Of a stretch of 64,000 nt of DNA, positions 1 to 64,000 are shown in pieces. The position numbers and the translations under genes were made by a program. The notes under the pieces are model-generated. The model did no database searches. It saw only the letters and a list, made by a program, of their open reading frames with translations, and was not told where the DNA came from. Each line of letters opens with the position of its first letter. Position 1 is the first letter of the stretch. The stretch is from Pyropia yezoensis. Lineage: Eukaryota > Rhodophyta > Bangiophyceae > Bangiales > Bangiaceae. The stretch is taken from contig CM020620.1 of NCBI GenBank assembly GCA_009829735.1, positions 7,518,545 to 7,582,544 on the forward strand. Direction: 5' to 3'.

Positions 1-108
1 GTCGCGGTCACCACACCCTCGGCGAAGGAGGCGGACACGTCGTCCTCGGACTCGTCGTCTTTCTCCCCGCCCTCAGATTCGGACGCCAAGTCGGCGGGAA
101 ACGAATGA
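1..108 (+). CDS. gag: G1 Gag, C-terminal end
   Basis: Frame 1 is open from the window start to a stop at 106-108 and encodes a Ser/Asp-rich tail ending in Ala-Gly-Asn-Glu. The G3 Gag ends in Thr-Gly-Asn-Glu and the G2 Gag tail also ends in a Ser-Gly-Asn motif, which supports the assignment. The stop overlaps the first pol ATG in an ATGA arrangement at 105-108, a compact gag/pol junction. Confidence 0.7.
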   Translation, partial: VAVTTPSAKEADTSSSDSSSFSPPSDSDAKSAGNE

Positions 109-3100
109 CCGTTGGAGCTGGCCGTCCGAAGCTCACAACGGCATCCTCGGCCAAGTGGGCCAGGAGGACGAACCAACCGTGCCGGATACTGCGGCGACCT
201 AAGCGAGTCCGCCCATCCCGGGTAGGACTCCCCAAGAACGTAAACCCACGTCGGGTCATCGCGGCGCTGACGGGTGAGAACTTCCAGGTGGCTGGACGGG
301 TGCAACTTGCCCCCGGCCGCGCCTGTTGTGCCCGTATCGTACTTGATACCGGATCAGGAGCCTCCTTGATACGCAAGTCGCTATTACCAAAGGAGGTGAA
401 GCTCCAACGCTGGAGGTCCAAAGCTGACCATATGATTGACATCAATGGTGGGGTACTTCCCATCGTTGGTGCCGTGACCCTACCAACTAGGTTGGGGACC
501 CATGAGGTCGACGTGACCTATGGTGTAGTTGAGAATATATCGGTACCCCTGCTTCTGGGTACCCCTTATGTTGTTACACAAGTGCCTTTCATTTGTGGCC
601 CTGAGTACTGGGTCAAGTTGATGAATGGGGAGACTATCCCCATCCTTGGTAAGGGAAAGTCTGTGGCTCCTGTGACAGTCTCACAGTCGAAGCCTGTTTG
701 CTCTGTGCGGGAAGGGTTTACTGCTACCCTGCATTTAGCCCGTAAAGTCACGTTGCCCTCCAACTCGGTGGCGCACGTTGACGTTGTAACTGATTATACG
801 GGGAACGGGTTGGTGCACCCTTACCCCCGTCTTGCTCGCAAGCACCAAGTGCATGTTGCCCTTGGCACGATGGACTCCAAAGCCAGAGTCCCGTGGAGGA
901 TCCAGGTGATGAACCTGAGCTCGTCGCCCCAGTACCTCAAGTTGGGAGCCAAGTTCGGCTATATCGACCAACACGAGGGACCGGTAGTAGCCGTCACCCT
1001 CAACGCGGGCGCAAGCAGCGACCCGAAGTCCGGAAAGGAGAAGCATCAAGCCAACTCGGCCGCCTCTCCTCGGCCCCATGTGAACATGGAGGGTGTTCCC
1101 CCCAGGTTGAGGGTTCAAGCTGAACGCCTCTTGGACCAATATCAGAAGTTGTGGGATGGTCAATTGGGACTCATGAGAGCTACCCAACACCGGATCGAGT
1201 TGAAGCCCGGTGCACCCCCTATACGCCAACAACCGTACAGGGGAGGACCCCGTTCAAGGGCCCTCGTTAAGGAGCAAGTTGCTCGCATGGAGGCCCTCGA
1301 TGTGATCGAGGCCAGCAACGCCGAGTGGGCGAGTCCGGTGGTTATCGTCCCCAAAGTTGATGGGACCCCCCGGTTCTGTATCGATTACCGTAAGCTCAAC
1401 GAGAGCACGGTGAAGGACAGTTATCCCCTACCTAGGATGGACGACTGTCTGGACTCTCTGGGGGAGGCGAACGTGTTCTCTACCCTGGACTGTAACGCGG
1501 GGTACTGGCGAATTCCCATTGCCCCGGAAGACAGGCATAAAACTACCTTTACCTGTCACTGTGGTACCTACCAGTGCAAGCGTCTACCGTTTGGCCTGTG
1601 TAACGCGCCGGCAACTTTCCAGCGCGCTGTGGACATGATTCTGGCCGGAGTACGGTGGCAGATCTGTCTCGTGTACCAAGACGATATCATTGTGTTCTCC
1701 CGAAGTCCGAAGGAACACATTGGCCATCTTGGCCAGGTGTTCAAGCTATTTGCTGACGCCGGTGCGTCACTGAAGGCGAGTAAGGGCCACCCCTTCACTC
1801 AAGAGGTGGAATTCTTGAGACATGCTGTCCGTCCGGGGCGTCTCAGCGTCAACGAGAAGAACTTGAGGGCCATCCGTAAGGCTCAGTACCCCCGGACCCA
1901 GACCCAGATGAGGAGCTTCCTCGGGATGTGTAACGTGTACCGACATTTCACCAAGGGCTTCGCCAAGGGCTTCGCCAAGGTGGCGAAGCCGTTGAATGAG
2001 TTAGTGAGCTCAACGCTCCCGAAGAACCTGCCTCCCCCAAGTCGGGTGGAGCAGGAATCCTTTGAGACTCTTCGGGACCTTCTGCTGAAGCCCCCTATCC
2101 TGGCTATTCCCAAGTTGGGAGGCCACTACATCCTGGATGTGGACGCTAGCTACGACCAACTTGGTTGTGTGTTGCTTCAGCAGCAGCCGGACAAGGAGTA
2201 CTTGCCGGTGGGATACTTCAGCAAGGGGCTGAACTCGGCCGAGAAGAACTACGGAGTCACCGAGTTGGAAGGACTCGCAGTGGTGTGGGCGGTGACGTCA
2301 CTTCGTCACTACCTAGAGGGTGAGAAGTTCCTCATCCGCTGTGACCACCGCGCGTTGCAGTTCATCTTTTAGACGGACTGTACGAACACTCGTCTCAATC
2401 GGTGGAGGGTGCGACTGGCACCCTTCAACTTTGATATTGAGTACCGACCTGGCAGGCAACATGCCCTTGCCGACGGCCTCTCTCCGGTACCTACCGAGGG
2501 GCTGGACACTAACCCAGTCGATGAGGACATCCCCATCGGGGGGGTAGTCACGCGCTCGGGTCAGGCGTTGAACCCCGAGGCGCCAGGAAACAAGAAGTAC
2601 TTGCCCCTGTCCCTGGACGAGGTGGTGAAGGCCCAGGCGGAGGATCCCTTCTGCAAGTCGCAGAGGGATACACTGGATACAGTGGCGGAGACGCGGTTCT
2701 TCCTGGGAGACGATGGCCTCCTCATGAGGAGGGGGGTATTCCAGGGGACCGAACAACTTGTCGTCCCCGCATCCCTCAAGGGCAGTATCCTTGGGAGGGA
2801 GCACAAGGCTCTCACGGGTGGACACCTGGGGTCTAGTAAACTGTACCAGACCCTGAGGACCAGGTACTACTGGCCGTCCATGGTGGTGGACATCTACAGT
2901 TGGGTGGCTGCCTGCACAAGTTGTGCACAGAACCGTCTGATGGAACGGCGGCCTAGTACGGCTATGCTGTTGTTTTCGGCCAAGGAGCCCTTCGCCGCGT
3001 TGGCGATGGACATCCTTGGGCCACTGCCAGTGACCGAGGAGGGCAACCAGTACCTCCTGGTCATCTGCGACCGCTTCAAGAAACTTACGCGAGCGATCCC

Positions 3101-4100
3101 ACTGGCAGAGATCACGGCCATGTCGGTCGTGTCAGCCTTCCTAGATCACTGGGTTGCCGCGTATGGCATCCCAGATAGTACACTATCGGACAATGGACCG
3201 CAATTTGCGTCTGTACTGTTTCAGGGAGTGCTGGACATGTTGGGGGTTAAGGCAAACTATGCCACCCCCTACCTCCCACAAACTAATGGGCAGGTGGAGC
3301 GCTTCAACAAAACTATTGTTAGGCCGCTGCGCCACTATGTGAGTGAGCACGTGAAGACGTGGGACCAATACATTTCTATTCTTACTACTGCCTACAATTC
3401 GCAGGTTCACTCATCTACCGGGGAAGTACCCCTCGCTTTTGTGACCCCCCGTCGCGTGCGGTCTATTGCTGTGCGGCGGTCGCTTCCAATTAGGGAGGAT
3501 GGTGGCAGGACGCCTACTCCTACTGAGAGTAAGGCGGAGTTCGCTGCTAGGCTTGAAAACCTCATCCCTAAAGTCAGGGCTGAGATGGACAAAGCACAAA
3601 AGCGCTACAAGCGTACCTTTGACAAAAGGGTGCGCAACGCCAAGCATGTCCCCGAACAGGGTGACTGGGTATTGGTCCACTCACACACCCCAACTGGGGG
3701 TAAGTTGGTATTCCAGACGAAGGGGCCGTACCAGGTCCTTCGTACTGATGGGCGGCGCTTCACCATCGAAAGTGACGATGGGGTCCGCACAGTGAACGGA
3801 CAGGACGTGGTCAAAGTTGCACCACCGCCTGCAGGCGACCCAGCTTGGGCGCGTCCTTTGGAAGCGTGGCGCCTCCCCTCACTGCCTGCGGCCAAACAGG
3901 GCCCGCAGGAGTACGTGCTCGATAAGTTCATCGACCACGGATGGGATGAGGACACTGACCGCCTCATGTTGAGGGTGCGTTGGTTTGGCTACAAAGCCAA
4001 GGATGATACCTGGGAGTATGTGGAGGACCTTCCCGCTGAGAAGGTCCGGGCGTACTGTGCCCGGAATGAGATAGACCCTAACAGCCCTCCCTCAACGTGA
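105..4100 (+). pseudogene. pol: G1 Pol polyprotein region (PR-RT-RH-INT-chromodomain)
   Basis: The retroelement polyprotein carries out proteolysis, reverse transcription and integration in the cytoplasmic particle and nucleus. Visible parts, in order: an aspartic protease with the D-T-G-S-G motif near 340-360; reverse transcriptase at about 1150-1850 with a Y-x-D-D core near 1675-1690; RNase H at about 2080-2480; integrase at about 2790-3650 with an N-terminal HHCC zinc-binding region and the central catalytic core (D...DNGPQ...E); and a C-terminal chromodomain at about 3900-4080 with the W-F-G-Y...D-D-T-W-E-Y signature. About one break interrupts the coding sequence, otherwise it is well preserved. 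The chromodomain suggests integration guided by modified histones, as in other chromoviruses. Confidence 0.9.
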
Positions 4101-4211
4101 GGGAAGGCCGAGTAACAGCGCCAAGAGAGTGCTTCAAGTCGAAGTGGTACGCAGAGTGGCTTTTAACTACAGCCCTAACCCTCACACTCTCACAACAAGG
4201 GCAGCTGCCAA

Positions 4212-6155
4212 CTAGGCATGCATGCTAGACTCTCCAACCCCACGGCCCTCGCCCTCATGTAGAGGCGGGCGGCGAGACCCACGGCCATAACGCTCTCCAC
4301 CCGTCGGAGGGGGCGGCGGCTCCAAGTCGGACCCGTCGCGCCCCTCACGGTCGCGCAAGTGGAGACGACCGCGGCTACCCTTCTGCTTGGTCTTGCGCGC
4401 AAGTTGGCGACGCAGACACCGGACCGACTCCGACTCTGACGGAGTGGAGGACTCCGAGACGGAGTAAGACAACTCGTCTTCCGACACGGAGGGAAAGCGC
4501 CGCGAGCGTCGGCGACGACGGCGAGGAGGCGAGTATGCCCGGCTCGCGCGACGTTTACCACGCCCAAGTGGGGCTGGCTGGGGCATTATAGCCCCAATGC
4601 GAGCCACCTCGGCCGTCATAAACTCCGCCACCGACTCGCAACTCGCGGTCACCACTGCAGTACGAACGCGCTCCTCAAGTTGAGGAGTCTCGGAAGTTTG
4701 AAGGGTTGCGGTCGACGCGGCCAACCAGGAAATGGTGCGCACCAACGTGGTGATCATCATCTCTGAGGTTAGAGGCGTGCGCGGTAACACCAACTTGGGG
4801 TATACCGTCAGGAGGGTGGCCCCCAAGTTGGGGGACACCGGGGTGGACGACTCAACGGCCACGCTAATCGGGATGTCCCCGTGCGGCTGGTAGGGGACAG
4901 GAGGAAGCGGAGGGGCACGCCGAGGTGGCGGGACCCGGGTGTAACTGCGACCCCGACTTGGGGCCCCCGCAGTAGGTTGAGTCATATTGTCATCATATGA
5001 GGGCACGGCTATAACTATGGGCTTGTCCGGGGGTGGCGCAGTGTGGCGATCCACTCCCGGGGTATACGGGTAGTCCCCGATGCCTAACCCCTCGCGTAGG
5101 ACCACACGGCCGTCGTGAAGTTCACGAGCGACCCACACGAACTGGCGAAGTGCGCCATCGTCCTTGGGCCCACGAGTGGGGCGGCGCAACTTGTGCTCAA
5201 TGCTCTCCCACTCGATAACCTTGTGGAGGCGGAGCATCTCCTCAAGTAGAGTGAGTTGTCCTGATGAGCACCCCTCAGCAACTAGCTGAGGGGTGAGCTG
5301 TTCCAGACCTTGGATAAGCCGGAGGGGGAGGTGCCAGAGCATCCCCCGCCGCTGAACACAAGACACCCAGGTCGACATGACCTCGAGGAGCCACTGGGTG
5401 GCCAACATGGCCCACACCAGATGATCAGGGCCAGACGTCAACATGACGGAGCCGAGGTGGTCAAGTAACCGTGGCAGCAACGCCGGGAACCCGTAGGGGA
5501 CCTCAACTTGAGGCCACCACTCGGGCTTCTTCTGATAGTATTGCTCCTTACTGGCAGCAGACTGCTGAGGGAACTCAAGTTGAGCCGAGGTCACCAAGTA
5601 GGGACCTCGCCGGAAGTCCTTCTCCATCCGCACATCAAAGTGATGAGTGTGGGGATCGGCCTCGTGAAGGTACGCGGGGCGAGTTGCCACCGCGTCCCAA
5701 GTAAAGGTCGGCAAGTCGCCGGGACCCGGGATAGTTCCCCCGCGGTCCACCATGGCCTTGGCACGCTGTATATCTTCGACCTCCTCGTCGTCCAGGAAGG
5801 CGAGCTGGTCCGTGCTGAAGCCGGCAGGGAACCCGACCCTACGGGGATACTTCTCCCGTAGGCGGTCCCATACCCGACCCATCGCTGCGCCAAGTCGGCC
5901 ACAGCGAAGAACAGTCAACCCCTCCTCATAGAGAGGCCAAGAGGGGTAAAACCACCGCCCCAAGGCCTCACGCGGGACAACTTGTCCCGCCTCCGGGGGA
6001 GATCCCGCCGTCAACCTAAAGCCGGGTGACGCGGGAGTCCCATCCCCCGGAGCGATCGCGGAGCCCCCGCCGGAAGTCCCGGCGGGCGCTGCACCGTAGG
6101 AGGTGTCCTCCATACGTTCGTCAAGAGAGTCTGTCTCCACTCCCGGGGTAGCCAT
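4212..6155 (-). CDS. G1 opposite-strand gene between pol and 3' LTR
   Basis: An uninterrupted frame of about 647 residues runs against pol and stops 112 bp from the pol stop (convergent). The frame stays open upstream to 6326, but the ATG at 6155 (MATPG) is preferred: it has a good start context and matches the G2 start (MASPS). The protein has an acidic, low-complexity N-terminus, a central region rich in Trp/Leu (PEWWPQVEVPYG; EGLGIGDYPYTPGVD) and a C-terminal basic Arg/Ser tail (RRRRRRSRR followed by acidic Ser-Glu repeats) that looks like a nuclear-localisation or nucleic-acid-binding tail. The central blocks recur in G2. I recognise no domain and assign no function. It is probably transcribed from a promoter near the 3' LTR. 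Confidence 0.65.
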   Translation of the reverse strand: MATPGVETDSLDERMEDTSYGAAPAGTSGGGSAIAPGDGTPASPGFRLTAGSPPEAGQVVPREALGRWFYPSWPLYEEGLTVLRCGRLGAAMGRVWDRLREKYPRRVGFPAGFSTDQLAFLDDEEVEDIQRAKAMVDRGGTIPGPGDLPTFTWDAVATRPAYLHEADPHTHHFDVRMEKDFRRGPYLVTSAQLEFPQQSAASKEQYYQKKPEWWPQVEVPYGFPALLPRLLDHLGSVMLTSGPDHLVWAMLATQWLLEVMSTWVSCVQRRGMLWHLPLRLIQGLEQLTPQLVAEGCSSGQLTLLEEMLRLHKVIEWESIEHKLRRPTRGPKDDGALRQFVWVARELHDGRVVLREGLGIGDYPYTPGVDRHTAPPPDKPIVIAVPSYDDNMTQPTAGAPSRGRSYTRVPPPRRAPPLPPVPYQPHGDIPISVAVESSTPVSPNLGATLLTVYPKLVLPRTPLTSEMMITTLVRTISWLAASTATLQTSETPQLEERVRTAVVTASCESVAEFMTAEVARIGAIMPQPAPLGRGKRRASRAYSPPRRRRRRSRRFPSVSEDELSYSVSESSTPSESESVRCLRRQLARKTKQKGSRGRLHLRDREGRDGSDLEPPPPPTGGERYGRGSRRPPLHEGEGRGVGESSMHA

Positions 6156-6484
6156 GGCTCTCCCCAAGTTGAGGAGAGACGCCCTGGCTACAGCGGCCCG
6201 AGACCCGCCTCGAGTTGAGGGGGACTCAGATCGTGGGTAGACGGGTGGCCTCCCCAGCGTGGGGCGGCCCCGTGGAAGGTGAAGTGGAGGTGGTGGTGAT
6301 GGTGAAGTGTGAACCGAGAAGAGCAAGCTGCCGAGTGGGCAAGCTTGAGGAGAGGGGTGGTCAACGTGACCGCCTCCACATCCGCGTTACGTACTCAAGC
6401 GGAGGGGACAGCAAGTCGCGTCCCCCAACGCCGACACGTGCGTTTACGCACCCCCTCACAGGGCCGACCGGGTCGGTCGGAACT

Positions 6485-6497
6485 GAGGAGAGGGGAG
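6485..6497 (+). other. G1 polypurine tract
   Basis: A run of purines (gaggagaggggag) lies directly before the TG of the 3' LTR. This is the expected place for the plus-strand primer of an LTR retrotransposon in + orientation. Confidence 0.75.
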
Positions 6498-6966
6498 TGT
6501 GGCAGTATTAACCCCCAGGTAGGGGGGCAACACGTGCCATGCAAGGGGCGGCAGGCCACTAGCCTGATCCGTTCCTCCCCCTGCATTTGGGTCCATATTC
6601 CCTAAGTTTGGGATAGTTAGCTTGGTAGTAAATCCAACTTGGATTTGAGGGTTTTCTGCATTTATCGTCTTGAATTTTCGTGTGGCCCGGTGGGCAGGTG
6701 CTGGGGTGGGAGATTCTGAGTGGCGAGATTCTGAGGGGACCCTGGGGGGATAAGGGGAGGGACAGCGGGGCTTGGCCCTGGGTCCCCGTCCCGACCAAGA
6801 AACTGTTGGACCACACACCATCCTCTTGTTTGTCCGTGGGGGGTTTGCCCCACAACAGGGACAGAGTGTGTGCGACTTGCACTTCTTCCGGTTCCCCCGA
6901 CACGGGAGGCAGCCCTTGTACACCGCCCCAACTTGGGTGTCGTGTGTGCAAGTGGTTTTTGCCACA
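6498..6966 (+). repeat. G1 3' LTR (469 bp)
   Basis: The repeat begins TGTGGCA and ends TGCCACA, a perfect 7-bp terminal inverted repeat, and is preceded by a polypurine tract. A second copy of exactly the same length lies at 18472-18940. The first five flanking bases on the right are ggtgg; the left flank of the element is outside the window, so a target-site duplication cannot be tested. Bases 6879-6949 are inverted relative to the second copy. Confidence 0.85.
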
Positions 6967-7430
6967 GGTGGTACAGTATGCCCAACGGGCAGGAAATTTC
7001 CGGCGGCGGGTTCAAGCCGCCGCCAAGGAGTTAAAAGCGAAAGAAGACGCGGAGCGTAACGCTCGGCGCATGGCACGTCGGGCTCTGGCGGCTGTTACGT
7101 CGTCACCCCAGGAGGTGGGGGAGGCCTCTGGCTCTTCCCGCAAGCATTATCGACCCTCTGGGGGGTCCAGATGGACGGACGGGAAGCGGGAACTCTTCCC
7201 CGGCCACGTCTGTAATAGTACCTCCCACTGGATGTCAAATTGTACACACCTCCCGGAGGCGACTCGAGTACAGATGGCCAAGGCGCGCGCGGAGCGCAAA
7301 GAGGCCCAAGACTCCGCCCGCACTGGCGGGGCAATTGCTGCGGTTACGCCCTCCCCAAAGGGGAAGGTAGATAGACCGAGTTCCCCCTAAGGGGAGTTCC
7401 TCTGATTCCTCATCTTCGGGAAACGCGTAA
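6967..7430 (+). pseudogene. gag: G2 Gag nucleocapsid tail
   Basis: A Lys/Arg/Ala-rich stretch is followed by a degenerate CCHC-type zinc knuckle (visible part CNSTSHWMSNC) and a charged tail. This resembles the zinc-knuckle region and tail of the G3 Gag (CVLCGDPQHWVSSC, then an E-x-R-rich helix). The rest of gag lies on the far side of the G1 insertion. The tail ends in a Ser-Gly-Asn motif, as in G1 and G3. Confidence 0.6.
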
Positions 7431-7477
7431 GGGGCGGTCCTTCTAGAGCTTCTCCCACTACGTCTCCTGATACGGGG

Positions 7478-10400
7478 GTGCCTAAGAGGATTTTGCGCCG
7501 CCCCCCAACGAACAAGCCTGCATTATTGGCACTCCTCAAGGGGGTGAAACGGGAAAATGTTATTTGCGCGATTATGCCTTCGTCCAGCTATCAGCTGGCT
7601 GTACACTTGTTTGCTACTGAAATGTTAGAGCATGCTTTGCACGCTGTCCTGGATACCGGCAGCGGGCCCTCCCTAATTCGAAGCTCCTTGCTCCCGAAGG
7701 GAATGGGGCTCCAGCCAATAGGGGAGCTGGAGAATATATTGTACTTTGACCTGAATGGGGGGTGGCTCCCAATTCGAGGAACTGTACGCTTGGGCGTACA
7801 AGTGGGAGACCAAGTCTCATACGTCTGCTTTGGAGTGATCGATAATATGGCGGTACCCGTCATATTAAGAAATTCATTTGGTGACACCGAGGTGAAAACC
7901 ATCTCCTGTGAGGACCAGACGGTGACCCTCAAGACAGGGATGGTTGTCCCAATTCTCCGGGATATGGAGGATGTGGAAACGGGTCCCATTAAGTGGAACC
8001 CTGTGTGCGCTTGTCCACAGGTCAAGACCGCAAAACTCACCTCGTGTCACAAGTTGAGGCTGAAGCCTGGGGTTATCTCGCACGTGAAGGTGCGAGGGAA
8101 TTTCCAAGGCCACGGGATTATTTCCGGGCAGTCCCATATCGCCTCCAAGTACGGTGTTCACGTGGCGAACGGCCCCGCAGAGCTAAACCGGGACGCCCCG
8201 TACACCGTGCAAATGATGAATCCTACGCCAAGGATGGTCCGCCTTCCCGTTGGGACGGTGGTGGCTTCAATATCATCCTATCAAGGACCTGTACTGAACG
8301 TCTCTCAAGAAGAGATGCAGAAGCTGAGCGAAGGTCCAGCAGTCAAGGAGGAGGGCGCCCATTCTGAAGCTGACCTAGGAGAGGTCCCTGAAGCCCTACG
8401 TGGCCAGCTCTTGGAGCTGGTGGAGAAATACAAATCCCTATGGGATGGTACTCTTGGACTCATCAAGAATACCGTGCATCGTATTCGCTTAAAACCCGGG
8501 GCAACCCCGGTAAGGCAACATCCCTACAAGGCGGGGCACAAGCATCGCCAGTTGGAAGGGGAACAAGTGGAACGGATGCGAAAACTCGAAAATATTGAGC
8601 CCGCCGAGGGCGAGTGGGCTAGTCCAGTCGTAATCGTCCCGAAGTCGGACGGCACGCCCCGGTTTTGTATTGACTACCGGCGGCTCAACCTCGTCACGGT
8701 GAAGGACGCATATCCCATCCCAAGGATGGATGAATTCATGGACTCCCTAGGGAAGGCCAGGGTGTTTAGCACCCTAGATTGTAGCGCTGGATATTGGCAA
8801 ATTCCTATTGCACCAGAGGATAAGCACCTAACGGCATTTACGTGCCATAAGGGCACATGGCAATGTACGCGGTTGCCCTTCGGGCTCTGCAACGCTCCAG
8901 CGACGTTCCAGAGAGCTATGGATATTATCCTGGCTGGTGTGAAGTGGCAGAGCTGCCTCGTATATTTAGACGATGATATCGTCTTTTCTCGTTCTGACGA
9001 GGAGCACCTACACCACTTGGAACACGTTTTGAGTCTCCTCAAGGAGAACGGCGTGTCGCTGAAGGCGTCCAAGTGACACCTCTTTCAGAGGGAGGTCGAA
9101 TATTTGGGACATGTCATCCGCCCAGGGCGGGTGGCCGTGAATGAGAAGATTACCAAAGCCCTGAAGGGGTTGCATTATCCGCGTACACAAACGCAGCTGA
9201 AGAGCTTCTTGAGCATGTGCGGGGTATACCGAAGGTCTGTCCCGAATTTTGCCCGTATCGCTCGACTGCTGAACGTGGTGACTAGTACGCACCTAGCGAA
9301 GGAACTACCTCTCCCTACGGAAGAGACTCAAGCGGCCTTCGAGGAGCTTCGCGACTGCCTATTGAAGCCTCCTATTTTGGCCATCTCTCGGGAGGGAGCC
9401 CATTATATCTTGGAGGTAGACGCCAGCTATGAGCAGCTGGGCTGTGCCTTGCTGCAACAACAAGAGGACGGGGAGTATCTCCCCGTCGGGTATTTTAGTC
9501 GGGGTCCATCCCCGGCTGAGCGGAACTATTGTGCCACAGAAATTGAGGCACTCGGAGTGGTATGGTCAGTGACCTACCTGCGTTCCTTCTTGAAAGGATC
9601 CGAATTCCTGGTGCGCTGTGACCATTCTGCCCTCACTTCTGTGATGACAAGCGATAGCCCTAATCGACGCCTTACGGGCTGGAGGCTCCGCTTGGCGGAA
9701 TTCTCGTACCAAATTAAGCACAAACCGGGAAGGACCACAAAGTGGCTGATGCCCTGGCTCGCCTTCCTACGGATGGCTTGGATAGGACACCTTTGGATGT
9801 CCAGATACCCGTATTGGCGGTGACCCGGTCAGCAAAGGCCCTCACAGACCGAAGCCCTCAGGGCCTCGGGAAGATTACGCTTCGAGAGCTCATTGAGGCT
9901 CAGACCTCTGATGAGTTTTGCAAGCAACGCCGGATGGAGGGGCCTCTCATCCCTCCAAAGGATGCCCGTTGGCAGCGGAACGCCTTCTTCTTTGAAGACG
10001 ACGATGGTGTACTGTGTCGCCACTCCCTACTCGGAGGGAATAACTAATGGGACATCCAGGAATCGCTACGGAAGCGTGTTCTGGAAATGTATCATGATGC
10101 GCCTACGGCGGGTCATCCGGGTTCCCGGAAGATGTACAGGACGATGCGCCAGTATTTTTAATGGCCCGCCCTAGTGGCGGATGTATACGGGTATGTCTAT
10201 AACTGCCCAGGATGCACCAAGAACCGCATATCGGATAGGAGGCATAAGTCTCCTATGAAGCTATTCCCCGCCCATGAGCCATTCCAATCGGTGGCCATGG
10301 ATTTGCTGGGTCCCCTTCCGAAGACGGAGAATGGGCACACCATGCTCCTGGTGATGTGCGACCGGTTCACCAAACTGGTGAGGGCGGTCCCACTATCGGA

Positions 10401-11436
10401 CACGACTGCCCTTGGGGTAGCCTCTGCATTTATCCATTATTGGGTGGCTGCCTATGGCATCCCGGATTCTACTCTGATGGACAACGGACCTCAGCATGCG
10501 GCCGTCTATTTCGAAGGAGTCATGGGGCTCCTAGGGATCTCCACAAACTATACGACTCCGTATCACCCACAGACCAACGGTCAAGTGGAACGGTATAACA
10601 AGACCATCATGCGGCAGCTACGGACGTACTCGTCCGAGCACCCACGGGAATGGGATCGCTACGTGTCCCTCCTGACGACTGCATATAATATGCAGGTGCA
10701 TTCGAGCACTGGGGTAGCCCCAATGACTTTTGTGAGTCCTCGGCGCTTGCAAGCGTCAAATATTGAGCGTTTACCTAAGGTACGCTCTGTGGACACGGAA
10801 GAGCCTGACGCCGATACGGCGGCGGTTCAATATGTGAAGGAAATGCGCCACCTAATCCCCCGGATTAGGAAGAATTTAGATAAGGCCCAAGAGGCCTTCA
10901 AACGCGTTTATGATGCGGGTATTCAACAAGACAAAGAGACTATGTCTCAAGGAGATTGGGTTTATGTGAAATCCTATGCTAAGGGGCGGACGAAAATGTC
11001 TTAAAGGACGAAGGGACCGTATATGGTGCTACGCACAGACGGGCAACGGTTTCTTATTGAAGCACCTACGGGAGAACAGACCCAGAGCAAAGACAATATC
11101 ATACGTGCTCCCCCGCCTAAGGCAGGGGATCCAGTATGTTTGCGGGCACAGGAAGCCCGGGATGCATTCAACGAATGACCCGAGGAATCCCCGGGGAAGC
11201 ACGTGTTCGAACAGATTGTCGGCCACCAGTGGGTGGAGGACGAAATCAGGAAGCCCGACTTGGACTTCCGGGTGCGGTGGTTTGGCCACGGCCCCGAAGG
11301 GGACACATGGCACCCCAAGAAGGATGTGCCACGGGCTGCTCCGCTAAAATATGCCCGAAGGCACAAGCTCCCCATCAAGGGACGGGACCGAGGGTCCCGA
11401 CTGTTCCCCCAAGGGAAAACGGAGGAAGAAGAGTGA
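7478..11436 (+). pseudogene. pol: G2 Pol polyprotein region, degraded
   Basis: It has the same domain order as G1: protease with D-T-G-S-G near 7655-7670, reverse transcriptase at about 8420-9080 with Y-L-D-D, RNase H at about 9380-9780, integrase at about 10090-10990 (central core with DNGPQ), and a chromodomain at about 11200-11400 (W-F-G-H...GDTW). It is broken, with around five interruptions. The sequence is less GC-rich at third positions than G1 and diverges from it throughout, so G1 and G2 are distinct lineages and not recent copies of one element. Confidence 0.88.
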
Positions 11437-11580
11437 TAGTCAGCCTCCTGACAAAGGGGGGGGGAACACGGCGGAGCCAGTCCCTATGGGAATGGTGGAA
11501 ACCAACGCAAAACTATCCCTTATCCCTCCTTCTCGTACGGAAGAAAGAAAACACACAACACCCCTCGTCGAGGCGGAAGA

Positions 11581-13380
11581 CTAATACCCCCACTTCTCGT
11601 CAGAGTGGGAAGCAGTGAAGTAACGAAGGCCATGCTCCCCTCCACCGTAAGGTGCCTCAGCGGCACCGCGGAGTGAAAGGCTGGGGACCTGCAACAGGGT
11701 ATCCATGTTGGCCTTCCCCAGCTCCCGATCCAGGCGCTCTGCGAGCGCCTCCCGAGAAAGAAGTGGCAAAGCCACCAGAGGGATGTCCCGCCAGTCTCCA
11801 CGGGTGGCGACTATCGCCGCCAGATCGTTGGCCAGGCCCGTATACGCCCGACATAACCCCATCACGAGGGAGTCCTCGACGGCATCCCGAAGAGCAGGAG
11901 GGGGCGGGTCAAAGACCTGCCCCAAAGCGGCCACAGTAATACCCGGGATGGGACGGGGCAACGCCAAGGGCGAGCCCCCCCAGCGGAACGGAGCCACAGG
12001 CTCCGGCACAAGAACACGGCGCCCACCCGGCGCCCGGATCTCCTCTCCCGGAGAAATGCTCCGTGGCGGAAGCGGTCTTAAGGACCTACCGCTGGATGAG
12101 CCTGCGGACCCACGCTCTCCGTAACTCCCCTTAGGGGAGTTTGGCAGCAAGGAGGGACCATACCGCTCCTGGCCAAAACCAGGGAGGCGGGGCTTCTCCT
12201 CCTCCATGCCGGTCTCTGGGGCAGGGACCCGAGTAGTGGACTCCACGCCAGGAGCATATGGAAGCTCCTCATGCCCCAACCCCTCCTCCAAGAGGAGGGC
12301 ACCCTCGGAGGTCAAAGACCGTGAGCACCGGACCAGCAGACGGGGCCGGAAGGGAAGACCCAGATACGAGGGTAACGGCATACGATAAACCTCCTCAAGG
12401 AGGAGAAGAAGAGCCCGAAGGAAAGCCGCCCGGCCAGGGTGGTCAGGGCAAAGGTCGTCAATCGGGCTCTCCTTGAGATCTCGGAGCAGAGGAAGAGGGA
12501 TAAGCCAGGCATGTCCGTAGAACAGGCCGGATGACAACAGTACATCAGCCACCTCGACGAGCCAGCAGGCGTTCGGGGTAGCCCTGGCCGCGGAGTCTGG
12601 TCCGTCGGCCATGAGCCGACTACCCCGAAGAGCAACAAGGTTGCCAATCTGCGCGGCCATACCGCGAGGCACCTCGTACTCACTCCACCAGGTGGGAACA
12701 ACCGGGTAGTACTTCAGCCGGTCTTCGTGGGTGAAGCCCTCGACCCCCCGCTGCTCCGCACAGGCACATATGCCATGCCGCCGACGATGGCGATGCTCTG
12801 CCAGCGCTTGGCGCAGGAAGTATCCTCGTGGGCGCTCCCCAATGGAAGGTAGCGGCCCCGGGTAGTAAGCCAGGTCAAAGACCGGCATAGCACCATCCGG
12901 CAGAGAAGGGCGGTTACACGCTTCCTCCAGCTGCCGGGCCACCTTCCAGTCATCCGCAAAGCGGAGGACAGGGTAGTCGGTGGGATTACCAATGGGGACC
13001 TCATATAGGTCCGGGAAGAGATGACGGAACGTCGTCCAAACGCCCGCCATACGGCGGGGGCTCACATGAACCCAGCGGTTGGTGACCAAGCAGGGAAGAG
13101 GGTGTGGGTAAGGCTACTCCTTCGTAGAAGGGGTTACCTCCCCGAAGGGGCCAGGCCCCTCCGTGTCCTCCAACGGCGGTACAGGCACCTCGGCCGGCGA
13201 AGCCGGACCGGAATCACCCCGGCCGCTCCCGGCGTCGTCCATAAGGACGTCGCCCGGAGCAGCGGGTGGCATCCGCGTGGACGAAAGGCCACGGGGGGAG
13301 GAAGGAACCGACAGGGAAGCGGGTCCGCCGCCGTCACCCATGGTGGCGTTGTGGTCTGATGACCCCGACGGGGAAGCCAT
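11581..13380 (-). pseudogene. G2 opposite-strand gene between pol and 3' LTR
   Basis: A large opposite-strand coding region converges on pol, with 145 bp between the two stops. It begins at an ATG ending at 13380 (MASPS, compare MATPG in G1) with a Pro/Ser/acidic N-terminal part. The central part (open from 13089 down to 11581) contains PTWWSEYEVPRG and EEGLGHEELPYAPGVE, direct counterparts of two blocks in the G1 protein. It then continues into a Pro/Arg-rich segment and a helical C-terminus. It is broken, with about one interruption. There is no recognised domain, and function is unknown. Its retention at the same place in a diverged element is the main reason to regard it as a real element gene. 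Confidence 0.6.
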
Positions 13381-13930
13381 GACTGGCCGCTCTCCACCGG
13401 AGACGACGGCGGCGGAAAACGTGGATGCTGCCCCCACCCTTAGGGTGAGGAAGAGGGGGATGCACGCTGGACGGTAGAAGCGAGAGGTGACGAAGGAGGG
13501 GAGAAGACGGTGGCCGCCCTCGCGGCGAGCACCCGTTGTAAACCCCCCTTCCCGGGTCCACCCCAAACGGGTGAGTACCCCTCGCTCCCAGCTAAGCCAG
13601 GAGAGCCTGCCCCTGACGGATCCCCACCCCGTGCGGGCAGGGCCGTGGGGGGAGACGGGCTCCATCCTTGTTGCGTCCCCCACCCCTCGGGTGATGGTTT
13701 GGAGGGGGTGTCTCCACGTATCCCGCCTGTCACACGACGAAAGTGGCCACGATTGTCTCCCCAAGGGAGGAAACCATTGGGCCGATCTGACCCAGTGTCA
13801 TCCACACCCCCAAGGGGTGGGTACACTCGGCGGTGGGGACAGCATTCTGCCAAGTGGCATTGCCTCCGCCGCCCGTTGGGCACCCAGGAGATTTTTGCCC
13901 CGGTGTCTGGGTCGCGGGTCGCAACCCCCT

Positions 13931-13944
13931 GGAGGTGTGGGAAG
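13931..13944 (+). other. G2 polypurine tract
   Basis: The purine-rich stretch ggaggtgtgggaag directly precedes the TG of the 3' LTR. The related element G5 has gcggagggggaaa in the same place. Confidence 0.55.
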
Positions 13945-14634
13945 TGTAGGGACCCTATGGGCCCTACACGTGGGGGGACCTCGAAGAGATCGCGTCGTAC
14001 CCCTGTGCCCACCTTCCTAGTGAGGAGGACGGGGCCGATTTGGCCTCTTGGGATTTTACTGGCTTCCGATTGGTCCCCTCCTATGGAGATGGGACCGGGT
14101 CGCCATTGGTTCTGGAGCCCATGTTGGGATTTCCAGTGTATGGGAATTTCCCCTGACCGGAATTGGCCATTGGTCAATATTCCGGGATGGGATGCATTCG
14201 GGGTTTGGATTTTGATTGTGTATTTTGCGTGATTGTGAGATTGGGGAGATCTTGAGTGTTGGCACTGATGTCCGGCGGGGCTCCTCTTCCCCGTATCTTG
14301 GAGGTTCCTGCCCCGCTGGCAGGGATGATCCGCGGGAGAGGGGGCCCTCCGGACATGTTGGAGGGTTTTGATTGGCCCGCACGTGGCCCGGTGTGGAGGG
14401 TTGCTGGGTGCGGGTGAGAGAGGGTAAGAGTGTGCGTGGGGGTGCGCGTTGCTTCCCCCTTCGAAAAAAACAGACTTGCGTGTGCTTGAACACTGTCGTC
14501 CTGGTCGCGGATCCCCGAGTGAACCAGCCAGGCGGTCGGCGGTTCGGTATCTCTCCTGTCTCCCCGCGTTCTTGGTGGGTTGTTTCTCTGTGTGTTCTGG
14601 GTGCTAGGCGCCTAAGGTACGTAAAACCACTACA
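13945..14634 (+). repeat. G2 3' LTR (690 bp)
   Basis: It begins TGTAGGGACC and ends CCACTACA (terminal inverted repeat TGTAG/CTACA). The 3' half is clearly related to 22740-23108, sharing the motif gattggcccgcacgtggccc and the end aaaaccactaca. It is followed without a gap by gag sequence of G4 on the other strand. Confidence 0.75.
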
Positions 14635-15260
14635 CTTCCGTCGTCGAGTGGGTACTGCGATAGGGTACCGCCCCCCCCCATAGCGGACTCTGTTCCGGCG
14701 TAAGTATCCGCCGGACCATGTCCGCAGAGTCCGCTCTGGGTGCTCCGAGCGTAGCGCTCCGTGTGGCTACGTTCCAACTCGGCTGACGAGTCGGATCCAT
14801 AACCCGCCGTATCCTGGGGTTGTCCAGGAGTAGCAACGCCGGGGTTGACCCCCGTAGACTCCGAAAGTAGTCCGGTTTTTTCGAACCAGACCGGTGTGTG
14901 GGGAACACGACGGGGTACCGCCGTATGGCGTGTTGGCATCAGCACTGCCATTGCGTCCTTCGTACGCTCTTGACGGGCGTCGATTTCGGTGAACCGGGCC
15001 TCGATGCGAGCCAATGATGCCATCAGGGAATCCCCTGGTGAAGGTGGCGGCGGAGTAAGGTCGGCAGAAGACGATTAAGGCGATCCGCCGAACCCGGCCG
15101 TCCGCGCCTTACCAAACGTCGATCCGGCACCGGAGAGCATCGGCGTCTCAATGCTGTCAATCGGGTTACCGATCCCGGTTCCCTTGTTCAACTCCGGGGT
15201 CGGCGTCGACGCCGATCCGTCATCTTGCACGTTCCCCGTCTCTTGGGTAGACAAAGTCAC
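14635..15260 (-). pseudogene. gag: G4 Gag, N-terminal portion
   Basis: The N-terminus (MTLSTQETGNVQDDGSAS) is nearly the same as that of the G3 Gag (MTMSTQDTRNVQDDGSAS), and the following Ser/Thr/Pro-rich stretch and the coiled segment MASLARIEARF also match. The sequence stops where the G2 LTR begins. It is broken, with about one interruption. Confidence 0.75.
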
Positions 15261-15462
15261 AATCAGTCAACCGACGTAACGGTCATCACGAAATAAGAGA
15301 GCGAGGGGGTAGGTTGGGGGAGAGTACCAGTAGATCGCAGTCAAACGTAACCACTCAACACAATCAACCAGATCGCCACACCACGAGTACAAGAAAAGGA
15401 CAGGATTCCTGTCCGTGTGCCAGGGCCGAAGACGGCGTCACCACTAGGGTGACGGATACCCC

Positions 15463-15480
15463 TCCCCTGCTGCTCCACCA
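15463..15480 (-). other. G4 primer-binding site
   Basis: On the minus strand this reads TGGTGGAGCAGCAGGGGA, one base inside the 5' LTR. It is complementary to a tRNA 3' end ending in ACCA. The same 18 bases occur at the same place in G3 (63889-63906). I cannot name the primer tRNA from sequence alone. Confidence 0.6.
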
Positions 15481-15481
15481 A

Positions 15482-15842
15482 TGAAGCACAATAGAGAACC
15501 GCTGCACGTCCACTCTCAGGGAACACTCACTAAGGGGGATCGGCACCAACGTCACCGGGAGGCCAAGGTTGCTGTCCTTGGAGCGCAAGCCACGGGACCA
15601 AGATGGGAGCCCAAATGGGAGGGGTTTGTTGTTCTACCATGGCCGGCCGTGGATTCGCCGCCGGCCCCCTCTTTATAAACCCTCGGAGACACTACTAACT
15701 ACCCTCCACCCCAAGATGCAAGTCCCTCTGGTCATACGTAACTTATAGATACCGTGACCAATACGGACTCCCAAATTGAATGTTAAGGGTTAGACGTAGT
15801 CCCCCTATACTAGGGTCACATACGGTCATCCATATTGCTACA
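15482..15842 (-). repeat. G4 5' LTR (361 bp)
   Basis: In + coordinates it runs from TGAAGCA to TGCTACA. It aligns over its whole length with the G3 LTR at 50414-50777, with scattered differences. The outer flank on the right begins ggtgg. Confidence 0.85.
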
Positions 15843-16200
15843 GGTGGCCCCTCGCGTCGGCGTCGCGCTTTCTACCGACTGACGAAGGAGACGGCTGCCC
15901 TGGTGGACAACGTGCGTCGATGTTTTGAGGGGGAGCGCGCGGCCGGCCGGACGCACTCCTTGAGTAATCTAGGTGGACGTAAAATGGGTCCCCGGAAGGT
16001 CTCCGTACGAGGCGGGGGAGCTGTTGACTTGCGGCCGAGGCAATGGCGACACGCACTGCAATCGCCTACGCCTTAGCCGCGAGGACGGAATTGTGATCTG
16101 CTGCGACTGTGTCCTCAGATGCGGCGGGATTACGAAGTTGGCGCAGCGCGCACTGTGTGAATCCTACTACGGGGAGGAATGGGTCAGCATGTAACCCCCG
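15843..16200 (+). other. Possible transposase N-terminal remnant
   Basis: The stretch RLTKETAALVDNVRRCFE encoded at about 15870-15925 resembles the N-terminal helical region of eukaryotic DDE transposases, where a Lys-Glu-Thr helix precedes a helix-turn-helix. A second short frame at 15973-16194 is Cys-rich and ends at a stop. Neither is long enough to be secure, and the G4 LTR ends just before the similarity starts. Treat this as a weak lead only. Confidence 0.15.
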
Positions 16201-16570
16201 TTCGTGCACACACAAGACCCGCCTTTTTGATCTCGATCGGCATTCGGGCAAGACGGGCATGTCCGGTCCTCCCCACATGGGCGGGAGGACCCTCCGTACT
16301 GTTCAGGCGTGCTCTCCGGCACAAGAACACCGTTTCAGGTCCTGTCTTTTTTACGACAGGCCCGGAGCGCGATGCTGATGAGGTCCACGTAGTTTGAGCC
16401 GTACCCGACCAGAAGCGCATGAATGAAAACTCTTTTCTCAAGTGACTAGCTATATCGAATAGACGTTTAGGTCCATAAAGAGTTGAAAGGCCCTAAAGCT
16501 GTAGCTACTGTGCCTGCCGTCAAATGCGCTGCCCATGCCGTCGCCGCCGCGCCACGACACGGGGAGGTCG

Positions 16571-16680
16571 CCGGGCACGCCGCGTCGCCGGGTACGGCAC
16601 GTGGCCGGGTATGGCACGCGTCGCAGGGTACAACACGCGTCGCCGGGTACGGCACGCGTCGCCGGGCACGGCACTCGTGC
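16571..16680. repeat. 19-bp minisatellite
   Basis: There are about six imperfect head-to-tail units of the form gccgggtacggcacgcgtc. Frames through it are low-complexity and unconvincing as coding sequence. Confidence 0.75.
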
Positions 16681-17403
16681 ACGGGCCACCCACCCTTCTT
16701 CATCGGCCCCGCGCCCCTCCCACCCACCCCCCTTCCGTGTGACACCCCGCCGCTGTGGTAGGGGCGGTTGATTGCTTTATTTTCTCTGCTTTCTTCAGGT
16801 ATTCATAGTCGCCAACATCGTAGCCGGGGACCAGCTCACACCCAGGAGGGACCATATGTACTAATGATGGTGGTGTGCGTGCGTAAGCGCGCCTACGGCA
16901 CATCCTCCTCTTCCTCACGGTCTGGGCGCTGCGGCCCTGGCTTTGGTTATGCGGATCGTGCAGACACAGCGGACTCGCGAGCGGAGTCCGCGGCTGCCGC
17001 TGGGACATCCCACGCCGTGTTGAAGTTTGAAGAAATAGTGGTAAGCGACGACTTTTTGGGCATACTTTGATCCCGCAGGCCAGTGCTCTCCATCATGGTC
17101 GATGCAGGTGCACAGATCAGCAAAAATTCAGATCAGAAGACAGCCTCAGTGGGGCCCAAATCAACGTCGTACAGCTCTTGCTCTGTGCTTCACACAAGCC
17201 CCCGCGCGGTGGCTGCTGGATCTGAATAGATAACGAGTTCGGTGCACTCCTGCCGGTGAGACCCAGCAGTGAAAAAACCGCAGATAAAAGAACAGAGGAT
17301 TGACCGTAGGGCTATCTCTCACCTTCCCCACCAGCCCTGCTCCACTCATCGGCATGCGAGGTGTCTCGTGACAGACACGTACTATGGGGGGACATTAGTA
17401 TTT
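16681..17403. other. Unassigned intergenic sequence
   Basis: I see no convincing gene, RNA or repeat here. Short frames are present on both strands without recognisable motifs. Confidence 0.5.
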
Positions 17404-18430
17404 TCACGATTTCGTTATCCGGGCAGGGTAAGATCGAGTGCAGTTGCGCGGCCTGGTCGATCCTAGTCTATCTACGTCTTCTTGCAAGTACTTCGCAGGC
17501 CAACCGTGGGATCTGACCACGGCTCTGCAACGGCGCACCATAAGGTCGGCCAGGTTCGCAAAAAAGGCGTCGGGGATGCCCCGCCACTCCGCTTCCAGCG
17601 CAAAGAACAGCTCGGTCTTGGTCCTTGAAGTGTCAGGCCGCCGGCGTAGGCGCCGCTCCAGCTCCGCCCAAGCGTTCTCGATTGGGTTGAAGTCGCGGCT
17701 CTGCCCCACCCACGGCAGCACCTTGATGCCCAGCTCTCTCGGCGCCGCTCGGGTATTCGTGACATTGTGGGGCGGCGCCAGGTGATCCTGCAGCAGCACG
17801 TTGTTGGTAGACCCGAAATCCGCCACCTTGTGGTGGTACGCCACCTCGAGTAGTTGATCTTGGTAGGAGTGCGCGTTCAGGCACCCGTCCACCAGAACCA
17901 AATCGGTGCGGCCGCGGTGAGAAAACCCCGCCAACACCATCACCGACTGCCGCCCGCTCGTAAAACATGGGAGAGGGGTTTAAGGACGCCACGGGCAACC
18001 ACGCCGGGAACAAAACGGCTTGCCGCGACCAGTCTTTACCTGGAAGCTGCATTCGTCTGTAAAAAGAACTTGCCGCCACTCCTTCTCCCGCCGGCGATGC
18101 TTCCGAGCCCAGGAAAGCCTCTTGATCCGGTTCTTGTTGGACAGGTAGGGCTTGATGCGGCGGCGGGCTGCGTACAAGCCGAGGTCACGGATGACTCGAT
18201 GCGCCGTCCGTTTGGAAATCTTGACGGCATGCCATCATTGAACATGGCCACAAAGTGGCCCAGCTCCAGGTTGTCGTTGGCCAGGACCATTCGAATGAGC
18301 CTCCGACGTCCCCTGGCGTCGAGAATGGGGGGGCGCCTAGGAGACTTGGGCGCCTGCAGCTCCCCAGTGCGGCGCACCCGGGCCGCCACCTTCGCCTCCG
18401 TTGCCCGATTCGCCCCAACAGCTGCAGCAC
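17404..18430 (-). pseudogene. Tc1/mariner-type transposase, decayed
   Basis: Reading on the minus strand, an N-terminal helix-turn-helix-like segment (RRTGELQAPKSPRRPP, then RGRRRLIRMVL) is followed by the Tc1-type segment RRIKPYLSNKNRIKRLSWA, the first catalytic aspartate in FTDECSF, the second in LLQDHLAPPHN, and the third acidic residue in QSRDFNPIENAWAELERRL. The pieces fall in at least three reading frames (about 18389-18036, 18177-17980 and 17943-17404), so at least two frameshifts have accumulated. The family normally has a single ORF of about 340 residues, which fits the span. Clear terminal inverted repeats were not found. The N-terminal side ends close to the LTR at 18472. Confidence 0.75.
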
Positions 18431-18471
18431 AGCACGTGTGCCCCGCTACGCCCCCCTCCCAGAAGGGAAAG

Positions 18472-18940
18472 TGACGCAGAACTGGGCCCTACGCAGGGGA
18501 CGGGACGCGCCACACGGGGTCGGGAGACAGCTGGTCTGACCCGTTTCTCCCATTGCACTTGATCTCGAGTTTCCTTAAGTCAGGAATACTTTGCTTGATT
18601 GTAAATCCAACATGGATTTGCGGGCTTTCTGCATTTTATCGTCTTGAATTTTTGTGTAGCCCGGTGGGCAGGTGTTGGGGTGGGAGATTCTGAGAGCCAA
18701 GAATCTGAGAGGACCCTGGAGGGATAAGAGGAGGGACAGCGGGGCTTGGCCTCGCTTCCCCATCCCGACCAAGAAATTGTTGGCCCACACACCATCTTCT
18801 TGTTTCGTCGTAGGGGGATTGCCCCACAACAGGGATAGCGTGTGTGCGACTTGCGCACAAAGCACCCAAATTGGGGCGGTGCACAAGGGCTGCCTCCCGT
18901 GTCGGGGGAACCGGAAGAAGTGCGAGTGGTTTTTGCCACA
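18472..18940 (+). repeat. Isolated G1-family LTR (469 bp)
   Basis: It is the same length as the G1 LTR and homologous across it, starting TGACGCA and ending TGCCACA. No internal retroelement sequence adjoins it on either side, so it is a solo LTR or the stub of a truncated copy. A purine run (agaagggaaag) sits immediately upstream, as a polypurine tract would, which favours a truncated 3' end. Flanking pentamers (gaaag and ggagg) do not match, so no target-site duplication is seen. The internal segment 18855-18923 is inverted relative to G1. Confidence 0.75.
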
Positions 18941-19097
18941 GGAGGCGCCGGCGAGACCACATTTTTTGAGGAGCATGAGAACAACCTTTTCGAGGTGTGC
19001 GTGAAGAGCGTTTTTCTCGCGGGCGCTTCCTTCGGCAATTATCGCCTTTTGTCATCTGTAGCATGTCGTGACAAACGTACAATCATGCGTATATGGT

Positions 19098-19532
19098 TGC
19101 ACGATTCGCGTCGACACTCCGCATAGAAGCGGAAAACGTGTTTGCAATACACACCTCCCTGCACCAGATCCCGTGCAATCTAGCACGACCATGCGTCGCA
19201 TATGCTTGCAGACATGTGCAAAAGCTCATGTTCTCTACAATGACGTGCTTGTTGAGAGCAACCCGCGCGCTCCATCTGCAGTGCGTACACAGTGGCATGT
19301 GTATGCACGCCAGTGCAGCCGTGAGACTGTCTTTTTCCCGAGTTGAGCGGTCTCCAGTGCACGCTCTGTGCATGAACGTGCGCGCTGGGTACAGGCTTCA
19401 TGCAGCATCCGCCACGCGCCTGGAGCATTTTTCGGTGCAAAATGCAGGGAATTGCGCACGTTAACAGGGGAAAAGCGTGCGCCCTTGCACAAATTTGGGC
19501 CCCGTGCACATCCCTACTCGGCCGTGCCTGCA
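19098..19532. other. TGCA-dense block
   Basis: I count seventeen TGCA tetramers in about 435 bp, against fewer than two expected at equal base frequencies. Many are in GTGCA/TGCAC context and they are irregularly spaced, so this is not a simple tandem repeat. No coding sequence is convincing here. Confidence 0.6.
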
Positions 19533-19614
19533 CGTGTTTACACGCCCAAACACGAAAATCGCCTCGCGTAAGGGACAGGGTTTAAGACCCACCGCGCAGT
19601 CGATAGTAGCCAGT

Positions 19615-19985
19615 CTGTACCAAATGTCGACCGTTCTCAGCCGCCGTGGGGGATGTAGAGCACTACAGAGAGAACAACATACACCACATGAGGAGAACAG
19701 CGAAGAGATGCGCGTTTCTTATCTTATCTTCGTATCGCATGCGTTGTTGCCGAGCTATGAGCATTCTACGACAATCGGCATTTCAATTATGGCGACTACT
19801 CTCTGGGCGAACCACGGCGTCGGATTCATAACGTGGTGCGCTGCCATCGAATCATCTGGGCTGGACTCAGAGGCTCAGATATGTCAATTTGAAGTGGATG
19901 TTATCACAGCATCCTGCAGCGCCCTCCTGCAGCAGGAAGAAATATCAGAAAAATACATGAATAGTCACAACACAGATCTAGCGCA
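19615..19985 (+). repeat. Dispersed ~370-bp repeat, copy A
   Basis: It aligns with 29998-30358 from the motif gaccgttctcagcc to the end agtcacaacac, including the shared core gatgtagagcactacagagagaaca and the stretch gcagcaggaagaaatat. The divergence is moderate, with small insertions and deletions. It has no terminal inverted repeats and no LTR-type TG...CA ends that I can recognise. It is probably an old non-autonomous mobile element or a shared transposon fragment. Confidence 0.65.
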
Positions 19986-21599
19986 CGTCTCGGACCACAG
20001 TTTTTTACATGGAAGAACAAGAAGCCACACGGGCAACTCCTGACAAATGCACATCGCATGAGAGCAGGCTCCAGTACTCGCACAAGTAATGGCGCTCGGC
20101 AGAGAAGAAAAGTCGCTCTGGGTGGCCAGATTGCAGTTCACGGCCCTGTGAGTGGTCGACAGTTTAGAGAAAGGTCGACATTAGAGCATAACCAGCGACG
20201 TGGTCCCCAAGGACGTCAAATCTGAATCGAAAGTGCGACGTGTGCGCTAGCCACTGGCCCTCTCTAATCGAGCGCGGCCCGCGCCGCGTTTGCCCTTTTT
20301 TCCTGCGAGTACTTGAGACGAGTTCCCTTGACGCGGTCAAAAAGAGAGGATGGGCCAATGGCAGGCCGTTGTGTTCAATATCCTGGAACGATGGCGCGTG
20401 ATGGATGCGGTGTCGGGTGGCCGGGGCGCGCAGGGGAGATGCGCAATCTGGTCGCAGACAAAGTCGCAATCGTCGTGAAGTAGAGCGGTCGTCAAAGAAG
20501 CGTTGCGCTCTATGGGTGATCATGCGCATGTAGCCCGCGCTGCAACCTCCCAATCGCATGCGATCGTCGTGACATGTCTCGTCGTATCCGATCAAATGCG
20601 GATCAAATGTGTCCGTCCGGGTCGCTCCAAGGCTTGTGCACTCTACCTGAATTGGTCAATTTTGTCGCCACCGGAGGCCAGAAGCGGTAGATCTGGGGGA
20701 GATCTTTTGGACACCTCATTGTGGTGGACCGCATCACTGGAAGACGAGGGGGAGAAACGGCAATGACCGGCTGTGCAGCCCCCTTGTGTAGGACCCTCGT
20801 CTGACACAAGGCACCCCGTTGCCGATCGCGTCAGTCGCGGGGGCTGTGCAAAACTTGCTGACCGTGCGGCGTGCACACGGGGAAAGTGTGGCGCGCGGAG
20901 AGAGCCACCCGACACTCAAATGGGGATGCTTGGCGCTGCGAGAGGGGACGACGCCGCCGTCAAGCGGAGCAAGGCAGCACGGGGGGAGCACATGCACGCT
21001 GGGACCGTCTGTGGCACGAGGCATTTTCCGCGACTGGTGCCAGGCATGCATGCGTCGGGGCCTCCTGGACCGCCCAAGCTGCCACACTGCCCCCATCTGT
21101 GCGCTCCGCCCACACCGGTGCCAGGGCCTCCCCGCCCCCCTGCAGCGCGCATGCGGCACCCCGCCCCCTTGCAGCGCTGCCAGGCAATCGAGCCGTGTGG
21201 GCTTCGTGGCGGCCACCCCCTGGTGTGTGCGCCTTGCCGTCTCTCTCGAGTCCTTGACAGGCTCGTGTGAGCGGACTGTGTGATCCGGGCCCCTTCCCCG
21301 TCTGTCTTCCAAGCTTGCATGCCTAGGGACCGCCCACCCCCTCCACCCCCCCCCCTCTCTACCCCAGAGGGACACAAGCTGCGAGCGCCGTTCCCCCCCA
21401 GCGCCTGTCCTCCATTCGCGAAAGCTCTGGTACCGCACACCACCTTCACCGTTTTCTTCACCCCTCCCAGTTGTGGGCTGGGAGCGACGCTCCCTTGCAC
21501 TCTTTTTGCAAAGCGTAAATGCTTCGGGTCCGCACCCCCTTCGACTTCCCCCACCGCCCTCCCAGCTGGGGGGGGGGGGGTGTGGGGGGAGCCGGACAC
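19986..21599. other. Unassigned sequence
   Basis: Only low-confidence frames are seen. A minus-strand frame at 20164-20595 (143 residues) has ordinary amino-acid composition but no recognisable motif. The 20770-21600 part is GC-rich with overlapping frames on both strands. Confidence 0.4.
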
Positions 21600-22453
21600 C
21601 GGCACGTATGCGCACACAGCGAGCCCCGCGCCAGGCTCACCCCGACTTTCTGCCGGCCCACTGGCGGCAGAGGATGAAGGTTTCACCGCCGAGTCGACGG
21701 TGGAACCTGCCACGGTCGTGTCGCCATCGATGGGGACGTCCACCATCTCGGTGTCGGCCACCGAAGCCAAGGTAGAACCGATGATGCGACCCCAAAGGGG
21801 GGGCAAAGATGCAAATTGTTGAGCGGGCCTAAAGCCCGACGCTCTGGTAAAGGGGAAGTATACGTGGGCCGGCGAAAGTGGATACCCCCGCCGATGGGGA
21901 CAGGTTGACCCCCCAAGAGGGGTAGGACGTGGTGGTGGAGGAGGAGGGAGTAAAAGTGTCGTGGGGGTGAGTAGAGCTGCGCTGGGGAAGCCTGCCGTGA
22001 GGTCTGAGCGTCCCCAGGCACGGCTCCTCCCCCCGTCGACGGGGTGCCCTCCGCCGTGCCTCCCCGTCAGGGATGGGTGCGAAGCGGGGTGGCCCGTGCC
22101 CCCTTGCCTGGGCCTACCAACGGCTACACCCCCTCACTCGAGCCCTATGTGGGCACGGGAGGGGTAGAGATGGCCTGCCACCGCTACGCTGCGCTCGGAG
22201 GACGCTCTGAGCCTCCTCCGCGTCTGAATAAGCGGTGGAAGAAGGAGGTTTATTCCCCTGAGAGGGCCTGAGGGGGTCAACCCCCCTCTCGGGGCATCAC
22301 TACGTACCCCACCCCTTCTCGCACGCCAAGTGGGGCGACTGGGAGAATGCCCCGGATGGCGCCACGTCGCCCACTGACGGGGGTTGACCTGGCACTAGGC
22401 GGGCCTGTCTTAACCCGAGACGTCGCTGTGGGGTCGCGGGACGCTCCCCCCTT

Positions 22454-22466
22454 GCGGAGGGGGAAA
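22454..22466 (+). other. G5 polypurine tract
   Basis: gcggagggggaaa lies immediately before the TG of the LTR. Confidence 0.55.
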
Positions 22467-23108
22467 TGTGGGGACCCAAGCGATACGGTGGCATACGGTG
22501 CCATCGGTGCCAAGGCACGCACACGAGGAGCTCTCACTGGGTGGCCACGCGGCTATCCGCATGGCCCCCAGTCGTTGGGTCCCGCCGGGATCCTTCGACT
22601 CACCCGGGAATGGGGTGACCCGAGTCCGGCACCGGTATCTCCCTTGGATACTGGATTTGGGTGGGCGCAAGCCCAATCCAATTGTATGGGGTTTACCCCC
22701 CCTGGGGGGCTACTCAGTTATTGAATTTCCGCATTGTTGAGGGATTTGTTGTTGTTTGCTTTAGGGCCAGTGCCCCGCTGGCTGGAATGATCCGTGGGAG
22801 GAGGGCGGAGAGATTCCTGCTGGCACCGCTCTCCTGGAATATGATTGGCCCGCACGTGGCCCGGGGTGGAGGGTCGCTGGGTGCGGGGTGAGGAAGGTAT
22901 TTGTGCTCATGGGGGTGCTCGTTCCTTGTCCCCTTCGTAAAGGCAGACTTGTGTGTGCGTGAACACTGCCGCTCTGGAGCGTGCTCGTCACGTCTTAGAT
23001 TGCCAGAAGGTTGGGGGCTCCGTATCTCACCGGTCTCCCTTTCTTTTTTCACGGTAAGGTTCTCTGTTTCATCTGGGTGCTCAACGCCTATACCCTAAAA
23101 CCACTACA
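22467..23108 (+). repeat. G5 LTR (642 bp)
   Basis: It begins TGTGGGGACCC and ends CCACTACA. Its 3' half aligns with the G2 LTR, while the 5' halves have diverged more. The difference from G2 indicates a separate, older insertion or subfamily. Confidence 0.7.
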
Positions 23109-23287
23109 AACAGTGTACTCACTTACAAGTTTTCTGTATACTGACTGCCAATAAATGCTGTACGATTAATGCAACTGTCGGTTTTGGGGTTTGATTAATC
23201 TATGCTCTAATCTATGCTTTAATAACGTTTTAGTGCATACATTAAACTCGTGACAACCATGGTACAGACGGGCGATCCTACATACAG

Positions 23288-23580
23288 TCTGTATCCCGTT
23301 ATATGCGCTCTAGTCATATCACAGGGGGTCATATAACTGGGAGATTTTCCTCGCCCGAGGGTCCCTTGGCGCTCGCAGAGAGTCTGCGGCATCCCAAGAA
23401 GGCACGTCATTGGTGGAAGTGTTCAAAGGTCTGATGTTGTGTTGAAATGGAGGGTGGGCTACATTGTCCGCAAGGGGGTCATACAAGTGGATACAAACTG
23501 TACAGTCATTTTTCGGTTATGTGCGGCTCGATTATATGACAGGGTCACGAAATCAAGCTTCCTCGCCCGATACCCGTTTT
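23288..23580. repeat. Diverged ~80-bp direct repeat pair
   Basis: 23288-23375 and 23508-23580 share a pattern of gttatatgcg/gttatgtgcg, catatcacaggg/atatgacaggg and cctcgcccga. They sit just upstream of the transposase remnant and may be subterminal repeats of that transposon. Confidence 0.35.
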
Positions 23581-23608
23581 CCAGAGAGTTGCTCGATAAT
23601 TCTATGCG

Positions 23609-24030
23609 TTGCGCAGGACTGACCGTGGGTGCGCTTCACCGATTCGGTCATCCCTCTCGCTGACGCCGCCGCCAACCAACACCATCCGGAGGGACGCCGC
23701 CAAGATTATCGCTGAGGAGCGGGAGAAGGTCACTGCGGTGCAGCTGGCAAACTGCTGGCTCACTGCAAAGGTCTTGCCGGACGAGGCAGCCGCTGAATGC
23801 GCCGGCAGCTGCACGGGGTCGTACCTGTGGCGGATAACGTCCACACTGACGTTTCTGAGGAGGTAGCTTTGATGGCTAACAGCCGCTTGTGGGACGATTT
23901 TGAGGGTGTGTCTGACCGTGAGCGCTCCGTTGCTGTTGAGCAGTGGTTTGCTGCGGAGGATGATGTGGAGGCGTTGGATGAGACGGTCGACATGGCGCTA
24001 GGGGAGGGGGAGGACGAGTGCGAGGAGTAG
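23609..24030 (+). pseudogene. pogo/Tigger-like (DDE_1) transposase, C-terminal remnant
   Basis: The encoded segment EKVTAVQLANCWLTAKVLPD resembles the C-terminal helix of pogo/Tigger transposases (pattern V-T-x-x-x-I-x-N-C-W-x-x-x-x-L). A second frame (23797-24030) carries an acidic tail (ALGEGEDECEE) as such proteins often have. The two parts lie in different frames, so at least one frameshift is present. The catalytic core is absent. Upstream direct repeats at 23288-23580 may belong to the same transposon. Confidence 0.35.
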
Positions 24031-24660
24031 ATGCCGTCGTGCTATTATGGTTGTGACTGGTCGTGCGTAGGAAGCAACTTGTGCGCCTGACTGGTGCGCC
24101 CTGCTCGCCTCACCCGATGACGCGGATTTCTTGCGAGCGTGTAATTTGATCGGTGGACACTGCTGCGACGCCCTGCGGTGTTTGTCAGTCCACGCACTCG
24201 TTGCGAATCCGCTGTAAATGATATTCCGAATTAACCCCTAGCCCCCCTTCATATACTGTAGTCGAATAATGACTGTATGTCTGCTTGTTCCCGAGGGGGT
24301 GGCGCACTGCCTGGTGGGCTGCGGCTCTCTGATTGGTCGAGTCCCTGCGGGGCATAATTGGGGGGGGGATCAGCTTTATCCCATGCACAAATCATCACGG
24401 GGACTACCATACTACGTACACCCGAGGGGGCACATATGGGTAGTAAGGGCGGGTGGCGTCCCGCTTCCAAGGACCATCACCAGGTCCACCTACAGCCGGC
24501 AGAGAAAGCTTCGAAAACTACGTGGGGACGTGCACTGTCTGGACAAAGCAGCACTGCTACCACCACACATGGCCAACCTCCGCCACCGTTACCACCGCCA
24601 CAACCACCACGCACACCGTTCCTGCCACCCGGAGCAGCCCACGGGCCAGTGACCGCATGA
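24031..24660. other. Unassigned intergenic sequence before the bZIP 3' end
   Basis: There is no convincing gene. The last 110 bases are CCA/CAC-rich. The stretch probably includes the 3' untranslated region of the minus-strand bZIP gene. Confidence 0.4.
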
Positions 24661-24682
24661 ACTGATACTGTTCCCCAGCTTT

Positions 24683-27074
24683 TTAGCGGTACCCCCGCAG
24701 CTGCGCCCGGTACTCTTCGTTTTCCACCACCAGCCGCGCATTCTCTGCCCGCAGCGTCGCCACCATCCCCCGCAGCGACGCCGCCTCTGCGCGCAGCGGC
24801 AGTACCTCTGCGCGCAGCGCCGCGGCGGCCGCCGCCTCGGGCCGCAGGGACTCAACGTCTGCCTGCAGGGCAAGGAACTTGGCCTTGCGCTTCTCGTTGG
24901 AGACGCGGGCGGTCTCGCGGTTGCGGATCTTGCGCTGGTGGTCCTTGCGCTCCCGCTCAGACAGGGCGGGGCTGAGGCCCCCACGGGGCACCACGCCGTC
25001 GGCGACAATGCCTCCCCACCCACCCCCGCCACCGGTGCCGCCACCGGCGACAGCGCCGCTGTCGCTCCCCGTGGCCGTGCCTCCGCCAGCCCCGACACCA
25101 GCGGCGGCGGCGATGGGCCCCCCGCCACCGCCGCCGCCGCCGCCCCCACCACCCCCGCTCGAGCCCATCCTAAACAGCGTCATGCCCGATGAGGTGGGCG
25201 TCAGGGACCCCCCTCCACGGCCAACTCCCGGCGGGTCGTGGGGGGGCGCCAGTGTGTCGTCGCGAAGAGGGAGGTGCTCCCCGACGCCACTTTGCGAGCC
25301 CAATGTCGCCAATCTCCCACTCGTGGTGACCGCCAGGCCGCCTCTGCCGCCTCTCGGACCGGTGGGCCGCCACACGGCTGTGCCGCCGTCGCTGCTGACA
25401 TTGACGTCTGGGCCCGGCATTGGCCGGTAAATGCCCAAGGGGGGGAGCGTGCCGGGCATGGAAGGGATGCCAGCGCCGCCACTGGCGGCGCTACCAACAG
25501 CCGCTGCCACCCCCCAAGAGCGGCCCAGGTTCCCCTCGGTGGTGCCCGATGAGCCGCCGCCGCCCTCCCCGGCAGCGAACGCGCCAGTGGAGCCACCGCT
25601 ACCGCCATAGCTGGTGCCGCCAGAGACGCCAAACGCATACCGACGGGACACGCCCAGCCGGATGGCGGGTGCGCCATCCCCCCTCGAACTCCTACCCGGC
25701 GATGCCAGGCGGCCACCGCTTCCTCCGCCGCCGCCGACGCCGCCGCCGCCGCTGCCACCACCGCCGCCGCCGCTGCCACCGCCGCTGCCGCCGCCACCGC
25801 CGCGGCCGCCGCCGACAACGGCGCCGACGCCGCCGCCGCCGCCGCCACCGCCGCCACCCACACCGCCGATGCCGAGGCCACCACTACGGTTGCCTCCTTC
25901 GCCACTGCCGCGGCCACTTGCGCCAAGAGGGGTGCCTCCAAAGGGGGCACCTGTCCGAGCGGGTGCCCCAGCAGGCCCCCCGGGGCCGCCTGGCCACGGC
26001 CCCAGCTTTCGCAGAGACCCGAGGCTCCCCAACGGCGGCAGCGGGCCGATCGCGGGAGTCCATGCGGGGGGCGGCCGTGGGGTCGTCGGCCAGGCCTGCG
26101 CCGAAGCGCTTAACGGGGCGCCTTCACCAGCCACCAATGCTCCCCTGACTTCCGGACCCCCCGAGGCGCCAAGCGGGCACTCTGGTGGCAGCAGATGGCG
26201 GCCTGGGGCGGGTTGCTGGGGGCGGGGCATGGCTGCGCGAAGCCCCTCTCGCGCGCCCTCCCGATCAGCAGGGGAGTACCCGTCGCCGACGCCGGCGGCG
26301 TGCAACGGCGGCGGCTGTCGGTTTGCTAGCGGCGGCAGCGGTTGCTGCTGTCGGCCTCCCATCGGCGGCAGAGGCTGTAGCCGGTCTGCCAGCTGCGGCA
26401 GAGGCTGTAGCCGGTCTGCCAGCTGCGGCAACGCCTGCGGCAGCCATTCGGACATCTGCCGCAGCGGCTGCGGCCGGGTTTGCAGCGGCGGCAGCGGATG
26501 CAGCGGCTGCAGCGGCTGCAGCCGGTCTAACCGCGGCTGCCACGCGTCTGTCGTTGGGTGCCGCAGGTTGGGGAGCGGCTGGTGTCCTCCTGGGAGCGCC
26601 TGGTGCTGCCCCTCTGGGAGCTTGCGCTGCAGGTCCGGCAGCGGCTGCAGCCGATCAGGGAGCGGCTGTAGGTTGCCAGACTGGGGTCGCAGCAACTGCC
26701 GCTCCTGCCAGCCGCCCACCACAGGCTCGCCCACCGGGGACGCCCGAGCACCACCGCCGCCGCCGTCGCCGCCGCCGTCCCCGCCGTCCCCACCCATCCT
26801 TCCCGGCGCCGCTTGCTGCTGCTGCTGGTGTTCCTGTGGCGGCGGTGGTGGCGGCGGCTGTGACGGTGGAGGCGGTGCCAATGGAAGGGCAGCGGCTGAT
26901 AGAGGTGGCCGCAGGGTTGCTGTGGCAGCGTCGCGGGGCAGTGGCCTGCCCGGCAGTGGCAGCGGCGGCAGCCACTGCCGCGGGGGCCCGGCGGCCTCCT
27001 CTGATGATGGTGACGCGGCCGGCAGGCCGCCACCCTCAATCGCACTCCGCTGCCGCCCCCGCCCAGGGGGTGGA

Positions 27075-27116
<42 letters not shown>

Positions 27117-27586
27117 TGCGGCGGCGGTGGTGGCGGCGGCGGCCGCGGCGGCGGCGGCCGCGGCGGCGGCGGCTGCCCGCCGCCGGTCGCCGCGGTGGCG
27201 GCCAACGTGGCGGTGCCGCGCTCTGACGGCTGCCGCGCCCATCCCACGGGGGGGAGCGCAGCAGGGGGCTCCTCACCCTTGGGCCCGTCGCTACCACTCC
27301 CGCTGTCGCCGTCACCGCCACCGCCACCACCGCCACCGCCACCACCGCCACCACCACCACCACCACCACCACCACCACCACCACCACCACCACCACCACC
27401 ACCACCACCACCACCACCACCACCACCACCACCACCACCACCACCACCACCACCACTACCGCCACCCCCGCTGCTACTGTCTCCGCCGCCGCCACCGCTG
27501 CTCCCACCTCGCCGCGTCGCTGCCGGGGCGGGGGCGCTGCGGGCGCCCTCCCGGCCGCCCAACGGCGGCAGCTGTGCCATGCCCAC
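24683..27586 (-). CDS. bZIP transcription factor with large low-complexity N-terminal region
   Basis: This is an open frame of 967 residues. The last ~90 residues form a bZIP domain: basic region at about 882-905 (RKIRNRETARVSNEKRKAKF) and a leucine zipper with Leu at the a/d positions every seven residues to about 955 (ALRAEVLPLRAEAASLRGMVATL-type heptads). The protein would bind DNA as a dimer in the nucleus. The basic region keeps the invariant Asn but has Asn where the consensus N-x7-R/K has Arg or Lys. A register shift separates the first two Leu from the later ones. The remaining ~880 residues are low complexity: a Gly run near residues 40-95, Pro-, Gln- and Leu-rich repeats (LQPLP) at about 290-420, then Gly/Ser-rich stretches. 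The zipper and basic region lie only on this strand. The start is the first ATG in frame and is uncertain, because the N-terminal part is so repetitive. Confidence 0.65.
26371..26430. repeat. 30-bp perfect tandem duplication
   Basis: Two identical 30-bp units (gaggctgtagccggtctgcc plus agctgcggca) lie inside the bZIP gene, adding one LADRLQPLPQ-type repeat to the protein. It keeps the reading frame. Confidence 0.85.
27349..27456. repeat. (CCA)n microsatellite
   Basis: About 36 near-perfect CCA units are present. Read in the bZIP frame they encode a Gly run using GGT codons, unlike the GGC-rich Gly codons around it, so the run comes from microsatellite expansion. Confidence 0.9.
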
Positions 27587-27778
27587 GGTACGCCGCGGGC
27601 GGGCGCCGCTCCCATTGGCGGCACGCCGCAGGGGACGAGGCCGGCGGCGTCAGTGGTGGCAGCAGCGGCCGCGGCGGCTGCGGCAGCAGCGGCGGCAGCA
27701 ACGGCGGCAGCAATGGTGGTAGCAACGGCGGCGGCGGCTGCTGCGGCAGCGAACTGCGGTACAGCTGCACTCTGAAGA

Positions 27779-28170
27779 AGGGGGGGGGGGGGGGGGGGGG
27801 AGGCTGGGTGGGGGCAGGACAATGGCGAGGGCGACGGCGAGGGCCGGCGGCGGAGCAGCTTGTGGTGGGGAGCGGCCACCCCGTCCCGCCCAGATGTTGT
27901 GGACGGGAGATGGGGGGGGGCAGGGGTGGCTCCGGTCCTCGGACCCAAGGATCGCTGGGTGATGTGCGGGTGAGAGGGGGCGGGGGAGGTGAGGGGGGTG
28001 GGGGGGGGGGCGGGCGGTCGGGGGCGGGCGGGCGGGCAGGCGGGCGGTCGGGGGCGGGCGGTGGCCAGGCGGCGCGCCAGTGGTGCGCGCCGCTCCCATC
28101 CCCGACAGACGCGACGTCCGCGTGCGTGGTGGGGGGGAGCGGCGTAGTGGGGGGGGGGGGGGGGGGGCCG
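27779..28170. other. G-run island upstream of the bZIP gene
   Basis: There is one uninterrupted run of more than 20 G (27779-27800) and many runs of 6-14 G up to 28170. It lies within 600 bp upstream of the predicted bZIP start. It could form G-quadruplexes on the + strand, and long homopolymers may also be mis-assembled. Confidence 0.6.
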
Positions 28171-28805
28171 GGGAGGAAGACGAGGTGCCTGCGGTGCACG
28201 CGGCGAGGAGGAGGAGAGCCCCCGTCGCTCAAAGTGGCGGGGAATGGGCGGGCGGGCGGCGGTCCCCCCCCCGTACGCGGGAAGGACCGGCGGCCGCCGC
28301 CCGCTGAGGAATGGAGGGGCGGCACGCGCCCACGGGCGGACGCGGCGGACGCGGCGGACGCGGCGGACGCGGCGGCAGCGGCGGCAGCGGCGGCAGCGGC
28401 GCGGCGGCTGGGCGAGGCTGGGGGGCACAACCACAAAATGTGGCGGGCCCACCCACCCCGCCCCCCCCCACGCCTGCCGGCATCACGCGATGGGTGCGGC
28501 ACATCCGTAGGTATCCCCGATCACGCACGCCCGACGCTCAAGGAGGCTGCAGCAGCCACAAGTGGGGGGGGAACCGCCCCCTCCCTCCTCCCCACCCCCT
28601 TTGTTGGATTGCACGTGACCCCGCTCTCGATGGGCCACAACCGGGGGTGCTGACCCTTCGCGTGAGCCGTGCCCACGCTGGGGCGTGCGCGTGACCCCCC
28701 CCCCTGCTCGCCAATGACCCGCCGTCCAGGCAGCCCAGGGCGCAGGGGCTCTGACCTCCACTCCTCCATCATCCCCTGTCACTGGTCTCTGAGAGAGAGC
28801 GTTGT

Positions 28806-28848
28806 CTCTGACGAGTTGTCCCTGACGAGTTGTCCCTGACGAGTTGTC
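28806..28848. repeat. 14-bp tandem repeat, three units
   Basis: There are three consecutive copies of cctgacgagttgtc (the first with one change). No coding role is seen. Confidence 0.85.
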
Positions 28849-29997
28849 TGAGCTGTCTCTGAAGAGGGAGCGGGGGGGGGGGGGGAGGGGTAGGTAGGGA
28901 GAGCTAGGTAGATAGAAAAATAGGTGGGTGGGTGGGTGCGGGCAAGTCCGGGAATAGCAAGAGCGGCAGCGATTGTCGCGACGGTCGGTCCGAGAACACG
29001 CGGCCACGACACCGGTGGCTCGGCGTGGGGGGGAGGGGGGGCACGGCGCGTGGACATGTGCAAGGCTATTGCAATCAGGCAGGGCGATCGGTGGCGGCCG
29101 TCGGCCGGCGGGCACGCGAGTGCCTCCACGTCCTCCCCTCCGCCCCCCCCCCTTCCTCCTCCCACCCACGTTGGTCGGGTCACCGGCGAGGCCGCGCACT
29201 GGCGGCACACGCCAGCCAGCCGCTGGCGACTGGGTCACGTGCGGCTACCGACATATGGATGGCGGGCGACACTGCCGCGTCGACAGCTGCAGGCGTGGGG
29301 GGGGGGTGCAACGGCGGCGCCTGCCGGCGTCTCGTACCTAGCGGCGACGGGCGGGCGACGGACGGCGGCATGCGCAGGAGGGGCACCAAGCGGGGTGGGG
29401 TGGGGGGGTGGGCGGGAAGGTGGCCAGGGTGCCTTACCTTAGCCGCCAGCCAGTGGCCACCTGCACCTGGATGGCGTAAGCAGATAGAGGCACGGGGAAC
29501 GGCGCCGGTGAAACGGTAGCTTACATACTTTAATGGCAACGACGACTGGGGCAGATGAGCCCCAGCGATGGTCGTGGGGGGGTGGGGGGGGGCCCGCTGC
29601 CGTCCCGGTCCAGAGAGGCATAACGTCCAGGTGCGCGCGTGGCGTACCTGCCAAAGATCTGGGAAGGTTCGGGCGGGCCAATTGCTGACAAGTGCCGGCT
29701 TGAGGGGGCGCACCGGACCGGATCACCCATCCAGGGCGATTTTTCCGACAACGGCCCATTTACCACAGAGGATGTCTGCGCGACCGCACACATGAAGCGT
29801 CACGCAACAGATCATGGCGTGGTGTATGGTGGCGGAGGCGGTGGTGCGCCTTGTTCTACAAAGATCGATGCACATTGGGCAATACCCCGTCTCCTCCTGT
29901 GTACAGATTACCTTTTTCATTTGTTCGAGGGCAAAAGTCGCTGTGCGAGCTTGAAAGGTATTGCCCTTGGGGCAATGGTATTCATTGTGGCGCAACA
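28849..29997. other. Unassigned GC-rich sequence
   Basis: Overlapping long frames on both strands are low complexity, and I see no domain or RNA gene. Confidence 0.4.
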
Positions 29998-30358
29998 ATG
30001 ACGACCATTCTCAGCCTCCATGGGGGATGTAGGGCACTGCAGAGAGAACAAAATCTACCACTGTGAAGAAAATAGCGAGGATATGCATGTCGTGTTTTTT
30101 TTTTTTTTTGTATAGCATGCGTTGCCGCCGAGCTATGAGCGCTCTATGACATACGGCATGTATTGTCTGTCGACCACTGTCTGGGCCAACCACGGCCTCA
30201 GATTCATGACGTGGTGCGCGCTGCCATCGAATCCTTTGGGCCGGCCTCAGAGGCTTGGATGTCGTTTTGAAGGGGGTGTTCTCATGGCATCTCGGAACGC
30301 CCTCCAGCAGCAGGAAGAAATATTTATGAGAGAAAGACAAGAATAATCACAACACGTA
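29998..30358 (+). repeat. Dispersed ~370-bp repeat, copy B
   Basis: This is the counterpart of 19615-19985, in the same orientation. It contains a run of 15 T that copy A lacks. Boundaries are set by loss of alignment at gaccattctcagcc and aatcacaacac. Confidence 0.65.
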
Positions 30359-31502
30359 TCGTGCTTATCTATAAAATGCCCAGACGCCGTGCTGCGGCGT
30401 TTGCAGTGTCTGGCCAGACACTGTTCCATTGGCCTGGGAGGGGGTGGGCCGGACACTGCTGCAGATTGTTGCCAAACGTTTCAGCCCGCAGCCCGAGGAA
30501 CACACCTACCTCGCGTGAAGAGCTCGCGATTAGTATCCCCCCGCCTGGCGTGTCACCCATTGGGCCGAGAAAGTGTCCTCAACGACCTGTCTGGTGGGCC
30601 CATGTTGTGGCCCAGTCTCGGTCTGAGAAAACTCCACGAATGCTGCAGGTGGCCCTCTAGAATGGGGACGCAAACGCCGCACTCTCGATTGCTTTGTGCT
30701 TAATGAAACCCCTAACTGAAGCACTGGGGGCGCCCCTGCCCCCAATTTGCGGAAACGCCGCAGCCCCAGCCACGGCCACTGCTGAAATGGGCGACCGAAC
30801 GCCGCAGGCTCCAGACCGTGTCGGGGATCTTTCAGCGTCGTTCTCTGCTTTTCTGACTTTCATGGCGGCAATTCATTGGACGATCCCAGACCAGGCGTCC
30901 CACTTGGGTCTTCATTGGGCGAACTTGCGCACCCTTGACCACCAAGCGGTCAACGACGTTGAGCGCGCGAGAGTGGCCACCGCGTGTCTCCTCACGCGTC
31001 AAGGCTCTTTGCTGGGCGCTGACCGCATGCAGATGCGGTGCCCTCCCCCTCTCCGCTCTCCCCTCTTCCCCCCCACTCTCGCCGGGTCGACAACAACTTA
31101 AGCGTTCGTAGGGACGTCGACCCGCGGGAAAACGGATGCAGAGGATGCCGCGGCAGCGGCAGCGGCGTCGGCGGTGGCGCCGCCGCCGACGCAGTCGGCT
31201 GTAGCCACGACGGGGGTGCTATCACGACGGCAGTGACGGCCATGGCGGTAGTGCCGGCCACGGCCGCCGCCACGGCGACGGGGTGGCGCTTACGCCAGCG
31301 CGGGTGGGCCTCCTTGGCGGCAGCGTGTCGGCTGGCGGTGCGCTTGGGGTGTGCTTGGAGTAGAAGCCCCTCCACGGGGTCGCCGACTCGCCTCCGCCGC
31401 TGATGCCCGCCGCGAAGGGCGCCACTGCTGGGGGCACGGCGATGTTCGACGTAGCCGTGTCGGCGCCGGCGCTCCTCACCGTCCCACGCCGCCGCCGTTG
31501 CG
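30359..31502. other. Unassigned sequence
   Basis: Nothing I can support as a gene. Short unrelated frames on both strands only. Confidence 0.4.
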
Positions 31503-32120
31503 GTGTGGTCGTCCACGGTGATCCATAACACTCTGGGCAGTGGTGGGCGCGGCCGCACGTCGTGTGGGGGCATTGCCGCTTCCCGCGTGGCCGTCGCGTT
31601 TTCTTACAACACCTCCGGCCACGGCGGGGACGCGGAGGAGCTCACCACCGCCGCCATCGTGTGTGCAGACGCGCGGGTGGACTGGGGGTGCGGCTCAGTG
31701 ATCGCCCAGCGTTCGTTGCTGCTGGCGCGGGAGGGTGCAGGGGGGTCGACACTTGCGTGCTTGCGGGCGCCTCCGCGGCCGAAGGCGCATGCTGGCGGGC
31801 GCCTACACGGCCGAAGGCGCCGCAGCGCTTGTGGGTGTAGCCGCCGTGGGGGATGCCGCCGCCGCCGCGCCGCGGGCGGCGTGGGCGCGGGGGCCACAAC
31901 CCCTGGGCGCTCTGGGAGGGCCGACTTTGGCGCCGATCCCCCTCCCGCGGCCTCTGGCGGTGGCGGCGGCGACGCGTCAGGCGGTGGCGGCGGCGGTGGT
32001 GGCTTTGGCATCACCGGCGCGCTGGTGGTGGTGTTCAGCGGGCTGGCGTTTGTGGTGCACTGGATGAGGCTGTGGGGGCTCTCCAAACACTGCGAAGAAT
32101 ACGTGCCGATCGCGGCGTGA
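31503..32120 (+). CDS. Hypothetical protein with C-terminal membrane-like segment
   Basis: This is a 205-residue frame with an Ala/Gly/Arg-rich body and a hydrophobic segment near the C-terminus (FGITGALVVVFSGLAFVV) followed by a short ordinary tail. The segment could be a single membrane span. The opposite strand is also open over much of the same stretch, so the coding strand is not certain. I recognise no family. Confidence 0.2.
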   Translation: MWSSTVIHNTLGSGGRGRTSCGGIAASRVAVAFSYNTSGHGGDAEELTTAAIVCADARVDWGCGSVIAQRSLLLAREGAGGSTLACLRAPPRPKAHAGGRLHGRRRRSACGCSRRGGCRRRRAAGGVGAGATTPGRSGRADFGADPPPAASGGGGGDASGGGGGGGGFGITGALVVVFSGLAFVVHWMRLWGLSKHCEEYVPIAA

Positions 32121-33749
32121 GGTAGGCAGCGCCGCAATGGGGTGAAGGGGGGGCGGGCGGTAGCGGATGGGCGGTTGCCCGTGGTCCTATAGGCGTGCGG
32201 TTTTCAAGGGAAAGAGTAAGGAAGCAAGTGCACAGTACCACTGACAGCTCACACACATAACAACCAAAAAAAAAAAACGGAACTGGCAGTTCGCTCACCA
32301 TATCGCAGACGTATACATGAATGAACTGTACGTACAGTTCAGTCCAAAACCAACCGCCCGCTGCTGCCGCCCCGGGTACGCGCGCGCAATGGTGACTCTG
32401 CCTGGCCGGCCGTCCGAGCGCTCGCTCACGCGGGACATAGCGGGTGTGGTAGCGGCGGCGGGGACGGGCGGCCGCCAGGCTATCGGCGTCTACGGATCGG
32501 CGAGGCAAGCAGCACGCGCCGTCGCGTCGGGGACCGGCGTGGTGTGGGGGGTGCCACGCCGTGACCTGCGGGCACGCCCTCGAAAAGACCAACAAAAGAA
32601 ATGACAGGGCAGCGAGCACGACGGGCAGCACTCCCTCACTCAACACCCAACGCTCCCCGTCAGAGGCGCAAACCGTCGCTGCCAGCCTTCTCCCCCTCCC
32701 GCCTTCAACCGACACGTCCTCCGCCCGCGCACAAGGAACGCCAACGCCATACGGCGCCCACGCCTCTCACCCCCCACCCTTCCACACCCTTGCCCCATCC
32801 CTTCCGTCACGACCTTCACGACCGTCCCCCAACGGAACCTCTGTCACTGCCCGTCCAGCCCCCCCACGTACAGCGATAGCACCTCCCGCTTCATCCGCGA
32901 CGCAAGCGCCGCCGACACGGCACAGGAGCCGACCGCCAACGAGGTGAGGGCGGGAAAACCATCCATCCCCCCCCCAATAACCACCGCGACGAGCCCATAG
33001 CCCACGCGCGTCGAGCATACAGTGAGCTCGGCGAGCGCCTCGTGCGGCCGCAGCATCAGAAGGCCCGCGAGGTTGAGGCATCAGTCTTGAAACCCGTCGA
33101 GGGCGCCGCCCACACGTTCCGCTCCCCCTCCCGGACCGTACAGTCACGTTCTTCTCGGACTGCGTCGGCCCCAGTCGTTCCGACGCTCCCATCAGCCGTT
33201 GATGACGTCGGCCGTCGCCTGCGCGTCAGGCCCCCCCCGCGGTGGGGACGTGTGTCGCGGCACTCATGAGTGGGGTGCAGGGGGTGAGGGCGGCGGTGAC
33301 CGGGAAGGGAGAGCGGCCCAACTTTTCTTCCACGGCGTCGAACTCGGACGGTGGCGGCGGTGGCGGCAGCGTTGGCGACAGTGTTGGAGGCAGTGTCGGC
33401 GGCAGTGTCGGCGGCAGTGGCGGCGGTCGCAGCGACGGCGGAGGGGATTAGGGAGTGCTGGGGGTTTCGCGTGTTAGGGTAGCGCGTGCCGACCTCCTGC
33501 GCGTCCTTCCACGACGGCTGCTGCTACACAGGCCCGTCCGGTGCGCCATGGCGTACACTGCCACCGCGGACCCTGCAGGCAGGGGCCCACGACCATTTGG
33601 CTGCCGTCGCCGCTACCCGTACGGTCGCCGATGCCTTCGTCGTCGCTGCCACTGGCCGCCACACGCATGGCGAGAACGTGGACGGTCGATCGGGGGACAG
33701 GTCAAGGAGGTCGTGCTCATGGAGCTTGAAAGCCGTATCAGAGCACACC
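32121..33749. other. Unassigned sequence with a 12-bp minisatellite
   Basis: No convincing gene. Bases 33350-33430 contain several imperfect 12-bp units of the type ggcagtgtcggc, giving Gly/Ser-Val repeats in one frame. Confidence 0.4.
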
Positions 33750-35003
33750 TTAGGGAGCAAAAGTAGTCGAATGCAACACTTGCTCCGCGGCCACGTCGGC
33801 GGTGGTGACGTCGGCGCGGATCGTCTCCCCCAGGGGGGCCTTAGGGTGTGGCACGACGGCGGGGGGGGATGCCTCGCGTGGGTTGTGAGCGGCGGAGTGG
33901 CTGAAAGGTGTGGCAACCATCCGCCGCGCGTACGCCGACGGGAACGGGGGCGAGGGTGGCGCTGACGGACATTGCAGCGCTGTGGGGCTGGGAGCGTGAA
34001 GATGAGGACGGGAAGGAGGACAGCATAGTACTGCGTCGTTTACGACGGCCATCACGTTGCGCTGGACCACGCGGAATTGACCGCTGATCTGCTCCTGAGT
34101 CAACCAAGCAATGGCGTGCGCGATCAAAGATCTGGGCTTATCCAGATACAAAGAGTTAGAGTACACTAAATCTCGCACATGACACTTCAAGTCGTTGAAC
34201 ACACCTTGAATCGGTTGAAGATTCGGACTGTACGGAGGCAGCCTGACGTGATACATGGCATTGGCTGTCATATACGCATCCCCATCGGCGTCATGGATGC
34301 CAGCGTCGTCATAAAGTACAACACACGAGGCGGGCTGCTGGTCCCACGGCAGGCCTGGCCGGTACGTACCCATCCGCCGCTTCAAACATTGCAGAAACAC
34401 CCTCCAATCATGAGCTGTCTGGGCTCGACCCATCACAACAGTCTGCGACCACAAAATACCTCCAGTCATGGACACTCCCATCATGGTGCTGGTCCTCGCC
34501 ACAGTGAGCGGATCACGATCCAGCAACGCACATGGTGTTGAATGGTGGGATCGGCCGTACTTCCGGAGCACGTCCCCACCATCGGTGTGCACTTCATCAA
34601 CTGAAACAATGAATCGTAAAGGGACCTCACTCACGTCAATCACGAACTGCTCCTGTGCCGCCAAGCTGCGCTCCTGGAAGAGGCGCTTGACGCGCTTCCG
34701 CGTGAAGCCGTGCGCCGTGAGGATGCGTTGCACTGTCGAAGCACTGACAAACGTCGTATCGAGCGCTGGGTACTCCAGCGCAATGGCTACGAGCAGTTCG
34801 GAGTTCTCACGTAGGAACGCGACCGGCTCATCCTCCATCAAGCTTAAAACGACGCGGACCAGCTCTTCGTTGCGCAAGGCGGCGTCCTCGTGCCCATTCT
34901 CGAGTTCTGCGTCAGGCCACACGGATCCAGTCGCCGCCATCTGGCGGCGCCAACGCCTGATGGAGTACTCACTGCACTTGACCAACGACGCCGCTTCCGC
35001 CAC
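33750..35003 (-). CDS. DDE transposase of the IS630/Tc1-mariner group
   Basis: An open frame of 417 residues. Residues 1-110 form a helix-turn-helix pair (AEAASLVKCSEYSIRRWRR; ASTVQRILTAHGFTRKRVKR). The catalytic core follows: first Asp in VSVDEVH (residue 136), second in VVLYDDAG (232), and the third position in LPPYSPNLQPIQGVFNDLK, where the family has Glu or Asp after Pro-Ile but this protein has Gln (266). The last ~90 residues are Pro/Ser-rich and unusual for the family. The frame opens at a GTG (35003). The preceding LYALELLGK segment expected for this family is readable in another frame at about 35016-35040, so the N-terminus is probably frameshifted there. The gene is otherwise well preserved. 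No terminal inverted repeats were found. With the acidic residue missing it is probably catalytically dead or repurposed. Confidence 0.7.
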   Translation of the reverse strand: MAEAASLVKCSEYSIRRWRRQMAATGSVWPDAELENGHEDAALRNEELVRVVLSLMEDEPVAFLRENSELLVAIALEYPALDTTFVSASTVQRILTAHGFTRKRVKRLFQERSLAAQEQFVIDVSEVPLRFIVSVDEVHTDGGDVLRKYGRSHHSTPCALLDRDPLTVARTSTMMGVSMTGGILWSQTVVMGRAQTAHDWRVFLQCLKRRMGTYRPGLPWDQQPASCVVLYDDAGIHDADGDAYMTANAMYHVRLPPYSPNLQPIQGVFNDLKCHVRDLVYSNSLYLDKPRSLIAHAIAWLTQEQISGQFRVVQRNVMAVVNDAVLCCPPSRPHLHAPSPTALQCPSAPPSPPFPSAYARRMVATPFSHSAAHNPREASPPAVVPHPKAPLGETIRADVTTADVAAEQVLHSTTFAP

Positions 35004-35639
35004 GTCGTAGCCTTTCCCAGCAGCTCCAGCGCATAAAGGCGCTTCTCCTCAAAAAATATAGTGTGGGGCGGGGGCGGGGGAGGCCGGGGAAGAGTGGGAG
35101 GATGTAGAGCGGGGGAACGCGAGGAGCAGCGCAGGGTCTGTCGGTCGGCTTTGGCATCGGGGCGGCCGCGGCGGGGTGCAGCGGGATGGGAACGCCCCCA
35201 GTGCAGGTGTGAGGGCGATGGCGCGAGGGAGCGGGCAGAGATGGATGGGACCGCCGAGGGTCGTCGTGTGGCTTGTGCTTGTGATTTATGGTCACTGTTG
35301 GAGATCAAGTGTCGTACGTTCCCCGCCCGACAGGGTTCACTGAAGCACCGAGGAGCAAGATCGGTTGGAGTTGATCGAAACTGTATCTGTGTTCCCTGCA
35401 CAATACCTGCAACGCCGTGTGACAGTTTATGGGGACTTCACTGAACTTCGTTCACCTGTCCAAGCAAATACGAGACGTCTTTAAAACGTGTAGATCTACT
35501 CTTTTTTCGTGTCTCCTCAATTATTCTTGAGCTTGTTGACGACTTGTTTGTTTTGGCATCGCTCTCGCCGCCTTGGTGGCATCCGCGAGCGCTGGGGTGT
35601 GAGGCCGGAGGGTTCGTTGTCGACCGCTGATGGCGATTC
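35004..35639. other. Unassigned sequence
   Basis: It contains the probable frameshifted N-terminal extension of the transposase up to about 35045. Beyond that there is no recognisable gene. Confidence 0.35.
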
Positions 35640-35876
35640 TTGTTGGGGCTGGGACTTCATTCAGATGCCTCGACTCCCGTTTTTCCTCAGTGGCCTGCAG
35701 AACGCTCTGAGGAGCTCCACAGTTGTGACAATAATCGAGATCCACCGCAACTCGTTTGCCTCCGATGTCGTCGTCCCTACTGCGTTCACCACGACACCTC
35801 CCCCGCGCGATCCGTCACCATCCCTCGATTCTTTTTCGGGCAGCGTCATCGTCCAGTCCCCTGGGCGGCAAGCTGA
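35640..35876 (+). pseudogene. Zinc-finger-like protein fragment
   Basis: A short frame contains CDNNRDPPQLVCLRC followed by RRPYCVHHD, a C-x10-C-x2-C-x4-C-x-H-H spacing typical of small zinc-binding modules. The frame stops at 35876 and reopens immediately for about 45 residues (35889-36020) in the same phase, so an in-frame stop may interrupt a longer gene. Family and function are unknown. Confidence 0.3.
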
Positions 35877-36119
35877 ACGGAGGGCAAGATGTTCGTCGCC
35901 ACCATGGTGGCCACGTCGATCACAAGTCTCCCACGGGACTCCCTCGCTGCCATGGCGGGTTCGGCCGTCGAGCGCTCCCACTGCCGCCGTGTCAGACAGC
36001 CGAAGCGGGTCGCTCGCTGAGCGCGACCGGACCTCCTCTCCCTGCACCCGTCGCCTCACCCATGCTTTCACCCAACAGGGTTTGCCCCAGTCCGGTTTTG
36101 ATCGATCTGTGGCGCCCGA

Positions 36120-38000
36120 ATGACGGCGGCCGCCGCCGCCGCGGCCGCCGCGCGACTGCGGACGGTGTCGGAGCCGCCGCCTGCAGTGTCGGCCCGACGC
36201 CCAAGCGCCGTTGCGGCGACGAGGCTACAGTATGTGCGGACCGCCTCTTTCCGCGGACACGCCGGCGTTCTGCTCATAAACAGTTACAGCCTCACATGCG
36301 GTTGCCCCCGCAGCTGATGCGGCCGCGGCTTCGACGTCGACTGCACCCGCGGTGGCGGCGGCCGTGGCGGTCGCGGACGTGGCGGCCCCGCCCGTGGCGG
36401 CAGAAGCGCCGTCGGCAGTAGATCCGGCGGTGCCAGCAACGGCGGCGGCGTCGGCGACATCGGGGGCAGCAGCCCCCGTGGGCATGGCCCGCGAGGCCGC
36501 CGCAGCAGTGGCGGCGACTGTGCCCGCCGCCGCCGCCCCCCCCCCCCTTCCTATGTTTGCGGCTGGAACGCCCGCGGCAGGTGCGGCTCCTGGTCCAGCG
36601 ACCGCTGCACCTCCCGTAACAGGGGCGTTTCCTGTCCGGGCGACGGCTGCGCCTGTTGTGGCGGCAGCGCCTTCGACCGCGACTGTCGAGGCGGCGGCGG
36701 CGGCGACGGCGCCTGATTTGGCAGCGGCGCCTGTTGCGGCGTGGGCGCTAGTGGCAGTAGCAGCAGCGGCGGCGGCCGCGGTGACGGCGGCAGGGACGTT
36801 GGAGGCGCCTACCCCGCCCCCCTCCCACCCGATCCTCGCATGAGCGGATCGACAGCGCCCTCACATTCGTGCACTTGGGCATGGGAGACGACGCCAGCGC
36901 GGCGGCGGCGGCGGCCGCTGCGGACGCGTTTGCCGCCTCCGAGCGGCACGCGCTGTACCAGGCCGCCCGGATGCCGGCGTCCTACCCAGGGGTATGGGGG
37001 GGCACCGTCGCGGCCGAGGCGGTCGCCACGTTTGACTCGCAGCCCGTCCACGAGTGGCTTCCCGCCGCGCTCACAAAGAGGTGGGCCCGCTGCGGGAGCC
37101 ATGCCAAGTCGCTGCGAATGCTGGGCGCCGCGTGCCTCGGAATGTACGAGCGGGTCGTGGTCGGGGCGGGCGTGGTCACCCTCTTCGCAGCGCCCAGTCC
37201 TGATGAGGGCAGAGGCTGCTATCGCAGCTACGCGGCCGCTGCCGCCTGTGCGTAAAAGGCGATGGCGCGCCACGTGGACAGCGTGATCGAGGCCGCCTCG
37301 GCGGGACTGATGGTGAGCCCTCGGTGGCGAGGCCACCGTCGCCCTGCGGCGGGCGTGCTGCGCGGCGGTGCTGGCGCACCTGTCGATTGCGAACGCGGCG
37401 TCGGCAGCGACGGCGGATACCAAGTCGTACGTGGTCTCCCAGTGAGTGCTGCTGGAGTTTTGGCTGGGTGGGCCGACCACCTGGCGCTGGCGTCGCTGGT
37501 AGAGCCCGACGACCGATTTCTCCGTCACACAGAGGAGTTTTACGATGTGGCCCCCGTGGCGTGTGAGGGGGTGGGCGTGAAGCGCCTGGCAGCAGCACAC
37601 CAGCCGCTGCGGGATATGGCCAAGGGCGATGGGCTTCCGGGTGGGCGACCAGGCGGCGACTAAGCCGCGGCTGCGGCGGGTCACCCCCGAGCGCCTAGCC
37701 GAGCTTCGCGAGGCGATGCAGGTCGTCGCCACCGCGCTGGAGGAGTATCTTGTGGTCGGCGTGGGCGTGGGCGTCGCCCCCGCCGCCGCCGCCACGTCGG
37801 TTGCCCGTGTGAGCAGTCCCGCCCCCCTCGCCCCCTCGACACTGCCCTCCATCAATGGTATGCTCCCCTTTCCGCGTCGCGGAGTCTTCGGCAGCCCCTG
37901 CTGCCACTGCCGGCACGGGCAGCGACGGAGCGCTGGCGCCCGCCACGTCCGGAAACATCGCGCTGTGAGTGTTGGCAACTGCCCTTGGAAGCGCTTTCTG
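36120..38000 (+). other. Ala-rich, frame-broken coding-like region
   Basis: A series of overlapping + strand frames (36352-36843 Ala/Pro-rich; 36869-37255 with a non-repetitive stretch VATFDSQPVHEWLPAALTKR; 37262-37663; 37629-38318) shows coding-like composition in changing frames. This suits either an old gene with frameshifts or several short exons. A long minus-strand frame over 36809-37978 is more Arg/Ser-rich and looks like its shadow. I recognise no family. Confidence 0.25.
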
Positions 38001-40610
38001 CTTCAGCCACAACGCCCTCTGTTTCTATGTTCCTTCCCTTTGCCTGGCTCATCCGTACAGTCACCCAATCGCACACACATCCACCCTCCTCCACCCAGGC
38101 GCCCTTCTCCCCCACCGCCGCCCGGCCTCCCGAGTCTGCATGCACCTGCATTTACACTTTCGAGCTTCTGTCGCAGCGGAGGACGACCACCTGCCTCTTT
38201 CTTCCCGCGGTTAGTCGACCGTGCAGGGCCCACGTCGAGTCCACTGCAGCGCTGGGAGTCTTTGAGATGCTTGCCCCGCAGCGCGAACGCCCCCTTACCG
38301 ACCTTGCTGCCGCGGTGACACGGTGGTGCGGCGGGTCAGACACGCGGGCGTTTTTCCACCATTGGGGCGGCCGCCGCGTCAGAAGGCAGTCGTCTCAGGA
38401 GACCAGGTTGGGGCTGTCGGTCGTGTGGGGCCCACGTCGCCGCTACCGCGCCGCTGGAGGTGTTGGTTACGCTTTCTCAGGAGTGCGCGTGTCCTCCCCC
38501 CTCTCGCGCCCTCCGATACATCATCCAATCCATCAAACAAAAGGTACTGCGCTCCTTCCATGCCGGACATGCCGTCGGTAGGGTGCTTTGGTCTTTTGGA
38601 AGGGCAGCCAGAGCTGCCATCATCTGGCGAGGCGGAAAGCACGCGCGCGTGAGAAAGTCCGGCCAATCTCGGCAGGACAACAACAAAACTCTTCGAGCAC
38701 AAGCGCCTCCGTCATGCCTCAGGGGCTGGGCGCACCTGGTCGAACCTGCTCAACAATCCCCCAGAATCCCCCACGAGCCCCCACATCGTTTCCCCCCGTG
38801 CACCTATGTCTATTGGCCCACGCGCCCCTGTCGTAATCATCCTTAGTAGCGCTCCGTGCCACAGAAGTCGCGTGCGCCTGCGCCCTCACTCCCCCGCAGT
38901 GTGAGTGTTGAGCCGATGTGTCCGATGGTAGAAGAACTTGTCTCTCTCTCCTCGCCAGTGGGGCAAAATAATCCCGCTATGCTCCGAGCTAGATACTACA
39001 CCCCTATTTGGCAAGCGTGCCGTGCCCGCCTTGGCCTCTTGCCCACATTTCGGCCCCTGAACGAATGCCCAGGTGGGCCGCTCCCCTCAGTTCAAGCAGA
39101 CCCTCTTCGGCCCCCGGCCGCACCCGTCGTCGGCCCAGCCTGCAAACAAGCCTAAGAGTGCCTGACGTGCCTTCAAGGCGCATGAAAGGCGCCTGCCCAG
39201 CCACTCACCGCGTGGCAATGGGCCGCCGCCGCCCGCTCCCAGTGTGGACGGCGACCCTCATACCATAGGGAGGCAGTGATGGTACCCTCCCACACGGCCG
39301 TCACCCCTCCAGCCTCAAGCCTGGTTCGCAGCAGCCCACCGCGGGCGCGCTGCCGCAACGCAGCTGGCCTGCGGGCAGGGCGGCGGTGCCACGGGTCATG
39401 GCTGCAGGTGGGCAGCGCCCCCTGCCGGGGGGATGGCAAGTCCTCCCGACAGTCCACCCGGCGGAGGCAGCACTTGGCAGGTGCTCCCTCTTCCCTGGTG
39501 CTCCACACAACAACCCCTCACCTGAGCACCCACTCCCCCAGCGTCCTTTTTGATTTCCCACCCCCCCCGCCTCATCCATCATTGAAGGTCTCGCCTTCCG
39601 CGGCCCCCTCATGCACCCAACCCTGCACGCCACCTGGGAGCATCATTTGTTCTGATCGCACGGCACTTCTTTCAGTCCGACGAAAATTGCATCCGCAGCT
39701 CTTGTCATCACCGCCATACACTCCGCCATCATGGGGGACGGCACGTCACGGCCATACCCCGTTAGCGCCACAGCGGCCAGCTGCTTGAAACAACGCGAGT
39801 GCCTGCTCCCTGGCGCCCTCCGCGGCTGCGACCTTGCCTGCGCGCACCACCGCGGAAGCAGCGGCGGTGGCTGCGGCGCATCAGCGGCGGCCTTGGCGGC
39901 AGCGAGCTACATAAACTGGACAGTGAGACGGTGGGATAGCACCGACGACGGTGTTGCTCGCAGTGCTGGTCGGCGAGGGCGACGCGGAAGAGAGCCTCGC
40001 CTGCGTCGGTGCGCGCGCTCCGCGGCCGACGCGTTAGTGACCACGCCCACGGATCCTCCGCCGCCGCCGCCTGGTGCGTGTCCATCACGTCGTCCAATGG
40101 CCGGTAAGGCCGTCGAAGCCGTGTTTGTCAGGCCTCAGCCGCCCCCCGACGCCTGTAGCACCGTGCGATCTAATGCAGCCTACGTCCGTCGTCCGCAAAG
40201 GTGGGCCGTCGACCCCTAAATGATGATAGCCGACGATGCGCGGAGGCGCCGCGGCGGCATCCGACGGCGCGTTCACCCAGAATCTCAGACAATGCCGCCC
40301 TGCCTGCTGCGCAGGCGAAACCTATCCACAGAGTGGAGAAAGTTTGGAGAGTGGAAGTGCGGCGCCTTCGTCCTGGTGGTTGCGTCTGCGATGACGACGG
40401 TTTTGACGAGGAAGCTCTCCCGAGTGCACCTCCTGCTGCGAGAAGCTTCCGGAGAAGATCACAGGATCACAGCAGGGCATCGTCACATTGCCAGACCGCA
40501 GGCAAGTTGCAGACGGTACTCTTCTCGGAGCAGTTCTGAATGGGATCGTCCCTCAATACAAGCAGAAAACAATAAAACCGTACTGGACCCCGAGAGCCAA
40601 GAAGAGCTGA
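38001..40610. other. Unassigned sequence
   Basis: Several frames of 100-170 residues occur (for example 39731-40219 +), all without recognisable motifs and mostly overlapped by open frames on the other strand. Confidence 0.35.
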
Positions 40611-40895
40611 TCACCGTGAAGTCAAGTAGCCCACGTACGACCCGTACTTGAGGTCGTATTCATAGTGGATCGCTGCCCAAGTGGACTGTGTTGCTTGGGA
40701 GAAGCTCCTGCTGTACACGTGATCAATCATACAAGTGCGTTCTCGATCGACTGAACATTGCCAAGTACCGAAGTTCTGCTCATACATGCCCGCTGCAGAA
40801 GACGTCTGGAGACACCTGTCCAGCCGCCGCAACCCAGTAAAGTTCTTGTAGTGCATCATTGCTGCGTCGAAGTTAATGAAAGAGCCTGCTTGCAA
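40611..40895 (-). CDS. Hypothetical ORF, ordinary composition
   Basis: The 94-residue frame (contains DAAMMHYKNFTGLRRLDRC and AAIHYEYDLKYGSYVGYL) has balanced amino-acid composition and lower GC than its neighbours, unlike the Ala/Gly/Pro/Arg shadows around it. It may be a single exon or the end of a decayed gene. I recognise no family. Confidence 0.25.
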   Translation of the reverse strand: MQAGSFINFDAAMMHYKNFTGLRRLDRCLQTSSAAGMYEQNFGTWQCSVDRERTCMIDHVYSRSFSQATQSTWAAIHYEYDLKYGSYVGYLTSR

Positions 40896-41633
40896 ATCTG
40901 CAAAAAGTGATTTATGAACAGATCATGGCCGACGCAGCTTGCGGCTACGGAGATCGGCGGCCACACCACACGCAAGGCCGTTGGTCCTGGGTCTCTCCTG
41001 ATCACAATGATTATGTGGCTGCGGCGGGGGCACATCAAGCACCCTCCGCCCCTCATCGCTTTCCCAATGCCGCACCTGCTGGTGTGTGCCGCGATGTGGC
41101 CGCCTATGTGTGTTGGTGGCGGATGCTGTGGAGCCGCACAGCCGCCCCAATCCCAATCGTGAGAAACAATAACGGCGTCAATGTTGTACCTTACGTTGGT
41201 GGAAGCAGTAGGGCAAGGGCGCTGTAGCTACGGCTCCCACGACGAGTTGGACGTGGTTGTCAGCAGGAAAGCCACTGGCCCTCTCGCCACCTCATCGACT
41301 CTCTCTTCGTTCGCTCGGTCCCTCCCATGGTCTCTTGGAAGACGCTTACTGCGGGTGGGCACGTAAGCGTGCTCAACAAGTACTAGCTCGTGGGTGCCCA
41401 GCTATTACCGTGTTGGAGATAGCGGATTTGGCGATGGGGACGGTGGCGGGCGCGGTGTTCGTGTCTTGGGCAGCCGCTCGCTCGACCCCAGAGGCTGTCA
41501 AGATCGCGCCGGAGCCCCGCTTCCGTACATGCACCGACGATGGCTGGGGGACGGCCGTGGTGTCGCCCCCTCCGGTGTCGCGGCCGCCGCCGGTGACGGA
41601 TCCAGAGGCCAAGAGGGTGCGAGGAGGGAGGGC

Positions 41634-41713
41634 GCACACCCAGGAACGAGCGAGGCGGTCGAACGTGCGGTACGCACACCCAGGAACGAACGAGGCGGTC
41701 GAACGTGCGGTAC
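41634..41713. repeat. 40-bp tandem duplication
   Basis: Two adjacent 40-bp units starting gcacacccaggaacga differ at one position. Confidence 0.85.
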
Positions 41714-42222
41714 GCAATTGAAAACCTGCGCCGGGCAAAGTCGGTGTTGAGAGGGGTGCGAGCTACCGGTGTGACGCCTGTGGGAGGGAGGCGGGGCGGG
41801 GCGGGGGGGGAAATTCGGTGCTGGGCTGAGGCAAGGCAGCTGCGGGGGGGTGGAAGGGGGGGTCAGCACGACACCGTCGCTTCAGATCCCAGAGCCCACC
41901 CTGCCTCCCTCTACCGCCAGACCACCCCCTTTGTCCCCCACCCGCGCGCAACGGAGAAAGGCGGGAGCGGCAGCGCCTCTGCACCGCAGGGCCACCCCCG
42001 TCCGTGTCCCGCCCACCCCCGTTCAACCGCACATGTCGGGAGCTGCAGCGTCTCTTATCCGCCGATGCTATACGAGGGAGAGGGAGAGCAACATTGCCGC
42101 TGCCAACGCCCATGCGGAGGAAAAAATAAAAACGTACACCTGACCTTGCCAGTGCCATCCACAAAGCCAGTTGCCACGGGCCAGCGCCAGCCGCCGGCAC
42201 ATCCGCTGTCGCCGCGACCAAC

Positions 42223-42770
42223 TTGGTCTCGTGGTCGCAGCCGCCGTTGGAGAGCGTGAATGCCAAAAAAAAAAAAGGGGGGGGGGTGGACAGCGCGCAG
42301 CCGTCATGCGAAGCCATCCGAAGAAAAGAAACACAACGGAAAGGGAGATGGGGGACCACTCCTCGCCTGGCAGTGCATGGACTCCAGGCAAGTGAGCGGT
42401 CCCCGACTCCCTTCCGTCGCGCACTTCACGAGGAACAGCTCCGCCCCGGTGGCTGCAACCCATCGGAAGCGATGCGGGCCGAGAGCCGCGACCGTCTTGG
42501 TCTCGTGGTCGCCGCCGCCGTTGGAGAGCGTGAACGCCAAAAAAAACGGGGGGGGGGGGGGACAGCGCGCAGCCGTCATGCGAAGCCATCCCAAGAAAAG
42601 AAAAACAACGGAAAGGGAGATGGGGGACCACTCCTCGCCTGGCAGTGCATGGACTCCAGGCAAGTGAGCGGTCCCCGACTCCCTTCCGTCGCGCACTTCA
42701 CGAGGAACAGCTCCGCCCCGGTGGCTGCAACCCATCGGAAACGACGCGGGCAGAGCGCGAGGTCGGGAGC
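42223..42770. repeat. ~272-bp tandem duplication
   Basis: Units 42223-42496 and 42497-42770 both start ttggtctcgtggtcgc and carry the same order of landmarks: a poly-A/poly-G run, then atgcgaagccatcc, then the stretch ending ggtggctgcaacccatcgga. They differ mainly in the homopolymer lengths and at the 3' end. No coding role is evident. Confidence 0.85.
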
Positions 42771-42929
42771 GCCGATCTGTCGCCGGCGTCGATGCCTCCA
42801 GCCACAACCAAGGAAACCACAGCCTTCGTTCTTTGGCGGCCAAAGAACGAAGGCAGGTGCCAAAGAACGAAGGCAAATGGGCCAATCAGATTGAAGGAAC
42901 GTGGCATCGACCGTGCCAGGTGTCCCCCC

Positions 42930-44140
42930 GCCACCACCCCGCTCCCCTCCCGCCACCGCGCCCCCCCCCCCCCGCGGCCGGGCGTGGGTGCGCCCCCCCC
43001 GCGGCCGGGCGTGGGTGCCCCCCCCCCCCCGCCACGCTACGCCGCCGTCCACCCGGCCTCGTCGTCCCCCCCCCAGGCCGCGCCCACCGCCGCCGTCCCC
43101 GGCCGCGCCGCCCGCCCCGCCGCCCTCCCCCCCCCCCCGACCGCGCCGCCCGCCACCGCGGGTTTCTCCGGCCACCCTCGCCCCCGCCCCGGCCCCCGCC
43201 GCCGTAGGCAACCCTGCCATCGCTGCCGCCACCGCGGCCGTCCCCGTCCGGCCTCCGCTGCTGCCGCCGGTCACTGGCCGCCGCCACCGCCGCCCCCCCC
43301 CCCGCCGCCGCCGGCCGCCGCTACCGCCGGCCGCCGCCGCTGCTGGCTGCCGGCCGCCGCCGCTGCTGGCTGCCGGCCGCCGCCGCCACCGCCCGCCGCC
43401 CCCCGCCGCGGCCGCCGCATGTTGCCCGCCGCGGCCGCCGCTCGCCGCGGCCCCCCGTCGCCCGCCGCCGCCACGGGGGTCCGCCGCCGTCCGCCGCAGC
43501 TGCTGGTTTCCGACCGCCGCCGCCGCCCTCGCCCGCCCGCCTCGGCCGCCGGCCGGTCGACGCCGCCGCGGGCGGCCGCCGCCGGCCGCGGACGGCCGCC
43601 GCCGCTGCCACCGGCCGCCGGCCGTCACCGCTGCCGCCTGCCGCCTGCCGCCGGCGCGGGCCCCCTTCCGCAGCGGCCGCCGGCCGCCGGCCGCCGCCGT
43701 CGGCCGTCTCCGCTGCCGGCCGCCGACCGCTGCCGCTTCCGCGGGTGGCGGCCACCGGCCGCTGCCGCTGCTGGCTGCTGGCCGCCGCCGTTACCCGCCG
43801 CCCACCGCCGCGGCCGCCGCCCGCCGCCTGCCGGCCGCCGCTGCCGGCCGCCACCGCTGCTGCCCCCCCCCTCGCCGCCGCCGCCGGCCGCCGCTGTGGT
43901 CTGCCGACGGCTGGCGCGGGCGGCCGTCGCTGGCGGCCGCCGCTGCTGGCTGCCGACCGCCGCGACCCTCCGCCCCTTCCCGCCACGGGCGCCGGCCGGC
44001 CGCCGCTGCTGCTCTGCCGGCCGCCGCCGCTGCCGGCTGGCGGCGGCCGCCGCCGCCGCCCACCCTCCCCCGCCGCGGCTGCCGCCCGCCGCGCGCCCCC
44101 GCTGCTGCCCCCCCCCTTGCTGCCACCGGCTGCCGTCACC
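42930..44140. repeat. C-rich GCC/CCG tract
   Basis: The sequence is almost purely G+C, with strong C bias on the + strand and units such as ccgccggccgccgctgctgg. Every frame is open for long distances, but the translations are Pro/Ala/Arg runs, which argues against coding. Confidence 0.75.
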
Positions 44141-44146
44141 ACTTAT

Positions 44147-45606
44147 TGGTGTGCGCTTCGTGTCGGGTGTTCGTTTCTGGGGACTGCTGTTTATAGTTTG
44201 AGCGAGCCACGCTTGTTGGGCGCATGATGACTTTTGTTGGGTGTCCGTTTGCGAAGGATGGTGCGAGAGCACATGCGAAAACAAAGGGGGGGAGGGTTGG
44301 CAGACGAGGACGACGATGATGGCACCAAGCACCAACCGGGAGACGCAAGACTATCAGCTTGCCCAGTGATACCTGGCAAAAATTATAATTATCAAGAATT
44401 TCAATTCACCATTGAGTACGCCTCCGACTTGACTCCCATTTCGGGACGTGTCTGGCCAATCACGAGCGCGATTCGGCTGATGTGATAGGCTGTCCCATGA
44501 TCTGAACAGAACCACCGGAGGATTTCAATGCTGAATCCACAATCGCTGGATGGACGAGTACAGTATTTGACTCGGCGAGTAACCTGGTCAGCGAATCGGG
44601 ATTGCCGACGCCAACGGCTGAAGCGCCGGCGTCCGACGCCCCCCTCCTCTCCGTTCCGTCGCCCGCTTCACCGTTTCTCGGCCACCCAGCAGGCCGGGTG
44701 GGTACACAAGCCTTTGTTACTTGTTCTATTCAGTTCTGAGTGCGGGTCTGCAGATGTTTTCTGAAGACGAGCCCCCAACGACCCCATGGACGGACAGAAT
44801 GCATTCACCATTCCCACTGGGTTCCGCAGCTGGGGGGCGCCCGTGACTGTGAAACACCGTTCGCTATGCCATGGTGCCGTAGAAACGCACAGAAGATACG
44901 CTGGAGTCAACACATTGGCGACTGATGAACTGCTGGTGGGGTGTTAAGCACTGTGGCGTATCTGGACGCGCCCAGAGTGCCATTGAGAGTGCAAAAAGCT
45001 GTGGAAGTAACTGATTACACTGTCCAGACCTGACAGGTGTAGGTTTTATATGATGGGAGCACTGTCGGGCGTTGGACGGCCTGGCGAGGCTACCTGCCCA
45101 GAATGGTGACTTTGGGGGCACGGTTGACCTACTTCCCGTCGTTTGTGATACCTTCTGAGCACATGAGCGTGCTCAGCCGAGTCAAACACTGTACTCGTCC
45201 ATCCAGCGATTGTGGATTCAGCATTGAAATCCTCCGGTGGTTCTGTTCAGATCATGGGACAGCCTATCACATCAGCCGAATCGCGCTCGTGATTGGCCAG
45301 ACACGTCCCGAAATGGGAGTCAAGTCGGAGGCGTACTCAATGGTGAATTGAAATTCTTGATAATTATAATTTTTGCCAGGTATCACTGGGCAAGCTGACA
45401 GTCTTGCGTCTCCCGGTTGGTGCTTGGTGCCATCATCGTCGTCCTCGTCTGCCAACCCTCCCCCCCTTTGTTTTCGCATGTGCTCTCGCACCATCCTTCG
45501 CAAACGGACACCCAACAAAAGTCATCATGCGCCCAACAAGCGTGGCTCGCTCAAACTATAAACAGCAGTCCCCAGAAACGCACGCCCAACACTAACAGCA
45601 CACCAA
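44147..45606. mobile_element. Foldback-type non-autonomous DNA transposon with ~430-bp inverted repeats
   Basis: Left arm 44147-44577 and right arm 45175-45606 are inverted copies of each other. They are nearly identical over most of their length and more diverged at the outer ends. They enclose a ~600-bp unique loop. The ends read ttggtgtgc...gcacaccaa with TA on both sides (44145-44146, 45607-45608), as expected for a Tc1/mariner-type target duplication. Each arm contains the same 83-residue frame (MLGVRLRRMVREHM...), which may be chance. No transposase is encoded, so it would need one in trans. Confidence 0.8.
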
Positions 45607-45639
45607 TAGATCGGGACAGCGCCGGCAACAGCCAAACGC

Positions 45640-46490
45640 CGCGGCAGCAGCTGGTAGCTGTCTGCAGTGACAGCGGGGACGGGGGCAACAACCCCCAGCA
45701 CTCAGCGGCAGCGGCCAAGGGAGCAGGGGAAGCAAGACGAGGCAGCCGGCAGCGGCGCGGTCGGCCGCCGAAGGCGGTGGCGGCAGCAGGCGGCGGGCGG
45801 CGGCGTGGCCGGGGCGGCAGCCAGCGGTAGGATGACAACGGCGGCAAGCGATGGGTGCAAGCGACGGCGGCACGGGCAGGGGCAGCGGGCAGAGTCGGGG
45901 CCGAGCGCGGCGGCACCGCCCGCCAGCTGCTGCGGCAGGCACAGGCAGCTGCAGCGGAGGCGGCGGCGGGGGCGGCAGCAGTCGGCAGCTGGGGGCGGCT
46001 GCGAAAGCCGCAGGCGGCAGCCGGCGGCGGCGAGGGGGGGGGCAGCAGCGGTGGCGGACGGCGGCGGCGCGCGGCGGGCGGCAGCCGCGGCAGGGGAGGG
46101 CAGGCGGCGGCAGCGGCGGCCGGCGGCCGGCAGCGGCGGCGCGCGGCGGCGGCGGGCGGCGGGCGGCGGGCGGCGGGCGGCAGCCGCGGCGGGGGAGGGC
46201 GGGCCGCGGCGGCGGTGGCCGCCAGCCGTCAGTGGCGGCGGCCGGCAGCAGGCAGCAGTGGCAGCCGGCCGGCGGCCGCGGCCGAAGAGGGCGAGCGTCG
46301 GCGGCGGTCGGCAGCCCGCAGAGGCGGCGGCCGGCAGCGGCCGCCTGCGGCGGCGGCGGGCGGTAGGCGCCGGCGGTGGGCGCCGGCCGCGGCGGGGGCC
46401 GGACGGAGGCCGGCGACGGGTGAATACGGTTTGGGTGGGGAAAGACCGTTCGAGGGGGGGAGGAGCGGCAGGGGAGGGGGGAGGTAGTAC
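45640..46490. repeat. G-rich GGC/CGG tract
   Basis: G+C-only sequence with strong G bias on the + strand (units such as ggcggcagccggcggc). It is the strand-reversed counterpart in composition of 42930-44140 on the other side of the foldback element. Long frames here are Gly/Ala/Arg runs and I do not call them genes. Confidence 0.7.
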
Positions 46491-46682
46491 GGGAAGAAGC
46501 GGTGCAGGGGGGCAAGGCGCGGGTGAGCAAGAGGGTAAGGGACCCACCGAGGGAGCGACAACCCTGTTGTCCCCCGGAGCCCACACTGCGTCGTCCCACG
46601 CCTACGTGGCGAGCACTCCCGGGCCACTCGGCGCCGCTTACCCCCCCACTGTGCGACGCCGGCCCACGTGCCCGCGCACGCG

Positions 46683-46857
46683 CGGCGAAGTGCTCGCGAA
46701 CGCGGGGCGAAGTGCCCGCGAACGCGGGGCGAAGTGCCCGCGAACGCGGGGCGAAGTGCCCGCGAACGCGGGGCGAAGTGCCCGCGAACGCGCGGCGAAG
46801 TGCCCGCGAACGCGGGGCGAAGTGCCCGCGAACGCGGGGCGAAGTGCCCGCGCGCGG
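46683..46857. repeat. 21-bp minisatellite
   Basis: About eight units of cgaagtgcccgcgaacgcggg, nearly identical and with no spacers. It would encode a seven-residue repeat in every frame. It ends about 350 bp before the oxygenase-like gene. Confidence 0.9.
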
Positions 46858-47205
46858 CCCACAGTGCCCACGCGCGGCCGCCAAGAACCCATCCACGGCA
46901 TCCGTTGCCCGCCCATCGGCGGCAGAAAGCAAATTCGTCCATTGGGCAGATCCATTAACAGAAAGGCGATGTACGTGCGATCTTACACCTGGCTCCGAAC
47001 CAATCAAAATGTCGATTTTCCCATTGACTCAAGTGCAAGTTACGAAAATACCTCAATGCTGAATGTAGCTGTACACAGGCCCCTCAGCCCCGGTCTCTCT
47101 GGGTGCTTTACCACGCACCTCTGCTTCTCTTCTCGGCCCACCCTTCTCAGCGCGCTGGTTGCGGTCGTCGCGGGCGCCGCTTTTTGTCGTCCACCTCTGC
47201 GGACG

Positions 47206-48051
47206 ATGTCGTCCAGGCCGGCTCTCTCTGAGAATGCCTTAAAGAAGCATCGTCGGGCTCGAGCCCTCCTCAACCGATCTCTGGACGCCGAGCGAGACGC
47301 GCTGCATGCGGACGTGCTTCCCGTCGTCCACTTTCGCTGCAGATTCATCTCCCACGTGGTTCGCGCTTCGCTGAGCGCCGCTGGTCCTGGCTGCGTCGTC
47401 GTCTTGGGCGTCGCCCGGGAGTGCATGCTCGAAGACATGCTCACTGCGGCGGAGCTGACCGGGTTCCATGACCCGGCATCACACTACGTTTTCAACAGCA
47501 CCCCTTTGGGTGTTTTGAAGCGGCTGCTGCGAAGACGCGACAACCGTGCGGATACTGCTCGTCGGTTCGGTGCTCTGCAAGAAGGGTCGGCCGGGGCGGC
47601 GGAGATTCGCTGCACTGCCAATCGCATGGCGAAGGTGCTCACGACGGCGTGGCGCACAGGCTACGTGGCGAGGGAGCCGAACGTGCTTGTGTCGGCGCCG
47701 GGTGCTGCCAGGCAGCTGCCTCATGCCGACAACCGCTCCGCAGACGTCGGCGACGACCGGCCAGACCTGGTCGGCTTCTTTGGGTCGGTTCAGGAAGACA
47801 TGTGGGTTATACTGTATCCCCGTGTACGCCACAAGGACTGTGTGCCCACTGGGCCTGTCGTGGAGCCCTTGCGCGTACATATTCCGCGAGGGGGGTGTGT
47901 TCTTTTTCGAGGGGATCTCGTCCACCGGGGGGAGGCGAATCCGCTCGGTGTGTATCACCGCCGTAATCATGCTTCTCTCCATCTTACTGGGATAGAGACA
48001 CACATGCTTTCTGGGCAAGGCTATCATGTTACGGTGCCCACTGCGCAATAA
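47206..48051 (+). CDS. Putative 2-oxoglutarate/Fe(II)-dependent oxygenase
   Basis: The frame encodes 281 residues from ATG 47206 (an upstream in-frame ATG at 47056 would add 50 residues, including the hydrophobic stretch TLLSALVAVVAGAAF). The C-terminal half has the layout of the double-stranded beta-helix oxygenases: H-x-D in QLPHADNR (about residue 168), a distal His 67 residues later in RGDLVHRGEAN, and an Arg about 12 residues further on in YHRRNHASLHL, as needed for metal and 2-oxoglutarate binding. Strands such as VHIPRGGCVLFRGDLVH fit the core. Substrate is unknown. The spacing is closer to phytanoyl-CoA-hydroxylase-like proteins than to prolyl hydroxylases, but this is inference. The frame runs open for 1.5 kb further upstream through Gly/Ala repeats and the 21-bp minisatellite, which I exclude. 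A transposon-borne origin is possible. Confidence 0.5.
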   Translation: MSSRPALSENALKKHRRARALLNRSLDAERDALHADVLPVVHFRCRFISHVVRASLSAAGPGCVVVLGVARECMLEDMLTAAELTGFHDPASHYVFNSTPLGVLKRLLRRRDNRADTARRFGALQEGSAGAAEIRCTANRMAKVLTTAWRTGYVAREPNVLVSAPGAARQLPHADNRSADVGDDRPDLVGFFGSVQEDMWVILYPRVRHKDCVPTGPVVEPLRVHIPRGGCVLFRGDLVHRGEANPLGVYHRRNHASLHLTGIETHMLSGQGYHVTVPTAQ

Positions 48052-48052
48052 A
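48047..48052 (+). terminator. AATAAA polyadenylation signal overlapping the stop codon
   Basis: The stop TAA (48049-48051) of the oxygenase-like gene lies inside AATAAA. A signal at this point would give a very short 3' untranslated region. Supported by sequence only. Confidence 0.4.
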
Positions 48053-49119
48053 CTCTTTCGTTGCTTGCAATATTTAGGAGCGCGCTTTATCGGGGGAAGG
48101 TCCAATGTCCTTCGATCGAAGCTGGTGCGGAAGGGTGTGAGACATGATAGTCACGTACACACGGGCCAGAAGAGGCGCGTAGGATCGCACCCCCTCGTCT
48201 ACCAATTATTCGAAAAACGCAAGCGCCACATACCCCCTCGCCGCCACCAGCCGCCGCCAACCCGTCTGATGGGCGCGAGTGTGGGGCCGGGAGGGGATCG
48301 CGACGGGATCTCCCCCCACCGCCAGACTGCCCTCGCCCCAGCGCCACGAGAACCCCCGCGCGGTGCTGCCGCTAAGGCCGTCGCATCCGCTGCGGCCGCC
48401 ATCTCGGCGGACACTGCGTCCGGTGCCGCCGCCGCCGCCACCTCAGACTCAGCCACCGTCGCCGCTGCGTCGCGTGGCGGCTGGGCGATCACGGCGGGTG
48501 GGCTCCAACTGCGGTGGTGGCGGTCTGCGTTGGCGTGTCGACGTTCATCGCATTGACGTCGACCGGCTCCGCCGTGGACGGCGCGGATGACTCGGCCGCG
48601 GCGGGTGCGGCGGCGGCAGTCGGGGGGCTCGGCGCCCTCCCCCGCCGTAAGGTGCCTCCCCCCCGTCATATAGTTTCCAAGGATCTGAACCAAGCTGCAA
48701 ACCGTTTGCAATTTGGGAACGCTGAGATGCTCTAAGAGCGCTGGCTCAGCTCAGTAGCTCTGAAAGCGCGCGGCGAGCCGGAGCGCCAGGAAGGACCACT
48801 CGCGCCAGGACAGCTACTTCATTTTACTTATGTCCGCATGTACTGAGACAAGCAGTACTCAGCAACGGCGCCGCCTCCATCGCGCCCCGGTCCCGCGCGG
48901 TCCCGCCCGCTCCCGCCAGCGCGGTGCGCCCCCCCGGAGCACTCTTTCTGGACCCTCCCACGCCGCCCGGGCGTTGACCTGCCCCCACAGCGGCCCCGCC
49001 AGCCGCCTCCCTGCCCGCATGCCACATGCTGCCCCCGCGCCTCCGCCTCCCGCACACGTCCCTGCCGAACGCCGCCCCCCCCCCACCCCAGCCCCCTCAA
49101 CCACCGTCTTCGTCGGCCA
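48053..49119. other. Unassigned sequence
   Basis: There is no gene I can support. Short Ala-rich frames lie at 48026-48556 and 48514-48735, overlapped by open frames on the other strand. Confidence 0.4.
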
Positions 49120-50413
49120 GGTGCGCCGCAGCCGCTACCGCTGGGCGCTGCCGCCGCTGCCACCGCCGGCTGCATCCCCGGCCACCCGTGCACTGCCGCC
49201 GCCCGCGGCCGGGCGCTCCGGCAGCTGCCCCCGCTGCAGCCGCCGGCTGCCTCCCTGGCGTCTCGGGCGCCGCCGCTGCCGCCACCGGGCGCTGCTGCCG
49301 CCGCGGGCTACCGCCCGTGCTTCCCGGGGCTGCCGCCGCCGCGGCTGGGCGCTGCTGCTGCCGCGGCCGCGCGCTACCGCCGCCGCCCGCACCCGCCTGT
49401 GCTTCCCGGGGCTGCCGCCGCTGCGACAGCGCGCTGCCGCCGCCGCGGCTGCGCGCTGCCGCTGCCGCGGCTGCGCGCTACCACCGCCGCCGGCTGCCGC
49501 CCGTGCTGCCCTAGGCTGCCGCGGAAGCGGCTGTGCACTGCCGCTGCCGCGGCTTGGCGCTGCCGTCGGTGCGGGTTTGCGCTGCCGCCGCCGCGGGTAT
49601 GCGCCCACGTCGCTACGGTTGGGCGCCGCCGTTGCCGCGGCTAGGCGCTGCTGCTGCCGTGTCTGGGCGCTGCCGCCGCTGCGGGTAGGCGCTGCGGCCC
49701 CGCTGTCGCTAACGCATTGGCGCGCACCGCCGCTGCCGCCACCGGCCGCTGCCGCCGCCGTGGGCTACCGCCTGTACTTCCCGGGGCTGCCGCCGCCGCG
49801 GCTGGGCGCTGCTGCTGCCGCGGCCGCGCGCTAACGCTGCCGCCCGGAGCCGCCCGCGCTGCCTGGGGCTGCCGCGGCCGCGGCTGGGCGCTGCTGCTGC
49901 CGCGGCCGCCCGCTACCGCAGCCGCCCGCTGCCACTTGTGCTGCCTGGGGCTGCCGCCGCTGCGGCAGCGCGCTGCCGCCGACGCGGCTAGGTGTTATCG
50001 CTGCTGCGGCTGCGCGCTACCGCCGTCGCAGGCGGCCGCCTCTGCTGCCCTATTCTGCCGCGGAAGCGGCTGTGCACTGCCGCTGCCGCGGTTCGGCGCT
50101 GCCGTCGGTGTGGCTGGGCGCTGCTGTTGCCCCGCCTGGGCGCCGGCGCCGCTACGATTGGGCGCTGCCGCTGCTGCGGATAGGCGCTGCTGCCGGCGTG
50201 TCTGGGCGCTGCCACCGCCGCGGCTGAGCGCTGCTGCCCCACTGTCGCCGCCACGGTCGCGCGCTGCCGCTGCCGCGGCTGCGCGCTACCGCTGCCGCCC
50301 GCTGCCACCCGTGCTGCCTGGGGCTGCCGCCGCTGCGGCAGCGCGCTGCCGCCGACGCGGCTAGGCGTTGCCGCCGCTGCGGCTGCGCGCTACCGCCGTC
50401 ACAGGCGGCCGCC
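49120..50413. repeat. GC-only minisatellite (CTGCCGCYG type)
   Basis: It is made of dispersed and tandem variants of gcgctgccgccgcggctg and cggggctgccgccgc, with longer blocks repeated (for example the stretch after 49340 recurs after 49800, and the stretch after 49940 recurs after 50320). It ends exactly where the G3 LTR begins. All frames are Ala/Arg/Pro/Cys runs and look non-coding. Confidence 0.8.
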
Positions 50414-50777
50414 TGTAGCACAATAGGGTATCCGCTGCACGTCCACTCTCAGGGAACACTCACCAGGAGGGATCGGCACCAACGTCACCGGGAGGACAAG
50501 GTTGCTGTCCTTGGAGCGCAAGCCATGGGACCAAGATGGGAGCGCAAATGGGAGGGGTTTGTTGTTCTACATTGGCCGGCGGTGGATTCGCCGCCGGCCC
50601 CCTCGTTATAAACCCTCGGAGACACTACTAACTACCCTCCACCCCAAGATGCAAGTCCCGCTGGTCATACGTAACTTAAAGATACCGTGACCAGTACGGA
50701 CTCCCAAATTGAAAGTTAAGGGTTAGAAGTAGCCCCCCTAATATTAGGGTCACAATACGGACAACCATTTTGCTACA
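50414..50777 (-). repeat. G3 3' LTR (364 bp)
   Basis: In + coordinates it runs from TGTAGCA to TGCTACA, a perfect 7-bp terminal inverted repeat. It matches the G4 LTR at 15482-15842 along its length and the start of the G3 5' LTR at 63908. It contains a TATA-like ttataaa element about 200 bp in. Confidence 0.92.
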
Positions 50778-50789
50778 TATCCCCCCTTT
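50778..50789 (-). other. G3 polypurine tract
   Basis: On the minus strand a run aaagggggg directly precedes the 3' LTR, the expected position for plus-strand priming. Confidence 0.7.
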
Positions 50790-51340
50790 GGATTCGGCCC
50801 GTCCTCGGGTCGAGTTGCATTCGGGGTTCCGAATGTAAGTGGGTCGCGTGACCGTTTACCAGTCGGGTGGGGCTTTGCGCCCTGTCGCGACAGACACCCC
50901 TTTTCGAGGATGTCTGAGGGGGGTGCCTCCCTTTGTGTGGTACACACACGATCCGTTTTCCGGACCGTTAAATTCCCGATGCGGGTTTCTGTTCAGGACC
51001 CCCCTTTCCGAGGGGTGGTGCAAGCGGATCCGCCACCAGGCGTCTGGTGGAAGGGGGGCCCCTCTCGTGTGGACGATTGAGTCGGGGGCGGTTGGGGGTG
51101 ACCCCCCTTGATTACCCCGTGTGGGGGGGGCGTGGCTCCGGTCCAGGTGCCTGGGTGGAGCGCCCTCGTAGCTCGGCTGGCGTGGGTCGTCCCGCGCTGC
51201 CGTATCGCTCGTGCTGAGCTGTGTGGTTATAAGCGCGGGTGCCCGCGCTTCCCTGGCTCGTCCGCGCGAGCGTTCCTTGTACCGGGTCGAGCCGGCCTCG
51301 GCTTTTCTGCTCGGGGCGCGCCTGCTACCCCGGTTTCACC

Positions 51341-53709
51341 ATGTCTGACCCCCAGGTACCCGGGGGCGAGGACGACCTCCTGCTTGAGGAGGAGGAGGAG
51401 GTGATGGTGGACGACGTTCCCGTCTCTGCCACCGCTGCCGAGTGCTTCTTGGCGAGCTCGTCCGAAGACGAGGGCGACCAGGTAACCGTCCGCGTGGCCC
51501 CGGAAGGTGCGCCCGGCGGTTGGTCGTCCGTGTGCAGCGGCACGACGGCTCCGTCGGGTGGCGGGCAACCGCGTGTAGCGGCTGCCTCTACCCCTACTCC
51601 TCCGGCGGCCCGGATGGCTCCTGTCGCCGGTGCCGGCGCGGCTCTACCTCAAGACGGCGTCGCCGGCGTGTCGAATAGTCGTGGCGGCACCCCGGCCGGG
51701 ACGGCGGGTCAAGACGGCGCGGGTGCCCGCCTGGTTGGTGTATCCGCGGCGGAGGGTAATGGGTCTACCCCTGCTGCCCCCGTGGTGCCCACGTCGGGCC
51801 CGGGTGGCGGCGATGCTCTGCCCGCGGTGCCGCGGACGCTTGGTGGTCAAGAAGTGTCTACCCCGATGGCAGTGGACTCCGGGAGCTACTCCGGGCGGGC
51901 GCCCGCCCTTCTTCTTCCTCCTCGGCCCCGTGCACCTCCGGCACCGGCCCATCTGCCGGTGGGGCATCCCCCGGCGCCCCCTATTCTTCCTGGTCCTGCC
52001 CGGGTTGCCCCTTTGGGTGGCGGTGTCGCCTTGGCGGCGGGTCCACCCGCTATGTCGATGTCCGACGTGGTGGCTCGGGTCCGAGGCCTGACGGTGCAGG
52101 AGTCGATGGAGTCCGCTGGGCGGATGCGGGTGGACTTCCACCAGCCGCGTCTTCATGGAGAGACCTCCCGGCGCGTCAAGGTGGACCCGAGTTGGGAGCG
52201 GGAGTTGGTGCGGCTGGTCAACCAGCCGAACGCGGTCCGGGTGGACACCATTGGATCCTGAGCCAGCCGGACGACCGGCATGCGCAGCTCTGGCGCACCC
52301 GAGTGGGGCGGGGTGAGGTCTACCTCGACTCCGCCTTCGGGGTATGCGACTTGATTGCTCCCGCGTTGCCGCGGGAGGTTGACTACCCGGCTAGTGCTCG
52401 GGGGGTTGCGGCGGCGGCGCAGCCGGTTGCGTTTGGGAAGACGGTGGGTGATACCGGCCGGTATCCCAGCTTTGAGTACTTCCCGGGGGTATCCCCGTAT
52501 CTGACGTTGACGGCTCCCTACCCGCCTCTGGCGGGGTTGAAGTCGGCGTCCAGCTGGCGGCGCAACCATGGTGTCATGGCGGATGCGTTCCGCACCGATA
52601 TAACGTGTGCGTTTCAGACCGGTAACGGTCGTGCGCCGGTATACACTCCCGCGCGCCCGCCTCTGTGGCAGGAGGGGTGGGAACCCGCCCCTGCTTTCCG
52701 GTTTGACACCGGCTCCTGCCTCCGATACTTCGGGAGTGTGTTGGCCTCGCGGCCGGTCCACCCGTTGCAGGGTACCTTCACCCTTGAGGTTACCCTCGGG
52801 CAGGCCTCCTCCTTCTTGCTGTCCGTCCGCCGGCAGGGGCGCCTGTTTCATCTTCCGACGGGTGTCCGTCGGCACATCGCGCAGTTGGGCGTGGACATGA
52901 TAGCCGCCAAGACCGGGTTGGCCCGGGAGTTCGAGGTCCTGCTGGCTGTTCACGATGCCGTGAGGTGGGCTGGGGTGTTGGCCCTTCCCCCGTACCGGGA
53001 CCCGCAGGCTGGGGCTTCCCCCTTGCCTCTTCACTCGTTGCGTATCCGGCGTACTCAGCCGGGTGAGCCCAATTGCCATGGGTGGGCGTCTACCGAGGCT
53101 GTTGCTGACCTGGGTATTCCCATGGTTATCCATGACCCTCTTCAGGTCCTTGCCCCGTGGTTCGGTAGCCCGATACCGGCGGCGGTTGGCCGTCGTCCCC
53201 GAGAGTGGGGCTCTGCGGGTGGGGAGCGTGAGGTGTCCCGTCGTCGGGCCGAGCCCCGCCGGGTTTACGGTGGGGCCCCTTCAGTAGGGTCCTATTGGGC
53301 CTCGTATCAGGTGCCACCGGCTCCGGTGGTAGCTGTGTCGGCTCCTGTGGCTCCTCTGGCTGCGCCAGTGTCACCTCCCGCCCCTGTCCTGCATGACGGG
53401 GGCCCCCGTCTATGGTATGAGGGCGTTGACGCCCTTATTGCCCGCGCCATGCGGGGGGGTCTCTCTGTTAGCTGGGGGGATGTCCCCCCAGAAGCTGCGC
53501 TGGTTGGGTCAGCGCGTTGCTTCGGTGGCGTGCTTGACGGCCTCCTGACAGCTCTGGAGGACGTGGAGGCTGGCCGCAGCACCCTCGTCCAGCTATACAC
53601 CGAGGTAACTCGGGCGGTTGACCGTCGCGAGATTGCCGACCCGTGGAGCATGGAAGTGTACGCGATTACGCGTGAGTGGCCTCCCTCTGGCAGTGGGTCT
53701 ACCCACTGA
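51341..53709 (+). pseudogene. G3 opposite-strand gene between pol and 3' LTR
   Basis: A coding region converges on pol (413 bp between the stops). It starts at an ATG in good context (caccATGtct, 51341) with a strongly acidic N-terminus (MSDPQVPGGEDDLL; run of five Glu) and Pro/Ala-rich low complexity. The later part (52192-53709 open) is a folded-looking region with YPSFEYFPGVSPYL, PPLWQEGWEPAPAF and HDAVRWAGVLALPPYRD, then a helical C-terminus. Position, size, acidic start and the order of Trp-rich and Leu/Pro-rich blocks match the G1 and G2 opposite-strand genes, though residue identity is low. About one break. Function unknown. Confidence 0.55.
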
Positions 53710-54122
53710 GAAGTGCTATTGCTTGTGAGTGGGAGGGACCCGGTGACCCTTATGGTGGCCGGGTAGTAGTGAGTATAAACTCATCCCCCGCTGGGGCGTT
53801 TGCATGATACCAATGCCTGCCTTTGGATCTTTCTCGCGCCCCCAACCCATCCTGGTTGGTTAATACTCATGAAGGTCAACCTTCCTTAGTCCGTCACTTG
53901 CCCCATGGATGAGGGTTTACATTGGTGTAAGCCTCAGGTTACTTCGAAATTATCGGAGATAGTTATCTCATTCAAGTAAACTTGTAAAAGTCAGTCGCTT
54001 ACTTAGTTTGCCTCAGTCCGCTCCAACTTAGTGAACCTAAGTCTTGCCGAATCCATGTGACGCCCTACTTAGTAGGTATAAGCATTACCCCCCAACAGCC
54101 GAAGTCGGTGTCGGTTGGGTTG
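53710..54122. other. G3 spacer between convergent genes
   Basis: This is AT-richer sequence between the stop of the opposite-strand gene and the pol stop. It must hold the 3' end signals of the opposite-strand transcript. No ORF. Confidence 0.5.
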
Positions 54123-57100
54123 TTACAGCAGGCGTCGCCGCCTCATGTAAGGCATGAGAAGTTGGCGGGGTATATTTGCCGCTTGTTCCCAGGTGGGTGA
54201 GTCGTATCCGACCCACATCACCTTGACGTACCAGGGTCCTGGTAGGTCCGGGTCGGTGTGTCCGACCACGCTCTCTACTTGGAATGGAATCCCATCCGGC
54301 CCCACCGGGTCATCTGACCGGTGGGTAGTAAGAGCTTCATGTAGCAACCCAGCCGGTACCGGCTGAGGCTGTTCCGGCTTCGGAGCAGGTGTCACATCGT
54401 TGAGGTTGATGCGTTGTATCTCCGTATCGGAGTGCAGGATGACATGGTGATCATCTCTGTGTAAGATCTGGTACGGTCCCTTGACCGGTTGCATAAGCTT
54501 GTTCCCGCGGAACTTCTGGTGTCTGATATAGACCCAGTCACCTGTTACCAGGGTTGCGTTGCGTACCCGTAGGCGGGCGTCAAAGTTCTTCTTGTACCGA
54601 AGTTGTGTACGGTCAAGGGCACCCTTGAGCTTCGGAATCATCCACGATAGCTTGGCCAACCAAGCTAAGTGGATTCGTTCGGCCGGTCGGCCCTTCGGTA
54701 TATCATACCGAGTGCATCTGCCCGGTGGCAGCGTCAGGTCACCAACGCCCATCGGCATGATCCATTCCAGGGGGGCAATGGTAATACTCCGGTGGGGCCT
54801 GGCATTGTATGCCAGAGTCAAGACGGACAGAAGCCTGTCCCACGTCTTCGTGTGTTCCGCCACATAGCATTGGAGCATCTTGACGATGGTGCGGTTGAAC
54901 CGCTCCACCTGCCCGTTGGACTGCGGGTGGTAGTCGGATGCCCGTCGGGGTTCGATACCGAACATGCCCAGGACCTTAGTGCAGAATGCTGACGTAAGGT
55001 TTGCTCCGTTATCGGAGAGGAGTTGCTTCATTACTCCGTAAGCACTGATCCAGTGGTCAACCACTGCGTTCATGATGGTGTAGGCCGTATCGTCCGGGAT
55101 TGCTACTGCCCGTGACAGCTTAGTAAAGCGGTCCGACATGACCAGGATGTACCTGTTCCCTTCTTCCGTTATCGGAAGCGGTCCGAGTATGTCGATAGCG
55201 ACTTGCTCGCTGGGTCCATCCGGGGGGAACAGTTTCATAGCGGATGCCCGCCTTTGAAGACTCATGCGATTCCATGCGCACGGGTGGCATCCCCGCACGT
55301 GGTCGATTACGTCGACGGCCATTGCTGGCCAGTAGAAGAACCTTCGCATTGCTGCGAACATGCGCGAACCCCCGGGTGTCCGGCTGTGGGGTTCTCGTGT
55401 TCTCGTTCCATGACGGCCTGCCGTAAGGACACGGGAACCATGACCTGATGCCGTCCATCGGCGGGTGCCCGCCGATATATGAGTCCGTTCTCGTTCTCGG
55501 AGAAGATGCCGGCCGTGCCGGCCAGGAGGGTAGCACGATGGCGTTTACAGACATCGCCATTGGCCTGTGCCTCGCGGAAGTCCGCGAGGGTCGATGGGCA
55601 CGCAAGGTGTGCCATGATATGGTCAACCATACCTTGGGTAGCATTACTCACCATGCACACCGGTACCACCGGGATGTCTTCGTCCACCTGTCGGGTATCC
55701 CCGCTTGGGGTATCGAGTCGCGACAGCGCGTCCCCCAGATGATGGGTGGAGCCGGCCTTATATATGGTCCGGTAGTCGTGCTCGGCCATCTTCAGCCTCC
55801 ACCGGGCTAGCCGACCGTGGCTGTCGGAATCCTTGTCACCAAGGATGAGAAGCCATCTTAAAGGTTCATGGCCGGACCTTACGATGAACCTGGAACCTTC
55901 CAGGTATGGCCGGAGCAGTTGCACTGCCCATATGACTCCGAGGAACTCGCGCTCGGTGGCACTATAGTTACGCTCAGCCGGGTTGAGTGTCCGGCTGAAG
56001 TACCCTACCGGATGTAGGTCCGGGATAGCATTATCGGTACCGATGATGGTCTCTCCCTGTAGCAGGGTGCATCCCACTTGGGTGTCGCAGGCATCGACGT
56101 CGATGACGAAGGTCCCGCGTCTATGCGGCAACGCAAGCACGGGTGGGGCTAGCAGAGCTTGCTTGAGCAGCTCGAAGGCCTCTCCCTCGCTGGGCGAGGG
56201 AGCTTGGAGTACCTTTGGCAAGGCACTGCTCGTCAGGACCGTTAACGGTTTGGCTATACGAGCGAATTCCTTGACGAACCGTCGGTATACGTTGCACATT
56301 CCCAGGAAGCTTTTCAGCTGTGTCTGGGTGGTTGGGTATTGCGCATCCCGGAGTGCCCGGGTATTAGCTTCGAGCACTCCCAGTTTACCTGGTGTGATCT
56401 GGTGACCCAGATACTCGACTGTCTGCTGGACGAAGGCGCACTTCTTGAGGCGCAGGGTTACCCCGGCGTTCCGCAAGAGGGTGAGTACCTCGTCGACATG
56501 TTGCACATGGTCATCCATGTTACGCGAGAAGACGATGACGTCGTCCAAGTACACCAGGCAGTTCCGCCACTTGACTCCCGACAGTATAATGTCGATGGCC
56601 CGTTGGAATGTGGCGGGGGCGTTGGACAATCTGAAGGGCATCCATAGGAACTCGTACACGCCACTGTGACAGACGAACGCCGTCTCGGGGATATCCTCTT
56701 CCGCAACTGGGATCTGCCAGTACCCGGCATTGCAGTCGATAGTGGTAAACACTGTGGCCCCCCCCCCTCGCGAGTCGATGCACTCGTCCATCCTTGGTAA
56801 GGGGTATGAGTCTTTCTTGGTAACCAAGTTGAGGCGTCGATAATCGATGCAGAACCGAGGGGTTTGATCCTTCTTCGGTACGATAACGACTGGGGCACCC
56901 CACTCCGATATCGAAGGTCGGATCACCTTAGCTTCGCTCATCCTCTTCACTTCTCCATCAACGATCTCTCGTTGCATAGGTCCCGCCCGATGCGGTTGCG
57001 ACCGCGCTGGTCGAGCACATGGTACCAGGTCTATACGGTGTTGGGTTGCCCCAATGGTACCCAGCGCCCCGCCGGTCCACATGACGTCATGCTTTCTTAG

Positions 57101-60100
57101 CATCCGTCGTACCCCTTCAGCTACCGAAGGGGGAAGGTGGTCGAGGTCAGCCTCGGCCAGTGCCTTCAAGGCTTCTTCGTCCTTTGGCGGCATGTCCGCC
57201 TGAGCCGCCGATGGGTTAGGCTTCCCGTCATCGGGTTGCTGCCGCTCGGTGACCTCGGTGACCGCCAGCACCTCAAGTGGCTCCACTTGACCTTCCTTGT
57301 CCGGGGTAAGGGTATCTCCTTCGTAGAGCTCGGCAATCCCAAGGATAGTTCCCTTCGGGAGGGTGACTGCCTTACGGCGATTGTTCGCCATCACCAGCAG
57401 TGATGACCCCCCCGCTGGGAGGTCTACGATACCATTGGCCATGGTCAACCCATGGCGCTTGTAGGTTCGTAGGTTGGACTGGACTCTGCAGATGCCTGCG
57501 AGGTCACAGTTAACCGGGAGGACGGTCTCCGATAGCGGCTCAAAGCGAGTCCGCTAGGCCAGCCGGAGTGTCTTCGGTTCTGCGCTTGCGTATATCTCAG
57601 CCACGTTAACGTGGCTCCCTTGTAGCGTCAGGTCCCTGACGATAGCTGTCTGTCCTCTCTTCGTCCCGTCGGCCTCTTGCAGCTCGACGGTCCTCCGGCC
57701 CGGCCGGATTGCATCAACGTGAACGTTGATGAAGGTGCACCCCAGTATGCAGGGCACAGATAGCGTCTCACATACCAGGAATTCAACTTCCGTAGTAAGC
57801 TTCCCGATGGTGACCTGCAGCGACATCGCTGCGGTCGTACGAATGAGACGACCATTCGCATCCTTGATTGTGGGTCCCCGAGCAACTCTGAATCGCGGGA
57901 GCCACTTGTCCGGGAGGGTATCCTTCCGGATCAGGTTAGGTCCAGCCCCTGTATCCAGTACAGGGTAGTACGATCGAGTTGACTGGGGGTCAACCCCCAG
58001 TGTGGCTGATACCTTGAAGTTCTCCAAGGTGAACAGCACGTGGCCTACACTAATATCCGGTGTGGCTCGGGCATCCTGAACAGGGCCCTTGTCTGGTTCC
58101 ATGTGACGGGGCTTCCCGTCCTCTCCTCCCAACCTTGGAGGTTGGTCATCAATCCCCTGACGCCGTGTCGTCGGGGTCGGAAGGTGTACCCGGGGGTTGA
58201 TGCGGCGTCGGCTCAACCGCGCTCTCCGTGGGGCTTTCCCCGCGGCAGTCCGATCCAGTGGTCAACCACTGCGTTCATGATGGTGTAGGCCGTATCGTCC
58301 GGGATTGCTACTGCCCGTGACAGCTTAGTAAAGCGGTCCGACATGACCAGGATGTACCTGCTCCCTTCTTCCGTTATCGGAAGCGGTCCGAGTATGTCGA
58401 TAGCGACTTGCTCGCTGGGTCCATCCGGGGGGAACAGTTTCATAGCGGATGCCCGCCTTTGAAGACTCATGCGATTCCATGCGCACGGGTGGCATCCCCG
58501 CACGTGGTCGATTACGTCGACGGCCATTGCTGGCCAGTAGAAGAACCTTCGCATTGCTGCGAACATGCGCGAACCCCCGGGTGTCCGGCTGTGGGGTTCT
58601 CGTGTTCTCGTTCCATGACGGCCTGCCGTAAGGACACGGGAACCATGACCTGATGCCGTCCATCGGCGGGTGCCCGCCGATATATGAGTCCGTTCTCGTT
58701 CTCGGAGAAGATGCCGGCCGTGCCGGCCAGGAGGGTAGCACGATGGCGTTTACAGACATCGCCATTGGCCTGTGCCTCGCGGAAGTCCGCGAGGGTCAAT
58801 GGGCACGCAAGGTGTGCCATGATATGGTCAACCATACCTTGGGTAGCATTACTCACCATGCACACCGGTACCACCGGGATGTCTTCGTCCACCTGTCGGG
58901 TATCCCCGCTTGGGGTATCGAGTCGCGACAGCGCGTCCCCCAGATGATGGGTGGAGCCGGCCTTATATATGGTCCGGTAGTCGTGCTCGGCCATCTTCAG
59001 CCTCCACCGGGCTAGCCGACCGTGGCTGTCGGAATCCTTGTCACCAAGGATGAGAAGCCATCTTAAAGGTTCATGGCCGGACCTTACGATGAACCTGGAA
59101 CCTTCCAGGTATGGCCGGAGCAGTTGCACTGCCCATATGACTCCGAGGAACTCGCGCTCGGTGGCACTATAGTTACGCTCAGCCGGGTTGAGTGTCCGGC
59201 TGAAGTACCCTACCGGATGTAGGTCCGGGATAGCATTATCGGTACCGATGATGGTCTCTCCCTGTAGCAGGGTGCATCCCACTTGGGTGTCGCAGGCATC
59301 GACGTCGATGACGAAGGTCCCGCGTCTATGCGGCAACGCAAGCACGGGTGGGGCTAGCAGAGCTTGCTTGAGCAGCTCGAAGGCCTCTCCCTCGCTGGGC
59401 GAGGGAGCTTGGAGTACCTTTGGCAAGGCACTGCTCGTCAGGACCGTTAACGGTTTGGCTATACGAGCGAATTCCTTGACGAACCGTCGGTATACGTTGC
59501 ACATTCCCAGGAAGCTTTTCAGCTGTGTCTGGGTGGTTGGGTATTGCGCATCCCGGAGTGCCCGGGTATTAGCTTCGAGCACTCCCAGTTTACCTGGTGT
59601 GATCTGGTGACCCAGATACTCGACTGTCTGCTGGACGAAGGCGCACTTCTTGAGGCGCAGGGTTACCCCGGCGTTCCGCAAGAGGGTGAGTACCTCGTCG
59701 ACATGTTGCACATGGTCATCCATGTTACGCGAGAAGACGATGACGTCGTCCAAGTACACCAGGCAGTTCCGCCACTTGACTCCCGACAGTATAATGTCGA
59801 TGGCCCGTTGGAATGTGGCGGGGGCGTTGGACAATCTGAAGGGCATCCATAGGAACTCGTACACGCCACTGTGACAGACGAACGCCGTCTCGGGGATATC
59901 CTCTTCCGCAACTGGGATCTGCCAGTACCCGGCATTGCAGTCGATAGTGGTAAACACTGTGGCCCCCCCCCCCTCGCGAGTCGATGCACTCGTCCATCCT
60001 TGGTAAGGGGTATGAGTCTTTCTTGGTAACCAAGTTGAGGCGTCGATAATCGATGCAGAACCGAGGGGTTTGATCCTTCTTCGGTACGATAACGACTGGG

Positions 60101-61422
60101 GCACCCCACTCCGACATCGAAGGTCGGATCACCTTAGCTTCGCTCATCCTCTTCACTTCTCCATCAACGATCTCTCGTTGCATAGGTCCCGCCCGATGCG
60201 GTTGCGACCGCGCTGGTCGAGCACCTGGTACCAGGTCTATACGGTGTTGGGTTGCCCCAATGGTACCCAGCGCCCCGCCGGTCCACATGACGTCATGCTT
60301 TCTTAGCATCCGTCGTACCCCTTCAGCTACCGAAGGGGGAAGGTGGTCGAGGTCAGCCTCGGCCAGTGCCTTCAAGGCTTCTTCGTCCTTTGGCGGCATG
60401 TCCGCCTGAGCCGCCGATGGGTTAGGCTTCCCGTCATCGGGTTGCTGCCGCTCGGTGACCTCGGTGACCGCCAGCACCTCAAGTGGCTCCACTTGACCTT
60501 CCTTGTCCGGGGTAAGGGTATCTCCTTCGTAGAGCTCGGCAATCCCAAGGATAGTTCCCTTCGGGAGGGTGACTGCCTTACGGCGATTGTTCGCCATCAC
60601 CAGCAGTGATGACCCCCCCGCTGGGAGGTCTACGATACCATTGGCCATGGTCAACCCATGGCGCTTGTAGGTTCGTAGGTTGGACTGGACTCTGCAGATG
60701 CCTGCGAGGTCACAGTTAACCGGGAGGACGGTCTCCGATAGCGGCTCAAAGCGAGTCCGCTAGGCCAGCCGGAGTGTCTTCGGTTCTGCGCTTGCGTATA
60801 TCTCAGCCACGTTAACGTGGCTCCCTTGTAGCGTCAGGTCCCTGACGATAGCTGTCTGTCCTCTCTTCGTCCCGTCGGCCTCTTGCAGCTCGACGGTCCT
60901 CCGGCCCGGCCGGATTGCATCAACGTGAACGTTGATGAAGGTGCACCCCAGTATGCAGGGCACAGATAGCGTCTCACATACCAGGAATTCAACTTCCGTA
61001 GTAAGCTTCCCGATGGTGACCTGCAGCGACATCGCTGCGGTCGTACGAATGAGACGACCATTCGCATCCTTGATTGTGGGTCCCCGAGCAACTCTGAATC
61101 GCGGGAGCCACTTGTCCGGGAGGGTATCCTTCCGGATCAGGTTAGGTCCAGCCCCTGTATCCAGTACAGGGTAGTACGATCGAGTTGACTGGGGGTCAAC
61201 CCCCAGTGTGGCTGATACCTTGAAGTTCTCCAAGGTGAACAGCACGTGGCCTACACTAATATCCGGTGTGGCTCGGGCATCCTGAACAGGGCCCTTGTCT
61301 GGTTCCATGTGACGGGGCTTCCCGTCCTCTCCTCCCAACCTTGGAGGTTGGTCATCAATCCCCTGACGCCGTGTCGTCGGGGTCGGAAGGTGTACCCGGG
61401 GGTTGATGCGGCGTCGGCTCAA
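54123..61422 (-). pseudogene. pol: G3 Pol polyprotein region (with internal duplication)
   Basis: Parts on the minus strand: aspartic protease with D-T-G-A-G near 57950 and again near 61155; reverse transcriptase with Y-L-D-D near 56545 and again near 59750; RNase H; integrase at about 54500-55360 with the CHPC zinc-binding pair, DILGPLP, DNGANL and the E in NGQVERFN; and a chromodomain at about 54130-54300 (VKVMWVGYDSPTWEQ). Protease to the start of integrase is present twice because of the tandem duplication. It is broken, with a few interruptions. The two copies of the protease-RT block are almost identical, so the duplication is very recent. Confidence 0.88.
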
Positions 61423-61457
61423 CCGCGCTCTCCGTGGGGCTTTCCCCGCGGCAGTCC
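55047..61457. repeat. 3.2-kb near-perfect tandem duplication within G3
   Basis: Unit 1 (55047-58251) and unit 2 (58252-61457) are head-to-tail copies that differ at only a handful of positions in about 3205 bp. The junction shares about one base, so no longer repeat guided it. Both units begin gatccagtggtcaaccac and end cgcggcagtcc. It is either a very recent rearrangement (during reverse transcription or repair) or an assembly artefact. Confidence 0.92.
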
Positions 61458-61505
61458 GGGGTGGCTTGTTAGGGCTACCCCAGCGACCCCGTGTCGTCCT
61501 TCCTC

Positions 61506-63689
61506 TTACTCGTTTCCCGTGCTCGGCCGGGTACTATCTTCCGGGCTATCCGGGAGAGGCGGTTTCTCCTCGACTGCCAGTACTCCTCCTGGAGCTTGCT
61601 GCCTACCCGGTGCCGGGCTTCTGGCGGGATACCCCCCGACGGAGGCCTTGCGTTGCGCGGCTGCCCGTCGAGACTCCTCCGGGATGAGCGCGCATGAGGA
61701 CACCCAGTGTTGGGGGTCTCCGCACAACACACATCCGGACGTGCCGGCCGTCCCGGGCGTCCGCGTCGGGTTGGCTCCATAGGTCCGGTTGCCTGCCTCG
61801 GGCGCCCGAGTGCCCGCCCCTTGGTAGGCCTTGGGTCCCGGTGCCAGCCGGAACATGGACTCCCCCAACCGGTTGGCTCTACCAGCGCTTTGCGGAGGTG
61901 CCTCCGTACGTACTGCCCATGTCGGCAGGGGCTGGTGGGGGCTACCCGTAACCGGGGCATACCCCGTAGTCCGCACATACGGGACGCGCCGACCCGCTCC
62001 CTCGTTGACCTGGAACTGGGTCCCAGCCGGGGCGATGTACGCTACCGTACCATGCTCATCAATCACCGGCGTCGCCGGTAGCAACAGGTGGCCCTGTTGG
62101 TCGACTAGAGGTTCATCCTCACCGGTAGGGGTATGTTCGGTCGCCACCAGTACTGGTGCGGCCTTACGTTCCACCTTCTCTTGCCTCGGTACCGGGGTAA
62201 GACTGGGCTTGCCTCCCTCACCCTTGGGCTTCGGGGCCAAGGCGCATTCCGGGTGTAGCACCCGGTAGGCGTCCCCTAGGGACTTGCACATATGCATTAG
62301 TCGACTGAAGTTCGTCCGGGCCGTATTGGCTCCCCGTGCGGATATCCGCACGTAGTTGGGTACTCCTGCGAACAGGATGGCCCGTAGTTCCCCTTCACCG
62401 TGGGGCTTCCCCAGCTCGTAGTCGAGCTCTTGGATCCGGCGTCCAAACATCTCCTCATCCTCCCAGGACTGGGCGGTGGCAGTGCGAAGGGCCCGATAGT
62501 GGTCTTCGCACTTGTCCTCACTGAGGTAGCTGCTAAGCAACTCCTTCAATATACCACGGTAATCCATGGGGGTGGCTGCAACCCTCATTCCCGGCATCGG
62601 GGATGCCTGGCGGAGGATGCCTCGAACCCGCTCGTCAACAAAGAACGGGAGGATCTCCAGCGCCAGCCCCTCGCTGACGAGTACCTTGTCTGCGGCTGCC
62701 TTGAAGCTAGTCAAGAAGCCGATGACTGCCAACGGGCGTCCGTTGGGGCCCCCGAACATAAGGACTCCCTTCATAAGGGTCTGCATGGAGCGAATCGCTC
62801 GGTGCGAGGTCGTACGCATCGATTCCGATACGGCAGTGGATCGGTCCTCCAAACGATAACGTTCGGGAGTCAGTACCGACCTGAAGACTTCGTTGACAAT
62901 CTCCGTGTCCGCGTCCTGGATATCCAGTCGCTTCGCCAGTTGATGAGTGAACTCATCGGACTCCAACCGTTTCAGTAAGCTCGCAGTAACCTGCGCTGTC
63001 ATCGCTTGCATCAGTGACGCTGGAACTTCCGGCGTCGGCGCCTTGGGTACCCGAGTTGCCTGGCTTCCGTCGTCGAGGGGGTAATGGGAGACGGTACCGT
63101 CTCCCCCCCTCGCCGACTCTGCTCCGGCGTAAGTGTCCGCCGGACCGTGTCCGCGGAGCTTGCTCTGGGTGCTCCGAGCGTAGCGCTCCGTATGGCTACG
63201 TTCCAACTCACCCGACGAGTCGGATCCATAACCCGCCGTGTCCGGGGGTTGTCCAGGAGTAGCAACACCGGGGTTGACCCTGGTGGCCTCCGAAAGTAGT
63301 CCGGCCGGTTCGAACCGTACCGGTGTGGGGGGGACCCGACGGGGTACCGTCGAATGGCGTGCTGACGTCAGCACCGCCATTGCGTCCTCCGTACGCTCTT
63401 GTCGGGCGTCGAGCCCGGTGAACCGGGCTTCGATGCGAGCCAATGATGCCATCAGGGAGTCTCCTGGTGAAGGTGGCGGCGGCGTGAGGTCGGCAGAGGA
63501 CAGTTGCGGCGGTCCGCCGCCCCCGGCCGTCCGTGCCGTACCAAACGTCGATCCGGCACCGGAGAGCATCGGCGTCTCAATGTTGTCGATCGGGTTACCG
63601 ATCCCGGTTCCCAGGTTCAGCTCCGGGGTCGGCGTCGACGCCGATCCGTCATCTTGAACGTTCCTCGTATCTTGGGTAGACATAGTCAC
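61506..63689 (-). CDS. gag: G3 Gag polyprotein
   Basis: A frame of 727 residues, with start MTMSTQDTRN also found in G4. It has a disordered Ser/Thr/Pro-rich N-terminus, a helical segment MASLARIEARFTGLDARQ at about 80-98, and a capsid-like helical domain at about 230-470 with no motif I can name. A zinc knuckle CVLCGDPQHWVSSC (residues 653-666, C-x2-C-x4-H-x4-C) marks the nucleocapsid, followed by a charged tail ending Thr-Gly-Asn-Glu. It forms the particle and packages RNA. Pol follows in another frame, and the mechanism of Pol expression is not shown by the sequence. Confidence 0.85.
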   Translation of the reverse strand: MTMSTQDTRNVQDDGSASTPTPELNLGTGIGNPIDNIETPMLSGAGSTFGTARTAGGGGPPQLSSADLTPPPPSPGDSLMASLARIEARFTGLDARQERTEDAMAVLTSARHSTVPRRVPPTPVRFEPAGLLSEATRVNPGVATPGQPPDTAGYGSDSSGELERSHTERYARSTQSKLRGHGPADTYAGAESARGGDGTVSHYPLDDGSQATRVPKAPTPEVPASLMQAMTAQVTASLLKRLESDEFTHQLAKRLDIQDADTEIVNEVFRSVLTPERYRLEDRSTAVSESMRTTSHRAIRSMQTLMKGVLMFGGPNGRPLAVIGFLTSFKAAADKVLVSEGLALEILPFFVDERVRGILRQASPMPGMRVAATPMDYRGILKELLSSYLSEDKCEDHYRALRTATAQSWEDEEMFGRRIQELDYELGKPHGEGELRAILFAGVPNYVRISARGANTARTNFSRLMHMCKSLGDAYRVLHPECALAPKPKGEGGKPSLTPVPRQEKVERKAAPVLVATEHTPTGEDEPLVDQQGHLLLPATPVIDEHGTVAYIAPAGTQFQVNEGAGRRVPYVRTTGYAPVTGSPHQPLPTWAVRTEAPPQSAGRANRLGESMFRLAPGPKAYQGAGTRAPEAGNRTYGANPTRTPGTAGTSGCVLCGDPQHWVSSCALIPEESRRAAAQRKASVGGYPARSPAPGRQQAPGGVLAVEEKPPLPDSPEDSTRPSTGNE

Positions 63690-63888
63690 AATCAGTCAAC
63701 CTCCGAAACAGTCACCACGAATAGGAGAGCGAGGGGGTAGTTGGGGGAGAGTAACCGTACATCGCAGTCAAACGCAACCACTCAAAACAATCAATAGATC
63801 GCAGCACCACGAGTACAAGAAAAGGACTGGATCCTTATCCGTGTGCCAGGGCCGAAGACGGCGTCACCACAAGGGTTACGGAGACTTG

Positions 63889-63906
63889 TCCCCTGCTGCT
63901 CCACCA
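63889..63906 (-). other. G3 primer-binding site
   Basis: On the minus strand it reads TGGTGGAGCAGCAGGGGA, one base inside the 5' LTR, and is identical to the G4 site at 15463-15480. It is complementary to a CCA-ended tRNA that I cannot name. Confidence 0.65.
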
Positions 63907-63907
63907 A

Positions 63908-64000
63908 TGTAGCACAATAGGGTATCCGCTGCACGTCCACTCTCAGGGAACACTCACCAGGGGGGATCGGCACCAACGTCACCGGGAGGACAAGGTTGCT
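63908..64000 (-). repeat. G3 5' LTR, partial
   Basis: The first 93 bases (in + coordinates) of the LTR, beginning TGTAGCACAATAGG, with one difference from 50414-50506. The rest is beyond the window. Confidence 0.92.

Follow-up and report, generated by a model that had tools for sequence, protein, structure and literature searches.

Ty3-type LTR retrotransposons of several families in the red alga Pyropia yezoensis encode a protein of some 600-790 aa, starting with an ATG, on the strand opposite to pol and convergent with it. The protein is homologous across these families and its reading frame (antisense ORF, aORF) is under purifying selection about as strong as that on the integrase. As selection preserves the protein, it probably aids the survival or the spread of the element. 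Three of these elements, termed G1, G2 and G3, are found in the window, i.e., the stretch of 64,000 nt of contig CM020620.1 (positions 7,518,545 to 7,582,544, forward strand) that was analysed here. For the published genome, three chromosomes with scaffolds of 29.4, 34.3, and 43.6 Mbp and 48.0% predicted repeats, mostly LTR retrotransposons, were reported (PMC7423979). The original prediction was borne out: in each of the three elements, the interval from pol to the 3' LTR contains a long coding region on the strand opposite to pol.

Layout of the G1 element

The aORF of G1 (4212..6155, minus strand) encodes 647 aa starting with MATPGVET and has an acidic N-terminus, a WW..EVP..G core and a basic Arg/Ser tail; the minus-strand frame is open across 4212-6326, and the 647 aa are counted from the ATG at 6155. 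The plus-strand pol frame consists of two pieces. The first (105..2372) contains RT, RNase H, and a weak protease match (Pfam, E 0.033), extends upstream of the window and is ended by the one in-frame stop of the window copy near 2372. The second (2409..4100), in the same frame, contains the integrase and a chromodomain-like end (Chromo E 3e-4, below the Pfam cut-off). Among the matches listed, many G1 copies have an open pol frame of 1380 codons. A polypurine tract read from the sequence (6481..6497, plus strand) adjoins the 3' LTR (6498..6966, plus strand, TGTGGC...GCCACA), and the 5-bp target duplication GGTGG follows at 6967-6971. The 5' LTR is located upstream of the window at window coordinate about -2426, and the LTR pair is ~99% identical. 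The sense strand further carries a region resembling gag, assigned by its position and a CCHC knuckle (CCHC match at L009:3704-4108), for the capsid part of which no Pfam family was matched. It is followed by RT, RNase H, integrase and the chromodomain-like end, and G1 is classified as a Ty3-type LTR retrotransposon by its LTRs and its RT-RNase H-integrase order.

Not counting stop codons, 118 nt separate the aORF from the point where the pol match ends, and 342 nt separate it from the 3' LTR. The aORF corresponds in full to an aORF-3R, as it is antisense to gag-pol and located between pol and the 3' LTR, and it is conserved in many copies: among the matches listed, the G1 frame is open over all 647 residues in 59 of 68 scored copies and the G3 frame over the matched part in 75 of 85 scored rows, and the 601-base junction of G1 pol and aORF was found at at least 40 scored places, from 1,380 first-look candidates. 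In 19 G1 pairs of pol and aORF among the matches listed, all on opposite strands, the spacing is 118 nt in 18 and 119 nt in one, and no same-strand pair within 8 kb is present among these matches. The pairing drew on at least 77 pol rows and at least 68 aORF rows among the matches listed; the corresponding numbers of places scored are lower bounds of the G1 copy number, the first-look sets being larger. G1 (window 1-6971) appears to be inserted within a G2 element (L009 and window 14439-14637), upstream of the G2 RT, because 14439..14637 (plus strand), part of the presumed 3' LTR of G2, recurs upstream of G1 with 99% identity.

G2 and G3 copies and the chromodomain

The aORF of G2 (11581..13380, minus strand) starts with MASP and is interrupted by a single in-frame stop within its N-terminal portion, leaving 11581-13089 open; several G2-related copies have an open aORF, unlike the window copy. 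The G2 pol is found in interrupted pieces on the plus strand (7478..11370), with RT at 7478-9076, integrase at 10174-11004 and the end of the pol match at 11370. In the window copy, the aORF of G3 (51341..53709, plus strand) is split by a frameshift into the frames 51239-52261 and 52192-53709, and its relatives L054 and L059 show zero stops over 789 aligned codons. The G3 pol (54123..57448, minus strand) contains RT, RNase H, and integrase, and at least part of the 3' LTR is located at 50414..50777 (minus strand). The G3 copy also contains a near-identical 3.2-kb tandem duplication of a part of pol (window 55047-57057 and 58252-60263), and an additional G3-type LTR piece is located at 15482-15842 (93% to 50414-50777). 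Elsewhere in the window there are an inverted repeat with 445-nt arms, 97% complementary and 599 nt apart (44132-44576/45176-45620), and an array of a 22-bp tandem repeat (46634-46874; eight overlapping 87-nt matches, spacing 22).

The elements had been predicted to be chromoviruses. Chromo matches below the Pfam cut-off were obtained for G1, L062, L046, and L047, and no Chromo match was obtained with Pfam for L045, for the G3 integrase ORF or for the tested G2 piece 10174-11004. Compared with G1, however, the pol sequences of G2 and G3 match through the chromodomain region of G1 (to residue 555). In the available part of PMC3350952 no retrotransposon chromodomain is reported in its Porphyra yezoensis data.

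Homology and convergent layout across families

The predicted relationship of the G1 and G2 proteins, with their MATP and MASP starts, was confirmed: they share 27% identity over 301 aa (E 9e-15), which leaves no doubt about their homology. For G3, distant membership of the family is probable. It matches the G1 protein with 38.9 bits and exceeds 200 shuffles for two of the five proteins tested, namely G1 (40.4 versus at most 33.5 bits) and L062 (45.1 versus at most 34.3 bits); a profile-profile comparison gave a probability of 86.5 (E 4.5e-6, 169 columns). The scores of G3 against G2, L046, and G4 are not above 200 shuffles, and the G3 and G2 proteins give no significant match, so that the kinship of G3 proposed initially is retained as probable only. 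A separate profile comparison, between alignments A1 and A3, is partly circular, as G2-type members are contained in both.

Beyond the window copies, the homologues that the prediction called for were found by genome searches, the distant ones at about 25-48% identity. With the G2 protein, relatives from 100% down to ~30% identity were obtained, many with frames of 500-900 open codons, and with the G4 protein, G1, G2 and other families are reached at E about 7e-11 or better. An integrase on the opposite strand is present beside the ORF in all eight G1 loci (L001-L008), in 26 of 30 G2-like loci (L015-L044), the remaining four having no pol match within the flank, and in six of ten further loci (L045-L049 and L054, the last of these being a G3 copy), the other four representing the G4 repeat. 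In L062, the opposite-strand integrase is 63% and the aORF 30-33% identical to G1. L045, the L046-L049 group, and L062 are counted here as three further families with the same convergent layout.

In comparisons across families, the integrase is better conserved than the aORF, which has 27-33% identity where integrases are 52-63% identical. The divergence of the aORF follows that of the integrase: over six families, aORF score and integrase identity are correlated with a Spearman coefficient of 0.91, a value reached by two of 720 label permutations, with the L047 integrase paired with the L046 aORF and the damaged L045 represented by its longest open piece only.

The G4 repeat (L050-L053) contains a related core, and no Ty3 pol was matched nearby. 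Self-comparison revealed no LTRs, and further flank gave no match. The G4 core is found at 22 places with at least 84% identity, 15 of them without stop, and the four copies analysed give no indication of constraint. Next to one G4 copy, L055:3694-5139 (minus strand) lies in repeat DNA and matches the GATA zinc finger (PF00320, E 2.5e-10); fragments that by eye look copia-like accompany it.

Purifying selection on the antisense ORF

Selection on the antisense gene, as predicted, is seen in G2 as a low dN/dS and in G1 and G3 as an excess of changes at third codon positions. The counts are pairwise and the copies share history, so that they are not independent. Between G2 subfamilies, dS is 1.01 and dN 0.18, resulting in a dN/dS of 0.178 (88 between-subfamily pairs, Nei-Gojobori, antisense frame), and the changes at codon positions 1/2/3 amount to 118/79/269; stop codons, 2.0 per pair, were skipped. 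In the remaining five frames, the G2-like pairs have ratios of 0.32-2.3 and roughly 17-28 stops each (L026, L032, L036, and L037 left out of this 88-pair control). Among the sense frames, the one of lowest ratio contains 27 stops per pair, so that the similarity is no by-product of a reading frame on the sense strand, the kind of alternative named in the prediction. Little constraint is seen in some pairs: within subfamilies, those that include L022 or L036 reach ratios of ~0.45-0.8, as dead copies would be expected to show.

For the G1 aORF, changes at positions 1/2/3 are 375/322/1409 in nine copies (L014, the same copy as L004, left out), with pair ratios of 0.08-0.54. Ahead of the ATG, over 231 nt, the counts are 78/120/109 (eight loci), and because the third-position excess vanishes there, the start at 6155 is supported. 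The G1 integrase in seven of the loci tested for the aORF gives 174/140/446 and pair ratios of 0.03-0.54 (L005 left out of the pol comparison). The G3 aORF shows 249/204/690 after the first 271 codons, a weaker 216/209/322 within them, and ratios of 0.15-0.45 (15 pairs). The G4 repeat gives 55/58/41 (L063 left out of the sum), without third-position excess, and a dN/dS of 0.61-1.02 in six pairs of four close copies. Since the codon-position counts and the ratios differ in this way, the aORFs of G1, G2, and G3 are regarded as constrained and G4 as being without visible constraint.

Protein features and database searches

The N-terminal 100 residues are acidic, with a pI of 4.1-5.1 in G1, G2, L062, L046, L047, and G3 and of 6.0 in G4. 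The basic Arg/Ser tail described initially is present in G1, in which the last 100 residues have a pI of 10.7, followed by L062 (9.5) and L046 (9.2); its Arg/Ser content was judged by eye and the basic character is strongest in G1. A strongly basic tail is not family-wide, because the C-termini of G2 (5.3 and 6.3) and G3 (5.1) are acidic in pI.

The searches revealed no described family for the protein, in agreement with the prediction. Pfam at E<=1 gave no family for the G1 protein, the open part of G2 or the second G3 frame, and no CCHC match in the aORF. Weak matches of the first G3 frame to MLVIN_C (E 0.14) and of the intact G3 relative L054 to DUF6214 (E 0.026), both below the cut-off, were taken as chance, as was a PDB sequence match to stem_mimetic_01 (E 0.52). 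Nothing relevant was found among PDB sequences, NCBIfam (18 proteins) and PHROGs (4 proteins), and no match was found in phages searched with G1 or in IMG/VR viral contigs searched with alignment A1. PF04195 (Transposase_28) matched neither the proteins tested nor the genome at E<=10, in a search in which no candidate got past the first look and which was run without a plant positive control.

Global protein searches, each of which scored the 8000 candidates with most shared words, yielded one match for G1 (P0001, 95%, lgn), three for alignment A1 (P0001, P0005, and P0006, the last from eukprot) and 13 for the G2 core, i.e., P0007 (lgn, 77%) and 12 jgi proteins at 33-41%. P0007 is of the type of this genome, because it is 99.8% identical to L021. 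The 12 jgi proteins, whose best match is 40% or less among the loci compared, may come from other organisms or from further families of this genome; our guess is another red alga. The open-access literature gave no description of this red-algal protein family, most subscription papers being outside its coverage, and in the available part of PMC2864245 an antisense ORF is not mentioned.

Possible functions of the encoded protein

The reading that we prefer, with about even confidence and by analogy, is that the aORF is a real accessory gene of red-algal Ty3-type LTR retrotransposons, from which a trans-acting accessory or regulatory protein would be made via its own antisense mRNA. This mRNA would start near the 3' LTR. 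A nuclear regulatory or accessory protein is favoured by the acidic N-terminus, the lack of strongly hydrophobic stretches in the proteins of the LTR elements, the presence of a gag-like region of its own on the sense strand and the nuclear location reported for the Grande gene23 product (PMC7264820); as there is no known domain, the terms regulatory, nuclear, and trans-acting are used by analogy. In a more specific form, which we hold tentatively, the proteins may constitute an undescribed retroelement protein family, old enough to extend over several element lineages and probably further organisms. Encoded in antisense, it would serve chromovirus-like elements of red algae as an element-specific trans-acting factor, either controlling transcription or countering silencing, as an independent counterpart to plant TRP28/gene23 and retroviral HBZ.

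Selection of integrase-like strength, divergence that tracks the integrase and the basic tail of G1 would equally suit a factor of the virus-like particle or the pre-integration complex, such as a nucleic-acid chaperone or an import or targeting helper, that does not act on transcription. A separate antisense mRNA, however, would uncouple its expression from that of gag-pol, and the basic tail is not general, so that this role appears doubtful, although it deserves serious consideration. A structural or packaging role is likewise conceivable. An anti-silencing (counter-defence) protein, by which the element would be shielded from DNA methylation or RNA silencing on the part of the host and for which VANC of VANDAL transposons offers an analogy, is unlikely: the element is multi-copy with many intact copies among those scored, and the protein diverges fast relative to the integrase, as in arms races, but no known domain is present and dN/dS is well below 1. 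For the antisense RNA itself as product, via dsRNA or transcriptional interference with pol, the convergent layout can be adduced, and antisense regulation is discussed in PMC7264820. Because codon-level purifying selection and the third-position excess need a translated product, we consider this very unlikely, and the antisense control of the 3' end put forward in the prediction would, if exerted by RNA alone, leave the selection unexplained.

The related core in the G4 repeat, with no Ty3 pol matched nearby and no third-position excess, could point to a captured host gene or a passenger without function for the element; the G1, G2, and G3 copies are constrained, however, and the aORF tracks the integrase across six families, which makes this a shade less credible again. 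The envelope-like factor considered in the prediction shares the position between pol and the 3' LTR. It is extremely improbable given the antisense orientation and, as to hydropathy, which was the only property of this kind considered, the lack of a strong stretch: the highest 19-residue value is 1.43 among the eight LTR-element proteins scored (2.01 in G4, which is not among these eight). A gag identity is disfavoured as well, since a gag-like region with CCHC knuckle is already present on the sense strand. Long overlapping open frames elsewhere in the GC-rich window indicate that such frames can arise without being genes, but the six-frame control, the homologues and the contrast with G4 leave next to no room for a chance frame or a by-product of sense-strand constraint.

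Related arrangements and significance

Antisense ORFs are already known in plant Tat-lineage elements, as stated in the prediction (PMC7264820, PMC11963269). Plant Retand/Tat elements carry an antisense ORF with Transposase_28 (TRP28, PF04195), and TRP28 is predicted to bind DNA; Retand is called a non-chromovirus and TRP28 is apparently confined to flowering plants (PMC11963269). Like the elements described here, Retand is a multi-copy, Ty3-type element in which a conserved ORF, located between pol and the 3' LTR, runs antisense to gag-pol; in contrast, the elements described here come from a red alga, have in the G1 type a chromodomain-like integrase end and did not match PF04195. Maize Grande gene23, reviewed as being transcribed from its own promoter with a nuclear product, and the aORF of rice RIRE2 share place and orientation, but belong to flowering-plant elements and are likened by description alone (PMC7264820). 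By description alone, Boty of Botrytis cinerea provides a case outside plants, its antisense ORF likewise separating pol from the 3' LTR (PMC7264820). HBZ of HTLV-1, an antisense-encoded nuclear protein of a retroelement, is a functional analogy only (PMC11963269).

In the parts of these sources available, no settled function is given for antisense accessory ORFs, and, apart from the fungal Boty, the examples come mainly from flowering plants (PMC7264820, PMC11963269). Because antisense ORFs at this place are known from plant Tat/Retand elements and fungal Boty, the arrangement itself is familiar, whereas the protein family is new: it is apparently a separate one, present in a red alga in many copies, and selection on it is evident at the level of codons. 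The function of antisense retroelement genes thereby becomes testable outside plants, with G4 as an unconstrained relative for contrast, and it is suggested that the arrangement has arisen, or has been kept, more than once.
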